DNA of 64,000 nucleotides from Bacteroidota bacterium (GTDB lineage Bacteria; Bacteroidota; Bacteroidia; B-17B0; Aurantibacillaceae): NCBI GenBank assembly GCA_030692515.1, contig JAUXZS010000020.1, positions 496,001 to 560,000 of the forward strand. The letters are read 5' to 3'. Made by a program: the position numbers and the translations under genes. The notes beneath the pieces are model-generated. The model was given only the letters and a program-made list of their open reading frames with translations, was not told the DNA's origin and did not search any database. Below are positions 1-64,000 of this stretch, one piece after another (position 1 is the first letter of the stretch; every line of letters begins with the position of its first letter).

Positions 1-1
1 G

Positions 2-1384
2 GGCGAAGATATATCCGAAATTTTAAATTCTAAATTAGAAATTAAAAATGATAACACTTCAATTAAAAATGAAAGTATGTCTTCTAAAAACGAAGGCACG
101 CATTTAACATCTAACATTCAAAATTTAACATTACCCAAAAGTATTGAAGTGGTGCGTATGCCAAAGTTAAGTGATACGATGACGGATGGTGTTGTTGCAA
201 AATGGCATAAAAAAGTTGGCGATAAAGTTAAAAGTGGAGATTTATTGGCAGATATTGAAACCGATAAAGCAACTATGGAATTTGAATCTTTTCAAGATGG
301 TGTGTTAATGCACATTGGTGTTGAAGAAGGAAAAAGTGTTCCGGTTGATAGCGTTTTAGCAATACTAGGTAAGGGTGATGAGAATATGAAGGATGTTTTA
401 TCTTCCGTAAACTCTACTCCTAATAAAGGAGCTAAACTGGAAGAGACTAAAACTGCTACAAGTTCAACAGCGACTCCAACAAAAGCTGCTGTCAGTTCGA
501 GCGTAGTCGATAACAATTCGTCTAACGATGGTGGAAGAATAAAAGCTTCTCCTCTTGCAAAAGCTTTAGCAAAAGAAAAAGGAATTGATTTAAGCAAAGT
601 AAAAGGCACCGCTGATAACGGAAGAATTACAAAAGCAGATATCGAAAATTATAAACCTTCAGCTGCTTCTTCAAAAGGTGGTTCTTCATTTGTTACGGGC
701 GCAGAAAGTTTTGTGGATGAACCAGTTTCTCAAATGAGAAAAGTAATTGCAAAACGTTTGTTAGAAAGTACAAATGGTGCTCCTGCATTTTATTTAAATA
801 TAGAGTGTGATATGGATAATGCTATTGCTTCTCGCAATTCTATTAATGCAATTCCTGATACAAAAATTTCATTCAACGATTTAGTTATCAAAGCCTGTGC
901 TGCTGCCTTACGCAAACATCCTCGTGTAAACACTTCTTGGATGGGCGATAAAATTCGTTCATACGGTCACATTCACATTGGTGTTGCTGTTGCAGTTGAA
1001 GATGGTTTATTAGTTCCTGTAATTCGTTTTGCAGATCAAAAATCTTTATCACAAATTTCTTCTGAAGTAAAAGATTTAGGTAAACGCGCAAAAGAAAAAA
1101 AATTACAACCTTCTGATTGGGAAGGAAATACTTTTACAGTTTCTAATTTAGGAATGTTTGGTATCGAATCTTTCACATCTATTATCAATACTCCTGAATC
1201 ATGTATTTTATCTGTTGGTGCAATTAGACAAGTGCCTGTTGTAAAAAATAACATGGTTGTGCCAGGTAATGTTATGATGTTGACTTTAGCATGCGATCAT
1301 AGAACTGTTGATGGCGCTACTGGAGCAGCATTTTTGCAAACGCTTAAAGGCTTTATAGAAAACCCTGTAACAATTTTAGTTTAA
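2..1384 (+). CDS. Dihydrolipoamide acetyltransferase (E2) of pyruvate dehydrogenase complex, 5' end outside window
   Basis: Transfers acetyl groups from the E1-bound intermediate to CoA via lipoyl-lysine arms. The frame is open from base 2, and the residues before the first internal ATG (77) read GEDISEIL, the usual end of a lipoyl domain, so the protein starts left of the window and has at least two lipoyl domains. Counting from that ATG, a complete lipoyl domain spans about 24-105 with the lipoyl lysine near 64 (ETDKAT), a peripheral subunit-binding domain lies about 157-190 (ASPLAKALA...), and the catalytic domain ends with the HxxxDG motif (DHRTVDG, His near 407). Ala/Ser/Thr/Pro-rich linkers separate the domains. 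E2 is certain; pyruvate rather than another 2-oxoacid as substrate is inferred from the ETDKATMEFE and DHRTVDG style. Confidence 0.93.
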   Translation, partial: GEDISEILNSKLEIKNDNTSIKNESMSSKNEGTHLTSNIQNLTLPKSIEVVRMPKLSDTMTDGVVAKWHKKVGDKVKSGDLLADIETDKATMEFESFQDGVLMHIGVEEGKSVPVDSVLAILGKGDENMKDVLSSVNSTPNKGAKLEETKTATSSTATPTKAAVSSSVVDNNSSNDGGRIKASPLAKALAKEKGIDLSKVKGTADNGRITKADIENYKPSAASSKGGSSFVTGAESFVDEPVSQMRKVIAKRLLESTNGAPAFYLNIECDMDNAIASRNSINAIPDTKISFNDLVIKACAAALRKHPRVNTSWMGDKIRSYGHIHIGVAVAVEDGLLVPVIRFADQKSLSQISSEVKDLGKRAKEKKLQPSDWEGNTFTVSNLGMFGIESFTSIINTPESCILSVGAIRQVPVVKNNMVVPGNVMMLTLACDHRTVDGATGAAFLQTLKGFIENPVTILV

Positions 1385-1399
1385 TCTTAATAAAAAAAA

Positions 1400-3151
1400 A
1401 TGAAAAAAAATTTATTAATTCTAGCGACGATATTCCTGTTTTTACAAAACTCGGTTGTTGCACAATGTATATCAATTACGTGTCCATCAAACATTTCAAT
1501 GTCAAGTGCTTTAAACTCTTGCTCTTCAACAGTAAATTATTCTGCTCCAGTAGTAATAAATAATTGCTCTTCAAATTCATTTACTTTTTCTTACACAGGA
1601 GGTACGCAAACTTTTATTGTACCAAATGGTGTAACCAATTTAACAATGGAAGCTTGGGGTGCTCAAGGAGGTGCTAATTGGGTTAATAATACAAACTTTG
1701 GCGGCTACTCAAAAGGAGATTTTTCTGTAACACCTGGTCAAACTTTAACTATATATGTTGGAGGTCAAGCTACATCAACAATTGGCGGTTATAATGGTGG
1801 CGGAATAGGCGAAGGACTGGGCAAAGGTGGAGGTGGTGCTTCTGATGTTAGGATAGCAAGTTTTACTTTAAATGACAGAGTAATTGTTGCTGGCGGTGGC
1901 GGTGGTGCTGGTTACTGGAGCTCTCTTCATGTTGTTGGTGGTATTGGTGGAGGTTTAATTGGTGGTGATGGTTATAGAGACACTCCTGCAAATCCGGGTG
2001 GTCAAGGCGGAACACAAACCGGTAGCGGAAATGGAACTTGTGTATCTTTAAATAACCCAGCTATGGCTGGTGGTTTTGGTTTTGGAGGAAATGTTTCGGG
2101 TTGCGGTTGCGAAGGATACGGCGGCGGCGGTGGATGGTACGGTGGTGCTGGCAGCGGTAATTGCAGAGGCGGCGGTGGCGGAAGCGGTTATTTATTACCT
2201 TCTGCAACTAACACTTTATTTACAAGCGGTGTAACAGTAGGTAACGGAAAAGTAATTTTAACTTATTTCAATACTTCTACTTATACTACTTCTTTAGTTG
2301 CAGGTTTGGCAAGTGGCTCTAGCTTCCCTAACGGAACAACGGTACAAACATTTTCTGTTGTTGATAATAATTTAAATTCAAATTCTTGTTCGTTTTCTGT
2401 AACTATAAATGATGTGCAAACACCTACTATTGTTTGTCCAACAAATTATACTTCTTGTGCAACTTCTGTAAATTCAATATCTCCCGTTTCTGTTTTGGAT
2501 AATTGTTCTGCTACTGTAACTTATAGTTTAAGTGGTGCTACCACTGGAACTGGTGTAACATCTGCTAACGGCGTTTTTAACCTTGGCGTTACAAATGTAT
2601 ATTACACAGCTGCCGATCCTTCTGGAAATTCTGCTTCGTGTAATTTTAGTCTTACTGTAAATATTTCACCAACTGTAAATATTGCAAGCAGCAATTCTTT
2701 AATTTGTTCAGGTCAATCTGTAACATTAACTGCTTCAACAAGTACAGATGTTACATCATATAGTTGGACGCCAACTTCAACAATCAATCCAATTGTGGTT
2801 ACGCCTACTGTTACAAGTACCTACTCTCTTTTAGTAACTAATAGTGCTAATGGATGCTCAAGTTCAACCAACATTACTCAAAATGTTAGTGCTTGTACAG
2901 GATTAATTAATCAAAACAAAAGCGCTTTTAAATTATCCGTTTTCCCTAATCCAAATAAAGGAAGTTTTATAATTTCTGTAAGTGATAATGCTGAATTACA
3001 AATATTAAATGCTTTAGGCCAAGTTGTTTTAAGCAAAATTTTTGAAATTGGCGAAAACGAAGTAGACCTAAAAACACAACCAAACGGTTTGTATTTTGCC
3101 GTTGTAAAAATTAACGAAAATTTTTATTTCGAGAAAATAATTAAACAATAA
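1400..3151 (+). CDS. Secreted HYR/glycine-rich protein with type IX secretion sorting domain
   Basis: 583 aa, exported. An N-terminal signal peptide (about 1-21, ending VVAQ) is followed by an HYR-like module that starts near residue 26, is interrupted after NNCSS (about 58) by a glycine-rich domain (about 59-291, rich in GGGG runs and with the WGAQGG start typical of such domains), and resumes with the FPNGTT...FSV...NSNSCSFSVTI signature (about 292-338). A second uninterrupted HYR domain (about 340-425), a PKD/Ig-like stretch and a C-terminal type A sorting domain (VFPNPNKGSF, last about 70 residues) follow. The sorting domain directs export by the type IX system and cleavage at the surface. 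Function is unknown, adhesin-like by architecture. It lies 15 bp after the E2 gene and is followed by a terminator. Confidence 0.85.
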   Translation: MKKNLLILATIFLFLQNSVVAQCISITCPSNISMSSALNSCSSTVNYSAPVVINNCSSNSFTFSYTGGTQTFIVPNGVTNLTMEAWGAQGGANWVNNTNFGGYSKGDFSVTPGQTLTIYVGGQATSTIGGYNGGGIGEGLGKGGGGASDVRIASFTLNDRVIVAGGGGGAGYWSSLHVVGGIGGGLIGGDGYRDTPANPGGQGGTQTGSGNGTCVSLNNPAMAGGFGFGGNVSGCGCEGYGGGGGWYGGAGSGNCRGGGGGSGYLLPSATNTLFTSGVTVGNGKVILTYFNTSTYTTSLVAGLASGSSFPNGTTVQTFSVVDNNLNSNSCSFSVTINDVQTPTIVCPTNYTSCATSVNSISPVSVLDNCSATVTYSLSGATTGTGVTSANGVFNLGVTNVYYTAADPSGNSASCNFSLTVNISPTVNIASSNSLICSGQSVTLTASTSTDVTSYSWTPTSTINPIVVTPTVTSTYSLLVTNSANGCSSSTNITQNVSACTGLINQNKSAFKLSVFPNPNKGSFIISVSDNAELQILNALGQVVLSKIFEIGENEVDLKTQPNGLYFAVVKINENFYFEKIIKQ

Positions 3152-3165
3152 CCAATGCTTATTTG

Positions 3166-3201
3166 AAAAAAAAGTCCCTATATAACGGGACTTTTTTTTT
3201 A
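3166..3201 (+). terminator. Rho-independent terminator after the type IX-secreted protein gene
   Basis: AAGTCCC (3172-3178) pairs with GGGACTT (3187-3193) across an 8-base loop; an A-run precedes and a run of ten T follows. It sits 15 bases past the stop codon. Confidence 0.85.
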
Positions 3202-3227
3202 TAAAAATTTAAAATTCAAATTACATT

Positions 3228-3983
3228 ATGGAACCATTTGTAAAATCAGAAATTAAAAACGGAATAGGAACAATTACTTTTTTTCATCCTCAAAGTAATT
3301 CAATGCCAGGCACACAATTACGTAATCTTGCAGCCGAAATTGAAAAACTTGGCAAAGATGCTACTGCAAAAGTGATTGTTTTAAAAAGCGAAGGCGATAA
3401 AGCATTTTGTGCTGGCGCAAGTTTTGACGAATTAATTTCTATTAAAGATATTGATACCGGTTTAAAATTTTTCTCAGGCTTTGCAATGGTAATTAATGCC
3501 ATGCGCAAAGCACCCAAATTTATTATTGCTCGCGTGCAAGGTAAAGCTGTTGGTGGTGGTGTTGGTATTGCTTCTAGTGCTGATTATACCTTTGCTATTG
3601 ATGCCGCTTCAATTAAATTAAGCGAGTTAGCAGTTGGTATTGGTCCGTTTGTTGTTGGCCCTGCAGTTGAGCGTAAGGTTGGAACTTCTGCTTTTTGTCA
3701 GTTAACAATTAATGCTACCGAATGGCAAACAGCGCAATGGGCAAAAGAAAAAGGTTTGTATGCTGAATTATTTTCTACCATTGAAGACATGGATAAAGGC
3801 ATTGATGCTCTTTCAACTAAATTAGCAACTAGTAATCCTGAAGCTATGAGCATGCTTAAAAAAGTAATGTGGCAAGGAACAGAAAATTGGGATACACTTT
3901 TAGTTGAACGCGCGGGAATGAGCGGCACCTTAGTATTAAGCGAGTTTACAATTAATGCGATAAATAAGTTTAAGGGAAAATAA
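3228..3983 (+). CDS. Enoyl-CoA hydratase/isomerase (crotonase) family protein
   Basis: 251 aa, the usual length of a soluble crotonase. The family pattern is visible: a CAGASFDEL oxyanion-hole segment (about 64-72), the GKAVGGGVGIASSADYTFA segment (about 105-123) giving the second oxyanion-hole glycine, and SELAVGIGP (about 132-140), where the Glu aligns with the first catalytic glutamate of crotonases. I could not place the second catalytic Glu confidently, so the exact reaction (hydration, isomerisation or methylglutaconyl-CoA hydration) is open. It stands alone between two terminators, so it is probably a single-gene transcript, and the context does not name a pathway. Confidence 0.85.
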   Translation: MEPFVKSEIKNGIGTITFFHPQSNSMPGTQLRNLAAEIEKLGKDATAKVIVLKSEGDKAFCAGASFDELISIKDIDTGLKFFSGFAMVINAMRKAPKFIIARVQGKAVGGGVGIASSADYTFAIDAASIKLSELAVGIGPFVVGPAVERKVGTSAFCQLTINATEWQTAQWAKEKGLYAELFSTIEDMDKGIDALSTKLATSNPEAMSMLKKVMWQGTENWDTLLVERAGMSGTLVLSEFTINAINKFKGK

Positions 3984-4014
3984 AAAAACGCCTTTATATA
4001 CGGCGTTTTTTTAT
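3983..4014. terminator. Bidirectional terminator between the crotonase gene and a convergent lipoprotein gene
   Basis: AAAAAACGCC (3984-3992 region) pairs with GGCGTTTTTT (4002-4012 region) around a TTTATATAC loop. A-run and T-run flank the stem on both sides, so it can stop transcription from either of the two convergent genes. Confidence 0.8.
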
Positions 4015-4037
4015 TAATCTACATTATTTTCTATTGT

Positions 4038-5015
4038 TTAATACATAGGCTTCAAACCTCTTAAACCCATATCCACAACCGTTTCTCCAATCTCTGGTTG
4101 AAACAAGCCGTCATAGGTTAATTCTTTCCACTCAAAACTTTTGTTAGTTGATAGTGATACTGTAATAATAATATCTTGGGTTTCGCTTCCTGTAATTGTA
4201 AGTGGCGCTCCAACGGTTTGATTTGCATTAGTTACAAACTCTCCAGTTACTAAACAGCTTCCTGCAGGTATCGGAGAATTTGCATTGTTTGGATTAACAA
4301 CCGTAGTTTGGGGTGCTTGCCCTTCTGATTTAACTTCTGTACTTAAAACATTGGCGTAAAAACCCCAATAACCTTGTAATTTATTGCCGGCCCCATTTAA
4401 TGTTGGTGTCATTACCGCATTATGCATTTTATATTTTGTTAGGTAAGTGTTAAAACCAACAAAGGATGCAATAGTGCCATTGATAACTCCCGCAGATGTT
4501 GTTTTTATTTTAATGTCATAATTTTGGTAGGCTAAAGAAACTCTTAACCATTTATATGTTCCAGGTGTAACGCTGGCAATTGGTACAGAAAAAAATACGT
4601 CGCCATCTTTTGCAACAACCGATTTACAAAAAACAATTGCAGTACTTCCACCACACATAGTTTCTTCAGCTTTATATAAAACTTTTCCTTGTCCAACTGC
4701 CGTAAAATCATTTTGGGCCATTTCAATATAATGTGCGCTTAAGCCATTAAAAACCGGAGATTGCGCAGCATTTGTACTTGGAATAGTACTAGCTAATCCT
4801 AAATTATTTAATCTTATTTGAGTGCTATCAAATTTAAATTTAAAAACCAATTTTGGTCCTGTTGCAGAACTTGTCCAAACAGTATCTGGAAAACTACAAG
4901 TTGGACAACTAACTGTAGGCGTTGGATTAGGTGTTGGCTCTTCCACAACAGTTTCTTTCTTTTTACAAGAAATAAAAATTAATAAAAATAGCGAGGTAAT
5001 AAATAGATTCTTCAT
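4038..5015 (-). CDS. Hypothetical lipoprotein
   Basis: 325 aa. The N-terminus is a lipoprotein signal: positively charged start, hydrophobic core and a lipobox ending at Cys17 (IFISC), followed by KKKE and a short Pro/Thr linker (PTPNPTPT), then a CPTC pair. The remainder is beta-rich with Asn/Thr/Gly and no motif that I recognise. It is probably anchored in the outer or inner membrane facing the periplasm or the surface. It is divergent from the dtd gene with only 30 bp between the starts, so the two promoters are back to back. Function unknown. Confidence 0.75.
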   Translation of the reverse strand: MKNLFITSLFLLIFISCKKKETVVEEPTPNPTPTVSCPTCSFPDTVWTSSATGPKLVFKFKFDSTQIRLNNLGLASTIPSTNAAQSPVFNGLSAHYIEMAQNDFTAVGQGKVLYKAEETMCGGSTAIVFCKSVVAKDGDVFFSVPIASVTPGTYKWLRVSLAYQNYDIKIKTTSAGVINGTIASFVGFNTYLTKYKMHNAVMTPTLNGAGNKLQGYWGFYANVLSTEVKSEGQAPQTTVVNPNNANSPIPAGSCLVTGEFVTNANQTVGAPLTITGSETQDIIITVSLSTNKSFEWKELTYDGLFQPEIGETVVDMGLRGLKPMY

Positions 5016-5021
5016 TTTAGT

Positions 5022-5029
5022 TATTTTTG
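5022..5029 (+). promoter_or_regulatory. Candidate -7 box for dtd
   Basis: TATTTTTG is an exact match to the Bacteroidota -7 consensus TAnnTTTG, 16 bases before the dtd ATG. No clear -33 TTTG is seen at the expected distance, so this is a moderate call. Confidence 0.4.
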
Positions 5030-5030
5030 T

Positions 5031-5038
5031 TAAAGATA
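5031..5038 (-). promoter_or_regulatory. Candidate -7 box for the divergent lipoprotein gene
   Basis: The minus strand reads TATCTTTA (7 of 8 to TAnnTTTG), 15 bases before the lipoprotein ATG. It directly abuts the dtd box on the other strand, so the two promoters would compete for polymerase. Confidence 0.35.
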
Positions 5039-5045
5039 AAAAATT

Positions 5046-5498
5046 ATGCGCATAGTTTTACAAAGAGTACAAAAAGCAATTGTTAATATTGAGAATAAGC
5101 TATACTCCTCTATTGGTAGAGGATACTTTCTTTTAGTGGGGATAGAAAATGAAGATACTCATGAAGATATTATGTGGCTAGTTTCTAAAATTTTGGGACT
5201 GCGTATTTTTGCAGATGAAGAAGGAAAAATGAATTTGGACATTAAACAAATTGATGGCGAAATTTTAATTGTGAGTCAATTTACACTACATGCTTCAACA
5301 AAAAAAGGTAACCGCCCGTCTTTTATTAAAGCCGCCAGACCAGAAGTTGCAATTCCTTTATATGAAAAATTTATTGAAGAAATAGATAAACTAAACCAAA
5401 AATCTCCTAAAACAGGGGTTTTTGGAGCAGATATGCAAATAGAATTGATTAATGATGGACCAGTAACAATTATTTTAGATAGTAAAAACAAAGAATAA
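5046..5498 (+). CDS. dtd: D-aminoacyl-tRNA deacylase
   Basis: 150 aa, the normal size of DTD. It hydrolyses D-amino acids (classically D-Tyr) and glycine mischarged on tRNA, as a cytoplasmic homodimer. The N-terminal MRIVLQRV strand, the catalytic SQFTLHAS motif (about 77-84) and the C-terminal NDGPVTIILDS motif carrying the cross-subunit Gly-cisPro element (here GP) are all present. It begins a plus-strand run with pyrR, a DinB-fold gene and pyrB, 32 bp before pyrR. Confidence 0.95.
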   Translation: MRIVLQRVQKAIVNIENKLYSSIGRGYFLLVGIENEDTHEDIMWLVSKILGLRIFADEEGKMNLDIKQIDGEILIVSQFTLHASTKKGNRPSFIKAARPEVAIPLYEKFIEEIDKLNQKSPKTGVFGADMQIELINDGPVTIILDSKNKE

Positions 5499-5502
5499 TT
5501 TT

Positions 5503-5510
5503 TATCTTTA
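5503..5510 (+). promoter_or_regulatory. Candidate -7 box for pyrR
   Basis: TATCTTTA lies 20 bases before the GTG start of pyrR and 4 bases past the dtd stop. It matches TAnnTTTG at 7 of 8 positions; the same octamer precedes several other genes here. Confidence 0.35.
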
Positions 5511-5530
5511 AAATCTAATACCATAATAAA

Positions 5531-6064
5531 GTGCAACCAAAAATTTTATTAGAAAAAAATCAGTTCGACGTTAAAATAAAACGTTTATGTCATCAATTAA
5601 TCGAGGCGCACAATGATTTTAGCGATACCGTTATTATTGGTCTACAGCCACGAGGAATTTTTCTCGCAAAGCGTATTCAAAAAGAACTTCAAAGTATTTT
5701 GAAAAATAAAAACATACATTGTGGTACATTAGACATTACATTTCACAGAGATGATTTTAGAACAAAAGAACTCATACCCAACCCAACAAACATTGATTTT
5801 ACAATAGAAGACAAGAACGTTGTTTTAGTGGACGATGTTTTATTTACAGGAAGAACAATTAGAGCCGGCTTAGATGCTATGCTTGCTTTTGGAAGACCAA
5901 AAGATGTTGAATTACTTGTGTTAGTGGATAGAAGACTTTCGAGACACGTTCCTATACAAGCAAAATATATTGGCATTACAATAGATTCTATTGCTTCGCA
6001 AAACGTAAAAGTAGAATGGATGGAAACAGATGGGAAAGATAAAATAACTCTTTTTGATAAATAA
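5531..6064 (+). CDS. pyrR: PyrR family phosphoribosyltransferase (pyrimidine regulator/uracil phosphoribosyltransferase)
   Basis: 177 aa, typical PyrR length, read from a GTG start. The PRPP-binding loop VVLVDDVLFTGRTIRA (about 97-112) is the type I phosphoribosyltransferase signature, and VDRR followed by HVPIQAKYIG is PyrR-like. In other bacteria PyrR binds pyr mRNA and/or makes UMP from uracil; here pyrB lies 0.6 kb downstream in the same direction, supporting a pyrimidine role. I see no PyrR-type anti-antiterminator hairpin upstream, so RNA-binding control is not shown. The DinB-fold gene begins 2 bp after its stop. Confidence 0.9.
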   Translation: MQPKILLEKNQFDVKIKRLCHQLIEAHNDFSDTVIIGLQPRGIFLAKRIQKELQSILKNKNIHCGTLDITFHRDDFRTKELIPNPTNIDFTIEDKNVVLVDDVLFTGRTIRAGLDAMLAFGRPKDVELLVLVDRRLSRHVPIQAKYIGITIDSIASQNVKVEWMETDGKDKITLFDK

Positions 6065-6066
6065 TT

Positions 6067-6579
6067 ATGAGACCAAAAGAAAGCGAGCATCCCAAATATT
6101 ATAATTATTACATTGATCTTATAACGCAAGAAGATGTATTAAATGCATTAACCGAATCAAAAAAAACAACTTTAGATTTTATCGATACTATCCCTATTGA
6201 ATTAGCAAACTATGCTTATGCAGATTTGAAATGGACAGTTAAACAAGTTTTAATTCATTGTGTTGATACTGAAAGAATTTTTGCAACAAGGGCATTGGGC
6301 TTCGCAAGGGGAGATTCTCAAAAACCAAATTCATATGATGAAAATTCATATGCAGTAAATAGTCACGCAAATTTGCGTTCAATTACAGATATTTCAGAAG
6401 AATTTGAGGCAGTAAGAAACTCTACTATACTTTTATTTAAATCCTTCTCCTTCGAAACTTTAATGGCTAAAGGAGATACACCATCCGGCTTTGCTACAGT
6501 AAACTCAGTTGGATTTACAATTTGCGGCCACACCAATCATCATTTAAATATTATTAAAGAACGTTATCTAAAAAAATAA
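6067..6579 (+). CDS. DinB-superfamily (DinB_2-like) protein
   Basis: 170 aa. The protein resembles the four-helix, metal-binding DinB/YfiT family: a WTVKQVLIHCVDTER segment (about 58-72) carrying the first metal His in the second helix and a C-terminal GHTNHHLNIIKERY segment carrying the others. Members include thiol-dependent S-transferases and damage-inducible proteins of unknown activity; the sequence alone does not fix the substrate. It follows pyrR by 2 bp and so is probably co-transcribed with it, although no functional link to pyrimidine synthesis is known to me. Confidence 0.75.
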   Translation: MRPKESEHPKYYNYYIDLITQEDVLNALTESKKTTLDFIDTIPIELANYAYADLKWTVKQVLIHCVDTERIFATRALGFARGDSQKPNSYDENSYAVNSHANLRSITDISEEFEAVRNSTILLFKSFSFETLMAKGDTPSGFATVNSVGFTICGHTNHHLNIIKERYLKK

Positions 6580-6621
6580 TTTCGTAATTAAAAATTAAAA
6601 GCTACCTTTAGCTTTTGAATC

Positions 6622-6635
6622 CCGATAGCTATCGG
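6622..6635. repeat. Palindrome CCGATAGCTATCGG in the pyrB leader
   Basis: A perfect 14-base palindrome 18 bases before the pyrB ATG. The same core, extended to CCCGATAGCTATCGGG, recurs at 49178-49193, so it is an interspersed genomic word. As RNA it would form a short hairpin next to the pyrB start. Confidence 0.7.
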
Positions 6636-6653
6636 AACAGATTTCAAAAAAAA

Positions 6654-7580
6654 ATGAGCCACTTAAGCGTCAATCATCTCCTCGGAATAAAAAATCTCAC
6701 CAAGAACGACATTGAATTAATTTTAAGTACTGCTCAAAACTTTAAAGAAGTCATTAACCGTCCCATCAAGAAAGTACCTTCGTTAAGAGACATTACCATT
6801 GCCAATTTATTTTTCGAAAATTCAACACGCACGCGTTTATCTTTTGAGTTAGCTCAAAAACGTTTAAGTGCAGATACCATTAATTTTTCAGCATCCAACT
6901 CTTCTGTAAAAAAGGGGGAAACCTTAATAGATACAGTTAATAACATCTTAGCCATGAAAGTGGATATGATTGTGATGCGTCACGCAAGTGCTGGAGCAGC
7001 AGTGTTTTTATCTAAAAAAGTAAATGCAAAAATAATTAATGCTGGCGATGGCGCACACGAACATCCAACTCAAGCCTTATTAGATGCATTTTCAATACAA
7101 GAAAAATTAGGCGATTTAAAAGGTAAAAAAATTGTAATCGTAGGCGATATTTTACATTCACGTGTTGCGCTTTCAAATATTTTTTGCCTACAAAAATTAG
7201 GAGCCATTGTAAAAGTGTGCGGGCCATTAACCTTAATACCAAAACACATTCGCTCTTTAGGTGTTGAAGTTGAATTAGACCTTAAAAAAGCCCTTGAATG
7301 GTGCGATGTAGCAAATATGTTGCGCATTCAGTTAGAACGTCAGGATATTAAATACTTTCCAACGCTAAGAGAATACACTATGCTTTATGGCTTGGATAAA
7401 GAATTGTTAGATAGTCTTTCTAAAAAAATAATTGTAATGCACCCTGGCCCAATTAACAGAGGTGTAGAGATCACTAGCGATGTTGCAGATAGCAAACAAT
7501 CCATTATATTAGACCAAGTAGAAAATGGCGTTGCTGTTAGAATGGCTGTGATGTTTTTATTGGCTGGAAGACAGGGGTAA
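6654..7580 (+). CDS. pyrB: Aspartate carbamoyltransferase catalytic subunit
   Basis: 308 aa from the ATG at 6654. I prefer this start to the in-frame TTG at 6615 because the 13 extra residues are encoded by the palindrome region and family proteins begin close to the LLGIKNLTK segment. It condenses carbamoyl phosphate with aspartate, the committed step of pyrimidine synthesis. Carbamoyl-phosphate motif FFENSTRTRLSFE, the AHEHPTQALLDAF motif and the aspartate-binding HPGPINRGVEI segment are all intact. No regulatory pyrI follows. pyrR lies two genes upstream. Confidence 0.95.
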   Translation: MSHLSVNHLLGIKNLTKNDIELILSTAQNFKEVINRPIKKVPSLRDITIANLFFENSTRTRLSFELAQKRLSADTINFSASNSSVKKGETLIDTVNNILAMKVDMIVMRHASAGAAVFLSKKVNAKIINAGDGAHEHPTQALLDAFSIQEKLGDLKGKKIVIVGDILHSRVALSNIFCLQKLGAIVKVCGPLTLIPKHIRSLGVEVELDLKKALEWCDVANMLRIQLERQDIKYFPTLREYTMLYGLDKELLDSLSKKIIVMHPGPINRGVEITSDVADSKQSIILDQVENGVAVRMAVMFLLAGRQG

Positions 7581-7794
7581 AAGCCAGATCTATCCAAAAA
7601 TTTTAAACCACATAGTTCGCATAGGATTTTTATTTAATTCTCTAATAAAATTCGACCTAATAATGCTTCATTGCGAGGAGGAACGACGAATCAATCTCAA
7701 AAAATGTTCAAACTGTGTATGGGATTGCTTCGTTCCTCGCAATGACGGGCAGTTTAGAAAACGAATCTGTGAAATCTGCGGCAAAAAAATCAAA
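7581..7794. other. Intergenic region between pyrB and a convergent luxE-like gene
   Basis: About 214 bases containing no supported gene. The central part (7668-7745) is an inverted-repeat element, listed separately. An open frame crosses it by chance, but it is composed of the repeat and then antisense to the luxE-like gene. Confidence 0.7.
7668..7745. repeat. 78-bp inverted-repeat element (TCATTGCGAGG...CCTCGCAATGA)
   Basis: The ends are perfect 11-base inverted repeats, TCATTGCGAGG (7668-7678) and CCTCGCAATGA (7735-7745). The inner arms continue imperfectly (GGAACGACGAATCAATCTC against GGGATTGCTTCGTTCC). Related half-elements occur at 49137-49175. It behaves like a REP/MITE-type intergenic repeat and encodes nothing. 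Confidence 0.8.
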
Positions 7795-8787
7795 TCAAAA
7801 ATTTCCCAACATTAAATTACAACCACGTACATCGCTGTTATCATACCTTCCCATTAATTCGAGCTTATTATTTTCATTTAATTTTCCTAAATCTTTTGTG
7901 GCAATAAATGAGCATGAATTAAAATTTGCTAAATCAATAACATTAATGCCTCCTGTTTTATTATCAGTACGAATTTTTAAAGGGTCGCTAACTTCCCTTA
8001 TTAAAAATTTCATCCATGGGGGAGAAACAAATTCACTATTTCCTAAACTGTATGCTTGACTTAATAATTCTGTCATACCATATTCACTATGAATGGTATC
8101 AATTTTAAATCCTCTTTTTAAATAGGCATGTAGCTCTGATTTCAACAATTCTTTTCTGGTTCCTTTCATCCCTCCTGTTTCAATCACAATAAAATTTTCA
8201 TTTAACTCAATTTCTTTATCACATAAATCCATTAGGGCATAAGAAACGCCAATTAAAATTACTTTTTGATTGCTTTGCTTTAAGTGATTTATTTTCGAAA
8301 TTAAATTATCAATGTCATCCAAAAAAAAACCACTAAAAGGATGGTCAGATTCCTTAATTAATTTATCGCACATATAAACTAATGAAGAGCCTTTGCGTTG
8401 TAAATAATTTGGCAGTAAAGCTAAAAAACAGTAAGCAGAAGGCTCGCCATAAAATAAATTAAAGGCTTTTAAAAAACTTTTTTCATACGTCGAAACATCA
8501 TTCACAAAATGAGTTGCTGGTATTTGCGAAGTAGTTGAACTACTTGTAAATTTTATTGTGTTTGAATTTATTGCGGTACTCACAACCTGATGGGTTTTAA
8601 AAACCTCAATTGGCAAAAATGGTATTTGCTCTATAGAATTTACTTTTTCAGCATCAACATTTAAAAGCTTTACCCATTTGTTATAAATAGCGTTTTCTCT
8701 ATACTGAAAGTTAAAAATACTTAAAGAAAGCTCCAGGAAATCCTTTTCAGAAGCAATATTAAATATATCATCCTTATAGTTTTGCAA
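7795..8787 (-). CDS. LuxE-like acyl-protein synthetase / acyltransferase family protein
   Basis: 330 aa, in the length range of LuxE. LuxE proteins activate fatty acids with ATP and pass them to an acyl reductase; family members outside luminous bacteria are often in cell-envelope loci. Seen here are the IPFLPIEVFKTHQVVS segment (about 55-70), the Ser/Thr-rich TSSSTTSQIPATHF ATP-loop-like segment, a GGMKGTRKE stretch and the HSEYGMTELLSQ motif equivalent to the ANL-superfamily YGxTE core. No luxC/luxD partner is next to it, so luminescence is excluded. Its start region overlaps the promoter of the divergent small lipoprotein. Confidence 0.75.
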   Translation of the reverse strand: MQNYKDDIFNIASEKDFLELSLSIFNFQYRENAIYNKWVKLLNVDAEKVNSIEQIPFLPIEVFKTHQVVSTAINSNTIKFTSSSTTSQIPATHFVNDVSTYEKSFLKAFNLFYGEPSAYCFLALLPNYLQRKGSSLVYMCDKLIKESDHPFSGFFLDDIDNLISKINHLKQSNQKVILIGVSYALMDLCDKEIELNENFIVIETGGMKGTRKELLKSELHAYLKRGFKIDTIHSEYGMTELLSQAYSLGNSEFVSPPWMKFLIREVSDPLKIRTDNKTGGINVIDLANFNSCSFIATKDLGKLNENNKLELMGRYDNSDVRGCNLMLGNF

Positions 8788-8807
8788 GTTGTTTGGTTGA
8801 AAGGTTT

Positions 8808-8815
8808 TAATTTTG
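8808..8815 (+). promoter_or_regulatory. Candidate -7 box for the small lipoprotein gene
   Basis: TAATTTTG is an exact TAnnTTTG match, 26 bases before the ATG at 8842. A TTTG at 8781-8784 lies 23 bases upstream and may serve as the -33 element. Confidence 0.4.
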
Positions 8816-8841
8816 TAAATTTATGTATTGATTTTGTATTC

Positions 8842-9318
8842 ATGCGATTTATAATATTATTTTTATTTGTTGGCTTTAGTTATTCTTGTGTTAAAAGACA
8901 GAGTAAAGACCCTATCCCTACCCTTGAATATATCGATTTTAGTTCTTCCAAAGTAAACGGTATTGACAATGGTTCATTAATTCTTGGATACGAAGATGGC
9001 GATGGTGATATTTTTAGAGATGAAACAACTAATATTCCTAATTTAATAATCAAGTTTTATTATTATAATTCAGGCTCAAAAAAGTTTACTGGCTTTTTTG
9101 ACACAAACATTTCAGATACTTTTAATATTGCTAAAATAATTAAGCAACCTGGTGATGGATTTAAAGGAAAACCAATTAAAGGAGAAATTTATATTCCAAT
9201 GAATGAGTTTAGACCAGCAGACTCCATTAAAATATTTAAGTATGTTATTTTTGCTGTAGATGAGGCGGGACATAATACAAACATAGTTATTACGCCACAA
9301 TTTACAGTTAACTATTAA
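8842..9318 (+). CDS. Small hypothetical lipoprotein
   Basis: 158 aa from the ATG at 8842; a longer in-frame reading from 8782 would run into the promoter and divert the signal peptide, so I reject it. The first residues MRFIILFLFVGFSYSC form a lipoprotein signal with the lipid-accepting Cys at 16. The mature part contains DGDGDIF (calcium-loop-like acidic stretch) and is beta-rich; it resembles small periplasmic lipoproteins of Bacteroidota without a known role. The last 11 bases overlap the convergent dehydrogenase gene. Confidence 0.7.
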   Translation: MRFIILFLFVGFSYSCVKRQSKDPIPTLEYIDFSSSKVNGIDNGSLILGYEDGDGDIFRDETTNIPNLIIKFYYYNSGSKKFTGFFDTNISDTFNIAKIIKQPGDGFKGKPIKGEIYIPMNEFRPADSIKIFKYVIFAVDEAGHNTNIVITPQFTVNY

Positions 9319-10255
9319 TTCTTAAAGCCTTAATTATTTTTTGGGCAATTAGTTTACTCATTTTAAAATTACTCTCGTGGGTCCATCCTCCAATATGCGG
9401 ACTCAAAACAACTTTATCAGAATGAATTAAATAGTTTAAAGGCTTTGGAATATTGTCGCTATCCAATTTTTCAAAAGAAACACTTTCGTATTCAATTACA
9501 TCCAAACAAGCGCCTATGACCTTACCACTTTCAAGAGCGTCAACTAGATCTTTAGTAATTAAACTTTTACCCCTTGCTGTATTAATGATGTAAATATTTT
9601 TTTTAAATTTATTAATGAAATCTTTATCTACCATCCCATTAGTTTCTTCTGTTAATGGTATGTGCAGACTGAGCACATCACACTCTTCAAAAATTTTATC
9701 TAAGCCAGTCTCGGTTATAAATTGGTTTCCAAAGCCCGAAATATATTTATCGTAAACTAAAATTTTGCATTCGAAACCAATTAATTTTTTCGCAAAACTG
9801 CTACCCATATTTCCATAACCAATAATGCCAATAGTTTTATCTTTAATCTCTATACCTCTGTTTTCAGCACGCAACCAAATTCCCTTTCTAACTTCCTCAT
9901 CTGCCTTTTTTAGATTATTAAATAACATGAGCAGCATTCCAATGCAATGCTCTCCCACTGCATCCCGATTACCTTCGGGCACACTCAGACATATAATATT
10001 TTTACTTGAAGCATAATCAACATCAATATTTTCCATTCCCGCACCTACTCTTCCAATACATTTTAAATTTGGACAATTATCAATAATTTCTTTTGTGATT
10101 TTGAATTTACTTCTAATAACAAGTCCATCGTAATTTGGTAAAATTGAAATTAATTCACTTGCGCTTTTATCCCAAAATAAATCACAATCTAACCCTGCAT
10201 TTATAAGGGTTTCTTGAAGAATTGAATGATTAGAATCTGCTACTAAAATTTTCAT
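9308..10255 (-). CDS. D-2-hydroxyacid dehydrogenase, SerA-like (probable phosphoglycerate dehydrogenase)
   Basis: 315 aa, NAD-dependent oxidoreductase of the D-isomer-specific 2-hydroxyacid dehydrogenase family. The Rossmann motif GIIGYGNMGSSFA (about 145-157), the catalytic Arg segment NTARGKSL (about 228-235), the Glu-region CLDVIEYES and the catalytic His segment SPHIGGWTHES are in the right order. It lacks the C-terminal ACT domain of long SerA, as the short bacterial forms do. 3-Phosphoglycerate is the likely substrate, but no serC or serB is adjacent, so the specificity is inference. Confidence 0.8.
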   Translation of the reverse strand: MKILVADSNHSILQETLINAGLDCDLFWDKSASELISILPNYDGLVIRSKFKITKEIIDNCPNLKCIGRVGAGMENIDVDYASSKNIICLSVPEGNRDAVGEHCIGMLLMLFNNLKKADEEVRKGIWLRAENRGIEIKDKTIGIIGYGNMGSSFAKKLIGFECKILVYDKYISGFGNQFITETGLDKIFEECDVLSLHIPLTEETNGMVDKDFINKFKKNIYIINTARGKSLITKDLVDALESGKVIGACLDVIEYESVSFEKLDSDNIPKPLNYLIHSDKVVLSPHIGGWTHESNFKMSKLIAQKIIKALRINS

Positions 10256-10260
10256 ATGAA

Positions 10261-10268
10261 TAAATGTA
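10261..10268 (-). promoter_or_regulatory. Candidate -7 box for the SerA-like gene
   Basis: The minus strand reads TACATTTA, 7 of 8 to TAnnTTTG, 5 bases before the ATG at 10255. This would leave a very short leader, so confidence is low. Confidence 0.25.
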
Positions 10269-10445
10269 TTTATTATTTTTTAATTAGAGTACGATTAATG
10301 TTTTAGAATAAATACAATTTGACATTTAAACATGCACTATCTTATAATCACTATTAAAAATAACCGTAAATCAAATACAAATTTTCATCCAAAAGTTTAA
10401 TCAATTGAAAATGAACCGTATTAAACAATTAACAATTACCTAACA

Positions 10446-10600
10446 TAAACCTTGTTGAGAATTGCTTTTTGGATTTATGAACAAACTGTATCGTCTGCAA
10501 GCCCTGCTATTAATGGCCGGAGACCTGTACGCAAAATTTATGCACAAGTTATAAAGACTCTTAAAGATTTCGTAAATTTATTATGAGTCATTTTTTTGCA
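10446..10600 (+). ncRNA. Candidate structured RNA with its own terminator (6S-like or dnaB leader)
   Basis: AAC.TTGT (10448-10455) pairs with ACAAGTT (10544-10550), closing a domain. Inside, an interrupted stem GTA/GTCT/GCC (10488-10503) pairs with GGC/AGAC/TAC (10515-10530), with a large single-stranded 5' segment between. A terminator hairpin GACTC (10556-10560)/GAGTC (10585-10589) with AU-rich inner pairs precedes a run of seven T. A long stem with a large internal bubble is the form of 6S RNA, but I cannot confirm the family; it could equally be a dnaB leader with an attenuator. Confidence 0.4.
10556..10597 (+). terminator. Terminator upstream of dnaB
   Basis: GACTC/GAGTC outer stem with TAAA-GATTT/AAAT-TTA inner pairs and the U-tract TTTTTTT at 10591-10597. 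GAGTCA (10585-10590) can alternatively pair with TGACTC (10605-10610), which would undo this hairpin. Confidence 0.55.
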
Positions 10601-10693
10601 TTTTTGACTCCCCTAATAAATTAGCTTTATTTTAAAAGATTAAGAGTAGGAGATAATAAAGTTTTATAAGGCAATTAAAAATAGTTACAACAC

Positions 10694-12277
10694 ATGAACC
10701 AAGAGAATCAAAATAAAACCCGCAAACGTACTTTTACTAACCCTACAACCGGAGCAAATGAAATTGGAAAACTTCCACCACAAGCTGTTGAATTAGAAGA
10801 AGCGGTTCTTGGAGCAATGCTTTTAGAGAGAGAAGCGCTAAGCACTGTAATTGATATTTTAAGTCCAGAGGCATTTTACAAAGATCAAAATAGTCGTGTG
10901 TTTGCAGCTATGGTAGCTTTATTTAACCGTTCAGAACCTGTTGATATTTTAACTGTAACACAAGAATTAAAACGCACCAGCGAATTAGAAGTTGTAGGTG
11001 GTTCATATTACGTTTCTGCTCTTACAAACAGAATTGCTTCTTCTGCAAACATTGAATTTCACGCACGTATTGTAGCTCAAAAATACTTACAACGCGAGTT
11101 AATTAGACTTAGCACAGAAACTATTAAAGTTGCTTACGAAGACGGTACAGATGTTTTTGAATTACTAGACGAAACAACAAAAAATATTTTTGAAATTTTA
11201 GATTCTAACGTGCGTAAACAGCACGATAAAATGAGTACTTTAATTACAAAAGCAATTTCAGAAATTGAAACAGCTGCCAATCAAACTGATGGTTTATCTG
11301 GCGTACCCAGTGGATTTAGCGCTATGGATAGAATTACCGGCGGATGGCAAAAATCCGATCTTTTAATTTTAGCTGCAAGACCAGGTATGGGTAAAACTGC
11401 ATTTGTAGTTTCAATGGCTAAAAATGCGGCAGTTGATTTTAATAAACCAGTTGCTATTTTCTCCTTAGAGATGAGTAGTATTCAGTTAGTAAAACGTTTA
11501 ATTTCGAGCGAAACAGAAATAGCTCAAGATAAAATATTAAAAGGAAATTTAGATAATCATGAGTTTGTTCAATTAAACGAACGCATTAAAAAATTAGCAG
11601 TAGCTCCTTTATACATTGATGATACTCCGGCCCTTTCTATCTTTGAATTACGCGCTAAAGCTCGTCGTTTAAAAGAAAATCAGAAGGTAGAATTAATCAT
11701 TATTGATTATTTACAATTAATGAGCGGTGGTCCTGATGGAAAAGGTAATCGTGAACAAGAAATTAGTTACATATCGCGCGGCTTAAAAAGTTTAGCAAAG
11801 GAGTTAGAAATTCCTATTATTGCGCTATCACAATTAAGTAGACAAGTTGAAAATAGGCCAGGAGGAAGTAAGCGCCCACAATTAAGTGATTTACGTGAAT
11901 CTGGAGCAATTGAGCAAGATGCCGATATGGTAATGTTTATTTACAGACCAGAATATTATGGTTTAGAAGTAGATGAAAATAACGAGCCCACCAGAGGACG
12001 CGCAGAAGTTATTATAGCCAAGAACAGGCATGGTGCTTTAGAAACCGTTAAATTGAAGTTTATTGGCCAATATGCAAAGTTTGCCGACCTAGATTATACC
12101 GAAGGGCAAGATATTATTTACAATCAAAATAATCCGGGTCCATTACAACAAAACAGTGATTTTTTAAGCTCCGGTACAAAAACGGTAGCCTCAAAAAATT
12201 GGGATAGAGTTGAAGAAAACAATACAGATATTGTTAAGCGTAATGATATAGAGGATTTTAAAGAGCCTCCGTTTTAA
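10694..12277 (+). CDS. dnaB: Replicative DNA helicase
   Basis: 527 aa hexameric 5'-3' helicase of the replication fork. The N-terminal primase-interaction domain (about 25-130, PPQAVELEEAVLGAML) is followed by the RecA-like domain with Walker A ARPGMGKTA (about 227-235), Walker B LIIIDYLQLM (about 333-342) and the conserved QLSRQVENRP and RESGAIEQDAD segments. The insertion points often carrying inteins in DnaB are uninterrupted. The C-terminal tail after about 460 is Asn/Gln-rich and poorly conserved. It is transcribed alone, convergent with the glycan cluster 20 bp downstream. Confidence 0.97.
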   Translation: MNQENQNKTRKRTFTNPTTGANEIGKLPPQAVELEEAVLGAMLLEREALSTVIDILSPEAFYKDQNSRVFAAMVALFNRSEPVDILTVTQELKRTSELEVVGGSYYVSALTNRIASSANIEFHARIVAQKYLQRELIRLSTETIKVAYEDGTDVFELLDETTKNIFEILDSNVRKQHDKMSTLITKAISEIETAANQTDGLSGVPSGFSAMDRITGGWQKSDLLILAARPGMGKTAFVVSMAKNAAVDFNKPVAIFSLEMSSIQLVKRLISSETEIAQDKILKGNLDNHEFVQLNERIKKLAVAPLYIDDTPALSIFELRAKARRLKENQKVELIIIDYLQLMSGGPDGKGNREQEISYISRGLKSLAKELEIPIIALSQLSRQVENRPGGSKRPQLSDLRESGAIEQDADMVMFIYRPEYYGLEVDENNEPTRGRAEVIIAKNRHGALETVKLKFIGQYAKFADLDYTEGQDIIYNQNNPGPLQQNSDFLSSGTKTVASKNWDRVEENNTDIVKRNDIEDFKEPPF

Positions 12278-12297
12278 ACTTCTTTAATAATTAAATA

Positions 12298-13248
12298 TTA
12301 ATTTTTACTTCCTGAAGTTTCATCAAGTTTTTGATCGATAACAAAATTAGGTCTGTTACGTGCAGCGTCAAGTGTACGATATAAGTATTCTCCAATTATT
12401 CCTAAAGAAATCATAATAAAAGAAGACGTAAATAATAATACAATCATTAATGATGACCAACCTGCAACCTCAACACCTGAAATAAATCTATTTAATAAAA
12501 TACTCAGAGCGTAAATAATAGATAAAAGTCCAAGTGTAATACCTACAACGCTTATCATTCGCAAAGGCAAATATGTGAAAGCAACAAAACTATCGATAAA
12601 TGTTTTTAGTTTTTTTGAGAAGGTCCAACCCGATTTACCAATTTCTCTTTTTCTTCTGGTGTAGGGAATACTAACATATTCAAAACCCAACCACATAAAT
12701 AAGGTTGGTAAATGAAAATTTCTTTCGTTCATATTCATAATCTCATCTCTTAATGTTTTATCAAATAACCATAAATCGAAACCACCTTTAGGAGAATTCT
12801 TTAGGATTATTTTTCGAACAAGATTATGATATGTATTAGAAAAAAATTTGGTGATAAATGAATCTTCGCGATTTGTTTTTTGAGCCAAAACTAATTTATA
12901 TCCTTTTAGCCAGTGTGAATATAATTGCGGAATAAGTTCTGGCGGATCTTGAAGATCTGCAGATAAAATAACGCAACAATCACCAGTAGCATTACAAATT
13001 CCTGCAAAACTTGCATTGTTAGCGCCAAAATTGCGTGATAATTTTATAACTTTTACTTTGCTTGGATATTTTGCCTGAACAATTTTTAATTGCTCGAAAG
13101 TGTTATCTTTTGAACCATCATCTACAAAAACATATTCAATTTGCGTTCCCTCAGGAAAATTCTTTTCATTCTCTAGTAATACCGGAAAAGTAACTGGAAT
13201 ATTATCTCCGTTATAATAGCAAGGGGTTATGATACTTATTTTCGGCAT
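12298..13248 (-). CDS. Membrane-anchored family 2 glycosyltransferase (polyprenyl-phosphate type)
   Basis: 316 aa. The GT2 catalytic domain has VFVDDGSKDNT and the ILSADLQDPPELIP segment around the nucleotide-sugar-binding Asp; it is followed by two strongly hydrophobic C-terminal helices (about 230-252 and 265-288). This architecture is that of GtrB/ArnC/DPM1-like enzymes that move a sugar from a nucleotide donor to undecaprenyl phosphate on the cytoplasmic face of the inner membrane. It is the last gene of the ten-gene minus-strand cluster and its start abuts the stop of the FemAB-like gene with no spacing. The sugar is unknown. Confidence 0.85.
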   Translation of the reverse strand: MPKISIITPCYYNGDNIPVTFPVLLENEKNFPEGTQIEYVFVDDGSKDNTFEQLKIVQAKYPSKVKVIKLSRNFGANNASFAGICNATGDCCVILSADLQDPPELIPQLYSHWLKGYKLVLAQKTNREDSFITKFFSNTYHNLVRKIILKNSPKGGFDLWLFDKTLRDEIMNMNERNFHLPTLFMWLGFEYVSIPYTRRKREIGKSGWTFSKKLKTFIDSFVAFTYLPLRMISVVGITLGLLSIIYALSILLNRFISGVEVAGWSSLMIVLLFTSSFIMISLGIIGEYLYRTLDAARNRPNFVIDQKLDETSGSKN

Positions 13249-14217
13249 TTATGAAATAAATCTTACTAAATTATTACTATTTTCTATTTTGACTTTATAA
13301 TAAAAGTGTGCGTGTATTTTAGCTCCCCAACCTTCTTTCCATTCACTTAAGCCAAAGTTAATATCATTTCCATCATTATTGGCAGTACCTAAGCTAAAAT
13401 ATTTTTTAACTGGTTGGTATAAATTAATTAAATTATTAAATAAAAAATCAATTGCTCCACAATCACGCCCATAATCTGTTGATGAAATATATTGGCAATG
13501 AACGGTTCCATCAAAATCCATAAGGGTTACACCTGCTGCTATTTCGTTATTTACATAAGCATTTGCCTGCAATATTTGTGAAGGGAAACGAGAGTGCAAA
13601 AGATTTATTTCTTCAAGAGAATGAATGGGCTTTGTTCCAAATTTATCTCGCAAATTCGGAATTAAAACAGAGTTCCAGAATTTTTCAAAATCGTTATCTA
13701 TTTCAACTCGAGTATTTACTTTATCTCCTTTTTTAATGCTCCTTCTTCTTCTCTCTTGAAATTTTAATTCATCTTTCAAGTCAATAACAAACGATGTATC
13801 AACTTTAACAACTTCGGCTTTAAGTTCTGCAAAAATAAAATGCTCTATATCGTTAATCGTTTTTGAAATATAATTTGGTATTGGTTTATAATAAACTTCA
13901 TGGATGCCTTGCGCTTGAAAGTAAGAAAAAAGATCGTTAAAATAATTTATCAATTTTCTTGGGTTTTTTCTTTCTTGAAGTATTAATCCACCGTAGGTTA
14001 AACCTTGATGAGAGTATACATTATTTTCTTTTCTGTTAGCAGGAAAAACACCACAAACAACCTTTTCATCCATTAATAATACCGAACAATCCGTAAAACG
14101 ATTGTTATGATATTCCATAAAATCTCTGTTAAACAAAAAATTGCTATTGTCGGCGCTCTTAATAAAATCGTTCCACTTTTCTTTGTGTTCAGCGCTATAA
14201 GGAATTATTTCTATCAC
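13249..14217 (-). CDS. FemAB/GNAT-fold acyltransferase-like protein
   Basis: 322 aa from a GTG start. N- and C-terminal halves look like the doubled GNAT fold of the FemAB/lipid II aminoacyltransferase type: QGLTYGGLIL (about 68-77), EVYYKPIPNYI, a basic RRRRSIKKG segment (about 157-165), and the C-terminal YISSTDYGRDCGAIDFLFNNLI segment typical of these proteins. FemAB-type enzymes in polysaccharide loci attach amino acids or acyl groups to sugars. Substrate unknown here. It lies 2 bp after the first propeller gene and 0 bp before the glycosyltransferase, so it is surely co-transcribed. Confidence 0.7.
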   Translation of the reverse strand: MIEIIPYSAEHKEKWNDFIKSADNSNFLFNRDFMEYHNNRFTDCSVLLMDEKVVCGVFPANRKENNVYSHQGLTYGGLILQERKNPRKLINYFNDLFSYFQAQGIHEVYYKPIPNYISKTINDIEHFIFAELKAEVVKVDTSFVIDLKDELKFQERRRRSIKKGDKVNTRVEIDNDFEKFWNSVLIPNLRDKFGTKPIHSLEEINLLHSRFPSQILQANAYVNNEIAAGVTLMDFDGTVHCQYISSTDYGRDCGAIDFLFNNLINLYQPVKKYFSLGTANNDGNDINFGLSEWKEGWGAKIHAHFYYKVKIENSNNLVRFIS

Positions 14218-14219
14218 TA

Positions 14220-15149
14220 TTAATTTTTTAATTCGGCCAATCCAAAGCCAGTTGCTCCTTGATTATTACCATTATAAAACATAAACGTTTTGTTTTTAAC
14301 TTTTAAAACCGCGCCATAACAAATCATTTCACTATCCCAACCAGTATCAGAAACATAAATACCAACTTCGTTATCTTTTCTTACCCAGTTAATACCATCA
14401 ATAGATTCGGCATAACCCATGCTGTAGGGTAAATTCTTTTTACGAATTGAGTACCACATCCGAAACAATTTTTCATCTTTATAAACCCAAGGTCTTCCAA
14501 AACCAAATTCTTCATCACCTTCAAATTCAATACTGGGTTTTTCAAGTGCGGTCCAATTTATTCCATCAATAGAAGTAGCATAACGAATAGTATGCACTGG
14601 CATTTTTTTATTTTGAAATAATTTTGTGTTTAATGTTTCCCAAGTTACTCCCGACACATACCAGCTTTTATAAATACCATTATCCTCTAAAACACTTTGT
14701 CCCGCTCTATCAAAATACTCAAGATTAGTTCTATCTAAAACAGGCACTTTACTGTACTTTTCGTACTTACCATCTTTATTCATAATGGCTAATCCCGAAA
14801 AAATATGGTAAGGCGATTGGTGCGAGCGACAAAAACCACTATAGTATAAAAAATCTTTTCCTTTTACATTAACAGCGCAAGCCGGTGTTGCTCCACAGTC
14901 GTCAAACGTTCCCATGATACCTAGATCAATAACAAATTCTTTTGGGTCATGCTTAATTATCATTGGATTGTCTGCATCTAAATCAATAAATGCAGTTCGT
15001 CCATAAAAATTATCATCAACAGTTCCGTAAAACACACGAATTATATTTTTTTCTGGAATGTAATATGGACTTGGATAAAGGGCGTACTTTTTACTCCACC
15101 AAAGACTTCCGTCTGGGTTAAAAAGTTGTCCCTTTTTTATCCATTCCAT
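14220..15149 (-). CDS. Five-bladed beta-propeller, glycoside hydrolase GH43/GH32-like protein (copy A)
   Basis: 309 aa, no signal peptide, so probably cytoplasmic. The chain contains repeated beta-propeller blades: PDGSLWWSKKYALYPSP near the N-terminus, FIDLDADNP, TFDDCGATPAC, and repeated DGINW units typical of GH32/43/68-fold proteins. The later SDTGWDSEMICYGAVLKVKNK and YNGNNQGATGFGLAEL end is almost the same as in the paralogue two genes away. Such proteins occur in glycan loci as glycosylase-like or phosphorylase-like members of unproven activity; the catalytic acids cannot be assigned by eye. Confidence 0.7.
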   Translation of the reverse strand: MEWIKKGQLFNPDGSLWWSKKYALYPSPYYIPEKNIIRVFYGTVDDNFYGRTAFIDLDADNPMIIKHDPKEFVIDLGIMGTFDDCGATPACAVNVKGKDFLYYSGFCRSHQSPYHIFSGLAIMNKDGKYEKYSKVPVLDRTNLEYFDRAGQSVLEDNGIYKSWYVSGVTWETLNTKLFQNKKMPVHTIRYATSIDGINWTALEKPSIEFEGDEEFGFGRPWVYKDEKLFRMWYSIRKKNLPYSMGYAESIDGINWVRKDNEVGIYVSDTGWDSEMICYGAVLKVKNKTFMFYNGNNQGATGFGLAELKN

Positions 15150-15171
15150 ATAAAATATTAATGATTAGTTC

Positions 15172-15924
15172 TTATTCAATAATAAGAAAAGATCTATCAG
15201 GTGTGTACATTGATCGCTCGATTTTATATTTACCTAATCCAAACACTTCCATTAAAGCGGTAGTTTCTCCTGGCATTTCAGGACAATTAATTTCATCAAA
15301 AACCAAAACACTTCCTTTAACAAGACGAGGTTTTAATGCCTCTAAAGTTTTTTTAGTTGCGTCATAAATACCAAGATCTAAAAATGCCATAGCCACAATT
15401 GTTTCAGGATGATCGATGAAATATTGAGGTAAAGTTTTTGTTACATCTCCTTGTACAAGATCAAATTTCTTTTTGTGAGGAAGAGGATTTTCCTTTTCGT
15501 GATAACCCAATACTTGTTCTAGATATGATTTATAATCTTTTGGGACCGCATAATTACCAGTTTTTAACCAAGGAGATTCTTTATCTTCTTCTTTTAAAAT
15601 ATCTGGATAACCAGTAAAAGTATCAAAACCAATTACCTTGCGACTATAGTTATATGGTTCATAAACGCCACGAAGGTTATTAAAGATTGTAAGATTACTA
15701 CCCCACCAAGTACCAAACTCCATAATAACTCCTGGGATAGGAAGAATTTTTTTATAAATTTCGTCCATACACAATACATTTGCAAGGTATGAGCTACGCA
15801 TGTATAACCCAAAATTTACAAATATATCCTCAATAGGAATTGGGCTATGTACATACATTTCTCTAAATGCTTTACGTGCTTCTAATTGATCTTGCGATGC
15901 TCTTGTCCATTCAATTTGTGCCAT
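15172..15924 (-). CDS. TylF-family SAM-dependent O-methyltransferase
   Basis: 250 aa. The SAM-binding motif I is VIMEFGTWWGSNL (about 66-78), followed by GFDTFTGYPD, then VQGDVTKTLP and the acidic segments FLDLGIYDA and VFDEINCPEMPGE that correspond to the metal-binding aspartates of TylF/macrocin O-methyltransferases. Relatives methylate sugar hydroxyls in antibiotics and surface glycans. It sits between the two propeller paralogues with 22- and 36-bp gaps. The sugar methylated is unknown. Confidence 0.8.
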   Translation of the reverse strand: MAQIEWTRASQDQLEARKAFREMYVHSPIPIEDIFVNFGLYMRSSYLANVLCMDEIYKKILPIPGVIMEFGTWWGSNLTIFNNLRGVYEPYNYSRKVIGFDTFTGYPDILKEEDKESPWLKTGNYAVPKDYKSYLEQVLGYHEKENPLPHKKKFDLVQGDVTKTLPQYFIDHPETIVAMAFLDLGIYDATKKTLEALKPRLVKGSVLVFDEINCPEMPGETTALMEVFGLGKYKIERSMYTPDRSFLIIE

Positions 15925-15960
15925 AATCTCTCTTATATTATTTTTTAATGTTTCTCAAAT

Positions 15961-16917
15961 TTAAAAATTTATTTCAGCATAGCCAAATCCGGTTGCACCA
16001 AAGCCATTACCATTGTAAAACAGGTAATTTTTATTATCTATTACAGTTAAAGTGGTGTAACACATCATGTCTTTATCCCAATCATCAACACTTTCAGACA
16101 CTTTAAGCTCGCTATCATTCCTAAACCACACTTTTCCATCTTTTGACTCGGCATAACCAGGTTTATAACTGTCTGTTGCTCTATCCCTCACCGAAAACAA
16201 CATTTTGTACAAATCATCCATTTTAAAAATAAATGGCCTTGATAAAGAAAACTCATTGGTTTGAGGTGATAAACAGTTTATAATTTCACTTTCAGAAAAA
16301 TTTAAAGGCGAGTTAGATTCTACCCGCCGAATATTTCCTACAGGAAGTTTTTTTCCTTTCACTTCTGTCCACTCACACACCCCATTATACCAAAGAGAAA
16401 AACTATTTTTTTCTTCCATCATGAAAGGTAAAGAACGTATAAAAGGGTCTTTATCTAAACGATCTAATAAGGGAGTTTGCGAACACCTCTTAAAAGTTAA
16501 TCCTTCATCATCACTCACTGCAACACCAGTAAAAAGAGAGAAACGAACTTTTTTCAATAACTGAAAGCCATAAAAATAAAGGTATTTTTTGCCATTGTAA
16601 TTCATGATGCAAGACGGTATAACTCCATTATCATCAAACATGCCATCATCACCTATATCTAAAACTGGTTCTTTTGAAACAGTAATTATTTTTTCAGGAT
16701 TATTTTTATCAAGATCAACATAACCAATTCTTCCAACATTTTCTTTATCCAAAGAAGAAAAATAAACTCTAATTCTATCATCTAACACATCCACAGTTGG
16801 ATTCATAGCATGCGTTTTTGCCCACCAAAGACTTCCATCTGGGACAAAAATTTTTTTCTTTCTTTTAATCTCCACTGTAGGAATTATTTTTTTCGATTTA
16901 AGCGTTTCATTCGCCAC
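15961..16917 (-). CDS. Five-bladed beta-propeller, glycoside hydrolase GH43/GH32-like protein (copy B)
   Basis: 318 aa from a GTG start that overlaps the end of the PhyH gene by 34 bp. It is a clear paralogue of the protein two genes downstream: PDGSLWWAKTHAMNP matches PDGSLWWSKKYALYP, MFDDNGVIPSC matches TFDDCGATPAC, and the C-terminus YNGNGFGATGFGYAEI matches YNGNNQGATGFGLAEL. Middle portions diverge more. A Lys-rich N-terminal tail of about 27 residues precedes the fold and is probably not essential. Activity is unknown. Confidence 0.7.
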   Translation of the reverse strand: MANETLKSKKIIPTVEIKRKKKIFVPDGSLWWAKTHAMNPTVDVLDDRIRVYFSSLDKENVGRIGYVDLDKNNPEKIITVSKEPVLDIGDDGMFDDNGVIPSCIMNYNGKKYLYFYGFQLLKKVRFSLFTGVAVSDDEGLTFKRCSQTPLLDRLDKDPFIRSLPFMMEEKNSFSLWYNGVCEWTEVKGKKLPVGNIRRVESNSPLNFSESEIINCLSPQTNEFSLSRPFIFKMDDLYKMLFSVRDRATDSYKPGYAESKDGKVWFRNDSELKVSESVDDWDKDMMCYTTLTVIDNKNYLFYNGNGFGATGFGYAEINF

Positions 16918-17702
16918 GATTTTACATCGTTGTCTGTTTCGCTATCATAACCAAGGAATAAATTTAAATAAGCATCATCAGAATATTTACCAGCTAACAT
17001 TTTTGGAAAACTAATTGCTTGTTTGATATATGGTTGAACATACATGTTGTTTATACCAATTCTATCATTTTGTGACTTATTATGTCCCGCTCTATGATAT
17101 AACATCGAATCAAAAACAATAGCAGAACCAATAGGTGCATTAGCACAAATTTCATTTCTTAAAATATATTCTTCTGACGGAAAAGCTTCTGTTTTTTGAC
17201 TTGCCGGCAAAATATAAGTCCCGCCATTTAGTTCATTAAAATCTTGCAAACAAAACAAAGCGCTAACAGCAAAAGGTCTTGAATAAGTAAAGTGCTGGTA
17301 AAGCAAATCGCGGTGCCATTTTAATTGATAATTGGCAGAGTTTGCACGGTTAATAATTCCATTTTGCTCACGAATAATATAATATTTCCCTAATACTCGA
17401 TTAAGTACTGCTGTAATTTTTTCGTTGAGTGCAACTTTATGCAAGAAGAAATCATCATAAACTAACAATGCTCTGGCGATGTCTGTATCATTTATTTTTT
17501 CAATTACCCCCGGCTCCAATTCATCCAACTGTTTTTTGTAAACCTCTTCCATTTTAATTTTTGCAATAGCAACTTCATCTGAACTTAAAACATTTGGTAT
17601 AATCGTAAATCCTTTGATAAGAATTTCTTCTGCATGTATTGCACTTTTATCTTCTTCTGCCTTGGTAAATTCGTTTACTCCGTAGTGTTGTATTTGACTC
17701 AT
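16884..17702 (-). CDS. Phytanoyl-CoA dioxygenase (PhyH) family Fe(II)/2-oxoglutarate oxygenase
   Basis: 272 aa. The iron-binding triad is visible: HRD with His near 130 and Asp near 132 (KWHRDLLY), and the distal His near 202 (LYHRAGHN), followed by an Arg (DRIGINNMY) for 2-oxoglutarate. The segment NELNGGTYILPASQK between them is a PhyH hallmark. In polysaccharide and natural-product loci PhyH proteins hydroxylate or epimerise sugar or acyl groups. Its 3' end overlaps the propeller copy B start by 34 bp. Confidence 0.82.
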   Translation of the reverse strand: MSQIQHYGVNEFTKAEEDKSAIHAEEILIKGFTIIPNVLSSDEVAIAKIKMEEVYKKQLDELEPGVIEKINDTDIARALLVYDDFFLHKVALNEKITAVLNRVLGKYYIIREQNGIINRANSANYQLKWHRDLLYQHFTYSRPFAVSALFCLQDFNELNGGTYILPASQKTEAFPSEEYILRNEICANAPIGSAIVFDSMLYHRAGHNKSQNDRIGINNMYVQPYIKQAISFPKMLAGKYSDDAYLNLFLGYDSETDNDVKSWRMKRLNRKK

Positions 17703-17719
17703 GACTTATAATTTTAAAT

Positions 17720-18394
17720 TTATTTGATACCAAACTTATCATAAATACTTAATTCGTCAGGCTTTGAAGGCGTTCCTTTAAACAATTTACCATCACCTGT
17801 ATCTTTTACTATTAAACACCCTGCTCCTATCAAACAATCTTTTCCAATATTAATGTTATTACCAACTGTAGAATTTACGCCCATAAAAGTATAATCACCT
17901 ACTGTACAAAAACCACTTATTACAACGTGCGACGAAATAAATAAATGATTACCTAATACAGAATGATGACCAATGTGATTACCACTCCATAAAACAATAT
18001 TAGATCCCATTTTCACAAATGGTTGAACCGTATTATCTTCAAAAATAAAAATATTATCACCCATAGTTACATTTCTCCAAACGAAAGACCGTGAGCTTAT
18101 GTAATTAGCAAGAGTATATCCTTTTTGCTTTGCATCATTATAAAAATTTTCTCTAGTACGATTTAAGGTATTATAAACTAAAGCAATGTGCATTTCAAAT
18201 TGATTAGTGGGATATAATTTTTCAATATCCTCATAAGGCACAACTGGCAAGCCAAATAATGTATCTTTTTTAAGAAACTCCTTATTTACAGTAAAAGCGA
18301 CTACTTCATATTCAGAATCGTGAGTGAAAAGCTCGTAGGCAACTTCTGCAAATGCACTATCTCCAAATAAAATTAATTTTTTTGATTTATTCAT
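17720..18394 (-). CDS. NeuD/PglD-like sugar O- or N-acyltransferase
   Basis: 224 aa. An N-terminal Rossmann-like domain (GDSAFAEVAYELF, about 9-21) that binds the nucleotide sugar is followed by a left-handed beta-helix of hexapeptide repeats (VTMGDNIFIFEDNTVQPFV onwards, about 110-200) that binds acetyl-CoA. A catalytic-type His is present in GNHIGHHSVLGNHL. Relatives acetylate amino or hydroxyl groups on sialic acid, bacillosamine or perosamine. Here no aminotransferase is in the cluster, so O- or N-acylation is open. Confidence 0.8.
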   Translation of the reverse strand: MNKSKKLILFGDSAFAEVAYELFTHDSEYEVVAFTVNKEFLKKDTLFGLPVVPYEDIEKLYPTNQFEMHIALVYNTLNRTRENFYNDAKQKGYTLANYISSRSFVWRNVTMGDNIFIFEDNTVQPFVKMGSNIVLWSGNHIGHHSVLGNHLFISSHVVISGFCTVGDYTFMGVNSTVGNNINIGKDCLIGAGCLIVKDTGDGKLFKGTPSKPDELSIYDKFGIK

Positions 18395-18400
18395 AACAAA

Positions 18401-19132
18401 TTATCTTTTAACAACTAAAATATCTTCTCGGCGATTAGCCATTGGTAAATCATTCGATTGAGGCATAACATATGCTTCGCAACCAAACCTACGCAACCTA
18501 GTAATAATCGCTAATACAATTGTATCATCCATTTTTTGATCACGATTTTCGTGTGCTGTTGAACCCTTTACTTGATTATTGTTTTGTAAAAATTGTTTTC
18601 CTTCCTCAGAATTTAAAAATCTGTCGCGCTTATCGATATTTGGAATATCACCAATTAAAAAATGTCCTCCGGCTTTTAAAAGATTTACCGATTGATGAAT
18701 AAAATCATATAAATTATCGTTAGCAAACACATAAAAAATTACACTGTAGCATAAAACATAATCAACTTTACCTATATACTTATTTAATCTATCATCATTA
18801 AAGGGGAATTTTCCGGCAAGCTTAATTATCTTATCGCTTGAAGGCAAATCTTGTATCATTTCTTCAGAATCAATTAAAATTAAAGTGTGATTGTTTTTCT
18901 TACAAACATCAATTAATTCAAAAGTCAATTCATCGCAACCGCATCCAATATCTACAATTACCTTATTGGTAGTATTATAAATTGGAAGTTTAACATTAAT
19001 ATCATTTAGGATTATTTTAGAAAAGCCTTTTCGGTATGAATCGGGAAACCCAATTTTTTCTGAAGCGGAAAGGCTCTTATCAGAAGCCATTTTTTTAAAA
19101 TCATCAAAATTTAACTCTTTATTCGAACTCAT
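18401..19132 (-). CDS. Class I SAM-dependent methyltransferase
   Basis: 243 aa. Motif I is VIVDIGCGCDELTF (about 57-70), with an acidic motif II LILIDSEEMI and the post-motif region DYVLCYSVIFYV and NLLKAGGHFLIGDIP giving the later motifs. Substrate cannot be deduced; position in the cluster suggests a sugar or lipid carrier-linked intermediate. It is 6 bp upstream of the acyltransferase gene and 41 bp after the cupin gene, in one transcript. Confidence 0.75.
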   Translation of the reverse strand: MSSNKELNFDDFKKMASDKSLSASEKIGFPDSYRKGFSKIILNDINVKLPIYNTTNKVIVDIGCGCDELTFELIDVCKKNNHTLILIDSEEMIQDLPSSDKIIKLAGKFPFNDDRLNKYIGKVDYVLCYSVIFYVFANDNLYDFIHQSVNLLKAGGHFLIGDIPNIDKRDRFLNSEEGKQFLQNNNQVKGSTAHENRDQKMDDTIVLAIITRLRRFGCEAYVMPQSNDLPMANRREDILVVKR

Positions 19133-19173
19133 TATGCAATTTTATTTATTTAAAATTAACTATAAATTTTCAG

Positions 19174-19584
19174 CTATTTATAATCTAAATAATCTTCGTA
19201 GTTTCTAATATAATCCTCCTCGCTATATTCGTGAGAAGCTAAAACAAGACAAATTGAACCCGACGAAAAATTGATTTCAGAGGCCCAAATTCCTGGTACA
19301 ATGTGAAGCCCTACATTTGGACTTCTTAACATAATAGTTCTCTTTGATTTCCCATCATCTAACAACACCTCAAAAGAACCACTAACGGCAACTAATAATT
19401 GATGACACTCCTTATGGGCATGCGCTCCGCGAGACTCACCACCCGGAATATCGTATAAATAAAAAATTCTTTTAATTGCAAATGAAATTTCTGCATTATT
19501 ATTTAATGCTGTAATATGGCCACTTCTATCGCCTATTTGAGGCAAATTAATAAGATTGCAATCGTTTACACTAACTTTTACCAT
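19174..19584 (-). CDS. WxcM/FdtA-type sugar 3,4-ketoisomerase-like cupin (copy A)
   Basis: 136 aa single-domain cupin. FdtA/QdtA enzymes isomerise dTDP-4-keto-6-deoxyglucose to a 3-keto sugar. The family core RGAHAHKECHQ (about 52-62) contains the HxH pair His55 and His57, and IFYLYDIPGGESRG plus the NVGLHIVPGIWASEINFS and YSEEDYIRNYEDYL segments match the family. Copy B's start overlaps this gene's start region by 1 bp. The usual partner aminotransferase is missing. Confidence 0.85.
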   Translation of the reverse strand: MVKVSVNDCNLINLPQIGDRSGHITALNNNAEISFAIKRIFYLYDIPGGESRGAHAHKECHQLLVAVSGSFEVLLDDGKSKRTIMLRSPNVGLHIVPGIWASEINFSSGSICLVLASHEYSEEDYIRNYEDYLDYK

Positions 19585-19982
19585 TACAAAACCCGGTTTT
19601 TAAATGTTTCAAAATTGCGTATATAATCATCATCATTATACTCTAAACTAGATAAATGAAAGCCAACTGAGTTGGTTGAAAAATTTTCGATATGGCGCCA
19701 CGTTAAAGCAGGTACAAACAACCCATAATACGAACGATTTAAAGAGAATTTTTCTTTTGTTCCGTCAGGCTGAGTGATAATAACATCAAAACTTCCACTT
19801 AACGCTATAATAACCTCGTCTTGTTTTTTATAGGCATGCCCCCCGCGTAATTCTCCACCGGGAACATCATACAACCAAAAAACGCGCTTAATTTCAAAAG
19901 GTATATGAGTTGGATTTTGAAGGAAAGTTAAATTACCTCTTGGATCAAGAATTTTAGGGAAATCAAGGATTTTAACCGACAT
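19584..19982 (-). CDS. WxcM/FdtA-type cupin (copy B, HxY variant)
   Basis: 132 aa, paralogous to the next gene: VFWLYDVPGGELRGGHAYKK aligns with IFYLYDIPGGESRGAHAHKE. The second His of the HxH pair is Tyr51 (codon 19830-19832), only one base from a His codon. In characterised FdtA, residues at this pair serve in catalysis, so this copy may have changed activity, be regulatory, or form a heteromer with copy A; the sequence does not decide. It is the first gene of the ten-gene cluster; the promoter is read just upstream. Confidence 0.8.
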   Translation of the reverse strand: MSVKILDFPKILDPRGNLTFLQNPTHIPFEIKRVFWLYDVPGGELRGGHAYKKQDEVIIALSGSFDVIITQPDGTKEKFSLNRSYYGLFVPALTWRHIENFSTNSVGFHLSSLEYNDDDYIRNFETFKNRVL

Positions 19983-20004
19983 TTTTTGTTTTCTTCAATT
20001 TTGC

Positions 20005-20012
20005 TAAAGATA
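20005..20012 (-). promoter_or_regulatory. Candidate -7 box of the ten-gene glycan cluster
   Basis: The minus strand reads TATCTTTA (taaagata on the plus strand), 22 bases before the first cluster gene's ATG. It matches TAnnTTTG at 7 of 8. No good -33 TTTG is evident. This would be the single promoter of the 7.7-kb cluster. Confidence 0.35.
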
Positions 20013-20132
20013 TAATTTTATAATTAATTTTGAAAATTTATTATGACTTTAGATTTATTGAAAAACCTAATGTTTAACCATTTAAAAAGTTATAAAAAAA
20101 ATCTTTTTTCATATTTGTTTCGTTCATTTTTT

Positions 20133-20140
20133 TATCTTTA
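20133..20140 (+). promoter_or_regulatory. Candidate -7 box for the L,D-transpeptidase gene
   Basis: TATCTTTA ends only 4 bases before the TTG start at 20145, and TTTG at 20114-20117 is 15 bases upstream. The spacing would give a very short leader, so this is a weak call. Confidence 0.25.
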
Positions 20141-20144
20141 ATCA

Positions 20145-21812
20145 TTGAAACAAATTTTATTTATATCCTCGCTTTTATTTTTAGTTGCTTGTAAAAATGG
20201 GTCAAACGATACGTCCCAAAAAATAGAAGTAAAAATACCACAAGCCGTAAATTTAGAAATACAAAAAATTCTTACTGAAATTTATAGTAATTCTATTGGA
20301 GACACACTCTTAGAAATAAATAAGGACACCTTAATTTCTTACAGGTTTTTCGATAAACTAAGAGATAAAAAAAATATTCTGTTTTCTAATAAAGGAAAAT
20401 TAACCTCGTTTGGAGATTCATTATTTTTTATAATCAAAAATGCACGCTTTTATGGCCTATACCCTAACGATTATCACTATACAAAACTTGAAAAATTAAC
20501 AAAGAAATTTTATAATCAAAAGGAAGATTATTATGACGCAGCAGCACTTGCCGAGGCGGAGATATTATTTACAGATGCTTATTTAAAGTTTGGCGCACAT
20601 TTAAATAAAGGTCGTTTTAATCCAGACACAATTCTTATCGAATGGAATCCTAAAAAATTAGATACCAATTGGGTTTCAATTTTAAAAATGGGTATACAAC
20701 AAAATAATTTGAATTTAGCTTTTGATTCTTTAGAACCAAAACACGCTGGTTATCACTTTTTAAAGAAGGCTATCCGTAGTTACATTAATGAAAATGAAAA
20801 ATTAAATTGGGACACTATTTCTTTTAAAAATATTAGCGACACCTTAAAGTTTAAAGAAGACCTTAAGCAAAAATTAATTGCAAGTGGAGATTATAATGAT
20901 TCATTAAACTTAAACGACAGTTTAAAATTGGCTAGCGCGGTTAAATCATATCAGAAAAAATTTAATTTAGAACCAGACGGAAAACTAGGGAAATTAACGC
21001 GACAAACACTAGCTTTATCAAAAGAACAAACCATTCGCCAGATGGAAATGGCTTTAGAGCGTTGGCGATGGGAACCCACAAAATATCCTGAACGATATGC
21101 AATCGTAAATATTCCGTCTGCCGAAATAAATGTTTATGAATGGGATAAAAAACACAAAATAGATACACTAGTTTTAAACAGTAAAATTGTAGTTGGAAAA
21201 CCCGAAACACAAACCCCTACTCTTAAAAGCAAAATAAATTATATGCTAATTTATCCATACTGGAGCGTTCCTTACACAATAGCTTGGAAAGAAATTTTAC
21301 CAATGGTGAAACGCGACACTAACTATTTGCACAAACATAATTTTGAAGTTATTAATTGGAAAGGTGAAGTGGTTCATGATCTTAGCACGTTAAACTGGAA
21401 AAAATTTTCGAAAGAATATTTGCCAGTAAAATTTAGGCAACGAATAGGTGACGAAAATAGTTTAGGTATTTGTAAATTTAATTTTAATAATAAATATGGC
21501 GTTTATTTACACGATACAAATAGTAAGCGTTATTTTAAAACCTTTTACCGTTATCAAAGTCATGGCTGCATGCGTATTGAAAAATTTGTGGACTTAGCGC
21601 GTTTTTTAATTCGCGATGACACTATAAGATTACCTTACGACACTTTAAACGCATATTTTGCAAGAGAAGAACAAAAACAAATAAATCTGCGTAAACCATT
21701 ACCAATATATGTAAGGTATTTTACAGCCAATGTTGATGAAAATCAAAAATTAAATTTATTTATAGACATTTATCGTAAAGATGAAGAAATGATGAAATTA
21801 ATTTATAAATAA
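20145..21812 (+). CDS. YcbB-like L,D-transpeptidase lipoprotein
   Basis: 555 aa from a TTG start, chosen because it gives the lipoprotein signal MKQILFISSLLFLVAC (Cys16). Cross-links peptidoglycan stem peptides (3-3 bonds) in the periplasm. An N-terminal alpha-helical scaffold is followed by a peptidoglycan-binding domain (about 245-290, LASAVKSYQKKFNLEPDGKLG) and a YkuD catalytic domain ending in SHGCMRIE with the catalytic Cys about 475. The His partner is in YGVYLHDTN. It resembles the long YcbB form rather than the short ErfK form. It meets the convergent flippase gene with no spacer. Confidence 0.9.
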   Translation: MKQILFISSLLFLVACKNGSNDTSQKIEVKIPQAVNLEIQKILTEIYSNSIGDTLLEINKDTLISYRFFDKLRDKKNILFSNKGKLTSFGDSLFFIIKNARFYGLYPNDYHYTKLEKLTKKFYNQKEDYYDAAALAEAEILFTDAYLKFGAHLNKGRFNPDTILIEWNPKKLDTNWVSILKMGIQQNNLNLAFDSLEPKHAGYHFLKKAIRSYINENEKLNWDTISFKNISDTLKFKEDLKQKLIASGDYNDSLNLNDSLKLASAVKSYQKKFNLEPDGKLGKLTRQTLALSKEQTIRQMEMALERWRWEPTKYPERYAIVNIPSAEINVYEWDKKHKIDTLVLNSKIVVGKPETQTPTLKSKINYMLIYPYWSVPYTIAWKEILPMVKRDTNYLHKHNFEVINWKGEVVHDLSTLNWKKFSKEYLPVKFRQRIGDENSLGICKFNFNNKYGVYLHDTNSKRYFKTFYRYQSHGCMRIEKFVDLARFLIRDDTIRLPYDTLNAYFAREEQKQINLRKPLPIYVRYFTANVDENQKLNLFIDIYRKDEEMMKLIYK

Positions 21813-23060
21813 CTAATTTTTTGAAGCGACTAATTCCTTCAAATTTTCAAAATCCATTTTTAGACTTATTAGTCTTTTAAATTTCATATTATTCATCCTA
21901 AAAAAAGCTGTTCCAATTGCCAAAGCAACAACAAAATAGGCAATATTAACAGTATAAGCTGCGCCATCCATATCATACCTCTCAATTAAAATTGGCGCAA
22001 AAATTAAAGAAACAATAAAACCAAAACTATTACAATACAAAATAAGTTTCAGCTTGCCGAGTGCGGAAAAATAATGGCTAATGATTCCAAAAAAACTAGC
22101 TAATAATATCCCAGGAGAATACAACATCATTAAACGTTTAATTCCAACATATCCATTTCCAAGTAAATAAATAAAAAAATCTTCTGGTAAAATAAAAATA
22201 ACAGCAACTGCTATAAAACTAAAAACAAAACTTGCTTTACTTAAGCTTAATGTTATTTCGGATGACTTAAATGTATTACCTGTGTTTGCAACCCTTGCCA
22301 AAAGAACTGGTGCTATTCCATTTGCTATAATTAACACCGATTCAATTAATGATGAAGCAGATGAATATAATCCAACTTTTGCAGTACTTGGTAATAAATA
22401 ATAACTGTAACGATTACAAAATATATGCATGAGAACAGCAGTCTGACAAATTAGTCCGTTTACAATAATAGGTTTTAAATAAAAAGGACTGGTAAATGAC
22501 GATTTTAAATCAAACTTAAATACAGAAAGTGTTGAGAAAATAAACGCAACTAAAAAGGAAAACAGTAACGGATATAGGTATGCATTAAAAGTAAATTCTT
22601 TTAATACTAATAAAGAAAATCCCAATCCACCTAACAAAATCAAAGGTTGAATTAGATTTAAAAAATTATAAGTTTTTACTTTTTCTTTTCCTAAAATTAA
22701 AACGCAATTAAATGTATTTATGATTATTAATACAGAAATTACGTAGCCCAACCATCCATATCCCGGAACTTGTTTATTTAAGAAAACAACTATTACATTA
22801 CTTAATGAAGCAAAAATAAGAGTATATATTATGCCAAATATGTAAACTTTTTTTAAATTAAATTTTGGGATAAAATAAATCAAACTGTAACCTGTATATA
22901 TTTCGTTTACAATTTGAATAATAGCAATATTCAAAATAAAAATACTTATCTCACCTCTAGAACTAACACCTAAGTATCTTGAAGAAATTATTAAAATAAA
23001 AAAATTAATAACCGCAACCAGTCCTTTTGTAAATAAACTGTGTACTATATTTTTAAACAT
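21813..23060 (-). CDS. Oligosaccharide flippase (Wzx/MATE-like membrane protein)
   Basis: 415 aa, almost entirely hydrophobic, with about 12 predicted transmembrane helices. Ser/Thr-flanked helices and the N-terminal LFTKGLVAVINFFILIISSRYLGVSSRGEI pattern of polysaccharide biosynthesis MOP proteins. It would translocate lipid-linked glycan across the inner membrane, and is separated from the glycan cluster by the L,D-transpeptidase gene, on the same strand as the cluster. A functional link is plausible but not shown. The C-terminus abuts the convergent gene at 21812/21813. Confidence 0.75.
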   Translation of the reverse strand: MFKNIVHSLFTKGLVAVINFFILIISSRYLGVSSRGEISIFILNIAIIQIVNEIYTGYSLIYFIPKFNLKKVYIFGIIYTLIFASLSNVIVVFLNKQVPGYGWLGYVISVLIIINTFNCVLILGKEKVKTYNFLNLIQPLILLGGLGFSLLVLKEFTFNAYLYPLLFSFLVAFIFSTLSVFKFDLKSSFTSPFYLKPIIVNGLICQTAVLMHIFCNRYSYYLLPSTAKVGLYSSASSLIESVLIIANGIAPVLLARVANTGNTFKSSEITLSLSKASFVFSFIAVAVIFILPEDFFIYLLGNGYVGIKRLMMLYSPGILLASFFGIISHYFSALGKLKLILYCNSFGFIVSLIFAPILIERYDMDGAAYTVNIAYFVVALAIGTAFFRMNNMKFKRLISLKMDFENLKELVASKN

Positions 23061-23103
23061 TGGGGCTAAAATTCTTAAGTTTAACGTAAAAATTTAAGAA
23101 ATA

Positions 23104-23517
23104 TTACCAAATAAATTCTACAACCTGTTTTAAGTCAGGATGTAAACTCTTGGCTACAGGACAAGTATAAGCAGCATGTTCGTACATTTTTTTTTCTTTC
23201 TCTGAAAAATTCTTTTTTGGAAAAGTTATTTTTACATAAATTTCTCCAATCCTTCTCGGTTCGGCGTACATTACTTTAGTTACCTCTGCGATTGCACCAT
23301 CAATGGTAGTAAAGCCTTCCTTCATAGCTACAATTCCCATTATGGATATCATACAGCTCGCCAAAGCAGTTGCTACAAGATCTGTAGGCGAAAACGCCTC
23401 TCCTTTGCCATGATTATCTTTGGGTGCATCTGTATTTATCAGGGTTCCTGATTGAAGATGAGTAGCCTCAGTTCTTAATTCTCCTACGTATTTAACTAAA
23501 CTTGTTGCCATAATCAT
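23104..23517 (-). CDS. OsmC/Ohr-family peroxide-reducing protein
   Basis: 137 aa. OsmC-fold thiol peroxidases reduce organic or inorganic hydroperoxides with a Cys pair. One Cys is in ALASCMISIMG (about residue 58) and one in YTCPVAKSL (about 119), the spacing expected of the catalytic pair; FSPTDLVATALASCM is the family motif. The most probable start is the first of two nearby ATG codons at 23517; the second, at 23511, is equally possible. Its neighbours do not explain the function. Confidence 0.85.
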   Translation of the reverse strand: MIMATSLVKYVGELRTEATHLQSGTLINTDAPKDNHGKGEAFSPTDLVATALASCMISIMGIVAMKEGFTTIDGAIAEVTKVMYAEPRRIGEIYVKITFPKKNFSEKEKKMYEHAAYTCPVAKSLHPDLKQVVEFIW

Positions 23518-23554
23518 TGTTTATACAAAAATAGGATAATACCTTGTAATTCTT

Positions 23555-23562
23555 TAAATTTG
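23555..23562 (+). promoter_or_regulatory. Candidate -7 box for the exported protein gene
   Basis: TAAATTTG is an exact TAnnTTTG match 5 bases before the ATG at 23568. The very short leader makes it uncertain. Confidence 0.3.
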
Positions 23563-23567
23563 TTATA

Positions 23568-24338
23568 ATGTTTAGAACACTTTATTTATTTCTTTTTTCC
23601 GTTATTTTTTGCGGTTTTATTGCTGGTCAAGATAAGCCCGCGAACGCTTTAAATATGGATGAAGGAACCACTTTAAATGTATTATACAGAAATGATGGTT
23701 CGGGTAAAATATATGCCAACACAAGGGGCTTAGGCGTTTTATATCGCAGAGGCAGGCATATTACTGCTAAAACCCGTTCTTATTACGAAATAGACTTTCA
23801 ATCATTAAAACATCCTAAGGAAGTAAAAATTAGTGGGTCTGCGACTGATAAAAAAAGATTTGTATACGGTAAAATAAACCAAGTATTACTTATTAGAGGT
23901 GCAGTTGGCATGCAAAAAGTATTATACACAAAAGCAGATAATAAAGCTATAGAAGTAAGATATAGCTATTCTGTCGGTCCTACTTTAGCATTTGGAAAAC
24001 CTTATTACGTTCAGGTTTATAGAAATCAAAACTTAGGTGGCCCATCAGTTAGTCCTGATGTTGTTAAATTTGATTCAGAAAGTTTCACACAAGACAGTGT
24101 TGTTGGGAGAGGGGCATTTACAGATGGCTTGGCTGAAACAAAAATATATCCAGGAGCAACCGCTAAACTTAATTTAAGTTTTGAGTATGCTCCATACACC
24201 AATCTTATTAGAGCAATTGAAACCGGCATTTCTTTAGACTATTTTCCAAAAGCATTGCCTATAATGGCAAGAAATCCAGCAGAAAACTTTGTTGTAACAT
24301 TTCACATAGGATTTGTGTTTGGATCCAAATGGTATTAA
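23568..24338 (+). CDS. Exported hypothetical protein, probable outer-membrane beta-barrel
   Basis: 256 aa. A signal peptide (about 1-20, ending FIAGQ) is followed by a beta-rich chain with alternating aromatic and polar residues, repeated RGx[14 protein letters not shown] and [10 protein letters not shown] strands, and a C-terminal aromatic strand ending GSKWY, all consistent with a small outer-membrane barrel. I recognise no named family. Its last 10 bases overlap the lipA start at 24329. Function unknown. Confidence 0.65.
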
Positions 24339-25204
24339 AAATGGAACCTATTCAAGAAATTCAAAAAATAAAAAAACCAGATTGGTTGCGCGTAAAATTA
24401 CCCACAGGCGAAGAGTACGTTAAAGTGCGCGGTATTGTTAGTAAACATAAACTACACACAATTTGTGAAAGTGGAAATTGCCCAAATATGGGCGAATGCT
24501 GGGGCGCAGGCACAGCTACTTTTATGATATTAGGCAATATCTGTACACGCAGTTGTGGTTTTTGCGCCGTTGCAACTGGTAAACCAAAACCTGCAGATTG
24601 GGATGAACCAAAACGCATTGCAGATTCAGTAAAATTAATGGGTGTTAAGCATTGTGTAATTACAAGTGTTGATAGAGATGATTTGAAAGATGGCGGCTCA
24701 ATTATTTGGGCAGAAACTATAAAAGAAATAAGAGCAATAAGTCCTGAAACAAAATTTGAATGTTTAATTCCAGATTTTGCCGGTAAGTGGGAAAATTTAC
24801 AACGCATCATTGATGTTCAACCAGATATAGTTTCTCATAATATTGAAACCGTAAGACGCCTAACGGCGCAAGTAAGAATTCAAGCAAAATACGACCGTAG
24901 CATGGAAGTATTAAAGCGCTTAGATGAAGCTAATGTTAAAACCAAAAGTGGTATTATGGTTGGTTTAGGCGAAACAGATGAAGAGGTTTATGAAACTATT
25001 GATGATCTTGCAAACGTAAAATGTGATGTTGTAACAATTGGACAATATTTACAGCCAACTCCAAAACATTTACCAGTTGCCCGTTTTGTACACCCAGATG
25101 ATTTTAAAAAATATAAAGAGTACGCATTAAATAAAGGATTTAGATTTGTAGAAAGTGGACCTTTAGTTCGTTCTTCGTACCACGCAGAAAAACATATTTT
25201 TTAA
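24329..25204 (+). CDS. lipA: Lipoyl synthase
   Basis: 291 aa radical SAM enzyme that inserts two sulfurs into octanoyl-E2 or octanoyl-H protein. The auxiliary cluster Cys are C46, C51 and C57 ([12 protein letters not shown]), the radical-SAM cluster is C72, C76, C79 (CTRSCGFC), and the C-terminal RSSYHAE motif supplies the third-ligand Ser of the auxiliary cluster. Start at 24329 overlaps the previous gene by 10 bp; an alternative ATG at 24341 gives no overlap and retains all motifs. Its product would serve the E2 encoded at the left edge of the window. Confidence 0.97.
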
Positions 25205-25208
25205 ATGC

Positions 25209-26789
25209 CTACCGATTTACTTTATAAATTCCCAAAGAATCCATTTCAAAAATTTTATTACTCAGTAAAGGAGCAATGTTGGTATCACTTACCATACCTG
25301 GATCAATAAGCACAAGATATTTAATGCTCTTACGAGAATTAACAAACGCTGTTGCATTTTTCACTTTTGTATTATAACTTGTGTAACCTAGTCTGTTAAG
25401 TAAATACAACGACCTATTAATTGTTTGATCGCCGAGGCAAAGTATCGTATCAGACTTTTGAATACCAATTTTTTCAAGATTAATTTTATCGCTTTCTAAA
25501 AGTTTATACATTTTTCTATCTAACCAATAAATCCAAAAGTAATTAAATTGTTCGTGTGCATTAAACACAACTGAATTTTCAAAAGTTGTAGCATTACAAT
25601 TAATCTTTTTCCACGTTTTAAGACCACTTGTATAGGTGTTAAAAGCAACAATAAAGCTTAGAACTAAGAAGACCCATTTTATTCTTGTAAAATCAACTGT
25701 AGTATAAATTATCTTTAAAATAAAAAATAATGAAATCATTAAAACACCAATCATATTAATTAAATAATAATCGTGCACATCAAGTGTTTCAAAAAATAAT
25801 AAAACAAACAATACAAACATCCCTAAACAACTTAAGAGAATTAATGAAGACGATACTTGTTTTTTAAAATTAAAAAAAGCGTTTGTAATAATAAAAATTA
25901 AAACAGAGTATAAAATTACAGGCGTTAATATTCCAGGAATTAGTTCGTAAATAAACGCACGTAGATTAGAATAAATTCTTTCTGTTTCAAGTTCCCAAAT
26001 AGGCAAAACGCCAACTAAAAAAAATTCACCATTATTTTTAGAGTTATAATTTTTAGCATGAACATACCAAATTAACCAAACTACAAACGGTATAACTAAA
26101 ACAAATGCTTTTATTACATTTTGTTTATTAAATAATTTTACAAATTGTTTTCTTGTTTCAAAGTAATAAAAAACAAGGTATAATAAACAAAGTACATAAA
26201 TCATTGCGGCAGATGCTTTTAGAAGTCCTGCAAAGATGAAGGCAACTATGAATATATAAAATTGGCTATTAGCCTTCTTCTTTATCCAACTATAAAAAAA
26301 ATAAAAGCCAATAGCACCTAGCGAAAAAGACTGTATATCACTAATAGTTGAAATACCATAATAAGATAAAGCTGGGGAGCTAAAAATTAAACCTCCTATA
26401 AGAGCGGCAAAAATTTTATTCTTAAACTCGGCTAAAAAGAGTTTATAAATATAAAATAATCCAAAAAAAATAAAAATTAAATTAATAAAACGATAGACAA
26501 ATGTATTTATACCGGTTATTTTCCAAATATGTCCGACTACCCAAGGTACAATGGGGAACTCGCTAGCTGCTTTACCATTTTGTTTTGAGCCTAAATTGTT
26601 AAGGCAAGGTTCTACCAGTGTTCCTCTATCATTATAAAAATTTTGGGCAAAAGATAAACAATCAAATTGGCGATGAGCGTGGATTGTTCTAGGCTCAATT
26701 TTTGCAATGTAGGGATAATTATATATCACCATTTGCAAAACAATAATCAAAAAGAAAAATAAATGTTTGTAATTTAAAACCTTAAGCAT
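25209..26789 (-). CDS. GT-C fold membrane glycosyltransferase (family 39/ArnT-like)
   Basis: 526 aa, with about 11 hydrophobic segments. A long first periplasmic loop follows helix 1 and holds HAHRQFDCLSFAQNFYN, in which an acidic residue (Asp near 44) resembles the catalytic Asp of GT-C enzymes. The C-terminal soluble part (about 420-526) is probably periplasmic. These enzymes transfer sugars from polyprenyl-phosphate donors to lipid A or proteins. The acceptor is unknown. The gene is convergent with lipA, 4 bp away. Confidence 0.7.
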   Translation of the reverse strand: MLKVLNYKHLFFFLIIVLQMVIYNYPYIAKIEPRTIHAHRQFDCLSFAQNFYNDRGTLVEPCLNNLGSKQNGKAASEFPIVPWVVGHIWKITGINTFVYRFINLIFIFFGLFYIYKLFLAEFKNKIFAALIGGLIFSSPALSYYGISTISDIQSFSLGAIGFYFFYSWIKKKANSQFYIFIVAFIFAGLLKASAAMIYVLCLLYLVFYYFETRKQFVKLFNKQNVIKAFVLVIPFVVWLIWYVHAKNYNSKNNGEFFLVGVLPIWELETERIYSNLRAFIYELIPGILTPVILYSVLIFIITNAFFNFKKQVSSSLILLSCLGMFVLFVLLFFETLDVHDYYLINMIGVLMISLFFILKIIYTTVDFTRIKWVFLVLSFIVAFNTYTSGLKTWKKINCNATTFENSVVFNAHEQFNYFWIYWLDRKMYKLLESDKINLEKIGIQKSDTILCLGDQTINRSLYLLNRLGYTSYNTKVKNATAFVNSRKSIKYLVLIDPGMVSDTNIAPLLSNKIFEMDSLGIYKVNR

Positions 26790-26870
26790 TTTACAAATCG
26801 TAATTTAAATTTAGAAAACAATTTTCTATAATTTATAAATTTACAGATTTATTTGGAGTAAGACGAAATA

Positions 26871-27629
26871 TTAAATTACTCCAACATCGCTAACCTTAAG
26901 CCAGCCTTCATTTCCATTATCAAGCTTAATTAGCAGCCAGTCTCCATTATTTTCAACCACGCGAATTTTAGTACCTTCATGTAAATTAAACTTTGAATTC
27001 GCACTTGAAGTAGGTTCATTCATTACTTTAACTTCTTTAGACGTAATAATAGCAAATTTATTTTCCACCTTTGATTTTAAAGCAGAATAACCTAAAAAAT
27101 AAGTTGCAATAAATGTAACAAATAATAAACAACTTAATAAAAACGAAACTCGTTTTACAAATAGATTAGATGAATTAATAAAAACAAAAAACAACACACA
27201 GACAAGTGCAAAGGCGGAAATTGTAATCCACGCCCAAGAATCTGTTGTAAACGAGGATAAAACATTCGTTTTCACTGCGCTTATGAAAAAGTTTTCTTTA
27301 GAGTCAATTTTATCAATGGTTTTTGCCGAAGCTATTCCTAGATTAATTCTTACGTCCTCATCATTTGGATTAATCTTTCGAGCTAACTCATAATAGTAAA
27401 TAGCTTTTCCTAACTCGTTATTTCTATAATAAGAATTTCCTAAATTAAAATATAACTGATAAGATTTAAAGCCATCGCTTACTAATTTTTCATAATTGAT
27501 AATTGCCTCTTTATAATTTTTCGAGTCATACGCCTTTTCAGCTTTTTGCAGCAATTCGTTGCTAAATCCATTAATTGCTAAAGACAAAAAACAAATTAAT
27601 AAAAACAATATACGTTTACCGTTTTTCAT
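26871..27629 (-). CDS. batE: BatE: TPR and SH3-domain protein of the bat operon
   Basis: 252 aa. An N-terminal signal peptide (about 1-23), TPR repeats (about 25-100, ELLQKAEKAYDSKNYKEA and YYRNNELGKAIYYYELARKINPND), two hydrophobic segments (about 135-155 and 160-183), and a bacterial SH3 domain at the C-terminus (about 190-252, VMNEPTSSANSKFNLHEG). Last gene of the operon, 10 bp after batD. Bat proteins are implicated in aerotolerance and stress survival in some Bacteroidetes; the molecular mechanism is unclear. Confidence 0.85.
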   Translation of the reverse strand: MKNGKRILFLLICFLSLAINGFSNELLQKAEKAYDSKNYKEAIINYEKLVSDGFKSYQLYFNLGNSYYRNNELGKAIYYYELARKINPNDEDVRINLGIASAKTIDKIDSKENFFISAVKTNVLSSFTTDSWAWITISAFALVCVLFFVFINSSNLFVKRVSFLLSCLLFVTFIATYFLGYSALKSKVENKFAIITSKEVKVMNEPTSSANSKFNLHEGTKIRVVENNGDWLLIKLDNGNEGWLKVSDVGVI

Positions 27630-27639
27630 TTTTTGATCA

Positions 27640-29445
27640 TTAAACTTTTTTATTTAACTGTTCTTCCAAATCCGTAATTAATTCAACAGTATTTTTATAC
27701 ACTTGTTGTAAATCTCCACTTACAGCGCCGGGTGCATACTTTGCATATTCGCTTGTTTCTAAAGTCGTTATTAACTTCTTTAAACATTGTATATCAACTT
27801 TTTTGTTTTCTAAAACATTTTTTATCTTTTCATGTGAAAGATCTGATGCTGGAATATTTAATTTATTTCCTAAATAACTATTAATTGCCATTAATATTTC
27901 GGTATAAAATTCATCTTTACTATTTAATTTCATTAGCTTTTCTGCATTTACCAATTGTTTTTTAGCCAACCTAGCAGCCTTTCGCTCTTTAACCAAAACC
28001 AAATTACTATTATTTTTAATATAATTTCTTCGTATGAATAACCCTACACCTAATGCAAAAAAAGGAAGTATTAAAAATAAAATGTGTTTAGAAGAATTAA
28101 AAAATTCTGTCTCAGATTCAGTTAAAAGAAAATCGCCTTTCTTAATGTAACGAATATCATTTTCGGTTTCTTTAACTTGACTTTGTTGCGTGAACACTTG
28201 TGCGCCTTTACTATTTGGGTCTGCGGGAAGAACATTGATTTTTATTTCCTGAGATGGAATAGTAATGTATTTTTTAGAATCTAAACTAAAATAAGAAAAA
28301 TCTAAATTTTCTAATTTAAATTCTCCCTCATTTCTTGGAATAACTAAATAATCAAATGTTTTGGAATTTCCAGATTCTGATATTTTGGCATCATATGTCT
28401 CAAAACTTTCCGGTAAATTTAATTTAGGAGAATCAAGCAGTTTTAAATTTCCCTTACCGCTAATTGTCATTTTTAGATTAAATGCGTCATTTGCTTTTAG
28501 TTCATTTCTTGTTACTTGAACTTTGTAAGAAAAATCACCAACGGCTCCAAAATAATTTGTTGGCTTTCCTTCTTCAGGAACTGGTAAAACATCTATAATT
28601 AAGGGCTTACTCTTAACTGTTACAGGAACATCTTCGTAACCAGCAGAACCAAAAAACTGTTCGAAAACATTTTTTGGCTTCGCATTTGTTTGCCTTCTTA
28701 CAATTACATCACCCTCAACAGAATTTAAACTAATTTTTCCAGATTTATTGGCAATTGCCGAACTCCTAAACAATTCATAGGTATAATAATTTACTCCATC
28801 TAAATTTTCGACAACTGCTTGTCCCTTACTTACAGATTCTTGTGCTTGAGAATAAAAACCGTCATAGGTTGGCTGAGCAAATTTTTGAAAGCCTATCATT
28901 TGAAGACGAGAATAAATTTTTTGCGTAATGGTTACTTGTTCTCCAACATAACATTTATTCTTACTAATGCCAGTTCGAATAAAAACATCGCCTCCACTAA
29001 CTTTGCTATTAAATTTTGGATCATCATTTTGATTAAAATTTGATTGATTACCAGTGCCTCCTTTAACAACTTCAATAGTAATCGGTTCGCTTTCGAGTTT
29101 TTGTCCGCCAGACATGACACTAGCAACACCAATCGTTATTTTCCCTTCTTTTTTGGCAACCAAACCATATGATATAACCATTTGTTGCGTCATAACGCCG
29201 TTGGTATATTGTACACTATTACTTTGATTTGGGCCACTTACAATATCAAACTCTTTTAAATTTGCCGGAGCATAGTTATTAGCATTTACAGTAATAACAA
29301 CAGCATATTCGAATGGAACACCAACTTGTACTTTTTTTGAACTTACCTGTGCATAAAAACCTTGTGAATGAGCCGTAAAAACAAAAACGAATGACGCTAT
29401 TATCGATAGCAGCCACTTATTATTTATTTTATTAATTATACTCAT
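27640..29445 (-). CDS. batD: BatD: oxygen-tolerance protein with signal peptide
   Basis: 601 aa from the ATG at 29445, preferred to the in-frame TTG at 29466 because it starts a clean signal peptide (MSIINKINNKWLLSIIASFV) and removes a 7-bp overlap with batC. The ectodomain is beta-rich (CYVGEQVTITQKIYSR, GKINL-like Ig folds repeated). A single transmembrane helix (about 430-450 of the chain) and a short basic cytoplasmic tail with coiled-coil potential follow. BatD links periplasm to the cytoplasmic Bat proteins. Function is inferred from the operon. Confidence 0.85.
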   Translation of the reverse strand: MSIINKINNKWLLSIIASFVFVFTAHSQGFYAQVSSKKVQVGVPFEYAVVITVNANNYAPANLKEFDIVSGPNQSNSVQYTNGVMTQQMVISYGLVAKKEGKITIGVASVMSGGQKLESEPITIEVVKGGTGNQSNFNQNDDPKFNSKVSGGDVFIRTGISKNKCYVGEQVTITQKIYSRLQMIGFQKFAQPTYDGFYSQAQESVSKGQAVVENLDGVNYYTYELFRSSAIANKSGKISLNSVEGDVIVRRQTNAKPKNVFEQFFGSAGYEDVPVTVKSKPLIIDVLPVPEEGKPTNYFGAVGDFSYKVQVTRNELKANDAFNLKMTISGKGNLKLLDSPKLNLPESFETYDAKISESGNSKTFDYLVIPRNEGEFKLENLDFSYFSLDSKKYITIPSQEIKINVLPADPNSKGAQVFTQQSQVKETENDIRYIKKGDFLLTESETEFFNSSKHILFLILPFFALGVGLFIRRNYIKNNSNLVLVKERKAARLAKKQLVNAEKLMKLNSKDEFYTEILMAINSYLGNKLNIPASDLSHEKIKNVLENKKVDIQCLKKLITTLETSEYAKYAPGAVSGDLQQVYKNTVELITDLEEQLNKKV

Positions 29446-29459
29446 TAAAATTATTTTTA

Positions 29460-30182
29460 CTACCAATCCTTATCTACTGAAGTTTTTCCAGCATCTTCTT
29501 GTTTTTGTTTACGCTTATCTTGCAATTTTTTCTCTTGGTTCATTAAGGCCTTTAATAATTGTTCGGCTTGCTGCTTATCCATTTTATTTTGCTGTGGATT
29601 AGCGTTTTTATTTTTATCCTTTTTATCCTCTTCTTTTGGACTACCTCCTCCTCCACCGCCTTTTTTATCTTTTGGTAAATTTTTTAAAGCATATGCCAAA
29701 TTGTAACGGGTTTCTTCATCCTTTGGATTATATTTTAAAGATTTTTTATAGGCATCAACTGCTTGTTGATATTCCTTTTTTTGTAAATAACAATTCCCAA
29801 TATTATGCCATGCTTGATGTAATGTATCTTTATTTGAAATTGAATTAGCAACTTGAGCAAAACTTTGTGCAGCTTCATCAAAAACTAAATTCGCTAAGGA
29901 ATCAGGCGTAACCTTTTTTCCACCTTGTATGAAATTTTCCTTGCTTGCTTTAATTTGTAAAGCATTTTTATACAAAGAATTTCCTAAATTAAAATGTGCC
30001 TTTTGATTATTCGGATTAATTTTTAATGCTTGTCTGTATAAGTCGGTAGATTGAATTGTATTGCCTTCATAATATAATTTATTTCCATCGTATACATGCA
30101 TAGCATCCTTTTGCGCAAACACAAAACTAGTTGCGCAAAACAAAATAGCAACAAAAATATATTTGATTTTACTTTGCAACAT
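29460..30182 (-). CDS. batC: BatC: TPR-repeat protein
   Basis: 240 aa from the ATG at 30182 (a TTG two codons upstream is less likely). The signal peptide ends near residue 24 (SFVFAQ). Three or more TPR motifs occupy about 25-165 (DLYRQALKINPNNQKAHFNLGNSLY and AVDAYKKSLKYNPKDEETRYNLAYAL). The C-terminal tail is a charged Gly/Lys/Asn-rich low-complexity region with coiled-coil character. Start overlaps the batB stop by 14 bp, so the pair is co-translated. Confidence 0.85.
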   Translation of the reverse strand: MLQSKIKYIFVAILFCATSFVFAQKDAMHVYDGNKLYYEGNTIQSTDLYRQALKINPNNQKAHFNLGNSLYKNALQIKASKENFIQGGKKVTPDSLANLVFDEAAQSFAQVANSISNKDTLHQAWHNIGNCYLQKKEYQQAVDAYKKSLKYNPKDEETRYNLAYALKNLPKDKKGGGGGGSPKEEDKKDKNKNANPQQNKMDKQQAEQLLKALMNQEKKLQDKRKQKQEDAGKTSVDKDW

Positions 30183-31209
30183 TTTCAAATAAATTTATTT
30201 TTTTAAACCACTCACTTATTCTTTCGCTAATTAAAAATTCTATAAAAAATAAAACCAAAGCTAAGCCTAAAAACCATTGAAATTGATCTTCATAATCTGT
30301 ATACATTTTATTTTCTAGTTGTGCTTTATCTAACTCCCCTATTTTATCTAAAACAGCACCAAGTCCAATATCAGCTTGGCTAGCTTGAACAAATACACCA
30401 TTTGCTTTTGATGCAATAGTCTTTAGCAGATTTACATTTAATTTAGTTATAACGGTTTGTCCTTCTTTATCTTTTCTATAACCTTTGATGACACCATTTT
30501 CTATTAAAGGAATTGGCACACCACTCTCGGATCCAATCCCAATTGTATTAATCATTATTCCTTTTTTATCGGCGTCCTCTGCAGCTTGTATGGCTTCTGA
30601 ATCATGATTCTCGCCATCAGTAATTAATATAATTGCTCTATTTTTACCCTCATCGTTGCTAAATGATTCTGAAGCTTTAGTAATTGCGTCTGAAATATTT
30701 GTGCCTTGCACCGGAACCATACCAGGACCAATAGACTCTAGAAATAATTTTGCAGCGCTATAATCAGTTGTGATAGGAAGTTGTACGTAGGCCTCCCCGG
30801 CAAATATCACTAAACCTAAACGATCACCTTCTAGTCCATCAATCATTTTCTCCAATGCATATTTAGCACGCGTTAAACGATTCGGACTTAAATCTTGAGC
30901 CAACATACTATTACTAACGTCAATACAAACTATGATATCAGCCCCCTCACGCTTAACTTCAGTTAATTTACTTCCTGTTTGCAGATTACATAAAGCCAAA
31001 ATTAAACTACTAAATCCTAACATAAATAAAATAATTTTTATAATACGCTTGCCTCGACTAGAATATGGAATTAAAGCATTAATTAAATTTGCATCACCTA
31101 AACGTTTTAATTTATTTTTGCGGGAAATAAAATACACTATCACTAATATCAACATTAATGGTAATGCTGAAAAAGCGTAAAAATATATTGTATGTTCGAA
31201 CTTAAACAT
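30169..31209 (-). CDS. batB: BatB: membrane-anchored von Willebrand factor A domain protein
   Basis: 346 aa. Two N-terminal transmembrane segments (about 5-27 and 55-75) precede a VWA domain with the metal-ion-dependent adhesion site DVSNSM (about 91-96) and the later NISDAI and ITDGENHD elements; a C-terminal transmembrane segment (about 312-332) closes the chain. VWA domains bind ligands through a divalent cation. It lies immediately after batA (1 bp) and overlaps batC. Confidence 0.9.
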   Translation of the reverse strand: MFKFEHTIYFYAFSALPLMLILVIVYFISRKNKLKRLGDANLINALIPYSSRGKRIIKIILFMLGFSSLILALCNLQTGSKLTEVKREGADIIVCIDVSNSMLAQDLSPNRLTRAKYALEKMIDGLEGDRLGLVIFAGEAYVQLPITTDYSAAKLFLESIGPGMVPVQGTNISDAITKASESFSNDEGKNRAIILITDGENHDSEAIQAAEDADKKGIMINTIGIGSESGVPIPLIENGVIKGYRKDKEGQTVITKLNVNLLKTIASKANGVFVQASQADIGLGAVLDKIGELDKAQLENKMYTDYEDQFQWFLGLALVLFFIEFLISERISEWFKKINLFENVAK

Positions 31210-32220
31210 TTATGGTATTGATTTGAATAATGTAAAACGCAATAAAAATTCTAACAATAATAAAATAGCCGCAGCTAATGCTAATGGTAAAAAATGTTCT
31301 GATTTATTACTAAAACTTTTTTCACTAATAATAGTTTTTTCCATTTTATCTATTTCATTGTAAATATTTATTAAGTTTTCTTTATTGGTAGCTCTATAAT
31401 ATTTTCCACCAGTCATATCAGAAATTTCAGTCATTGTTTTATCATCAATATCTACATCCACATAATCATATTCATATTCACCCTGAGCATAAATAGCAAC
31501 AGGTTGTAAAGCTTTACCTTTAGATCCAACGCCAATACAATAAACACGAACGCCATAAGTTTTTGCTAACTCACCTGCTGTAAGCGGAGCAATTTCTCCA
31601 ACATTATTTACGCCATCACTTACAAAAATAACCACCTTACTTTTAGCTTTACTATCTTTAATACGCGCAACTGCATTTGCTAAGCCTAAACCAATTGCAG
31701 TTCCTTGATCTAAAGAACCAGCTTTAATTTGAGGAAACATATTTTTTAAAACTTTATGGTCGCTAGTTAAAGGGCACTGAGTAAATGCTTCTCCACCAAA
31801 AATCACTAATCCAATTCTATCATTTTGACGAGCATCTATGAAATCAATAATAACTTCCTTAGCGACTTCCATTCTATTTGGTTTAAAATCTTTTGCTAAC
31901 ATAGACAATGAAACGTCTAAACTAATAACAATATCAATTCCTTCATTTTTACTATCTTTCCAGCTACTACGAGATTGTGGTCTTGCGAGAGCGCCAATAA
32001 TAAAAGCAAAAGCAATTAAACGTAAAGCAAATAATGAATGTCTTAATTTTGCTTTACCAGAAGTTTTTATTTTATTAAATAATGAAAATGATGAATAATT
32101 AAATTCTCCTTCATGTTTTTTTAAACGCCATAAATACCAAATTACCATCAATGGCAACAAGCACAGTAACCAAAACCATTGCTTTTCTGCAAACTGAATA
32201 TCGTTAAAATAACTTATCAC
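31210..32220 (-). CDS. batA: BatA: membrane-anchored von Willebrand factor A domain protein
   Basis: 336 aa, paralogous in layout to batB: N-terminal transmembrane segments (about 15-30 and 63-80), VWA domain with MIDAS DVSLSM (about 99-104), GTAIGLGL and VSDGVNN elements, and a C-terminal transmembrane helix (about 312-330). The start overlaps the upstream gene's stop by 4 bp (ATGA-type). The domain faces the periplasm by analogy; membrane topology is inferred. Confidence 0.9.
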   Translation of the reverse strand: MISYFNDIQFAEKQWFWLLCLLPLMVIWYLWRLKKHEGEFNYSSFSLFNKIKTSGKAKLRHSLFALRLIAFAFIIGALARPQSRSSWKDSKNEGIDIVISLDVSLSMLAKDFKPNRMEVAKEVIIDFIDARQNDRIGLVIFGGEAFTQCPLTSDHKVLKNMFPQIKAGSLDQGTAIGLGLANAVARIKDSKAKSKVVIFVSDGVNNVGEIAPLTAGELAKTYGVRVYCIGVGSKGKALQPVAIYAQGEYEYDYVDVDIDDKTMTEISDMTGGKYYRATNKENLINIYNEIDKMEKTIISEKSFSNKSEHFLPLALAAAILLLLEFLLRFTLFKSIP

Positions 32221-33209
32221 TGATTGGGTGGATTAGTTGTTTGAGTTTCTTCTGGTATAGCAATTTCTTCTTCACGTTTTGTTCCGTTCACGAAATCATA
32301 AGCATTTTGTAGTGTGAAATTATGCTCATCCTCAATTGGTGTTAATTTAGCAAACTTCACTAAATCACTTAACGTTAATGTCTGTTGAAGTTTCTCTTTA
32401 CTTAATTTATCAACAACCTGTGTTCTAAAAGCTGTCATAATTTCATCAGTTGTACTTTCTAAAGCATGAACATTAAAACGTTCTTCAATATATAATCTTA
32501 TTGCATCAGAAATAGAAGAATAATATTCCTTAACATTTCCTTCTTTCCATATTTGCTCCAGTTTAATTTTATCGAGTGAAGCTAAAGCGGTTATGTGAGC
32601 AGGTATTTTAGGCTTTTCGGGTACAATAACAATTTGTTTGTTTCGTCGTGTAAAATAAACGGTTAAAAGAATTATAGTGGCTATAAAAATAATTATCCCT
32701 ATTCCCCAATAGAAATAATCCAAATACCATTTCCAATTAAATTTTTGTTCGAAAGGAGGTTTAATATCTTTTATTTTAGTCAAACTTGTATCGGTTGGTA
32801 CAGTGTGAACTTCTAAAATTAAAGTTTGTGTAAAAAATGGTTTAGTAGTATCGTCATTAACAATAAATTTAAAGCCAGGTATAGCGAAATAACCACTATC
32901 ATAAGCGCTCACAACAATTTGTTGATGTTGTTGAAAAAGATTAGGATTATTTTTATCAGGAATAGTTGTGTCAATTTGATTAATAGAAATCACTTCTATC
33001 TTACCCGTAATAGTATCTCCAATAGTAGGCCATTGTATTTTAAGATCGCCTTGATAAGAATCGTAGATAACATATAAATCTAATTTTACTTGTTCACCAA
33101 TTCTAATCTTAGAAGAATCTAAAGCAGCATCAACTCTAATTTGCCCAAAAGAAAACTTTGCGCAAAAGACCATTAATAAGGTAAATAATATATTATTAAA
33201 ATATTTCAA
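32217..33209 (-). CDS. BatD-like/DUF4381-like exported protein of the bat operon
   Basis: 330 aa from a TTG start; the next ATG lies inside the signal peptide, so TTG is favoured. Signal peptide about 1-23 (FSFGQ), a beta-sandwich ectodomain, a transmembrane helix (about 168-188), then a cytoplasmic alpha-helical part (IWKEGNVKEYYSSISDAIRLYIEERF) that resembles the DUF4381-type segment. It is the usual hypothetical member between the DUF58 protein and batA. Its C-terminal tail is Glu/Thr/Pro-rich. Confidence 0.7.
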   Translation of the reverse strand: MKYFNNILFTLLMVFCAKFSFGQIRVDAALDSSKIRIGEQVKLDLYVIYDSYQGDLKIQWPTIGDTITGKIEVISINQIDTTIPDKNNPNLFQQHQQIVVSAYDSGYFAIPGFKFIVNDDTTKPFFTQTLILEVHTVPTDTSLTKIKDIKPPFEQKFNWKWYLDYFYWGIGIIIFIATIILLTVYFTRRNKQIVIVPEKPKIPAHITALASLDKIKLEQIWKEGNVKEYYSSISDAIRLYIEERFNVHALESTTDEIMTAFRTQVVDKLSKEKLQQTLTLSDLVKFAKLTPIEDEHNFTLQNAYDFVNGTKREEEIAIPEETQTTNPPNQ

Positions 33210-33228
33210 AAAAATTGTCTAAAAATTA

Positions 33229-34095
33229 TTATCTGTTTTTAAATAAATTCATAAGCGGCTTAACATAATTTTCGTGTGTGAAAATATTTGTTGCATCAAT
33301 ACCACTTCTATTAAACACTTCTTTTAAATCGTCTTCAAATTTTAAATGATTAACAGCAAATTGTTTTCGAAAGGCTTTATCATTCGTATCTACCCAAATT
33401 GATTTACCTGTTTCGTTATCTTTTAATTTGATAAGTCCAACTTTTGGCAATTCAGTTTCGCCCTTATCCACAATACGTAAAGCAACTAAGTCGTGTTTTT
33501 TGTTCGCGATTTTTAAAGCGTCTTTATAATTATTGTCGGTTAAAAAATCGCTTATTAAAAAAACGATGCTTTTTTTCTTAATAACATTAGTTAAATACTT
33601 AAGCGCTAATTCTAAATTAGTTTTTTTATTTTGAGGTTTAAACTCAATCAGCTCGCGTATAATTCTTAATACATGTGACTTACCTTTTTTTGGAGGAATA
33701 AATTTTTCAATTTTATCAGAGAAAAATATCACACCAATTTTATCATTATTTTGAGAAGCGGAAAAAGCAACAACGGCACATAATTCTGTAATAAGATCTT
33801 GCTTAAATTGCTTTTGTGTACCAAATTCTCCGCTTGCGCTTATGTCAACTAACAACACCACACTTAATTCTCTTTCTTCCTCAAAAACTTTTACAAAAGG
33901 AGTATTAAATCTTGCTGTAACATTCCAATCAATTGTTCTTACATCATCACCTGGAGCATATTCACGCACCTCAGAAAATGCCATACCTCTTCCTTTAAAC
34001 GCACTATGATATTCGCCCGAAAAAATCTGGCTGCTTAGCCCGCGGGTTTTAATTTCAATTTTACGTACTTTTTTTAAAAGCTCTGAGGTTTCCAC
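33229..34095 (-). CDS. DUF58 domain protein (BatM-like)
   Basis: 288 aa from a GTG start. The DUF58 signature EYAPGDDVRTIDWNVTAR (about 48-65) and a VWA-like MIDAS LVDISASG (about 86-93) are present. DUF58 proteins occur almost always next to MoxR ATPases and are thought to be its substrates or adaptors. No signal peptide, so it is cytoplasmic. It lies 83 bp after the moxR gene, a gap containing short AT-rich direct repeats of TTCTAAATTTTAAA but no gene. Confidence 0.85.
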   Translation of the reverse strand: METSELLKKVRKIEIKTRGLSSQIFSGEYHSAFKGRGMAFSEVREYAPGDDVRTIDWNVTARFNTPFVKVFEEERELSVVLLVDISASGEFGTQKQFKQDLITELCAVVAFSASQNNDKIGVIFFSDKIEKFIPPKKGKSHVLRIIRELIEFKPQNKKTNLELALKYLTNVIKKKSIVFLISDFLTDNNYKDALKIANKKHDLVALRIVDKGETELPKVGLIKLKDNETGKSIWVDTNDKAFRKQFAVNHLKFEDDLKEVFNRSGIDATNIFTHENYVKPLMNLFKNR

Positions 34096-34178
34096 TTAAA
34101 TAAATTCTAAATTTTAAATTCTAAATTTTAAATGAGAGAATTATTAATTTATAATTCAACATTAATAATTTACAATTA

Positions 34179-35168
34179 CTATGGTACTTCTACTGTATTT
34201 AAGATTTCTGTGATAATATTTTCAGATGTAATATTCTCAGCTTCGGCTTCATAAGTTAAACCAACACGATGACGCATAACATCTAAACAAATCGCACGGA
34301 CATCTTCAGGAATTACATAACCTCTACGCTTGATAAACGCGTAGGCTTTAGCAGCTAAAGCTAAATTAATGCTGGCCCTTGGTGAACCACCATATGAAAT
34401 TAAACCTTCAAATTTTTGAAGTTTATATTCTTTCGGAAAACGAGAGGCAAAAACAATATCTACTATATATCTTTCAATTTTTTCATCCATGTAAACATCT
34501 TTAACAACGGCTCGCGCCTTTACAATAGCATCAGTAGATAATACGGTATTTGCTAAAGGCATTCCGCCCGGCTGAATATTTGAAGTAATAATTTTACGCT
34601 CTTCTTCTTTAGTTGGATAACCAATTACAACCTTTAACATAAAACGATCCATTTGTGCTTCAGGTAAGGGGTAAGTTCCTTCTTGATCGATAGGATTTTG
34701 AGTAGCTAAAACTAAAAAAGGATTTGGTAATTTAAATGTTTGATCACCAATGGTTACTTGCTTTTCTTGCATAGCCTCCAAAAGTGCAGATTGTACTTTT
34801 GCGGGAGCACGATTAATTTCATCGGCCAAAACAAAGTTGGCAAAAATTGGTCCTTTACGAATCGAAAAAGCTTCTTGCTTTTGGTTGTATATTTGCGTTC
34901 CTATAACGTCGGCAGGTAACAAATCGGGCGTAAACTGAATTCTACTAAATTGCCCGTCAACACACTTTGCCAACGTATTTATTGCTAAAGTTTTTGCTAA
35001 GCCCGGCACACCTTCTAATAAAATATGGCCGTTACTTAGTAAGCCAATTAGCAAGCGTTCTACCATGCTTTTTTGACCAATAATAACTTTGTCCATTTCA
35101 ATAGTTAGCATGTCTACAAAAGCGCTTTCTTGTTGAATGCGTTCGTTAATTTCTTTAATATCTACCAT
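34179..35168 (-). CDS. MoxR-family AAA ATPase
   Basis: 329 aa. Walker A GVPGLAKT (about 54-61), Walker B VLADEINRAP (about 113-122) and the sensor-1 ATQNP segment (about 153-157) are intact, as is the Arg-finger-type EAQMDRF segment. MoxR proteins act as chaperone-like remodelers of VWA-domain partners. First gene of the bat operon, and the only one clearly preceded by a promoter-like region with an inverted repeat (35192-35220). Confidence 0.92.
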   Translation of the reverse strand: MVDIKEINERIQQESAFVDMLTIEMDKVIIGQKSMVERLLIGLLSNGHILLEGVPGLAKTLAINTLAKCVDGQFSRIQFTPDLLPADVIGTQIYNQKQEAFSIRKGPIFANFVLADEINRAPAKVQSALLEAMQEKQVTIGDQTFKLPNPFLVLATQNPIDQEGTYPLPEAQMDRFMLKVVIGYPTKEEERKIITSNIQPGGMPLANTVLSTDAIVKARAVVKDVYMDEKIERYIVDIVFASRFPKEYKLQKFEGLISYGGSPRASINLALAAKAYAFIKRRGYVIPEDVRAICLDVMRHRVGLTYEAEAENITSENIITEILNTVEVP

Positions 35169-35191
35169 AAGATTAGTTTATAACAATGATG

Positions 35192-35220
35192 GGTAAAGAT
35201 AATATTGGTAAGGGTTACCC
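35192..35220. promoter_or_regulatory. Inverted repeat and -7 box upstream of the bat operon
   Basis: GGTAA-GGG-TTACC (35207-35219) is a perfect 5-base inverted repeat, and GGGTAA (35191-35196) can pair with TTACCC (35215-35220). The minus strand has TATCTTTA at 35194-35201, 25 bases before the moxR ATG. The repeats lie where a -33 element would be, so this may be an operator, but the regulator is unknown. Confidence 0.35.
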
Positions 35221-35301
35221 ACGATTTATAGGTAGTTAAAATTTGTTAACTAAAATTCTTAAAAAAAATAAAATAAAAGGCTTTAAAAAGACAGTTATTT
35301 T

Positions 35302-36354
35302 CTAACGTTCTTTTTTTATTGTGCTGATATGTAAAGGATTTTCGGTTAATTCAGAATGTAATTTTCGGTTTTTGAAAATATCTATTGCAGCATACATCGC
35401 CTTCTTAAAGGATTGTTCGTTTGCTTTACCTTTTCCTGCAATATCATACCCTGTTCCGTGATCGGGACTAGTCCTTACGGCATCTAACCCAGCCGTAAAA
35501 TTAACGCCATCATTAAAAGCAATTGTTTTAAAAGGTATTAAACCTTGATCGTGATACATGGCTAAAACAGCATCAAACTCTTTATAAGTTCCGTTTCCAA
35601 AAAAACCATCTGCAGAATAAGGTCCGTATACTAAACCATTGGTTTTTGTTTTTTCAATTGCTGGAATAATAATTTCTTTATCCTCAGTTCCAATTGCACC
35701 ATTATCTCCAGCATGAGGATTTAAGCCTAACACCGCTATTTTAGGTTTACGAACCCCGAAATCTTTAATTAGCGAATCGTTTAATTGAGAAATCTTTTTT
35801 GAAACTCCATCGATTGTAAGTTGAGAAGCAATGTCTTTAACGGGTAAATGACCAGTAACTAATGCAATTCTTAAGCCATTTTCAGCACACATTAACATCA
35901 TCGGATCGCCAGATAATTTTGAACCTAAATACTCTGTATGGCCGATAAATTTAAAATCATCGCTTTGAATATTACTTTTATTAATTGGTGCTGTAACTAA
36001 AACATCAATGTGTTTTTCGAATAGAGCAAGAGTTGCTTTTTCAAGAGATATAAATGCATATTTACCACCTACCTCAGTTGACTTTCCCATTTCAATATTT
36101 ACCTCTTCTTCGTAGCAAATAAAAACATTTACTTTTTTAGAATTTAATTGTGAAAATTCGCGCATAGGATTAAAGCTAAATTCTTCTAAACCCAAAACTT
36201 TTCTGTAATACGAAACTGTTTTTTGGGAACTAAATAAAACAGGTATACAAATATCTGCAATGCCTGGTTCTAATAATGTCTTTAATACAACTTCTAATCC
36301 TATTCCGTTTATATCTCCTTGAGAAATACCTACTATTACTTTATTATCAATCAT
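35302..36354 (-). CDS. pdxA: 4-hydroxythreonine-4-phosphate dehydrogenase
   Basis: 350 aa, NAD-dependent oxidation and decarboxylation of 4-phosphohydroxy-L-threonine in the DXP-dependent pyridoxal phosphate pathway. Metal-binding His residues are in IGHTEYLG (about 137-144), NPHAGDNG (about 212-219) and MYHDQGLIPFK (about 266-276). ISQGDINGIGLE at the N-terminus is the typical start. It is 4 bp after the shorter amidohydrolase gene, so the three genes are likely co-transcribed; a metabolic link is not obvious. Confidence 0.95.
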   Translation of the reverse strand: MIDNKVIVGISQGDINGIGLEVVLKTLLEPGIADICIPVLFSSQKTVSYYRKVLGLEEFSFNPMREFSQLNSKKVNVFICYEEEVNIEMGKSTEVGGKYAFISLEKATLALFEKHIDVLVTAPINKSNIQSDDFKFIGHTEYLGSKLSGDPMMLMCAENGLRIALVTGHLPVKDIASQLTIDGVSKKISQLNDSLIKDFGVRKPKIAVLGLNPHAGDNGAIGTEDKEIIIPAIEKTKTNGLVYGPYSADGFFGNGTYKEFDAVLAMYHDQGLIPFKTIAFNDGVNFTAGLDAVRTSPDHGTGYDIAGKGKANEQSFKKAMYAAIDIFKNRKLHSELTENPLHISTIKKER

Positions 36355-36358
36355 AAAT

Positions 36359-37645
36359 TTATTTAATTCCGTATTTAGTTTTATATTTTAAATAGAGTTC
36401 TGTTTGCTTATTTGTTAGATTTACGCTTTTGCCAGATATATAAGCCAAAATAATATTGTTAGTTTTCATATCTAAAATATCACCATCACTTATAACTATC
36501 GACGCAAGTTTCCCTTCTTCTAAAATTCCAATTTCTTTATCAACACCTAAAATTTTCGCAGCGTTATAAGTTATACTGCTCAAGGCTTGTTCTTTTGTTA
36601 AACCATAAGCCACAGCAACGCCCGCGTTAAATGGAAGGTTTCTGCTCTGCATAGCTTCCATATCTCCTTCTAATTGAAGGCAAAACAAAACGCTATCTTT
36701 TTGCAATAAATAAGGAGTTTTAAAAACAATATCAATATCATCATCCGCATTATCGGGTAAATCATTTACACGGTTTAACATCACCGGAATATTTTTTTGC
36801 TTTAATAAACTGGTAATTTTATAACTTTCTTTCCCTCCAACAATAACAGATTTCTTGATATTAAACTTCTCTGCAAAATTAATGGCACTAATAATGTCTT
36901 TTGCTTTTTCGGCACGTAAATATAAATTTGCAGTACCATCAAAAACAGAACGCATAGCTTCAAAACGGATATTTTTTTCTGTAATATTATTAGTTAAACA
37001 ATAGGCTTGCGCATCTTCAAAAAATTTATTTAAATAATTAATTTCAGAGATATAGTTTTTATTTATTGAAGTAGAAACACCTTCATCCTCACTAAAACGC
37101 TTATTTACAGCTTTAGGAAAATTTAAATGAATACCGTCGTCGGCCTTTAATACAGCGTCTTCCCAATTCCAACCTTCCAATGCCATAATAGATGATGAAC
37201 CACTAATTAAACCATCGCGTGGAGTAACTTGCGTGTATAAAATTCCGTTTGTTTTTACAGTTGGCGTAATAATATTATCTGTATTGTAGGCAATTAATGC
37301 CCTAATGTGAGGGTTAATATTTCCAACTTCAGAAAAATCTCTAGTTGCTCTAACGGCTTCAGCATCGTGCAAGCCAAGCACATTGTTTGTGTTAATTATT
37401 CCAGGATAAATATGTTTTCCTTGCAAATCAATTACTGTATCATAGGCAGCAGGATTTAAACGAATTCCAGTAATACTACTCACAATTTCCAATTTAGTTT
37501 TATTAATTACCACTAAACTATTTTCGATTATTTTACCATTACCAATATGCGCAGTGGCATTAATTAGCGCTATGTGTCTATATGTTTTTTGGGCTAAGCA
37601 ATTTAAACTTAGAAGTAAAAAGAATATATAAATTAATTTTTTCAT
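36359..37645 (-). CDS. Exported amidohydrolase-fold protein without the HxH metal motif
   Basis: 428 aa with a signal peptide (about 1-18, NCLAQ). The fold is recognisable: GKHIYPGIINTNNVLGLHD where active members have a HxH, then the late segments TKEQALSSITYNAAKILGVDKEIGILEEGKLASIVISDGD, which is the standard C-terminal signature of amidohydrolases of the imidazolonepropionase/dihydroorotase-like group. The metal-binding HxH is replaced by NTN, so hydrolytic activity is doubtful. It follows the larger protein by 11 bp. May act with it as a pseudo-enzyme partner. Confidence 0.75.
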   Translation of the reverse strand: MKKLIYIFFLLLSLNCLAQKTYRHIALINATAHIGNGKIIENSLVVINKTKLEIVSSITGIRLNPAAYDTVIDLQGKHIYPGIINTNNVLGLHDAEAVRATRDFSEVGNINPHIRALIAYNTDNIITPTVKTNGILYTQVTPRDGLISGSSSIMALEGWNWEDAVLKADDGIHLNFPKAVNKRFSEDEGVSTSINKNYISEINYLNKFFEDAQAYCLTNNITEKNIRFEAMRSVFDGTANLYLRAEKAKDIISAINFAEKFNIKKSVIVGGKESYKITSLLKQKNIPVMLNRVNDLPDNADDDIDIVFKTPYLLQKDSVLFCLQLEGDMEAMQSRNLPFNAGVAVAYGLTKEQALSSITYNAAKILGVDKEIGILEEGKLASIVISDGDILDMKTNNIILAYISGKSVNLTNKQTELYLKYKTKYGIK

Positions 37646-37656
37646 CTGTTACATTT

Positions 37657-40600
37657 TTATCTTTGTCCTGTTATTTCTTCATCAACTCCTTCTAAAGTAT
37701 TACAATGATATAATCTATCATGTTTTATTTTTGGTTTTTCAACCTTAGCGCCACTTTGTTTTTCTATTAGTAATTTCGCGATTAGTCTTGCTCTTTCTTC
37801 TTTAATATATTGCTTTAATTTTACGTCTTCATCTCTATCAAAATAAATCTGACCATCAATTATTGTTTTGTCAGCCATTGCATAAACACTCATAGGATTG
37901 TCGGTCCATAAAACTAAGTCAGCTACTTTTCCAACCTTAATGCTTCCAACTTTATCATCAATGTGTAACATTTTTGCAGGATTAAGAGTCACCAATTTTA
38001 AAGCTTCTACCTCTGTTAAGCCACCATATTTTATTGATTTAGCAGCTTCTTGATTCAATCTACGAGCCATTTCAGCATCATCACTATTAATAGCAGTGTT
38101 AACACCCATTTTAGTTAAAATAGCAGCGTTATAAGGAATAGCTTCAACTACTTCATTTTTATAAGCCCACCAATCTGAAAATGTAGATGCGTTAACACCA
38201 TGAGCTTTCATTTTATCTGCAACTTTATATCCTTCTAAAATATGTGTAAATGTATTCACCTTAAAACCAAAAGTATCTGCAATATGCATCAACATATTAA
38301 TTTCGCTTTGCACATAACTATGACAAGTAATAAATCTTTTTTTATTTAAAATTTCAGCAACAGCTTCCAAATCCAAATCTTTACGAGGAACTTGAATTTT
38401 ATTTTTTTCGATTTCTTTTGCGCTTAATTTTAAAAACGACTTCCATTGTAAATCATATTCTCTGGCACGTGTAAAATAATCGTTGTATAACTGCTCCACG
38501 CCCATTCTGGATTGGGGAAAACGAATTGAATTTTGATCGCCCCAATTACTTTGCTTTACATTTTCTCCTAAAGCAAATTTTATAAAATCATCTGCTTTCT
38601 CATATTTTAAATCTTCTGCAGAATAGCCCCATCTCAATTTTATAATCGCACTTTGACCACCAATAGGGTTTGCAGAACCATGTAATAACTGAGCACAAGT
38701 AACTCCTCCAGACAATTGACGATAGATATTAATATCTTCCGGATTTAAAACATCACCCATTCTAACTTCGGCACTACTAGATTGCGCTCCTTCGTTTACT
38801 CCTGCAGTTAATGCAATGTGACTATGTTCATCAATAATTCCCGGTGTTAAATGTTTTCCTTTAGCATCAATAATTTTTGCAAATGCCAATTTTGGAGCAT
38901 CAATATTTTTTGCAATTCTTACAATTTTACCATCAACAACATAAACATCATGTTCCATTAAAACACTATCGCCGTCATTCGTCCAAATGTTAGCGTTTTT
39001 TATTAAAATAGCTGAATAACGATTTTTAAATTTATTCCATTGCTCTTTAAATAGGCCTTGTTCCTCTGGTAAAGATTCACCATAAGCGTTAAAAGGATAA
39101 ATAACTTTACCCAAGTTTAATTCTGTTTTTTTCTGAGGAACCTTTGATTTTGTTGTAGTATCAATTGAAGATTCAAATACTAACTTAAAATCAAACCAAT
39201 CGCCATTCGTCCACTGCCCTTTACCATCCAATGATTTAGTGGAAGAATTATAATTTCCATTTGCGCGAACAACATTTATTGAATCTTGAAGGAAGCTAAA
39301 GGTTAATAAATTATTTAGAAAAGTAAAGTTTAAATTCTTCTTAGTTGTATCGATTGTAATTTTTGCACGAGGCGAAGTTGCATCCCCAGAAAATTGAATC
39401 TTGTACTTTTTAGCCGGGGTAATTAACACATAATTTCCGCGAATATCTTGTGCATCAATATCTGCAAAAATAGTTGGTTCACCGGCAACCCAGTTTTGCA
39501 TAATAACAGCGTCATTTTCAAAAATAGATTTATTACTAATGAAAAAATTGGCCAAATATTCCTTTTTTAATGAGCCTATTTTATCCTGTAGATTGATAAA
39601 AGTTGCAGGATTTACGGTTAACGCTTTTAAAGCCGCCTTCTCAGAAAGTCCATATTTTATAGCCTTCCTAAGATTAGGCAAAAAATCTTTTTTTTCTTTA
39701 AGATCAGATGTTGTTAAACAAAATTGAATAAAGTTTTTTTCGAATTGCGCAGGATTTGTTGGTGCCAATTCCCAATGTTTTAAATCTGCTAGCGAAACGC
39801 CTTCAGCATCATAAGGATCTTCCACATCATAAGCAATTGGAAAATTTAAAGGAACAATATATTTTAATTGTGTGCTTTGAACATCATTAATTCTTTGATA
39901 TTCATTTCCTCCCGCTTTAACAATATATTTTACATTAAACTCTTTACCAACTTTGGCAGCTCTTAAATCATTAAATTTATCATTCCCTTCAAAAATACTA
40001 GGTAAGTCTTTGATTTTATTAAATGCCTCTAAAGAAATATTATATTCTGTTTTGTTTTTATTTTGAGCGTACCAAATAGCATCATAATAAGTTTGTCTAA
40101 ATAAAGCAATACCGCCAGTTAAAGAACTTGGGTAATCTTGAGTTGAAGTTCCTTTCGAGAAAGAATAAAAACCTGCTGCCTTGTCTAAAATAACACTCTC
40201 ATTTTCATTTTTATTACTTAGGTTTACAAATACACCGCTACCTCTTACTACACCATCTTTTAAACAGGAAAGAACTGAACCAAAACCTAATTTTTTTAAT
40301 TCATCAGCTTTATCCTTATTTTTAATAAAAAATTTATTTGCTTCGTAATCAGACTTTATTGCTTGATTCCAGCCATAGGCACCTTTAACATTACTCTCCA
40401 TTTGTGGAGGATGAGATTTACGCTGTCCTTGCGCCAAACCTTTTTCATGAGAAAGACCATAATCAGAATAAAGATCTATAAAAGAAGGATAAATAAATTT
40501 TCCTTTTAAATCATAAACAACTGCATTTTTAGGTAATTCTAATTTTTCGCCAACATTTAAAACTTTACCGTCTTGAATTAAAAGTGTTCCGCTTTTTATC

Positions 40601-40752
40601 ACGGTTTCAAAATCAACGAAAATTGTTGCGTTAACAAAAGCATAAATACTATGCGTATTAAATGGTGCTGAGTTAGTAGGGAAAGTTGTTTGACTGAAAA
40701 AACTTAAACTAAAAAAACTTAGTAGTAAAATTAATATGGAACTTTTTTTCAT
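37657..40752 (-). CDS. Exported two-domain amidohydrolase fusion protein
   Basis: 1031 aa with a signal peptide (about 1-20, FFSQT). An N-terminal amidohydrolase-like half (about 40-420) has FIYPSFIDLYSDYGLSH where HxH would be expected, so it is degenerate, and it ends with KAALKALTVNPATFINLQDKIGSLKKEYLANF. A beta-rich linker (about 430-580) follows. The C-terminal amidohydrolase domain (about 590-990) keeps the metal motif LTPGIIDEHSHIAL (HxH near 641-643), later His in CHSYVQSE and THILEGYK, and the catalytic Asp region AINSDDAEMARR. Family members hydrolyse peptides or cyclic amides in the periplasm; the substrate is unknown. Confidence 0.8.
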   Translation of the reverse strand: MKKSSILILLLSFFSLSFFSQTTFPTNSAPFNTHSIYAFVNATIFVDFETVIKSGTLLIQDGKVLNVGEKLELPKNAVVYDLKGKFIYPSFIDLYSDYGLSHEKGLAQGQRKSHPPQMESNVKGAYGWNQAIKSDYEANKFFIKNKDKADELKKLGFGSVLSCLKDGVVRGSGVFVNLSNKNENESVILDKAAGFYSFSKGTSTQDYPSSLTGGIALFRQTYYDAIWYAQNKNKTEYNISLEAFNKIKDLPSIFEGNDKFNDLRAAKVGKEFNVKYIVKAGGNEYQRINDVQSTQLKYIVPLNFPIAYDVEDPYDAEGVSLADLKHWELAPTNPAQFEKNFIQFCLTTSDLKEKKDFLPNLRKAIKYGLSEKAALKALTVNPATFINLQDKIGSLKKEYLANFFISNKSIFENDAVIMQNWVAGEPTIFADIDAQDIRGNYVLITPAKKYKIQFSGDATSPRAKITIDTTKKNLNFTFLNNLLTFSFLQDSINVVRANGNYNSSTKSLDGKGQWTNGDWFDFKLVFESSIDTTTKSKVPQKKTELNLGKVIYPFNAYGESLPEEQGLFKEQWNKFKNRYSAILIKNANIWTNDGDSVLMEHDVYVVDGKIVRIAKNIDAPKLAFAKIIDAKGKHLTPGIIDEHSHIALTAGVNEGAQSSSAEVRMGDVLNPEDINIYRQLSGGVTCAQLLHGSANPIGGQSAIIKLRWGYSAEDLKYEKADDFIKFALGENVKQSNWGDQNSIRFPQSRMGVEQLYNDYFTRAREYDLQWKSFLKLSAKEIEKNKIQVPRKDLDLEAVAEILNKKRFITCHSYVQSEINMLMHIADTFGFKVNTFTHILEGYKVADKMKAHGVNASTFSDWWAYKNEVVEAIPYNAAILTKMGVNTAINSDDAEMARRLNQEAAKSIKYGGLTEVEALKLVTLNPAKMLHIDDKVGSIKVGKVADLVLWTDNPMSVYAMADKTIIDGQIYFDRDEDVKLKQYIKEERARLIAKLLIEKQSGAKVEKPKIKHDRLYHCNTLEGVDEEITGQR

Positions 40753-40855
40753 TTATAATTAATTTATGACTTAAATAATTTCATCAAAACATTTAGCATC
40801 TTCTAGATATTTGACAAACCCTCAAATTTAAACAGATTTACCAAAATTACTACTC

Positions 40856-40863
40856 TATATTTG
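40856..40863 (+). promoter_or_regulatory. Candidate -7 box for the SirB-cytochrome c gene
   Basis: TATATTTG is an exact TAnnTTTG match, 48 bases before the ATG at 40912. It overlaps a possible TTG start at 40861, which argues that translation begins at 40912. Confidence 0.45.
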
Positions 40864-40911
40864 CTTTTTTATCTAGCTTTTATTGCTATTTTTACGGTAA
40901 AATTTCAAAAT

Positions 40912-41538
40912 ATGTATAAAGGTATTTTACACACTCATTATTTAGTCGTAATTCTTTTTTTATTCATTTATGTAATAAAAACGGTTTTACTCTTAAGTAA
41001 CAAAACTGACCTACTTGCAAAATTCTCCAAAAAAATAAAAGTGCCTGAAATGATTGTCAGCTTTTTATTTTTAGGCACCGGAATTTATTTAATGACGCAA
41101 CTTCCTTTTGGCAGCAAATACGACTATTTATTATGGATAAAATTGGTAATGGTATTTTCTTCAATTCCTATTGCTGTAATAGGTTTTAAAAAATCCAATA
41201 AAATGTTGGCCGCTTTAAGTCTTCTTTTAATAACGGGAAGTTTTGGCTTGGCTGAAGTGTATCATAAAAAGAAAGGCATTGCAAAAACCATTGAAACAAC
41301 TAATCCAGAATCAACTGATGGAAAATCTTTGTATTTAGCAAATTGCGGTTTATGCCATGGTGATGACGGAAAACTTGGAATGTCGGGCGCAAAAGATATA
41401 ACGGCATCTAACCTGGATGTTTCTGGAATTAAAGAAATTATAATGCATGGTAAAGGCGCAATGCCTGCCGCTCAAGTTAACGAAGAACAAGCAAATGCCA
41501 TTTCAGAATACGTAAATAGTCAAATAAAAGGACACTAA
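40912..41538 (+). CDS. SirB-like membrane domain fused to cytochrome c
   Basis: 208 aa from the ATG at 40912 (a TTG start at 40861 lies in the candidate promoter). Four hydrophobic helices (about 8-30, 46-63, 72-90 and 98-115) match SirB-type membrane proteins, and a soluble C-terminal part has one c-type haem motif CGLCH (C145, C148, H149), with methionine ligand candidates such as GAMPAA (about 184-189). The combination would be a membrane-anchored electron carrier. The protein lacks a cleavable signal. It is 5 bp before hflX. Confidence 0.75.
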   Translation: MYKGILHTHYLVVILFLFIYVIKTVLLLSNKTDLLAKFSKKIKVPEMIVSFLFLGTGIYLMTQLPFGSKYDYLLWIKLVMVFSSIPIAVIGFKKSNKMLAALSLLLITGSFGLAEVYHKKKGIAKTIETTNPESTDGKSLYLANCGLCHGDDGKLGMSGAKDITASNLDVSGIKEIIMHGKGAMPAAQVNEEQANAISEYVNSQIKGH

Positions 41539-41543
41539 ACTTA

Positions 41544-42740
41544 ATGAAAGAAACTCTTTCTACCGAAATTCCAAATCACTGTTGTGTTTTAATTGGTGTA
41601 ATAAATAAATTACAAGATGATGGGCTTGCTAAAGAATATTTAGAAGAACTCGCCTTTTTAGCAGAAACTTACGGACTTGAAACAAAAAAAACATTTACAC
41701 AAAAGCTCGAAAAACCAGATAAAGCAACCTTTATAGGCAAAGGTAAATTAGCGGAGATTAAAGCCTTTGTTGTTGAAAATAAAATTGACGTTGTTATTTT
41801 TGATGATGAGTTATCTCCATCTCAACAACGAAATTTAGAAAAAGAACTTGGTAAAAAAGTTTTAGATCGTACCACATTAATTCTGGAAATATTTGAACAG
41901 CGTGCGCAAACTGCTCATGCTAAAACTCAAGTACAATTAGCACAATACCAATATATGTTACCCCGCTTAACCGGTATGTGGACTCACTTAGAAAGACAAC
42001 GTGGTGGCACAGGAACTCGCGGTGGAGCCGGTGAAAAAGAAATTGAAACAGATAGACGTATTGTAAGAGATAAAATTGCGCTTCTTAAAGAACGTTTGCG
42101 AGAAATTGATAAGCAAATGGCCACGCAAAGAAAAAATCGTGGAGAATTAATTCGTGTTGCATTGGTTGGTTACACCAATGTTGGGAAAAGTACCATTATG
42201 AATTTATTGAGCAAAAGCGCTGTTTTTGCAGAAAATAAATTATTTGCCACTTTAGATACAACTGTTAGAAAAGTAACTATTGATAATGTTTTTTTTCTAT
42301 TAAGTGATACTGTTGGTTTTATTAGAAAATTGCCAACTGAATTAGTTGAAAGCTTTAAATCAACTTTAGATGAAGTGCGAGAAGCTGATGTATTAATACA
42401 CGTTGTGGATATTTCTCATAAAAATTTTGAAGAACATTTAAATGTTGTTAAACAAACGCTACAAGAAATTGGAGCCGGAGATAAACCAGTTATTTTAGTT
42501 TTTAATAAAATTGATGCCTTTACTTATACCCAAAAAGATGAGGATGATTTAACACCAACCACAAGAGAAAATTTATCGTTAGAAGATATTAAAAACACTT
42601 GGATGAAAAGTTTAAATAATCCTTGTTTATTTATTAGTGCCCAAGACAGAGAAAATATAGATGAATTTAAGAAAACTGTTTACGACATTGTAAGGGATTT
42701 ACATATTAAACGTTATCCATATCACAATCTTTTATATTAA
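41544..42740 (+). CDS. hflX: GTPase HflX
   Basis: 398 aa ribosome-associated GTPase that splits stalled 70S ribosomes in stress. An N-terminal domain (about 1-190, with the FIGKGKLAEIKAF segment and the LPRLTGMWTHLERQRGG HflX-specific region) is followed by the GTPase motifs G1 ALVGYTNVGKST (about 208-219), G3 LSDTVGFIRKLP, and G4 NKID (about 319-322). The stop codon overlaps the next start by 1 bp, giving coupled translation with the GNAT gene. Confidence 0.95.
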   Translation: MKETLSTEIPNHCCVLIGVINKLQDDGLAKEYLEELAFLAETYGLETKKTFTQKLEKPDKATFIGKGKLAEIKAFVVENKIDVVIFDDELSPSQQRNLEKELGKKVLDRTTLILEIFEQRAQTAHAKTQVQLAQYQYMLPRLTGMWTHLERQRGGTGTRGGAGEKEIETDRRIVRDKIALLKERLREIDKQMATQRKNRGELIRVALVGYTNVGKSTIMNLLSKSAVFAENKLFATLDTTVRKVTIDNVFFLLSDTVGFIRKLPTELVESFKSTLDEVREADVLIHVVDISHKNFEEHLNVVKQTLQEIGAGDKPVILVFNKIDAFTYTQKDEDDLTPTTRENLSLEDIKNTWMKSLNNPCLFISAQDRENIDEFKKTVYDIVRDLHIKRYPYHNLLY

Positions 42741-43237
42741 TGCAGGTTGAATTTAAATACGCATCTATAAACGACCTCCCAAAAATTGTTGCAACTTATA
42801 ATTCAACAGTTGCTTCTCGGATTGTTACTGCAGATTTAGAACCCGTTTCTGTAGAAAGTAAAATGGATTGGTTTAACAATCATAATCAAAACAAAAGACC
42901 ATTATGGATAGTTACAATTGATGGCGAATATGCAGGTTGGATGAGTTTTAATTCTTTTTATGGTAGACCAGCTTATGATGGTACGGTTGAAGTAAGTATT
43001 TATTTAGAAGAAAAATCAAGGGGGAAAGGTTTAGGTAATATCTGTTTACAAAAAGCAATTGATTTTGCGCCATCCCTTGAAATTAAAAATTTACTTGGTT
43101 ATATTTTCGGACATAATGGACCAAGCCTAAATCTTTTTTACAAATTTGGTTTTCAAAAATGGGCGCATTTACCTGGTATTGCCAATATGGATGGTATTTT
43201 AAGAGATTTAATAATTGTTGGGAAAAAACTTAGCTAA
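42740..43237 (+). CDS. GNAT-family N-acetyltransferase (phosphinothricin acetyltransferase-like)
   Basis: 165 aa. A GNAT fold with the acetyl-CoA-binding motif EEKSRGKGLGN (about 92-102) and the later YIFGHNGPSLNLFYKFGFQKW segment (about 123-144), which resembles Pat/Bar proteins that acetylate amines such as phosphinothricin or methionine sulfone. The EYAGWMSFNSFYGRPAYDGTVEVSIYL start of the core supports this. The natural substrate is unknown. Start overlaps hflX stop by 1 bp. Confidence 0.8.
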   Translation: MQVEFKYASINDLPKIVATYNSTVASRIVTADLEPVSVESKMDWFNNHNQNKRPLWIVTIDGEYAGWMSFNSFYGRPAYDGTVEVSIYLEEKSRGKGLGNICLQKAIDFAPSLEIKNLLGYIFGHNGPSLNLFYKFGFQKWAHLPGIANMDGILRDLIIVGKKLS

Positions 43238-43284
43238 TTTGACTTTGCTTATTTTGCTCAATTAAGTAACTTGCATCTAATTAC

Positions 43285-44178
43285 ATGTCTTTCTTTTCAG
43301 AAATAGCGAATGAATTTTCAAACCAAAACTCCGCGTTTTGGACTTACACAAAAGACAGCTTAAAACATCCAGCTCTTAAAAATGTTTACTACGCGGTTTT
43401 TTTAGCTTACTTTTTTTGTTTTTTTCTTGAAGTTGTTTTACCAAGACAAAGAAAACACGGTGTAATGACTAGGAAAAATTTTTGGCTAGATATTTTTTAC
43501 ATACTATTTAACGATATTCTTTTAAATGTTTTAGGTTTTTTTGCTTTATGCGCAGTAACAGAATTTGTTTTTTTAAAATTCATGCTTCTTTTCGATATAC
43601 ACACTCTTAAAATTATCGATATCACTCACATTAACCCCATCTTTCAAATTTTAATTTTATTTGTTTTACAAGATTTTTGCGAATACGTTGCTCATATTAT
43701 TCTACATCGCTCCAATTTTTTATGGGAGTTTCATAAAATTCATCATGCTCAAGAAGAGCTAGGAGCTGCTTCTACTCGACATTTTCACTGGGTTGAAATG
43801 ATTATTTTTAAACCATTAATTTATATTCCTTTTGCTTTAATTGGATATTCAGCCGTAGATTATTTTTTGTTTCAAATAACTGTACAAAATGTATGGGGCT
43901 TTTTTACTCATTGCAACATTAAAGTAAAGTGGGGCTGGTTAAATTATATTTTTAATACACCAGAAACTCATGCTTGGCATCACGCCAAAAATATTGATAA
44001 AAAATACGGAGTTAATTTTGCTTCAATTTTAAATATCTGGGATTTACTATTTGGTTATTATTATTTACCTAAAGACAAACAGCCTGTATTAGGTGTTGCT
44101 GGCGGTAAAGAGGTTCCTGAGACCTTTTTGGGTCAATTTTTCTATCCCTTCAAAAAAGTTTTTTCCAAAAAAAAGTAA
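43285..44178 (+). CDS. Fatty acid hydroxylase/sterol desaturase family membrane protein
   Basis: 297 aa, with about five transmembrane segments and the eight-His di-iron signature of the family: HIILHRSN (HxxxH), HKIHH, RHFHW and HAWHHAKN. These enzymes hydroxylate or desaturate lipids at the membrane using O2. Bacterial targets include sphingolipid, carotenoid or hopanoid precursors, and this one cannot be assigned. It is 47 bp after the GNAT gene and 132 bp before the aminotransferase. Confidence 0.85.
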   Translation: MSFFSEIANEFSNQNSAFWTYTKDSLKHPALKNVYYAVFLAYFFCFFLEVVLPRQRKHGVMTRKNFWLDIFYILFNDILLNVLGFFALCAVTEFVFLKFMLLFDIHTLKIIDITHINPIFQILILFVLQDFCEYVAHIILHRSNFLWEFHKIHHAQEELGAASTRHFHWVEMIIFKPLIYIPFALIGYSAVDYFLFQITVQNVWGFFTHCNIKVKWGWLNYIFNTPETHAWHHAKNIDKKYGVNFASILNIWDLLFGYYYLPKDKQPVLGVAGGKEVPETFLGQFFYPFKKVFSKKK

Positions 44179-44310
44179 TCAAAGTTTTAGAGTATTTTCA
44201 GTGTTAAAATCATTCAAAACACCAATAATTAACATTGTTTCATTTTATTTAAAAAAACAACTCATTCTAATAAAAATTGTTGTTAAATTTAACGCTACTA
44301 ATATAAAAGT

Positions 44311-45507
44311 ATGACACATCTTTCGGATAGAGTAAACAAAATAAGTGAATCGCAAACAATTGCGATGGCGCGAAAAAGTCGTGAACTTAAAGCAGCAGGA
44401 ATTGACATCATTAGTTTAAGTCTTGGTGAACCCGATTTTACAACTCCACAAATAATTAAAGACACAGCAAAAAAAGCGATTGACGATAATTTTAGCTACT
44501 ACACACACGTTTCGGGATATCTAGAATTAAGAGAAGCTATTTGCGTAAAATTTAAGAGAGATAATAATCTTAGCTATACACCAGATGAAATAGTAGTTTC
44601 AACCGGTGCAAAACAAAGTATTGCTAATGCCGTATTATGTTTAGTAAACCCAGGCGACGAAGTAATTATTCCTGCTCCATTTTGGGTAAGTTATTTAGAG
44701 ATATTAAAACTTGGCGAAGGAGTTCCTGTAATTGTAGATACTAAAATTGAAGCAGATTTTAAAATTACGCCCGAGCAATTAGAAAAAGCAATCACGCCAA
44801 AAACAAGATTAATAATGATAAGCACACCTTGTAATCCAACAGGAAGTGTTTATAGCAAAGCAGAATTAAAAGCTTTAGCAGAAGTTGTTGCAAAACACAA
44901 AGAGCTTTATATTTTAAGCGATGAGATTTATGAACACATAAATTTTATTGGCGGGCACGAAAGTTTTGCTCAATTTGATTTTATTAAGGATAGAGTTATT
45001 ACTATAAACGGTGTATCTAAAGGTTTTGCTATGACCGGCTGGCGTGGTGGAATTATGGCTGCTCCCAAATGGATAGCGCAAGCTAGCGATAAAATGCAAG
45101 GTCAATTTACCTCAGCAACCTGCAGCATTACTCAAAAAGCAATGCATAAAGCAATGGAGTTAGATTATGAAACCTACATTAAACCAATGCGCGATGCTTT
45201 TTTAAAACGTAGAGATTTAGTATTAAGTTTAATGAAAGAAATTCCAGGATTAAAAACTAACGTTCCACAAGGTGCCTTTTATGTTTATCCGGAAGTTACT
45301 TATTACTTCGGGAAAAAATATAAAGATTATGAAATAAAAAATGCAACAGACTTATCTTTATTTTTACTAGACGAAGGTCATTTAGCGCTCGTACCTGGTG
45401 CTGCTTTTGGAGACGACATATACATTCGTTTTTCGTATGCAACAAGCGAAGACAAATTAAAAGAAGCTTTAAAAAGAATGAAAGAAGCTTTAGCAAAACT
45501 TAAATAA
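44311..45507 (+). CDS. PLP-dependent class I aminotransferase (aspartate aminotransferase-like)
   Basis: 398 aa, fold-type I. The Schiff-base Lys is in NGVSKGFAMTGWRGG (Lys about 236), the substrate Arg in the C-terminal YIRFSYATS segment (about 373), and the PLP-binding segments STGAKQSI and STPCNPTGSVYS are intact. The closest type is aspartate aminotransferase of the I-gamma group as found throughout Bacteroidota. It transfers the amino group from aspartate to 2-oxoglutarate, but aromatic or prephenate specificity cannot be excluded. Confidence 0.88.
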   Translation: MTHLSDRVNKISESQTIAMARKSRELKAAGIDIISLSLGEPDFTTPQIIKDTAKKAIDDNFSYYTHVSGYLELREAICVKFKRDNNLSYTPDEIVVSTGAKQSIANAVLCLVNPGDEVIIPAPFWVSYLEILKLGEGVPVIVDTKIEADFKITPEQLEKAITPKTRLIMISTPCNPTGSVYSKAELKALAEVVAKHKELYILSDEIYEHINFIGGHESFAQFDFIKDRVITINGVSKGFAMTGWRGGIMAAPKWIAQASDKMQGQFTSATCSITQKAMHKAMELDYETYIKPMRDAFLKRRDLVLSLMKEIPGLKTNVPQGAFYVYPEVTYYFGKKYKDYEIKNATDLSLFLLDEGHLALVPGAAFGDDIYIRFSYATSEDKLKEALKRMKEALAKLK

Positions 45508-45521
45508 TTTTTGAGATTATA

Positions 45522-46538
45522 ATGAAAAAATTTTCTATAAAAAAAGAACACATTCGTGAAATTTTTAAATCTTTCAATAATTTAAACGTCCTTATTATTG
45601 GTGATGTAATGATTGATAGTTATTTGTGGGGAAAAGTAAATCGCATCTCTCCAGAAGCGCCAGTACCAATTGTTGCTGTAACTAAAAAGGAAAGAAGACT
45701 TGGTGGCGCAGCTAATGTAGCCTTAAACATTCAGGCATTAGGCGCTAACCCTATATTATGCTCTGTAATTGGAGTTGATTATGAAGGACAAGCTTTTTTA
45801 GACCTTTTAAAAACTCAAAAATTAAGTCAAAAAGGTATTTTAAAATGTCGTGATAGAATAACAACAGTAAAAACAAGAGTAATTGGCAACAATTCGCAAC
45901 TTTTAAGAGTTGATGAAGAAGTAGAAAACGAAATTGAAGTTTCAGAAACTCAACAATTAATTACCTTAATTTCGTATATTATTAATCACGATAAAATTGA
46001 CGTTATTATTTTTGAAGATTATAACAAAGGTTTAATAACTCCAAAATTAGTTAGTAAGGTTGTTGAATTAGCTAAAAGCAAAAACATACCTACTTGTGTT
46101 GATCCAAAAACAAAAAACTTTAATATCTACAAAGGCGTAAGCTTATTTAAACCAAATTTAAAAGAACTACGCGAAGGCATTAAAATGGATGTTAGCGCTG
46201 ACAATATCAACGAACTTCAAAGAGCGGTTAGTAGTTTTAGAGTAAAACAAAATGCCGAAACTATTTTAGTTACGTTGGCAGAGAAAGGTGTAATTACCAA
46301 CTCAAGAAAAATAAAAGAACACATTACTGCTCACATTAGAAGTATTGCAGATGTTAGCGGCGCCGGCGATACCGTTATTAGTGTTGCGGCATTGTGTAGA
46401 GCTTTAGAATGTAATGATATTGTAACCGCGGCCTTAGCAAATCTTTCAGGAGGTTTAGTGTGTGAACAAGTTGGCGTTGTTCCTATCAACAAAGAACAAT
46501 TGCTTGAAGAAGCTTTAAAATTAGATTTTATAAAATAA
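45522..46538 (+). CDS. RfaE1/HldE-type PfkB-family sugar kinase (probable heptose-7-phosphate kinase)
   Basis: 338 aa, resembling the kinase domain of HldE (D-glycero-beta-D-manno-heptose-7-phosphate kinase). The N-terminal LIIGDVMIDSYLWG and RLGGAANVALNI motifs, and the C-terminal DVSGAGDTV anion-hole motif (Asp near 277 acts as base) are complete. The nucleotidyltransferase half of fused HldE is absent, so a separate HldE2 protein would be needed. Such kinases feed ADP-heptose for lipopolysaccharide. It overlaps the next start by 1 bp. Confidence 0.85.
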   Translation: MKKFSIKKEHIREIFKSFNNLNVLIIGDVMIDSYLWGKVNRISPEAPVPIVAVTKKERRLGGAANVALNIQALGANPILCSVIGVDYEGQAFLDLLKTQKLSQKGILKCRDRITTVKTRVIGNNSQLLRVDEEVENEIEVSETQQLITLISYIINHDKIDVIIFEDYNKGLITPKLVSKVVELAKSKNIPTCVDPKTKNFNIYKGVSLFKPNLKELREGIKMDVSADNINELQRAVSSFRVKQNAETILVTLAEKGVITNSRKIKEHITAHIRSIADVSGAGDTVISVAALCRALECNDIVTAALANLSGGLVCEQVGVVPINKEQLLEEALKLDFIK

Positions 46539-47266
46539 TGTTACACGATACCGTTACTCCTTATAAAAATGACGATTCTAAAAAAGAACAGGTTGCGCAA
46601 ATGTTTGATAACATTGCCAATCGTTACGACTTTTTAAATAGTCTTTTATCCTTAGGTACTCATAAAGGCTGGCGCAAAAAATGCGTTAACTTATTAAAAA
46701 CAAAAAAACCAAAAGTAATTTTAGATGTAGCTACAGGCACTGGCGACTTTGCAATTGAGTGCGCTAAATTAAATCCCGAAAAAATTATTGGCATTGATAT
46801 TAGCGATGGCATGATGCAATTTGGAAGAGAGAAATTAAAAAAGCTAAAACTAGAATCTTTAATTACTCTCGAAAATGGAAATGCAGAAACCGTTGCCTTC
46901 CCTGATAATACTTTTGACGCGATAGTTGTTGGTTTTGGTGTTCGTAATTTTCAAAATTTAGAAATAGGTTTAGATAATTTGTACCGCATTTTAAAACCAG
47001 GCGGACAACTTGTGATACTTGAGTTTGCCTACCCTACGAATTGGTTTATTAAAGGATTTTATAATTTTTATTTTTCATACATCACACCTTTAGTGGGGAA
47101 AATATTCTCCAATGATAATCGTGCTTACACTTATTTAACAGAGAGTGTAAAAGCATTTCCAAACAACGAAAAATTTGTTGCCATTTTAAATAAATTAAAA
47201 TTTAAAAACACCAATTTTAAAAGTTTAAGCTTTGGTGTAGCAGCAATTTATTACGCTGAGAAATAG
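46538..47266 (+). CDS. ubiE: Demethylmenaquinone methyltransferase
   Basis: 242 aa SAM-dependent C-methyltransferase, the last step of menaquinone synthesis (MenG/UbiE). Motif I VILDVATGTGDFAIECA (about 61-77), post-motif acidic IGIDISDGMM, the signature GFGVRNFQNLEIGLDNLYRILKPGG, and the RYDFLNSLLSLGTH N-terminal segment are all classic. Coupled start with the kinase gene. In a Bacteroidota genome the product is menaquinone, not ubiquinone, so the name menG is also used. Confidence 0.95.
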   Translation: MLHDTVTPYKNDDSKKEQVAQMFDNIANRYDFLNSLLSLGTHKGWRKKCVNLLKTKKPKVILDVATGTGDFAIECAKLNPEKIIGIDISDGMMQFGREKLKKLKLESLITLENGNAETVAFPDNTFDAIVVGFGVRNFQNLEIGLDNLYRILKPGGQLVILEFAYPTNWFIKGFYNFYFSYITPLVGKIFSNDNRAYTYLTESVKAFPNNEKFVAILNKLKFKNTNFKSLSFGVAAIYYAEK

Positions 47267-47284
47267 TTTTATTATTAAACATTT

Positions 47285-47308
47285 CGCAGAATTACAAATT
47301 CTTTGCCG
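47285..47308. repeat. Palindromic repeat, CGCAGAATTACAAATTCT family, copy 1
   Basis: An imperfect palindrome with core AGAATTACAAATTCT. The second copy, 47423-47441, is a perfect version, so this is one with a decayed right arm. Confidence 0.7.
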
Positions 47309-47312
47309 CAGA

Positions 47313-47378
47313 CATTGTCATGCTGACGGAGGGAGCATCCGTTCTAGCCCAGATTCCTCATTCTTCGGAATGACAATT
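47313..47378. repeat. TGTCATGCTGACGG...GGAATGACAAT element, copy 1
   Basis: ATTGTCAT at the left and ATGACAAT at the right are perfect 8-base inverted ends; the inner arms GGGAGCATCC and GATTCCTC pair imperfectly. The same element occurs at 63375-63430, suggesting a mobile or REP-like family. Confidence 0.75.
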
Positions 47379-47422
47379 GGATTAAACATTCATTTAAATT
47401 GATATAAGAAAATGAACCTTCA

Positions 47423-47441
47423 GCAGAATTACAAATTCTGC
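47423..47441. repeat. Palindromic repeat GCAGAATTACAAATTCTGC, copy 2
   Basis: A palindrome of 19 bases with arms GCAGAATT and AATTCTGC around a 3-base centre. A near copy lies at 47285-47308. Confidence 0.75.
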
Positions 47442-47517
47442 GGAACAGGGGTTCTTTAAAACGGGATTCAATATACCTGTACGAAAATAATTTAAGTTCT
47501 TTTAGTATATTTATATA

Positions 47518-48465
47518 ATGAAATGGATAATTTTTAATTTATATTTTTTATTAATTGCACTTAATTTCCACGCTCAGGAAAAGAATGATTTCTTTTATTT
47601 TCAAACTTGCTACAATATTTCAAAAACAAAAAAAATAGATAAAGAAGTAGAAAAATATTTTAAAGCTATCGGGAAATTACAGCCTAAAGTTTATATCTAC
47701 TTTTCTGATATTGCTTATTATTATCTTGAAAGACAAAATTACAATAAAGCATACCTCTATATGGTAAAGGCTATTGAACATGGATTGTCGTTTGAAATGA
47801 CGCGTGATTTTGAGATAAATAATTTTGATGAGAAACACAAACTATTGATTCAAAAAAAATTTCTTGAAAATCGTAGTAAAACCATAAACTATTTTTATAC
47901 ACACGGAAGTGGTGATTTAATGAAATTTTTATTTATTAGAGACCTCTTCACTTCTGACCAAACTGCCAGACAACAGCTGGATTTTGCAGGTTACAAAAAT
48001 AAGACTGCATGGAATTATATTGGCTACGTTGATTCTTTAAATATGGATACTTTAGTGAAATTTATTAAAGCTTTTGGCATGGTTAATGAATCAAATGTTG
48101 GAGGTGATGCGCTATTGAATATATTATTACTTCATTTAAAAAGATACGACAATGAGTACCTAGATTCCTGCATTAAAGATAATTGTGCTAAACATTTGCT
48201 GCATCCTGACTTTTACACACTTGCTATAGATCAAGCGCTGAAAGAAGGTTCTACACTTTATGGCACTTTTGATATTACTGACACAACTATTTTTTTAGAC
48301 ATAAAAAATTTGGATAGTTTAAGAAATTCAGTTGGATTAGCAAGTCTTTACGAGCAGTCTTTATACCAAACGTTTAATTTACCAAAGAATTACATTATTC
48401 CTGATAACCTGAAAAGGAAATATGAAAAATTTTTATTGGAGATTGAAAGAAAAACAAGAAAATGA
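47518..48465 (+). CDS. Exported hypothetical protein (TPR-like N-terminus, DUF6624-like C-terminus)
   Basis: 315 aa with a signal peptide (about 1-20). The N-terminal half shows a TPR-like helix pair (YIYFSDIAYYYLERQNYNKAYLYMVKAI, about 60-87). The C-terminal half has the pattern RDLFTSDQTAR..., DSLNMDTLVKFIKAFG, NVGGDALLNILLLHL and LYGTF, which resembles DUF6624 proteins of Bacteroidota whose role is unknown. Its stop overlaps the next start by 4 bp, so the pair is an operon between two repeat islands. Confidence 0.7.
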   Translation: MKWIIFNLYFLLIALNFHAQEKNDFFYFQTCYNISKTKKIDKEVEKYFKAIGKLQPKVYIYFSDIAYYYLERQNYNKAYLYMVKAIEHGLSFEMTRDFEINNFDEKHKLLIQKKFLENRSKTINYFYTHGSGDLMKFLFIRDLFTSDQTARQQLDFAGYKNKTAWNYIGYVDSLNMDTLVKFIKAFGMVNESNVGGDALLNILLLHLKRYDNEYLDSCIKDNCAKHLLHPDFYTLAIDQALKEGSTLYGTFDITDTTIFLDIKNLDSLRNSVGLASLYEQSLYQTFNLPKNYIIPDNLKRKYEKFLLEIERKTRK

Positions 48466-49016
48466 TAAATAAAAAAACAAGCATACTGTTGATTGTAATG
48501 TTATTTACCGAACTTTGCTTTGCACAAAAACTTGATTTTAAATCATTTTTGATAAATAACAAATTTGTTTTAATTAAAATCATGTACAATAACTATAATC
48601 ATACAGCAGACATCGACGCAGGTGTTGTTTATCCTCGAAATTGTACATATAGAGCCAAATTCGAAATGCGCGCCATAATTTACGATACATTAAAAGTAGA
48701 ACATAAAAAATTATTAAAAAACTTAAAATTTAGCGTGAAAGATACAGTGTTAATTTACGATTGGGATCAAGAAACGGATCCATTTCCGGCTAATGTTGCC
48801 GCCTGCAAATTTAAATATTTCGCAGCCGACTCTACTCTTATTTTTTTTAACGCTCAGGATATTTCACGCAATTATAAGCTTTATAAAGCCAGTATGCCTT
48901 TACGAAAATTTAAATTAATAAATTTGGAAAAAGACCGTTTTACTCTGCTAGATAAAGATTTTACAGACGTAAGGAGGACTTACATTTTCAAAAAAAGACA
49001 AAGTAAATTTAACTGA
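48462..49016 (+). CDS. Hypothetical exported protein
   Basis: 184 aa with a short signal peptide (about 1-20, LCFAQ). The rest is beta-rich with no family that I recognise. ATGA overlap with the preceding gene implies coupled translation. Codon use and base composition match its neighbours, so there is no sign of recent transfer. Function unknown. Confidence 0.65.
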   Translation: MINKKTSILLIVMLFTELCFAQKLDFKSFLINNKFVLIKIMYNNYNHTADIDAGVVYPRNCTYRAKFEMRAIIYDTLKVEHKKLLKNLKFSVKDTVLIYDWDQETDPFPANVAACKFKYFAADSTLIFFNAQDISRNYKLYKASMPLRKFKLINLEKDRFTLLDKDFTDVRRTYIFKKRQSKFN

Positions 49017-49136
49017 CATCATTTCGGAGAACTGTTTAAATAATTTATGTTTTCTCAGCCTGGAATGTGATAAAGTGGCAATCACAAACACAGTATAAAA
49101 GATTGCTTCAGCCTTCGAAATAATTGAGAGAGGCTT

Positions 49137-49165
49137 CGCAATGACGACAGTACTCCGTCATTGCG
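49137..49165. repeat. Facing half-elements CGCAATGACG / CGTCATTGCG
   Basis: CGCAATGACG (49137-49146) and CGTCATTGCG (49156-49165) form a perfect 10-base inverted pair, the same ends as the element at 7668-7745 (TCATTGCGAGG). This shows two elements in head-to-head position. Confidence 0.75.
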
Positions 49166-49177
49166 AGGAACGAAGCA

Positions 49178-49193
49178 CCCGATAGCTATCGGG
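49178..49193. repeat. Palindrome CCCGATAGCTATCGGG, copy 2
   Basis: A perfect 16-base palindrome identical in its 14-base core to 6622-6635. It is inside the direct-repeat unit. Confidence 0.8.
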
Positions 49194-49267
49194 TCTCAAA
49201 CACAGTATTAAAGATTGCTTCAGCCTTCGAAATAATTTAGAAAAAATATTTTCAAGAACACTACATT

Positions 49268-49304
49268 TCCTCCTCCGCCCTTCGGGCACCTCCTCAAGAG
49301 GAGG
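49268..49304. repeat. Palindromic repeat TCCTCCTC...GAGGAGGA
   Basis: TCCTCCTC at 49268 and GAGGAGGA near 49304 are inverted, with an inner GCCCTTCGGGC hairpin. It has the form of a REP unit. Confidence 0.6.
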
Positions 49305-49391
49305 ATAGACGACTTCTCGATACGTCTTGTGAAAAGCAAGCCTACTCGAAGAGACAGCAATTTTGAACTTTTCATTATTTTATCTTGTTAG

Positions 49392-49420
49392 ACCTTCAAG
49401 GTTTTTAAAACCTTGAAGGT
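49392..49420. repeat. Palindrome ACCTTCAAGG...CCTTGAAGGT
   Basis: ACCTTCAAGG (49392-49401) faces CCTTGAAGGT (49411-49420) across TTTTTAAAA. Another unrelated palindrome family in this island. Confidence 0.75.
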
Positions 49421-49461
49421 TTACAGCTCGATATTATAATGCTACGTCAGGTTTATAAACC

Positions 49462-49496
49462 AAAAAAAATCCCTCCGGTTTTCACCGAAGGGATTT
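49462..49496 (-). terminator. Terminator of dnaK
   Basis: AAATCCCT (49467-49474) and AGGGATTT (49489-49496) pair, with inner CGGT/ACCG. Read on the minus strand, the hairpin is followed by a T-run (from AAAAAAA at 49462-49468). It lies 24 bases after the dnaK stop. Confidence 0.85.
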
Positions 49497-49519
49497 CTTA
49501 CATACATATAAACCAAAAA

Positions 49520-51430
49520 TTATTTTACTTCTTCAAAATCAACATCGGTTACGTTTTCGCCGTTTGCTTGCCCACTATCTTGCCCTTCAGCATTTGGGTT
49601 AGCATTTGCGTTTTCGCCGCCAGTTTGTTGTTGCGCCTTATACATATCTTCGCTAGCTGCACTCCATAAAGTATTAATACTTGCTAAAGCTGCGTCTATT
49701 TTAGAGATGTCTTTTGAAGCATGCGCTGCTTTTAATTCAGTTAACGCGCTTTCAATTGGTGCTTTTTTCTCTGCAGGAATTTTATCGCCAAACTCTTTTA
49801 ATTGTTTTTCTGTTTGGAAAATCATCGCATCAGCCTCATTCAATTTATCAACTTCTTCTTTCGCTTTTTTATCTGAATCAGCATTTAATTCCGCTTCGCG
49901 TTTCATACGGTCAATTTCTTCTTGACTTAATCCACTCTTCGCTTCAATACGAATGTTATGAGATTTACCAGTTGCTTTATCTTTTGCGCTTACATTTAAA
50001 ATACCATTTGCATCAATATCAAAAGTTACTTCAATTTGAGGAACACCACGTTGTGCTGGAGGTAAACCATCTAAGTTAAATTCTCCTAACTTACGGTTAT
50101 CTTTTGCCATTGGACGCTCACCTTGAAAAACAACAATCTGAACAGAAGGTTGATTATCTGCAGCGGTACTAAAATCTTGCGATTTTTTTGTTGGTATAGT
50201 TGTGTTAGACTCAATTAATTTTGTGAAAACACCACCCATTGTTTCGATACCTAATGATAAAGGAGTAACATCTAACAACAATACATCTTTTACTTCTCCG
50301 GTTAAAACACCACCTTGAATAGCTGCACCTAATGCAACAACCTCATCTGGGTTAACACCTTTATTTGGTGATTTTCCAAAGAATTTTTCTACTGCTGCTT
50401 GAACTGCAGGTATACGAGTTGAACCACCTACTAAAATAATTTCATCTACTTCAGAAGTTGATAAGCCTGCATTTTTTAATGCTGAAATACAAGGCTTAAT
50501 AGTACGTTGAATTAAACTATCTGCTAATTGCTCAAATTTTGCACGTGTTAAACTTTTAACTAAGTGTTTTGGCATACCATTAACTGGCATAATATATGGC
50601 AAGTTAATTTCTGTAGTAGTTGTGTTAGATAATTCAATCTTAGCTTTTTCTGCAGCTTCTTTTAAACGTTGTAAAGCCATTGGGTCTTTACGTAAATCTA
50701 AACCTTCATCTTTTAAAAACTCTTCTGCTAACCAATCAATAATTACTTGGTCAAAATCATCACCACCTAAGTGAGTATCACCATCGGTACTTTTAACTTC
50801 AAACACACCATCACCTAATTCAAGAACAGACACGTCATGAGTTCCACCACCACAATCAAACACTACTAATTTTATATCTTTTCCTTTTTTATCCATACCA
50901 TAAGCTAAAGCAGCTGCGGTTGGTTCGTTAATGATACGTTTTACATTTAATCCTGCTATTTCGCCAGCTTCTTTAGTAGCTTGACGTTGAGCATCATTAA
51001 AATATGCCGGAACAGTAATTACTGCATCCGTTACTTCAGTTCCTAAAAAATCTTCTGCTGTTTTTTTCATTTTTTGCAAAATGATAGCTGAAATTTCTTG
51101 AGGAGTATATTTTCTTCCATCAATTTCAACACGTGGCGTATTGTTATCGCCTTTAACTACTTTATAAGGTACTCGTCCTACTTCACCACTAACTTCATCA
51201 AAAGTATGCCCCATAAAACGTTTAATTGAATAAACTGTTTTAGTTGGATTTGTGATAGCTTGACGTTTTGCAGGATCTCCCACTTTTCTTTCGCCACCTT
51301 CTACAAAAGCCACAACAGATGGTGTTGTACGCTTACCTTCATTATTTGGTATAACCACAGCTTCATTACCTTCCATAACTGATACACAGCTATTTGTGGT
51401 TCCTAAATCTATTCCTATAATTTTTCCCAT
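49520..51430 (-). CDS. dnaK: Molecular chaperone DnaK (Hsp70)
   Basis: 636 aa ATPase chaperone, full length. The N-terminal ATPase has [12 protein letters not shown] (about 4-15), the [16 protein letters not shown] segment and the [10 protein letters not shown] motif (about 340-349). The substrate-binding domain starts after [14 protein letters not shown], and the C-terminal tail ends with [13 protein letters not shown], the EEVD-like motif of bacterial DnaK. No dnaJ or grpE is next to it, so the gene is separate from the rest of the chaperone set. Confidence 0.98.
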
Positions 51431-51514
51431 TTTATTTATTTTTATTTAGTTTGTCTATTTATTTGATTAGTGTATCTCAATTAATATGCCAAAGGAAATC
51501 AGCTAAAAATTAGC

Positions 51515-51525
51515 GACAACCTGTC
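51515..51525 (-). promoter_or_regulatory. Palindrome GACAACCTGTC upstream of dnaK
   Basis: GACA-ACC-TGTC (reading the plus strand) is a perfect 4-base inverted repeat with a 3-base centre, 85 bases before the dnaK ATG. Position and shape fit a heat-shock operator or promoter element; the regulator is not identified. Confidence 0.3.
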
Positions 51526-51590
51526 ACATTAACCCCTAAAAAAGGCAACAAAATGACGTAAATAAATGATGGGTTTGCGAAAAAGGCAGT

Positions 51591-52709
51591 TTAATTACAC
51601 CAATTCTGGGCAATTCCAGCTGATGTGAAAAAATGAAATTTACAAGTACTGGGATTAAAAGAAAACTCAGAAATAAAGGTACTTGCCATTTCTTTAAAAA
51701 CAGACCTTCTTGTTCTAAAGGTAAAAATTCCCATAGCCTCTCTATTTTCAAAATTTGAATAAATTGGTTTTTCCTGTGCGATACTTAGCGAAGGAGCTGT
51801 GAATTGCAAATAATCAACATATTCTTGAGTAGAAGTATAGATGATAGGTTCCATTTTATACATTTTTCTTCCTGGAATTGCATTACTTAAATTCATTTTA
51901 GCTAATGAAAAACCAAGGCTATTAAACAAATCGGCTTTCCTAAAATCAAACGCGAATAATTTTCCAAAACTAAAAGTTCGCATATCTTTTATATACTGAT
52001 TACCAAAGTTGTAATCAACAAACTTATATTCTTTAGAACCATCATTTAACGAATCAAAAAAATGAAATCTTAACACAACAGTGTAAATTGCTGCTTCGTT
52101 ATTTTTAAATTTCATAGAATAAGTGAGGTTCGGGGTTGAATAATCAGGGTAAAAATCGGGATTACCAGCGGGAGAACCTGCAGGAACAGGATAATAATGT
52201 GGCCCAAAAGGAGCATATACATTTTGATCAGGAATACTATCAATTGCATTAGCTTTTGCAGTAAAAATTTTTGAAGTTTTATTGTTTTTTACTTTTAAAA
52301 CATACTGTCCTGTTACAAATAATCTGTCAGAACTAACATAAACACGTTGGGTGGTATTAAAGGCGCCAGGATTTGCTTGTATAACAGAATCTCTAAAAAC
52401 GATTGTTAGTTTATTACCGGTTGGTGTAGCAGCAACTTGCGTACCATTTACAAAACGCTCTAAAGTTACCGCTAAGTCACCTGCTTGGTAATTTATTGAA
52501 TCTGCCACTTGCGCCATTTCATTTGCATTTCCCTCGCCCAAAAAAACTTTATTAACCCTAATCATTTGTATTGTTTCTTGAGGGTTTAATACAGCGTATA
52601 TAGTTGGAATTTCTTTATAAGGCGCATTAATTTTTAAATCATTTTTACATGAAGCAAAAAACAAAAGACAAAAGCCAACTAAAGAATATATTAAATTAGA
52701 AAATTTCAT
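51591..52709 (-). CDS. DUF4249-like outer-membrane lipoprotein
   Basis: 372 aa. Lipoprotein signal with lipid Cys near 21 (LFFASC). Early IPTIYAVLNPQETIQMIRVNKVFLGEG and later YSNFENREAMGIFTFRTR match the two conserved ends of DUF4249-type proteins, which accompany TonB-dependent or carbohydrate uptake systems in Bacteroidota. Assignment is by pattern only. No SusC-like partner is nearby. Upstream, the minus strand has TATCTTTA just before the ATG, a weak promoter candidate. Confidence 0.65.
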   Translation of the reverse strand: MKFSNLIYSLVGFCLLFFASCKNDLKINAPYKEIPTIYAVLNPQETIQMIRVNKVFLGEGNANEMAQVADSINYQAGDLAVTLERFVNGTQVAATPTGNKLTIVFRDSVIQANPGAFNTTQRVYVSSDRLFVTGQYVLKVKNNKTSKIFTAKANAIDSIPDQNVYAPFGPHYYPVPAGSPAGNPDFYPDYSTPNLTYSMKFKNNEAAIYTVVLRFHFFDSLNDGSKEYKFVDYNFGNQYIKDMRTFSFGKLFAFDFRKADLFNSLGFSLAKMNLSNAIPGRKMYKMEPIIYTSTQEYVDYLQFTAPSLSIAQEKPIYSNFENREAMGIFTFRTRRSVFKEMASTFISEFSFNPSTCKFHFFTSAGIAQNWCN

Positions 52710-52738
52710 TGCTTAAAGATAGTTTAATTTTCATCAAA

Positions 52739-54112
52739 TTATATCGCATTTAACTTTTGAAATAATTTTTTATATACATGGTCGTAACCGGGGTATAGGT
52801 GGCTAGAAAAAGTACGTTCGTGAAAAACTGTAATAAAAAAACCATTCACTTTTTTAACTTCATTAGCCAAATCTAGTAAAGAATTTAACATTACTTCTGG
52901 ACTAACTTTATCATAAATAAAATAAGCCCCATCCATCGCGCAAAATGGCACCAATAATAAATCCATTTGTTTCTCCGCAGCAAAATCGTAATAGTAAAAC
53001 GGAAAAGATGTGCCGGCTCTAAAACCGATATCGGAGGCAAAGCCCATTGTAAAATCGGCAATAATACCGTTATCTAATAATAATTGTGGGGTTGTTTTAA
53101 TATCAAAACGCAAATAATGCTGACGAGATATTTGAACAGGTTCGCCCAATTTATTAGAAAAATCGTTTACTTCTTGTTTTAGAATGTCGTTATCTTGACA
53201 AGAAAAATAAGATGGATGTATGCCAATACTAGCTTGTTTTTCTTTAATCAATTTAAAAACTTTATTAAAGGAGTTAGAATTTGGATTGACAGTTCTATCG
53301 TATTTTGTACCCGACTTAAACAAGAAAAAATAAATTAATGGGATGTTGTTATCTAAACAAAATTCAGAATTAGAAGTGTAAATATCAAAAGGGTCTTGAG
53401 ATTTATTAGATAAAACTTTTATTCGGTGCTTTAAGTTAGTAAAATCAAATTTTAAAATATCTTTAAAAATTGCGCCAGTAGTTCTTAAATATCCTTTGGC
53501 TTTATAAGCATATAAGTTATCTACATCAATTGTACTTATTGCTTTAAATTTATTTTCCGGAAATTTAATTTCAGGATAAAAATTTTGTAATTCTTTTTTA
53601 AATTCAAGTATCCAATAATCTACAACAGGCTTTAAATACATTTTGTTTTCAAAAAGAATACTTGCTTTGGCTTCAAATCTACCATGACTGTCAGCTGTAA
53701 AAGTCTGCAATTCCTCATATCTTGAAATAAAATAAAAAACAGAAGAAAAAATATCGTAATTAAATTCTAAAGAGTTATTACTTGTTTTATTTTTAAAAAA
53801 ATAAATAAGATTGTTTTTTAAAAAACTTTCCGGTTTACTTATCGAAATTCCTGATTCGAATAAAAGGGCATGAGGAATAATTTGAAAAGAATTTGGAATA
53901 CTTTTTATAGAATAATTAATCTTAAAAAAACGAGAACTTTGAAATTCAGAAATGTTATTTGTTATGCTAAAGTTTACTTTTAAAACATGGTTAAAAATAA
54001 AATGAGCAACATAATCTAAGCGCTGACTTATCTCTTCTGAATAAATAATAAAATTTGGTGAATCGGTATTTACCTTTAGGTTAAGTAATGTATGTAACCT
54101 TTTTTTATCCAC
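52739..54112 (-). CDS. Polysaccharide deacetylase-like protein (DUF7033 type)
   Basis: 457 aa from a GTG start, no signal peptide. The N-terminal half (about 1-190) matches the Bacteroidota-specific DUF7033 region, and the C-terminal half is a NodB-like fold: STIDVDNLYAY carries the TxDxD-like metal motif (about 197-207), IGIHPSYFS the later His motif, SRQHYLRFD the following motif. These act on N-acetyl groups of surface glycans or peptidoglycan. Substrate is unknown. It lies in the same direction as its neighbours but with 29-bp and 52-bp gaps, so transcription units are unclear. Confidence 0.75.
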   Translation of the reverse strand: MDKKRLHTLLNLKVNTDSPNFIIYSEEISQRLDYVAHFIFNHVLKVNFSITNNISEFQSSRFFKINYSIKSIPNSFQIIPHALLFESGISISKPESFLKNNLIYFFKNKTSNNSLEFNYDIFSSVFYFISRYEELQTFTADSHGRFEAKASILFENKMYLKPVVDYWILEFKKELQNFYPEIKFPENKFKAISTIDVDNLYAYKAKGYLRTTGAIFKDILKFDFTNLKHRIKVLSNKSQDPFDIYTSNSEFCLDNNIPLIYFFLFKSGTKYDRTVNPNSNSFNKVFKLIKEKQASIGIHPSYFSCQDNDILKQEVNDFSNKLGEPVQISRQHYLRFDIKTTPQLLLDNGIIADFTMGFASDIGFRAGTSFPFYYYDFAAEKQMDLLLVPFCAMDGAYFIYDKVSPEVMLNSLLDLANEVKKVNGFFITVFHERTFSSHLYPGYDHVYKKLFQKLNAI

Positions 54113-54164
54113 TAGAGACTATTAAACTGATAATTACTCGCATAAAATTAAATGCGAAAAAATT

Positions 54165-55547
54165 TTAATTGTGTTTATACTTTATAAAACTCAAATTAAA
54201 TTTTGGTCTTAATGCGGTATTAGCGTTATTACTTCCAACTAACACAACTCTTTCTGCATAATTATCGCGACGAACAACAATTGATCCGGCAGGATCGGCA
54301 ACAACTAAACGAAAACCATAATTTTTTCGTTGTTTATTTAAAATTGCTTGAACATGACGTGCGATATTAAAAACGTATCTATTATTAGCTTCGTCAAAAG
54401 TACCACCATATCTTCCAAAATCTGTAGAGTTTAATTGATCCACTGCGTAAGCCTCTTTCCCTAAGGAATCTAAAGGCAATAATGCTAACTTGGGTGGTGT
54501 AAAATAATATCCATTTCCAACAATAGAAGCAAAAGAAGGATCTACATTAAAAACAAATTCAGCTCTATTAATTGCAATTGGAAAGGAATCAGAATAATTT
54601 TTTAAATGATCTAAAAAAGGAATTTGTAAATTAATTTTAGTTCCACCAATGCCTTTTAAAAATAAATTTTGTTGTCCTAAAATTGTGTTTCCTTGAAGTT
54701 GTTGATTTAAAATATAATTACCACCTTGGTTGGACTGGTACTTAATTGTATTAAACCTTACTGCGTTTGTTCCGGAAAAATTAAATTTATAATCAATATC
54801 TTGTTTTGTTGCCGATGGAGTACCATGTTGATAATGCAAATAAAATCCACTAGTAACGTCTTCTAAATTAAATTTTGTAATTACACCTTGCGCACTAACC
54901 GGATTTAAATTACTCCCGGCCGCAGTGATATAAAATCCTTTATAATAACTTAAAAAAGTTCCATTGTCGACAAGATATTGGGGATTATTTAAAATTGATT
55001 TTGCGTAGTTAAAATCAATGGGGATTCGTAAAACTAATTTTCCATCCAACGCACTATAACTTGTTGTATGAGTTGCTAGGATTAAATTTTTATTGTGAAG
55101 TTTTGTATTGTCAGAATAATATAATCGTGAAGTATTTAAAGCCGAATCAAGTGCAAAAACAGAATAGGTTAAGGCCGTGCTTTGATCGCCAACAAAATTT
55201 AAAGTATTTACAACCAAAACTATTTCCGCTGAAACTAAATTGGCATCATCTCCAAAAGTAGTAGATGTTATTCCGTTTGGAATATTTGCGTTTAAATACA
55301 AACCAACATCCGTCCTACCAAAAGTGGGGTCTTGATTACTTCCTAAAAATTTTAAATTGTCGTTATACGACGGAATTGAATCGTATCCCAGAGTATAACC
55401 CGAAATAATTGCTGTATCACAATGAGTAGCATTAATTGCGTCAATCTCGGGTTGCACATCAACACCTAAAATACTATGATCTTTTTTACAAGCGGTTAAT
55501 GCTAAAAGAAAAATAAATAATAATCCTGTATTTTTAATGATTTTCAA
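54165..55547 (-). CDS. DUF4270 family lipoprotein
   Basis: 460 aa from a TTG start that begins a clean lipoprotein signal (MKIIKNTGLLFIFLLALTAC, Cys 20). The beta-rich chain has the DUF4270 pattern: KDHSILGVDVQPEIDAINATHCDT, YLGSNQDPTFGRTD-like early segment (LGSNQDPTFGRTDVGLYLNA) and the C-terminal RLVVADPAGS... region. The function of DUF4270 is unknown, but in Bacteroidota it is commonly adjacent to the glycogen-synthase-like and panC genes, as here. Confidence 0.8.
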   Translation of the reverse strand: MKIIKNTGLLFIFLLALTACKKDHSILGVDVQPEIDAINATHCDTAIISGYTLGYDSIPSYNDNLKFLGSNQDPTFGRTDVGLYLNANIPNGITSTTFGDDANLVSAEIVLVVNTLNFVGDQSTALTYSVFALDSALNTSRLYYSDNTKLHNKNLILATHTTSYSALDGKLVLRIPIDFNYAKSILNNPQYLVDNGTFLSYYKGFYITAAGSNLNPVSAQGVITKFNLEDVTSGFYLHYQHGTPSATKQDIDYKFNFSGTNAVRFNTIKYQSNQGGNYILNQQLQGNTILGQQNLFLKGIGGTKINLQIPFLDHLKNYSDSFPIAINRAEFVFNVDPSFASIVGNGYYFTPPKLALLPLDSLGKEAYAVDQLNSTDFGRYGGTFDEANNRYVFNIARHVQAILNKQRKNYGFRLVVADPAGSIVVRRDNYAERVVLVGSNNANTALRPKFNLSFIKYKHN

Positions 55548-55608
55548 TTTTAAGTAATAAGCGATAAAAATAGGTATTTATTGTGCTTAACCACTTTATT
55601 ATTTACTA

Positions 55609-55647
55609 AAAAAATAAAAAAATAACCCCAACTAAAAGCTGGGGTTA
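55609..55647 (-). terminator. Terminator of the glycogen-synthase-like gene
   Basis: TAACCCCA (55623-55630) and TGGGGTTA (55640-55647) form an 8-bp stem with a 9-base loop. Read on the minus strand, it is followed by two T-runs (A-runs at 55610-55622). It ends the gene 28 bases past its stop. Confidence 0.85.
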
Positions 55648-55675
55648 CATTATTAAGTTTTAGAATTTAAATTAA

Positions 55676-56506
55676 TTAGCTTAAAACGTTAGCTTCTTCA
55701 AGCATTAAATCATAAAACTCATTAAATGAATCCATATACTCTAACTCGTTCTTATATGGTAAAAAGGGCTTTCCTAATTTTTTAACGAATTTTTCTAATT
55801 CAGGATTAAGGTTTTCTGCTCCTTGAATAATACCATCAGCATATTCTAAAGCTTGTTTCATCATATTGATATGACTTGATTCCTCAGAAATATGTTTTAA
55901 ATCTTTTTTATTAAATCCATCAAAAGCTAGCTTATCAAGGAATTTTTTATTTAAAGTTTTTGGAAATTCATCTTCATAAAGAGACACTATAACTTTAGTG
56001 TCAGCAAATAAAGGATCTTCTGAATAATATTTCTTGATATATAATGGCAATAAAGCACTTAACCAACCATGACAGTGGATAATATCGGGCTGCCAACCAA
56101 GTTTTTTAACGGTTTCTGCCACTCCGCGAACAAAAAACATCGCACGTTCGTCGTTATCGTCGAAATATTTACCGCTTGTTTTATCGGTTAAAATAGCTTT
56201 TCTGCTAAAATATTCTTCATTATCGATAAAATACACTTGCATACGCGCACTTGGTATACTAGCAACCTTAATAATTAATGGATGATCAACATCATTTATC
56301 ACCATATTCATCCCCGAAAGGCGAATAACTTCGTGTAATTGATGTCTACGTTCGTTTATGCAGCCGTATTTTGGCATGAATGTGCGAATCTCTTTACCGC
56401 GCTCCTGAATACCTTGTGGCAGCTTTCTGGCAATTTTTCCAACATATGTTTCGTCGAGATAAGGGGTAATGTCTTGAGAGACAAAAAGAACTCTGGCTTT
56501 CTTCAT
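55676..56506 (-). CDS. Glycogen/starch synthase-like protein (GT5 N-terminal domain only)
   Basis: 276 aa, about half the usual length of glycogen synthase. The N-terminal Rossmann fold of GT5 is recognisable (RVLFVSQDITPYL, RTFMPKYGCINERRH, IIHCHGWLSALLPLYIK), but the KxGGL donor motif is replaced by YVGKIA and the C-terminal GT-B domain with its catalytic Glu is missing. Short proteins of this kind occur beside panC across Bacteroidota. Catalytic activity is therefore doubtful; a regulatory or binding role is possible. Divergent from panC. Confidence 0.7.
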   Translation of the reverse strand: MKKARVLFVSQDITPYLDETYVGKIARKLPQGIQERGKEIRTFMPKYGCINERRHQLHEVIRLSGMNMVINDVDHPLIIKVASIPSARMQVYFIDNEEYFSRKAILTDKTSGKYFDDNDERAMFFVRGVAETVKKLGWQPDIIHCHGWLSALLPLYIKKYYSEDPLFADTKVIVSLYEDEFPKTLNKKFLDKLAFDGFNKKDLKHISEESSHINMMKQALEYADGIIQGAENLNPELEKFVKKLGKPFLPYKNELEYMDSFNEFYDLMLEEANVLS

Positions 56507-56575
56507 ACTAAATTTTTAGTTCCTAAATTATTATACAAAAGTAATCAAAAAAAATCCATATTTCAAAGTAAAATG

Positions 56576-56583
56576 TACATTTG
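56576..56583 (+). promoter_or_regulatory. Candidate -7 box for panC
   Basis: TACATTTG is an exact TAnnTTTG match, 12 bases before the ATG at 56596. It overlaps an in-frame TTG at 56581, so the downstream ATG is the more credible start. Confidence 0.45.
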
Positions 56584-56595
56584 CCCTCGCAAAAC

Positions 56596-57438
56596 ATGTT
56601 AATATTCAGCAAAATAGTAGATATACAACGCTTTTTAAAGGAAATAAAAAGTCAAAAGCAGTCAGTGGGCTTTGTGCCAACCATGGGCGCTCTACATAAG
56701 GGTCATATATCACTTATTGAAGCTTCTAAAAAAGTCTGTAATATCACAATTTGCAGCATTTTTGTGAATCCAACACAGTTTAATGATAAAGGAGACCTTG
56801 AAAGATACCCAAGAATGCCTGAAAAAGACACTCTACTTTTGGAAGAGGCAAATTGTGATGTGCTATTTTTACCACCTATTAATGAGATTTACCCTAAAAA
56901 AGACGAAACAACTTTTGATTTTGGGTTTTTGGATAAAACATTAGAAGGAAAACATAGACCAGGGCATTTTAATGGTGTAGCACAAGTTGTAAAACGTTTA
57001 TTAGAAATTATTGAGCCAAATAAAGCTTTTTTTGGAAGTAAAGATTTTCAGCAGGTAATGATTGTTAAGGCATTGATAAAACAAATGAATTCAACTATTG
57101 AAATTATTGCCTGTCCAATATTAAGAGAAGCGGATGGATTAGCCATGAGCTCACGAAATGCGTTATTAAGCAGCCAAGAACGAGAAATTGCCGCATTAGT
57201 TCCTAAATTAATGAATGAGGCAAAAAACATTGTTAAAAAAGATGGAATAACAACTGCGAAATTATTTATACAACAAGAAACAAATAAAATTTCTTTAATG
57301 AAATTAGATTATTTTGAAATTTGTAATGCGGGAACTTTAGAGGAAATGACCGACTTAAAATCAGGAAAAAAAGCAATTGCTTTAATTGCTTTATTTGTTG
57401 GCAAAATTAGATTGATTGATAATTTAGAAATTACTTGA
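56596..57438 (+). CDS. panC: Pantothenate synthetase
   Basis: 280 aa from ATG 56596 (an in-frame TTG at 56581 lies in the candidate promoter). It condenses pantoate and beta-alanine with ATP. The HIGH-like motif is MGALHKGHISL (about 30-40), VFVNPTQFN follows, FGSKDFQQVMI and the ATP-loop SSRNALLS are present. The stop overlaps the convergent AlgX-like gene by 8 bp. Its upstream neighbour, the GT5-like gene, is divergent. Confidence 0.95.
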   Translation: MLIFSKIVDIQRFLKEIKSQKQSVGFVPTMGALHKGHISLIEASKKVCNITICSIFVNPTQFNDKGDLERYPRMPEKDTLLLEEANCDVLFLPPINEIYPKKDETTFDFGFLDKTLEGKHRPGHFNGVAQVVKRLLEIIEPNKAFFGSKDFQQVMIVKALIKQMNSTIEIIACPILREADGLAMSSRNALLSSQEREIAALVPKLMNEAKNIVKKDGITTAKLFIQQETNKISLMKLDYFEICNAGTLEEMTDLKSGKKAIALIALFVGKIRLIDNLEIT

Positions 57439-58894
57439 TTTGATTTAATTGCCAAATTGCATCAAGGGTTGTCATCGAATCGATGCTTATATTTTTTTCT
57501 TTTGCTTTTACATTTATTTGTTTCATCCAATCAGCATCCTTTTTAATTCTATCTTTTAAAAGTTTAATTTGTAAGTTTTTATAAGAGTTTTCTTTAAATA
57601 TTTTTATGTCAGCTAAATAAACAGCTGTTCCGTTTAAAAGCGAGTCAAAGTTTTTATTTTCTCTTTCAGCTTGTTCTTTAATCTTTGTTATCCAACTTTT
57701 ATCATTTAAGATTGTAGACTTCATCATATAAACCACATTGTCATACTCTAAATCCTCAGGACGTATTTTACCATTTAAAAGGCCGGTAGCTTTTTCTAAA
57801 AATCCCCAGCCGTATTCTGCAATATTAAATTCTGCGGTAACCAAGAGTATTACTTTATGGTTATTTATTTCCTGCATTAAATTTAATTTGTACAATGCCA
57901 TCGGATCATCTGAATTAGGAAATACCTGTTTAAAATAATATAGAAATTTATAACCGCTAAAAACTTCATTATGAAAATTAGTTTTCTCTAACCCAAAGTT
58001 AAAACTATCGCCGATAACTAGCAATGATGGACTTTCAGTTTTGTTTTTTGGATAAGAAACCATTGGGTAAGCAGCTTCGAATGGCTGTTGCTGAAATAAT
58101 AAATTCATCGCATCAACAAGATCATTATCTGGGTCTCTTAAAGAATCACTCAATACAATATCATCCCAAACCATTTTTCTTGTATTTAACTTGTAATTAA
58201 AATTTAAATAACTAATTATACTATCAGTTGCAAGGGTGTGTCCGTAAACACTCCAGTGAGTGCCAAACTTTGTATATAAAGGGTATTTAGTTTTTTTATA
58301 CGCTTGGCTAAAATGCGCATTAAAATCAATGTATTTAATATTAAATTTTTTAAATAAACTAATCAGTACTTCGTAATTTGAACTATTCTTTTTACAAATA
58401 TCATTCGGTAAAAATTCGTTTAATACCCTTACTTTATTTGGCGCGAGAACCGGCAAAAAAATCTGTCCACGTTGTTCTAATCTATCTTGAAGCTCTTTAA
58501 CTAAACGACATTTATTAATTAACGTATCAATCCCTACAAAATCTTCTCCGCAATATGATCTTAAATAAGTATTACCAAAAAAATAACCATTTTTCCCTAG
58601 CAATACTTCTTCGATTGCAGCTTTTTTAAATAAATTAAATCTAATTTGATTATTAACTCTAACCAATAAATTTCTACTCCCAAAATTTTCATTTAAAAAA
58701 AATCCTTTTTCTTTTTGAAAACTTTGGTTTAGCCAATCGGTAAAAGAAAACTTAATGTCTGAAGCGTGATTAAAAACTCCGTTTAATTCCTTTGCCTTAA
58801 AAAAATTAAGGTTGTTTTGTAGGATAGGAAAAAAAAGAAACAAAAAAACTATTACAAGGAGGCTCTTTTTAAACATATTTACTGAAAGTTTCAT
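57431..58894 (-). CDS. AlgX/AlgJ-like SGNH O-acetyltransferase-type protein (copy 1)
   Basis: 487 aa. An N-terminal signal anchor (about 8-27) is followed by an SGNH-type fold: VIGDSFNFG with the nucleophile Ser near 302 and TKFGTHWSVYGH where AlgX has D-x-H-W, so the Asp is replaced by Gly (here FGTHW). The C-terminal part carries two helical repeats with W and DSM motifs. AlgX/J proteins finish acetylation of exported polysaccharide, working with the MBOAT protein AlgI. Third gene of the operon; start overlaps the algI stop by 1 bp. Confidence 0.75.
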   Translation of the reverse strand: MKLSVNMFKKSLLVIVFLFLFFPILQNNLNFFKAKELNGVFNHASDIKFSFTDWLNQSFQKEKGFFLNENFGSRNLLVRVNNQIRFNLFKKAAIEEVLLGKNGYFFGNTYLRSYCGEDFVGIDTLINKCRLVKELQDRLEQRGQIFLPVLAPNKVRVLNEFLPNDICKKNSSNYEVLISLFKKFNIKYIDFNAHFSQAYKKTKYPLYTKFGTHWSVYGHTLATDSIISYLNFNYKLNTRKMVWDDIVLSDSLRDPDNDLVDAMNLLFQQQPFEAAYPMVSYPKNKTESPSLLVIGDSFNFGLEKTNFHNEVFSGYKFLYYFKQVFPNSDDPMALYKLNLMQEINNHKVILLVTAEFNIAEYGWGFLEKATGLLNGKIRPEDLEYDNVVYMMKSTILNDKSWITKIKEQAERENKNFDSLLNGTAVYLADIKIFKENSYKNLQIKLLKDRIKKDADWMKQINVKAKEKNISIDSMTTLDAIWQLNQIK

Positions 58895-60309
58895 TAAAAC
58901 CTAAAATAAATAAAAGGATTAAAACCCGAGGATGTTATGGAACTTACTGATAAAACAAATAAAACTAAAGATATTGCAACGATAGTAAGGTGTCTTAAAT
59001 TACTGTAAGAATTAAAATAAATATTGTCTTGTATTTTTTTAGTGTAGTTTGTAATTGCAAAAAATGAAAAGAAAATTGCGATAATAAAATAAGTAATAAA
59101 TTCGTTATCAAATTTAATTTCTGATTTAAAATTAAGCGTAAACATTTTTTTTAGATAGTTAAATGCATCAGATATTTTATCAACCCTAAAAAACACCCAA
59201 CCAATATTTACAATAAAAAAGGTTATTAAAATTGCCGGTATCTTGCCAATTGCTATAAGTATTTTTCCTAAAAAAGCGCGCTCTATCACTAAAAAAAATC
59301 CATGAAAAGCTCCCCAAAAAATAAAACTCCAACTTGCACCATGCCATAAACCTGACGCTAAAAAAACTAACCATAAATTAAAATACAATCTACCCTTGCT
59401 CACTTTATTTCCACCAAGAGGTATGTATAAATAATTTTTCATCCAACTTCCTAATGTCATATGCCATCTACGCCAAAAATCTGTTATGCTTTGTGAGATG
59501 TAAGGATTATTAAAATTTTCAGGAAATTTAAAGCCCATCATTTTTGCTAAGCCTATTGCCATATCACTATAGCCACTAAAATCAAAATAAATTTGAAATG
59601 TGTAAGCTAAACTTCCTACCCATGCAGTTATAGTATCTAAATCATTATAATTAGTTCCAAATATTTCATCAGCAACAAGGCCCATTTGGTTTGCGATTAA
59701 AACCTTTTTTGCTAAACCAAAAACAAAACGATAAAAGCCCGTAAGCTTATCATCAATTAAATCAACTCTTTCAGAAATTTGGTCGGCTAATTCATGATAA
59801 CGTATTATTGGACCGGCAATTAATTTAGGGAATAAAATAATATATAATTGATAATCCCAAAACTTAGTTAAGGGTTTATGAACTCTTCTATAAACATCTA
59901 CTACATAAGTAATTGTTTCAAAAGTGTAAAACGAAATGCCAATTGGTAATATCAACTTTGTCCAATGTATTTGTTTATCACCAAAAACAGATAGCACGGC
60001 GTTTACATTTTCAATAAAAAAATTGGAGTATTTAAAATAAACTAATAAACCCAAGTTTATTGAAATTGATAAAACAAGCATTAATTTTCTTTGTCTTTCA
60101 TTGGTAATTCTATCCATCCACCCTACCAGATAAAAATCTAAAAAAGTGGTAAATAAAATAACAAAAATAAATTTTGGAGCGCCCCATGCATAAAAGAAAA
60201 TACTTCCTATAAGAATAACAGCATTTTTATATTTTGTATCTATAAAAAAATAGACCAACATAAATATTGGCATAAAATATAAGAGAAAAACAATACTGCT
60301 AAAAACCAT
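58894..60309 (-). CDS. MBOAT O-acyltransferase (AlgI-like)
   Basis: 471 aa polytopic membrane protein with about 10 hydrophobic segments. The conserved AlgI/DltB signatures are DFWRRWHMTLGSWMKNYLYIPLGG (about 279-302) and the catalytic His in SGLWHGASW (about 324-332). Transfers acetyl groups from acetyl-CoA across the membrane to an acceptor protein for glycan acetylation. It lies between two AlgX-like genes, and all three are one transcription unit. No alginate polymerase genes are near, so the glycan is unknown. Confidence 0.9.
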   Translation of the reverse strand: MVFSSIVFLLYFMPIFMLVYFFIDTKYKNAVILIGSIFFYAWGAPKFIFVILFTTFLDFYLVGWMDRITNERQRKLMLVLSISINLGLLVYFKYSNFFIENVNAVLSVFGDKQIHWTKLILPIGISFYTFETITYVVDVYRRVHKPLTKFWDYQLYIILFPKLIAGPIIRYHELADQISERVDLIDDKLTGFYRFVFGLAKKVLIANQMGLVADEIFGTNYNDLDTITAWVGSLAYTFQIYFDFSGYSDMAIGLAKMMGFKFPENFNNPYISQSITDFWRRWHMTLGSWMKNYLYIPLGGNKVSKGRLYFNLWLVFLASGLWHGASWSFIFWGAFHGFFLVIERAFLGKILIAIGKIPAILITFFIVNIGWVFFRVDKISDAFNYLKKMFTLNFKSEIKFDNEFITYFIIAIFFSFFAITNYTKKIQDNIYFNSYSNLRHLTIVAISLVLFVLSVSSITSSGFNPFIYFRF

Positions 60310-60379
60310 AAAAGAGAAAGTTTACTAAGATAAAATTTATTTTATTATTAATCATTGAGACCAATTATTATTAATTCAA

Positions 60380-61675
60380 TCAATCTGGATGTTCAATTAT
60401 CCACATCGCATCAAGCGTTAGCATAGAATCAACACTGATGTTTTTTTTAATTGCTTTCTTGTTTATATCTTCCATCCACTTCTTATCCTCTAAAATTTTC
60501 TTTTTTAAGTCGTTAATATGATTGGTTGTATTTTTTAGGTTTATAACTCCTTTAAAATTGCGTTCCATCTTCTCAAAAAATCCCCAACCTATATTAGATA
60601 AATTAGCTTCTGTTGCCATAACAATAAAAACTTCGTGTTTTATAATTTCAGTTTTAATATCTAAATCTTCAACAAACAATTCGTTTTTAAATGTTTCGGG
60701 GTAAACTTGTTTGTTATAATACCAAAAATGATTATTACCAAATGAATTTGCAATTCCAAAATCATACATTCCCCAATAAAAACTATCAGAAACAACTAAT
60801 ACGCTTGGCTTTATTTTATTTTCTGCCGGCTCAGTTTTTATTTTTGGGTAAGCCATATCAATACTTCTTAATTTAACTAATAAGTTCATGCCATCAGCTA
60901 TATCGTAATCAATACCGAAGGATGGTTTTAATTCAACTTCATTATAAATTAAATTAGGCATATCTATTTTTCTAAGAAACTCTATCTTTTTTATAATTGA
61001 ATCCGCAGCTAACACAGCACCATAATTACTCCAATGAATGCCATATTGTGGATACAATGGGTATTTAGATATAGCCTTCTGCGCCACGAACCATTCATTA
61101 AAATCAATATAATTTACACTGGTATTTTTAATTCCGGTTGAAAGTATTTTGTAATTAGTTTTTCCTTTAACCGGCAAATAATTATTAGGAATGTATTCTG
61201 GATAATAAGATGCTTTTCCTGCTGCAAAAACAATAATTAATTGTTTATTTAGTTTAGAAAGTGTATCAGAAATAAAATTTATGCGACTAACAATTTTATC
61301 GATACTATCCTCCCCAATAAAATCAACGCCAGTATATGCCTTAATGTAATTCTCTTCGTAAAAATAATTTTCCTTTCCAATTACTACTCCTTTGGCGGTT
61401 GGTAAGTTAAATACCGAAAATTTTAATTGATTGTGCAAACGAACAACTAATTCTCTAAATCCAAAGGCTGAATTTAGATGCGTTTCTTGTTTTTCTTGAT
61501 AAACACCCGAAAACCAACCTGTGTTATTTAAATATGCGTCTTCAGCAATACTAATATCACCATGAAGTGGTAATATTTCAAAAATTTTAAATTTATTCTG
61601 TATGAAAGGAATAAACAATATGGCAAAAATAATTGCTAATAAACATTGCTTATATATGCGAGAAAAACTCCTCAT
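60380..61675 (-). CDS. AlgX/AlgJ-like SGNH O-acetyltransferase-type protein (copy 2)
   Basis: 431 aa, a paralogue of copy 1. It has a signal anchor (about 13-30), VVSDSFYWG with the Ser near 298, PQYGIHWSNYGA where D-x-H-W would be expected (the Asp is again Gly) and one C-terminal helical repeat (KKWMEDINKKAIKKNISVDS). First gene of the operon, 70 bp before algI. Why two are needed is unknown: possibly different acceptors or a heterodimer. Confidence 0.75.
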   Translation of the reverse strand: MRSFSRIYKQCLLAIIFAILFIPFIQNKFKIFEILPLHGDISIAEDAYLNNTGWFSGVYQEKQETHLNSAFGFRELVVRLHNQLKFSVFNLPTAKGVVIGKENYFYEENYIKAYTGVDFIGEDSIDKIVSRINFISDTLSKLNKQLIIVFAAGKASYYPEYIPNNYLPVKGKTNYKILSTGIKNTSVNYIDFNEWFVAQKAISKYPLYPQYGIHWSNYGAVLAADSIIKKIEFLRKIDMPNLIYNEVELKPSFGIDYDIADGMNLLVKLRSIDMAYPKIKTEPAENKIKPSVLVVSDSFYWGMYDFGIANSFGNNHFWYYNKQVYPETFKNELFVEDLDIKTEIIKHEVFIVMATEANLSNIGWGFFEKMERNFKGVINLKNTTNHINDLKKKILEDKKWMEDINKKAIKKNISVDSMLTLDAMWIIEHPD

Positions 61676-61798
61676 TAGTTTCTATAAAACATATTAAATT
61701 ATATATTTCTTACTATTACTCATATGCAGGCAACTAAGATAAACTTAATTTGTTAATGAAACTTTAGATAATACTCTTAAATAAGAGATAAAAAATAC

Positions 61799-61806
61799 TA
61801 TTTTTG
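61799..61806 (+). promoter_or_regulatory. Candidate -7 box for glyS
   Basis: TATTTTTG is an exact TAnnTTTG match, 19 bases before the ATG. No clear -33 TTTG is at the right distance. Confidence 0.45.
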
Positions 61807-61825
61807 AGCCTTTAATTTATTAAAC

Positions 61826-63370
61826 ATGAGCAATATAAAACCCGAAGATTTTTTTAAGAATATCATTTCCCATAGTAAAGAGTATGGCTTTATTTTTCAG
61901 AGCAGCGAAATTTATGACGGACTAAGCGCTGTTTATGATTATGGACAACTTGGTGCAGAGTTGAAAAAAAATATTCGCGATTATTGGTGGAAGGCCATGG
62001 TACAAATGAATGAAAACATTGTTGGAATAGACGCCTCTATATTTATGCACCCAACTACATGGAAAGCCAGCGGGCACGTGGATGCTTTTAACGACCCTTT
62101 AATTGACAATAAAGATAGTAAGAAGCGTTATAGAGCCGATGTGTTAATTGAAGAGTATGTTGCTAAAATTGAAGATAAAATAAACAAGGAAGTAGAAAAA
62201 GCTGCTAAACGTTTCGAGAATTTTGATGCCGTTATGTTTAAATCTACTAACGGGCGCGTAAAAGAATATCAAGATAAAATTGATTCGATAAACAATCGTT
62301 TTAAAACTGCATTAAACGAAAATAATTTAGAGGAAGTAAAACAAATTATTGTTGATCTTGAAATTGTTTGTCCTGTAAGCGGAAGTCGCAACTGGACAGA
62401 TGTTCGTCAGTTTAATTTAATGTTTAGCACATCAACTGGTGCTGTGGTTGACGAGTCAAATATTATTTATTTAAGACCAGAAACAGCGCAAGGTATTTTT
62501 GTAAACTATTTAAACGTTCAAAAAACCGGACGAATGAAAATTCCGTTTGGTATTGCGCAAACCGGTAAAGCTTTTAGAAATGAAATTGTTGCGAGACAAT
62601 TTATTTTTAGAATGCGTGAGTTTGAACAAATGGAAATGCAATTTTTTGTAAAGCCAGGTACAGAAATGGAATGGTATGACTATTGGAAAAATGCACGATT
62701 AAATTGGCATTTATCATTAGGCTTAGGCGCAGAAAAATACCGTTTTCACGATCATTTAAAATTAGCACACTATGCAAATGCGGCTGCCGATATAGAACAC
62801 CAATTTCCATTTGGATTTAAAGAATTAGAAGGCATACATAGCAGAACCGATTATGATTTAAAACAACACGAACAATTTTCCGGAAAAAAATTACAATATT
62901 TTGACCCGGAATTAAATCAAAGTTATGTACCATATGTTGTAGAAACATCTGTTGGATTAGATAGATTATTTTTAGCTGTTTTATCATCGGCCTTAAAAGA
63001 AGAGGTCTTGGAAGGCGGCGATACAAGAACTGTATTAAGCCTACCTCCTGCTCTAGCGCCATACAAAGCCGCTATTTTTCCTTTAGTTAAAAAAGATGGT
63101 TTACCTGAATTAGCAGAAAGCATTATGAAGGATTTGAAACTTGATTTTATGATGGCTTATGATGAAAAAGATACAGTCGGAAAACGTTACCGCAGACAAG
63201 ATGCCATTGGAACACCATTTTGCATTACAATAGATCATCAAAGTTTAGAAGACAAGACTGTAACCATTCGCGATAGAGATACCATGAAACAAGAACGAGT
63301 TGCTATTGATACATTACATGCAATCTTAACCGAAAGAACAAGCATACAAAGTTTATTAAGGAAGTTGTAA
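61826..63370 (+). CDS. glyS: Glycyl-tRNA synthetase, homodimeric class II type
   Basis: 514 aa, dimeric type as in eukaryotes, archaea and many bacteria (not the alpha2beta2 type). Motif 2 RNEIVARQFIFRMREFEQME (about 252-271) and motif 3 GLDRLFLAVLSSAL (about 376-389) are intact, and YLRPETAQGIFVNY (about 213-226) and the C-terminal anticodon-binding domain (YKAAIFPLVKKDG onward) follow. Class II core with CPVSGSRNWTDVRQFNLMF. Charges tRNA-Gly. Single gene with its own terminator downstream. Confidence 0.97.
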   Translation: MSNIKPEDFFKNIISHSKEYGFIFQSSEIYDGLSAVYDYGQLGAELKKNIRDYWWKAMVQMNENIVGIDASIFMHPTTWKASGHVDAFNDPLIDNKDSKKRYRADVLIEEYVAKIEDKINKEVEKAAKRFENFDAVMFKSTNGRVKEYQDKIDSINNRFKTALNENNLEEVKQIIVDLEIVCPVSGSRNWTDVRQFNLMFSTSTGAVVDESNIIYLRPETAQGIFVNYLNVQKTGRMKIPFGIAQTGKAFRNEIVARQFIFRMREFEQMEMQFFVKPGTEMEWYDYWKNARLNWHLSLGLGAEKYRFHDHLKLAHYANAAADIEHQFPFGFKELEGIHSRTDYDLKQHEQFSGKKLQYFDPELNQSYVPYVVETSVGLDRLFLAVLSSALKEEVLEGGDTRTVLSLPPALAPYKAAIFPLVKKDGLPELAESIMKDLKLDFMMAYDEKDTVGKRYRRQDAIGTPFCITIDHQSLEDKTVTIRDRDTMKQERVAIDTLHAILTERTSIQSLLRKL

Positions 63371-63374
63371 ACAC

Positions 63375-63430
63375 TGTCATGCTGACGAAGGAAGCATCTG
63401 AAAAAAGATCCCTCGTTCCTCGGGATGACA
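63375..63430. repeat. TGTCATGCTGACGAAGG...GGGATGACA element, copy 2
   Basis: 56-base imperfect palindrome with TGTCAT and ATGACA ends; inner arms GCATCT and AGATCC pair around a GAAAAA loop. Same family as 47313-47378. Confidence 0.8.
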
Positions 63431-63444
63431 TAAAATTAAAAAAC

Positions 63445-63475
63445 AAAAAAGCCACTTTAATAAAGTGGCTTTTTT
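63445..63475. terminator. Bidirectional terminator between glyS and secA
   Basis: AAAAAAGCCACTTTA and TAAAGTGGCTTTTTT form a perfect inverted repeat with a one-base spacer. A- and T-runs allow termination from both convergent genes. Confidence 0.88.
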
Positions 63476-63493
63476 GTTTTTGAAAATAATTTA

Positions 63494-64000
63494 TTAAGCT
63501 ATCCCTTGTCCGTGACAGCTTTTGTATTTTTTACCGCTACCGCAAGGGCAAGGGTCGTTCCTTCCAATTTTTGCTTCAACGCGTATAGGTTGTATTTTTG
63601 GTTTTTGTTGTGCGTTTTGTTCTTCTACAATATTTTCATCACGACTCTCAAGCAATTTTTCTTTCTTTTGTTTTGGTTGCTCTTGTGTGAATTTAGCTTG
63701 AGAAATTTGTTGTTGATTATCGTTTGGCAATCCGCCTTTCATTAAAAACGAAATAACTTCTTTATTACTCTTAATAATCATTTCTTTAAATAAGTTAAAC
63801 GATTCTAACTTATAAATAACTAAAGGATCTTTTTGTTCTAAGGATGCATTTTGAACGGCTTGTTTTAAGTCATCCAATTCGCGTAAATGTTCTTTCCAAG
63901 AATCATCAATCATTGCTAAAACAACCGATTTCTCGAAGCCCAAAATTAATTCGCGTCCTTTTGTTTCGTATGCCTTTTTTAAATTAGCAACAACTTGAAC
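63494..64000 (-). CDS. secA: Protein translocase SecA, C-terminal part (5' end outside window)
   Basis: The reading frame is open to the window's right edge: the residues before the first internal start candidate read [16 protein letters not shown], so the true start is outside. The visible part carries the helical-scaffold segment [26 protein letters not shown], which is the SecA long-helix signature, a Gln/Glu-rich linker, and the zinc-binding SEC-C motif [18 protein letters not shown] at the end. SecA is the ATPase motor of the Sec export pathway. Confidence 0.95.

Follow-up and report, generated by a model that had tools for sequence, protein, structure and literature searches.

A ten-gene cluster of an Aurantibacillaceae bacterium as a likely exchangeable cassette for glycan modification

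Introduction

What kind of glycan would be built or decorated by ten adjacent genes that encode cupins, methyltransferases, an acyltransferase, and a glycosyltransferase, together with no nucleotidyltransferase, dehydratase, aminotransferase, or polymerase? Such a cluster is found in the window, namely, the stretch of 64,000 nucleotides that was analyzed, from contig JAUXZS010000020.1 of an uncultured member of the Bacteroidota. The original prediction was that its genes make a 3-keto deoxysugar, which is then modified and attached; the absence of the four functions named above was also stated and is correct for the ten genes themselves.

Results

All ten minus-strand open reading frames were located at their predicted positions (Table 1), and their packing is tight. 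The two cupin genes overlap by 1 bp and are followed by gaps of 41, 6, and 17 bp, by a 34-bp overlap at propeller 1, and then by gaps of 36, 22, 2, and 0 bp. The 34-bp overlap becomes a gap of approximately 8 bp if propeller 1 begins at the GTG used by its relatives, which is the codon beginning at 16875. Of 40 genomes of the genus, 4 (the query and three others) keep the gene order, making chance adjacency unlikely; the cluster is a real unit and is conserved as such. Three functions had been described as duplicated. Propellers and cupins (41% identity for the latter) are indeed related pairs, whereas the two methyltransferases match different families and do not represent a gene duplication.

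Table 1. Genes of the cluster and of its chromosomal surroundings (positions in the window)
Feature	Position	Strand	Observations
FdtA1	19584..19982	-	FdtA-type cupin; Arg17 kept, His dyad broken (HAY), residues compared with 2PA7; PF05523, 147.6 bits (cutoff, 23)
FdtA2	19174..19584	-	FdtA-type 3,4-ketoisomerase, putative; HxH dyad intact, Ser at 17 (no Arg17), Ala at 97; PF05523, 176.9 bits (cutoff, 23)
H_MT, class I SAM methyltransferase	18401..19132	-	Generic Pfam matches below cutoff; belongs to widely found module
NeuD/PglB/VioB-type N-acyltransferase	17720..18394	-	TIGR03570, 164.4 bits (above cutoff, 160.8)
PhyH-type Fe(II)/2-oxoglutarate dioxygenase	16884..17702	-	PF05721, 65.9 bits (cutoff, 22)
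Propeller 1	15961..16917	-	Five-bladed, GH130-like fold without GH130 catalytic motif; model pLDDT 96
TylF/CalS11-type dTDP-sugar O-methyltransferase	15172..15924	-	PF05711, 31.8 bits (cutoff, 23)
Propeller 2	14220..15149	-	36% identical to propeller 1
FemAB-like double-GNAT transferase	13249..14217	-	Putative aminoacyl-tRNA-dependent enzyme; model pLDDT 93
GT2, polyprenyl-phosphate-sugar synthase type (PgfS/ArnC-like)	12298..13248	-	PF00535, 76 bits; NCBIfam PgfS, 195 bits, and ArnC, 146 bits (below cutoff)
dnaB (named by eye)	10694..12277	+	Flank of site, on the other side
L,D-Transpeptidase (YkuD)	20145..21812	+	Flank of site; PF03734
Wzx-like membrane protein (named by eye, without Pfam match)	21813..23060	-	Flank of site; candidate flippase
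D-2-Hydroxyacid dehydrogenase	9308..10255	-	Conserved neighbor of dnaB; PF02826
LuxE-like acyl-protein synthetase	7795..8787	-	Conserved neighbor; PF04443

In the four genomes, the cluster fills one and the same gap, which is bounded by dnaB and an L,D-transpeptidase gene. A dnaB of 95 to 96% identity was found at the same place in loci L121, L197, and L203 to L205, and the gene was also found in L060 to L062 and L065; the transpeptidase was present in 22 of the 40 genus genomes. In sister genomes, this gap contained other cassettes. Several of them encode an FdtB aminotransferase and a YfhO-type GT-C (genomes G302, G307, and G321), with FdtB located inside the cassettes of L065, L064, and L197. 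Sister or related cassettes in L059, L063, L064, and L197 encode KASIII, MaoC-SDR, AMP ligase, and GNAT proteins, corresponding to an acyl-type decoration. The Wzx-like gene also adjoins the transpeptidase gene where no cassette was seen (L122 to L124, L126, and L127), and its product is thus not cassette specific. Most likely, the cluster is a swappable glycan-modification cassette, of which relatives hold different versions at the same chromosomal spot.

Enzymes for sugar synthesis are encoded elsewhere in the query genome, unlinked to the cluster. These are RmlA (C50:21748; 467 bits, cutoff of 360.65), RmlB (C66:309361; 455 bits, cutoff of 365.1), and an FdtB-type aminotransferase (C54:2557-3654). 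The last shares 60% identity with the sister-cassette FdtB, for which the best PDB relative is QdtB (E value of 3.4e-131), and is, as judged only by homology, a putative FdtB/QdtB 3-aminotransferase. Among the 40 genus genomes, FdtB (at least 60% identity) was found in 12 and YfhO in 14, with both present in 12 (hypergeometric value of 1.6e-8, uncorrected for kinship). FdtB and YfhO are unlinked here, and their partnership with the cassette therefore rests on co-occurrence among related genomes. Since FdtB is present in sister cassettes and FdtB, RmlA, and RmlB are encoded elsewhere in the query genome, the product is probably a dTDP-3-amino-3,6-dideoxyhexose derivative rather than a 3-keto sugar. 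FdtB was also found beside homologous modules of other phyla, so that one of the missing sugar genes, that of the aminotransferase, does lie next to homologous clusters. The prediction of a cluster that builds and decorates an unusual glycan is thus supported, with a different sugar as its probable product. The NeuD-like enzyme is of the hexapeptide type; its PDB relatives are perosamine N-acetyltransferase and PglD, to which it is closer than to QdtC (E value of 8.6e-10).

PDB relatives of FdtA2 include 5tpu, 7n67, and 2pa7. Isomerase activity is not assured, since the His dyad of FdtA1 departs from the norm and FdtA2 carries uncommon residues at positions 17 and 97 (Table 1). In adjacent FdtA pairs, active-site losses were complementary in 10 of the 10 scorable cases, which suggests, at the level of sequence, a heteromeric ketoisomerase. 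This reading is weakened by single FdtA proteins: Arg17 was lost with HxH intact in 9 of 26, and the dyad was disrupted in two that had no visible partner.

As to the tailoring enzymes, the TylF-type protein is, by its match to CalS11 (4gf5/3tos; E value of 1.6e-61), a predicted CalS11-like dTDP-sugar O-methyltransferase. H_MT gave generic SAM-methyltransferase matches, none above its own cutoff, and the PDB relatives of the PhyH protein (AndA, TlxJ, and EctD) were weak.

The FemAB-like protein had no Pfam match and scored 39 bits in NCBIfam (cutoff of 260). Its predicted model has the double-GNAT fold of the FemABX kind, with Z scores of 24.1 for FemA, 22.7 for FemX, and 22.3 to 22.6 for Sbb17/Sba18. 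Lys294 and Gly298 were invariant in 20 of 20 FemAB-like proteins. The C-terminal catalytic Lys of FemABX enzymes is Lys305 in FemX Wv, of which Lys294, judged by position only, may be the counterpart. The protein is a probable aminoacyl-tRNA-dependent aminoacyltransferase. Alternatively, the protein could be an ordinary CoA-dependent N-acyltransferase, and the cassette would then make a plainly acylated, methylated 3-amino sugar without an amino acid. The GNAT fold is common to CoA-dependent enzymes, and the acyl-type genes of the four cassettes mentioned above resemble R-group genes reported for Flavobacterium psychrophilum (PMC6519341). However, the top structures were FemA, FemX, and streptothrisamine-bound aminoacyl-tRNA-dependent enzymes (Z scores of 21.6 to 24.1, compared with at most 17 for CoA-dependent GNATs), the two residues are conserved throughout, and an acyltransferase is already provided by NeuD; we consider this alternative unlikely.

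The neighborhood of propeller, TylF, propeller, and PhyH, on which the original prediction had focused, is not the widely conserved core. Instead, the module MT-NeuD-propeller-FemAB-FdtA-FdtB recurs in many phyla. In 75 loci, FemAB was found in 20 and WbqC in 35, and they never occurred together. The propeller tree divides along the same line, and propeller 2 forms a separate lineage within the FemAB/FdtA group. The DegT protein was FdtB-like in 17 of 19 FemAB loci (40 to 55% identity) and more distant in 26 of 35 WbqC loci (26 to 43% identity). Fusions were seen of FdtA with FdtB (3 loci) and of FdtA with NeuD (1 locus).

Both propellers matched GH130/DUF4185 weakly and below cutoff (for propeller 2 and Pfam GH130, 19.4 bits with a cutoff of 26), and plasmid records label family members "glycosylase" or "hypothetical protein." The model of propeller 1 has a five-bladed fold (Z score of 30.6 to 9fj8), and its nearest structural neighbors are beta-1,2-mannoside phosphorylases together with a mannoside synthase (Z scores of 28 to 31). 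An E-D-P-R catalytic/phosphate motif is the hallmark of the GH130 family; it is not conserved here, since the propeller profile alignment has l-a-r-p-l opposite LEDPR of 9fj8. The propellers might nevertheless be GH130/GT108-type glycosyltransferases or phosphorylases that add one or two sugars, so that the cassette would make an oligosaccharide. In favor of this are the nearest folds, the report that the fold can act as a transferase in GT108 (PMC8950772), and the two copies, which could stand for two linkages. The lack of a conserved E-D-P-R stretch argues against it, as does the company that the propeller keeps across phyla (NeuD and either FemAB or WbqC), and we regard it as improbable.

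By its sequence, GT2 resembles undecaprenyl-phosphate-sugar synthases (PgfS/ArnC), and PgfS was its best NCBIfam match (cutoff of 500). A YfhO-type GT-C is encoded elsewhere in the query genome (C66:143007; PF09586, 209 bits, cutoff of 28.5), and its C terminus matches PgfM2/M1. Scores of YfhO and GT2 are far under the equivalog cutoffs of PgfM and PgfS. A GT2 of this type together with YfhO would explain the absent polymerase. The flippase of multicomponent transmembrane glycosylation is of the GtrA type or, in some systems, of the Wzx type; GtrA (PF04138) was not found in the query genome. That the cluster is instead a leftover of a standard Wzx/Wzy O-antigen locus from which the remaining parts have moved away, its sugar being a polymer-repeat residue added by GT2 in the cytoplasm, is quite unlikely: pathway genes are dispersed in the query genome, and some distant homologous modules seem to belong to common polysaccharide loci (L136, as judged by eye; L287, by annotation; L212, which has an ABC-2 transporter), but GT2 is nearest to polyprenyl-phosphate-sugar enzymes, YfhO is part of sister cassettes in the shared site and goes together with FdtB in the genomes of the genus, and no polymerase or initiating transferase was recognized among the ten genes or the scanned sister-cassette proteins.

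Discussion

We consider it reasonably probable that the cluster is an exchangeable cassette that builds an aminoacylated, methylated amino sugar, lipid-loaded for display at the cell surface. What the data show are the gene content and its conservation, the predicted folds, patterns of residues, and co-occurrence of genes; each reaction, and the sequence in which the steps occur, is inferred from these. (i) RmlA and RmlB would provide dTDP-4-keto-6-deoxyglucose. (ii) FdtA1 and FdtA2 would move the keto group to C3, perhaps acting as a single heteromeric enzyme, and FdtB (C54) would carry out the amination there. (iii) The FemAB-like enzyme would transfer an amino acid from aminoacyl-tRNA onto the C3 amine, and the NeuD-like enzyme would add an acyl cap. 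(iv) The CalS11-like enzyme would O-methylate the nucleotide sugar, and further changes, to the sugar or to the aminoacyl chain, may be made by H_MT and the PhyH enzyme. The two propellers would act on the aminoacylated sugar. (v) The PgfS/ArnC-like GT2 would load the finished sugar onto undecaprenyl phosphate. A flippase, for which the adjacent Wzx-like protein is a candidate, would turn it outward, and YfhO (C66:143007) would transfer the sugar to a surface protein or polysaccharide.

More tentatively, and on the doubtful side, the data may reflect an unnamed, phylum-spanning pathway that places an aminoacyl-tRNA-derived chain on surface amino sugars, with mutually exclusive FemAB and WbqC branches and, in some cases, split-site FdtA pairs. 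Its hallmark would be a propeller of the GH130 fold with a NeuD acyltransferase close by. The FemAB branch would use FdtA and FdtB for 3-amino sugars; the WbqC branch would use the more distant DegT aminotransferase for other amino sugars, with WbqC as the analogue of FemAB. In the split ketoisomerase, the two subunits would share one active site, to which one of them would contribute the Arg and its partner the two His residues. The single FdtA proteins that have HxH but no Arg17 make this pathway reading less likely. If true, aminoacyl-tRNA would tie translation to the diversity of surface glycans in many phyla, the WbqC family and a large propeller family would gain a function, and the FdtA pairs would allow the idea of an active site split between two gene products to be tested. 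With its exchangeable cassettes, the fixed site would allow surface variation in these bacteria to be read from their sequences.

Several known systems share features with the cassette. (i) GH130/GT108 five-bladed propellers are alike in fold (Z score of about 30 for the predicted model), whereas the cluster propellers are without the E-D-P-R stretch and keep company with amino-sugar acylation genes. (ii) The CsbB/GtcA/YfhO and Gtr systems of multicomponent transmembrane glycosylation, in which a membrane-linked GT-A enzyme makes the C55-P-sugar, and the PgfS/PgfM protein glycosylation of Streptococcus also combine a C55-P-sugar-synthase-like GT2 with a YfhO-type GT-C; in contrast, the cargo here is a predicted complex amino sugar that varies at a fixed site, and the GtrA flippase is missing from the matches in the query genome. 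(iii) The R-group loci of the F. psychrophilum O antigen are described as varying gene sets that include a PglD-type acyltransferase and lead to a 4-amino sugar with differing N-acyl groups (PMC6519341). Variable decoration genes and such an acyltransferase are shared, but for the cassette a 3-amino sugar, an aminoacyl route, and export by undecaprenyl phosphate and YfhO, rather than a Wzx/Wzy polymer, are predicted. (iv) In the type B flagellin glycan of Clostridium difficile, the Fuc3N amine is reported to bear amino acids and FdtB is present (PMC5207245), a precedent for aminoacylated Fuc3N. Its authors suggest the involvement of an acyltransferase and of a ligase-type gene; FdtA is absent there, and their account as available makes no mention of a propeller. 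(v) Orf11, described as similar to FemABX, is reported to convert streptothrisamine with Gly-tRNA (PMC12945691). With Orf11, Sba18, and Sbb17, the cluster protein shares a predicted double-GNAT fold, a conserved C-terminal Lys that may be the equivalent one, and a predicted amino-sugar partner; it differs in its 11 to 16% identity in structural alignments, its occurrence with FdtA/FdtB, and its substrate, which is a predicted one. (vi) The dTDP-Fuc3N/dTDP-Qui3N pathway is described as using RmlA, RmlB, FdtA/QdtA, FdtB/QdtB, and FdtC/QdtC (PMC5560731). The cluster host has homologues of the first four, with a 3-amino-3,6-dideoxyhexose as the likely intermediate, but its two FdtA proteins are adjacent and individually unusual, its acyltransferase is of the NeuD rather than the FdtC/QdtC type, its FdtB is unlinked, and the cluster adds FemAB, propellers, PhyH, and two methyltransferases.

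A ten-gene cassette at a fixed chromosomal site

The cluster lies on contig C66 of the query genome (G000). As had been predicted, ten closely spaced minus-strand ORFs are present, with junctions computed from the ORF coordinates, and family scans concurred with the family names proposed for them, namely, FdtA1 and FdtA2 (3,4-ketoisomerase-type cupins), H_MT (a second class I SAM methyltransferase), NeuD, PhyH, propeller 1, TylF/CalS11-like protein, propeller 2, FemAB-like protein, and GT2. ORFs were called with a simple longest-ORF script, which leaves start positions and some small genes approximate. The GC content over positions 12001 to 20000 (30.7 to 32.9%) is within the range of the whole window (27.7 to 35.9%).

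Coordinates of the cassette, its flanks, and other features
Feature	Sequence	Position	Strand
dnaB	Window	10694-12277	+
Ten-gene cassette	Window	12298-19982	-
TylF/CalS11-like protein	Window	15172-15924	-
L,D-Transpeptidase	Window	20145-21812	+
Wzx-like protein	Window	21813-23060	-
PMT_2-type GT-C membrane protein	Window	25209-26789	-
TPR, von Willebrand-type, MoxR-like ATPase, and BatD-like ORFs in series	Window	26871-35168	-
AlgX-like, MBOAT, AlgX-like trio	Window	57431-61675	-
YfhO protein	C66	143007-145484	
RmlB	C66	309361	
RmlA	C50	21748	
DegT protein (FdtB type)	C54	2557-3654	
WbqC-propeller-GNAT-methyltransferase-glycosyltransferase cluster	L285 (Rhizobium leguminosarum pRlvE)	13538-18049	

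The AlgX-like/MBOAT/AlgX-like trio, with its two AlgX-like proteins, probably O-acetylates a surface polysaccharide, and the MoxR- and BatD-like series, assigned by eye from translations, reads like a Bat operon.

The same ten genes were found in identical order in G330 (locus L060), G301 (L061), and G316 (L062, where the contig ends within the first cupin). A search of 40 genomes of the genus with the TylF protein returned four carriers at 97 to 100% identity, the next best match reaching at most 49%. The cassette occupies a fixed gap, with the Wzx-like protein and L,D-transpeptidase on one side and dnaB, a 2-hydroxyacid dehydrogenase, and a LuxE-like protein, in this order, on the other; both flanks are on a single stretch in G000, G330, G301, G302, and G314 and are split over two contigs in G316 and G307. 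The TylF/CalS11-like protein is 97 to 98% identical to its counterparts in L060 to L062, compared with 73 to 94% for its cassette neighbors, which may reflect strong constraint or recent exchange.

Other cassettes differ in content. (i) That of G302 (L065) contains FdtA1, FdtA2, YfhO (a GT-C-type membrane protein), a third FdtA, a 310-amino-acid protein, a methyltransferase, a 471-amino-acid protein without family, another methyltransferase, a 55% identical GT2, and FdtB (a DegT-type aminotransferase). The 310-amino-acid protein, FemAB-like by eye, has neither a Pfam match nor a direct match to the window FemAB and is tied to this family only through matches to FemAB-carrying loci. (ii) In G307 (L063 and L197, adjacency inferred), FdtA1, FdtA2, YfhO, and a third FdtA are followed by an SDR, a metallo-beta-lactamase, KASIII, a methyltransferase, MaoC-SDR, an AMP ligase, a GNAT, FdtB, and GT2. 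(iii) The shorter, reversed cassette of G314 (L121) has one FdtA, H_MT, NeuD, one propeller, FemAB, PhyH, an FkbM methyltransferase, and GT2. (iv) G321 (L064), with only the left flank in view, has two FdtA pairs, YfhO, and FdtB; two pairs in one locus suggest cassette duplication or stacking. An IS1595-type transposase is located between the first pair and YfhO. Related cassettes with incompletely matched flanks were seen in G308 and G299, and the near relative L206 shows a single FdtA followed by H_MT, NeuD, PhyH, and a propeller up to the contig end.

Enzymes encoded elsewhere in the genome

A 3-keto sugar as end product, as originally predicted, was rejected because an FdtB-type enzyme is encoded by the genome itself as well as by sister cassettes. 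The genome has RmlA, RmlB, and a DegT protein that shares 60% identity with the FdtB encoded in the G302 cassette; among solved structures, the latter is closest to QdtB. Since the enzymes missing from the cassette are found at these other loci, the enzyme set is complete but dispersed. Orthologues of the DegT protein (84 to 86% identity) are present in G330, G314, G301, and G316, and their surroundings, as read in G330, G301, and G314, have neighbors in common with the query. FdtB at at least 60% identity occurs in 12 of 40 genus genomes and a YfhO relative in 14, comprising all 12 FdtB carriers plus G300 and G331. In a search of 60 genomes, 37 of them from the genus, all nine that have two FdtA genes side by side (presumably including G316) carried both FdtB and YfhO.

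Predicted folds of the FemAB-like and propeller proteins

The model of the FemAB-like protein (pLDDT 93) matched FemA (Z 24.1), FemX (22.7 and 21.6 to 22.1), and Sbb17/Sba18 with or without streptothrisamine (22.3 to 22.6), compared with 15 to 17 for MprF-type aminoacyl-lipid synthases and up to 17 for CoA-dependent GNATs; a sequence-only search returned no solved relative at E values up to 1. Its Lys294 is invariant (20/20). A Gly-tRNA-dependent enzyme reported to resemble FemABX, Orf11, has streptothrisamine as its substrate (PMC12945691). The TylF protein is homologous to CalS11, for which methylation of TDP-rhamnose at the level of the sugar nucleotide has been described (PMC4760980).

The model of propeller 1 (pLDDT 96) is closest to GH130 beta-1,2-mannoside phosphorylases (9fj8; Z 30.6, rmsd 2.2, 269 aligned residues). 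In a profile alignment, the LEDPR motif of 9fj8 pairs with l-a-r-p-l of the propeller family, so that the GH130 catalytic residue appears to have been lost; membership of the propellers in GH130 was rejected on this missing motif despite the agreement in fold. Asp95, Glu222, Asp281, and Arg266 are conserved in 96 to 100% of 48 propeller sequences. The sequence alignment is offset by about two blades against 9fj8 and 7fip (family positions 128 to 254 match 3 to 134 of 9fj8, and 10 to 108 match 183 to 283), and no such offset is seen in the structural alignment of propeller 1 to GH130. Either circular permutation or simple resemblance between blades could account for the offset.

Complementary residues in adjacent FdtA pairs

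Residues were numbered against 2PA7. We take positions 17 and 97 and the His pair to be the FdtA/QdtA active-site positions, and the FdtA dimer presumably has a strand swap; our literature search found no paper on these active-site residues. In adjacent pairs, FdtA2 proteins keep both His residues of HxH and lack Arg17, whereas FdtA1 proteins keep Arg17 but retain only one His (HAY or HAF) or neither. Eleven pairs were seen, and this complementary pattern was present in all 10 that could be scored (that of G316 is cut by the contig end), including the archaeon-labeled L261, although most are from one genus and are not independent. Among 26 single FdtA sequences (L061, which has a partner FdtA1, was left out; L068 and L223 are probably the same contig and not independent), HxH was kept in 23, 14 with Arg17 and 9 without. 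In L212 (HAL) and L219 (HAY), the dyad is broken, Arg17 is present, and no partner is in view; L247 is a partial sequence. Loss of Arg17 alone is thus frequent; what sets the pairs apart is the broken FdtA1. We favor a heteromer in which FdtA1 and FdtA2 would share one active site; alternatively, FdtA1 may be noncatalytic or regulatory.

A module found across phyla

An initial survey of 296 genomes from the phylum recovered the propeller in 13, including the query, with eight others at E < 1e-30. Genome contigs were then searched with propeller profile A1 (one peptide pattern); of 567 confirmed stretches, the best 80 were kept and gave 79 loci. Four were left out, namely, L203 to L205 (apparently contigs of G330, G316, and G301) and L206 (near kin), leaving 75 loci from outside the genus (L207 to L281). 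The set originally proposed for a neighborhood search, propeller-TylF-propeller-PhyH, does not form the most widely conserved core; TylF (9/75) and PhyH (13/75) are less common companions. With window and sister-cassette proteins as queries, the block that recurs in these best 80 stretches is H_MT-NeuD-propeller-FemAB-FdtA-FdtB, with not all genes in each locus; carriers include Desulforudis, Thiogranum, Nostoc, Manganitrophus, Omnitrophica, Aliarcobacter, Clostridium, Alphaproteobacteria, and an archaeon-labeled contig. The latter (L261), short and of uncertain binning, reads FdtA1-FdtA2-MT-NeuD-propeller-FemAB-FdtB.

Among the 75 listed loci, NeuD was found in 54, WbqC in 35, FdtA in 21, and FemAB in 20 (19 by phmmer with the window protein, plus L237 by a BLAST match and the L065 query); ten had none of the four. 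FemAB and WbqC never occurred in the same locus, for which the chance under independence, ignoring kinship, is 4.6e-7 (19 FemAB loci) or 1.7e-7 (20). In the same best 80 of 567 stretches, the DegT protein is 40 to 55% identical to FdtB in 17 of 19 FemAB loci and 26 to 43% identical in 26 of 35 WbqC loci. The propeller tree, limited to loci with propeller ORFs of 285 to 345 amino acids (69 plus four others, 73 sequences), is split with support of 100/99 into 30 sequences containing all 27 FemAB/FdtA members plus three others and 43 containing all 32 WbqC members plus eleven others. Fusions of FdtA with FdtB (L247, L267, and L278) and with NeuD (L237) support consecutive steps. The WbqC type also occurs on plasmid records of Bernardetia and R. 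leguminosarum (pRlvE); the listed genes of a Leisingera plasmid record include neither type. On pRlvE, the propeller is annotated "glycosylase," and a DegT aminotransferase lies beyond an IS3 element.

Proposed pathway and comparison with known systems

Gene content, gene order, co-occurrence, predicted folds, and residues are shown here. We favor an exchangeable cassette that would load an aminoacylated and methylated dTDP-3-amino-3,6-dideoxyhexose on undecaprenyl phosphate, for which we infer the reactions, step order, amino acid, acceptor, and flippase. Among families, GT2 comes nearest to PgfS and ArnC, and PgfM2/PgfM1 are matched in their C-terminal part by the YfhO protein; all of these matches are far under equivalog cutoffs. 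The PMT_2-type protein near the site was set aside as GT-C; because it has no relative in the site loci compared, YfhO is preferred. A GtrA flippase was sought in the query genome and not found; of the 40 genus genomes, four gave a match, three of them over the cutoff.

Systems built from a C55-P-sugar synthase, a flippase, and a GT-C have been reviewed, some of them with Wzx-type flippases (PMC8035078). Pgf proteins of Streptococcus mutans modify surface proteins (PMC5856776). For a pathway with WbqC, propellers in O-antigen loci, or FemAB with Fuc3N/Qui3N, no paper was found in a search covering few subscription journals, and the available text of the lipocone paper (PMC12419801) holds nothing bearing on it. 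One chemical precedent for aminoacylated Fuc3N was found, the Clostridium difficile flagellin glycan, for which other enzymes are thought to be responsible (PMC5207245). The single parts are already known; the literature searched contained neither their combination, nor the FdtA pair, nor a propeller family with two branches.
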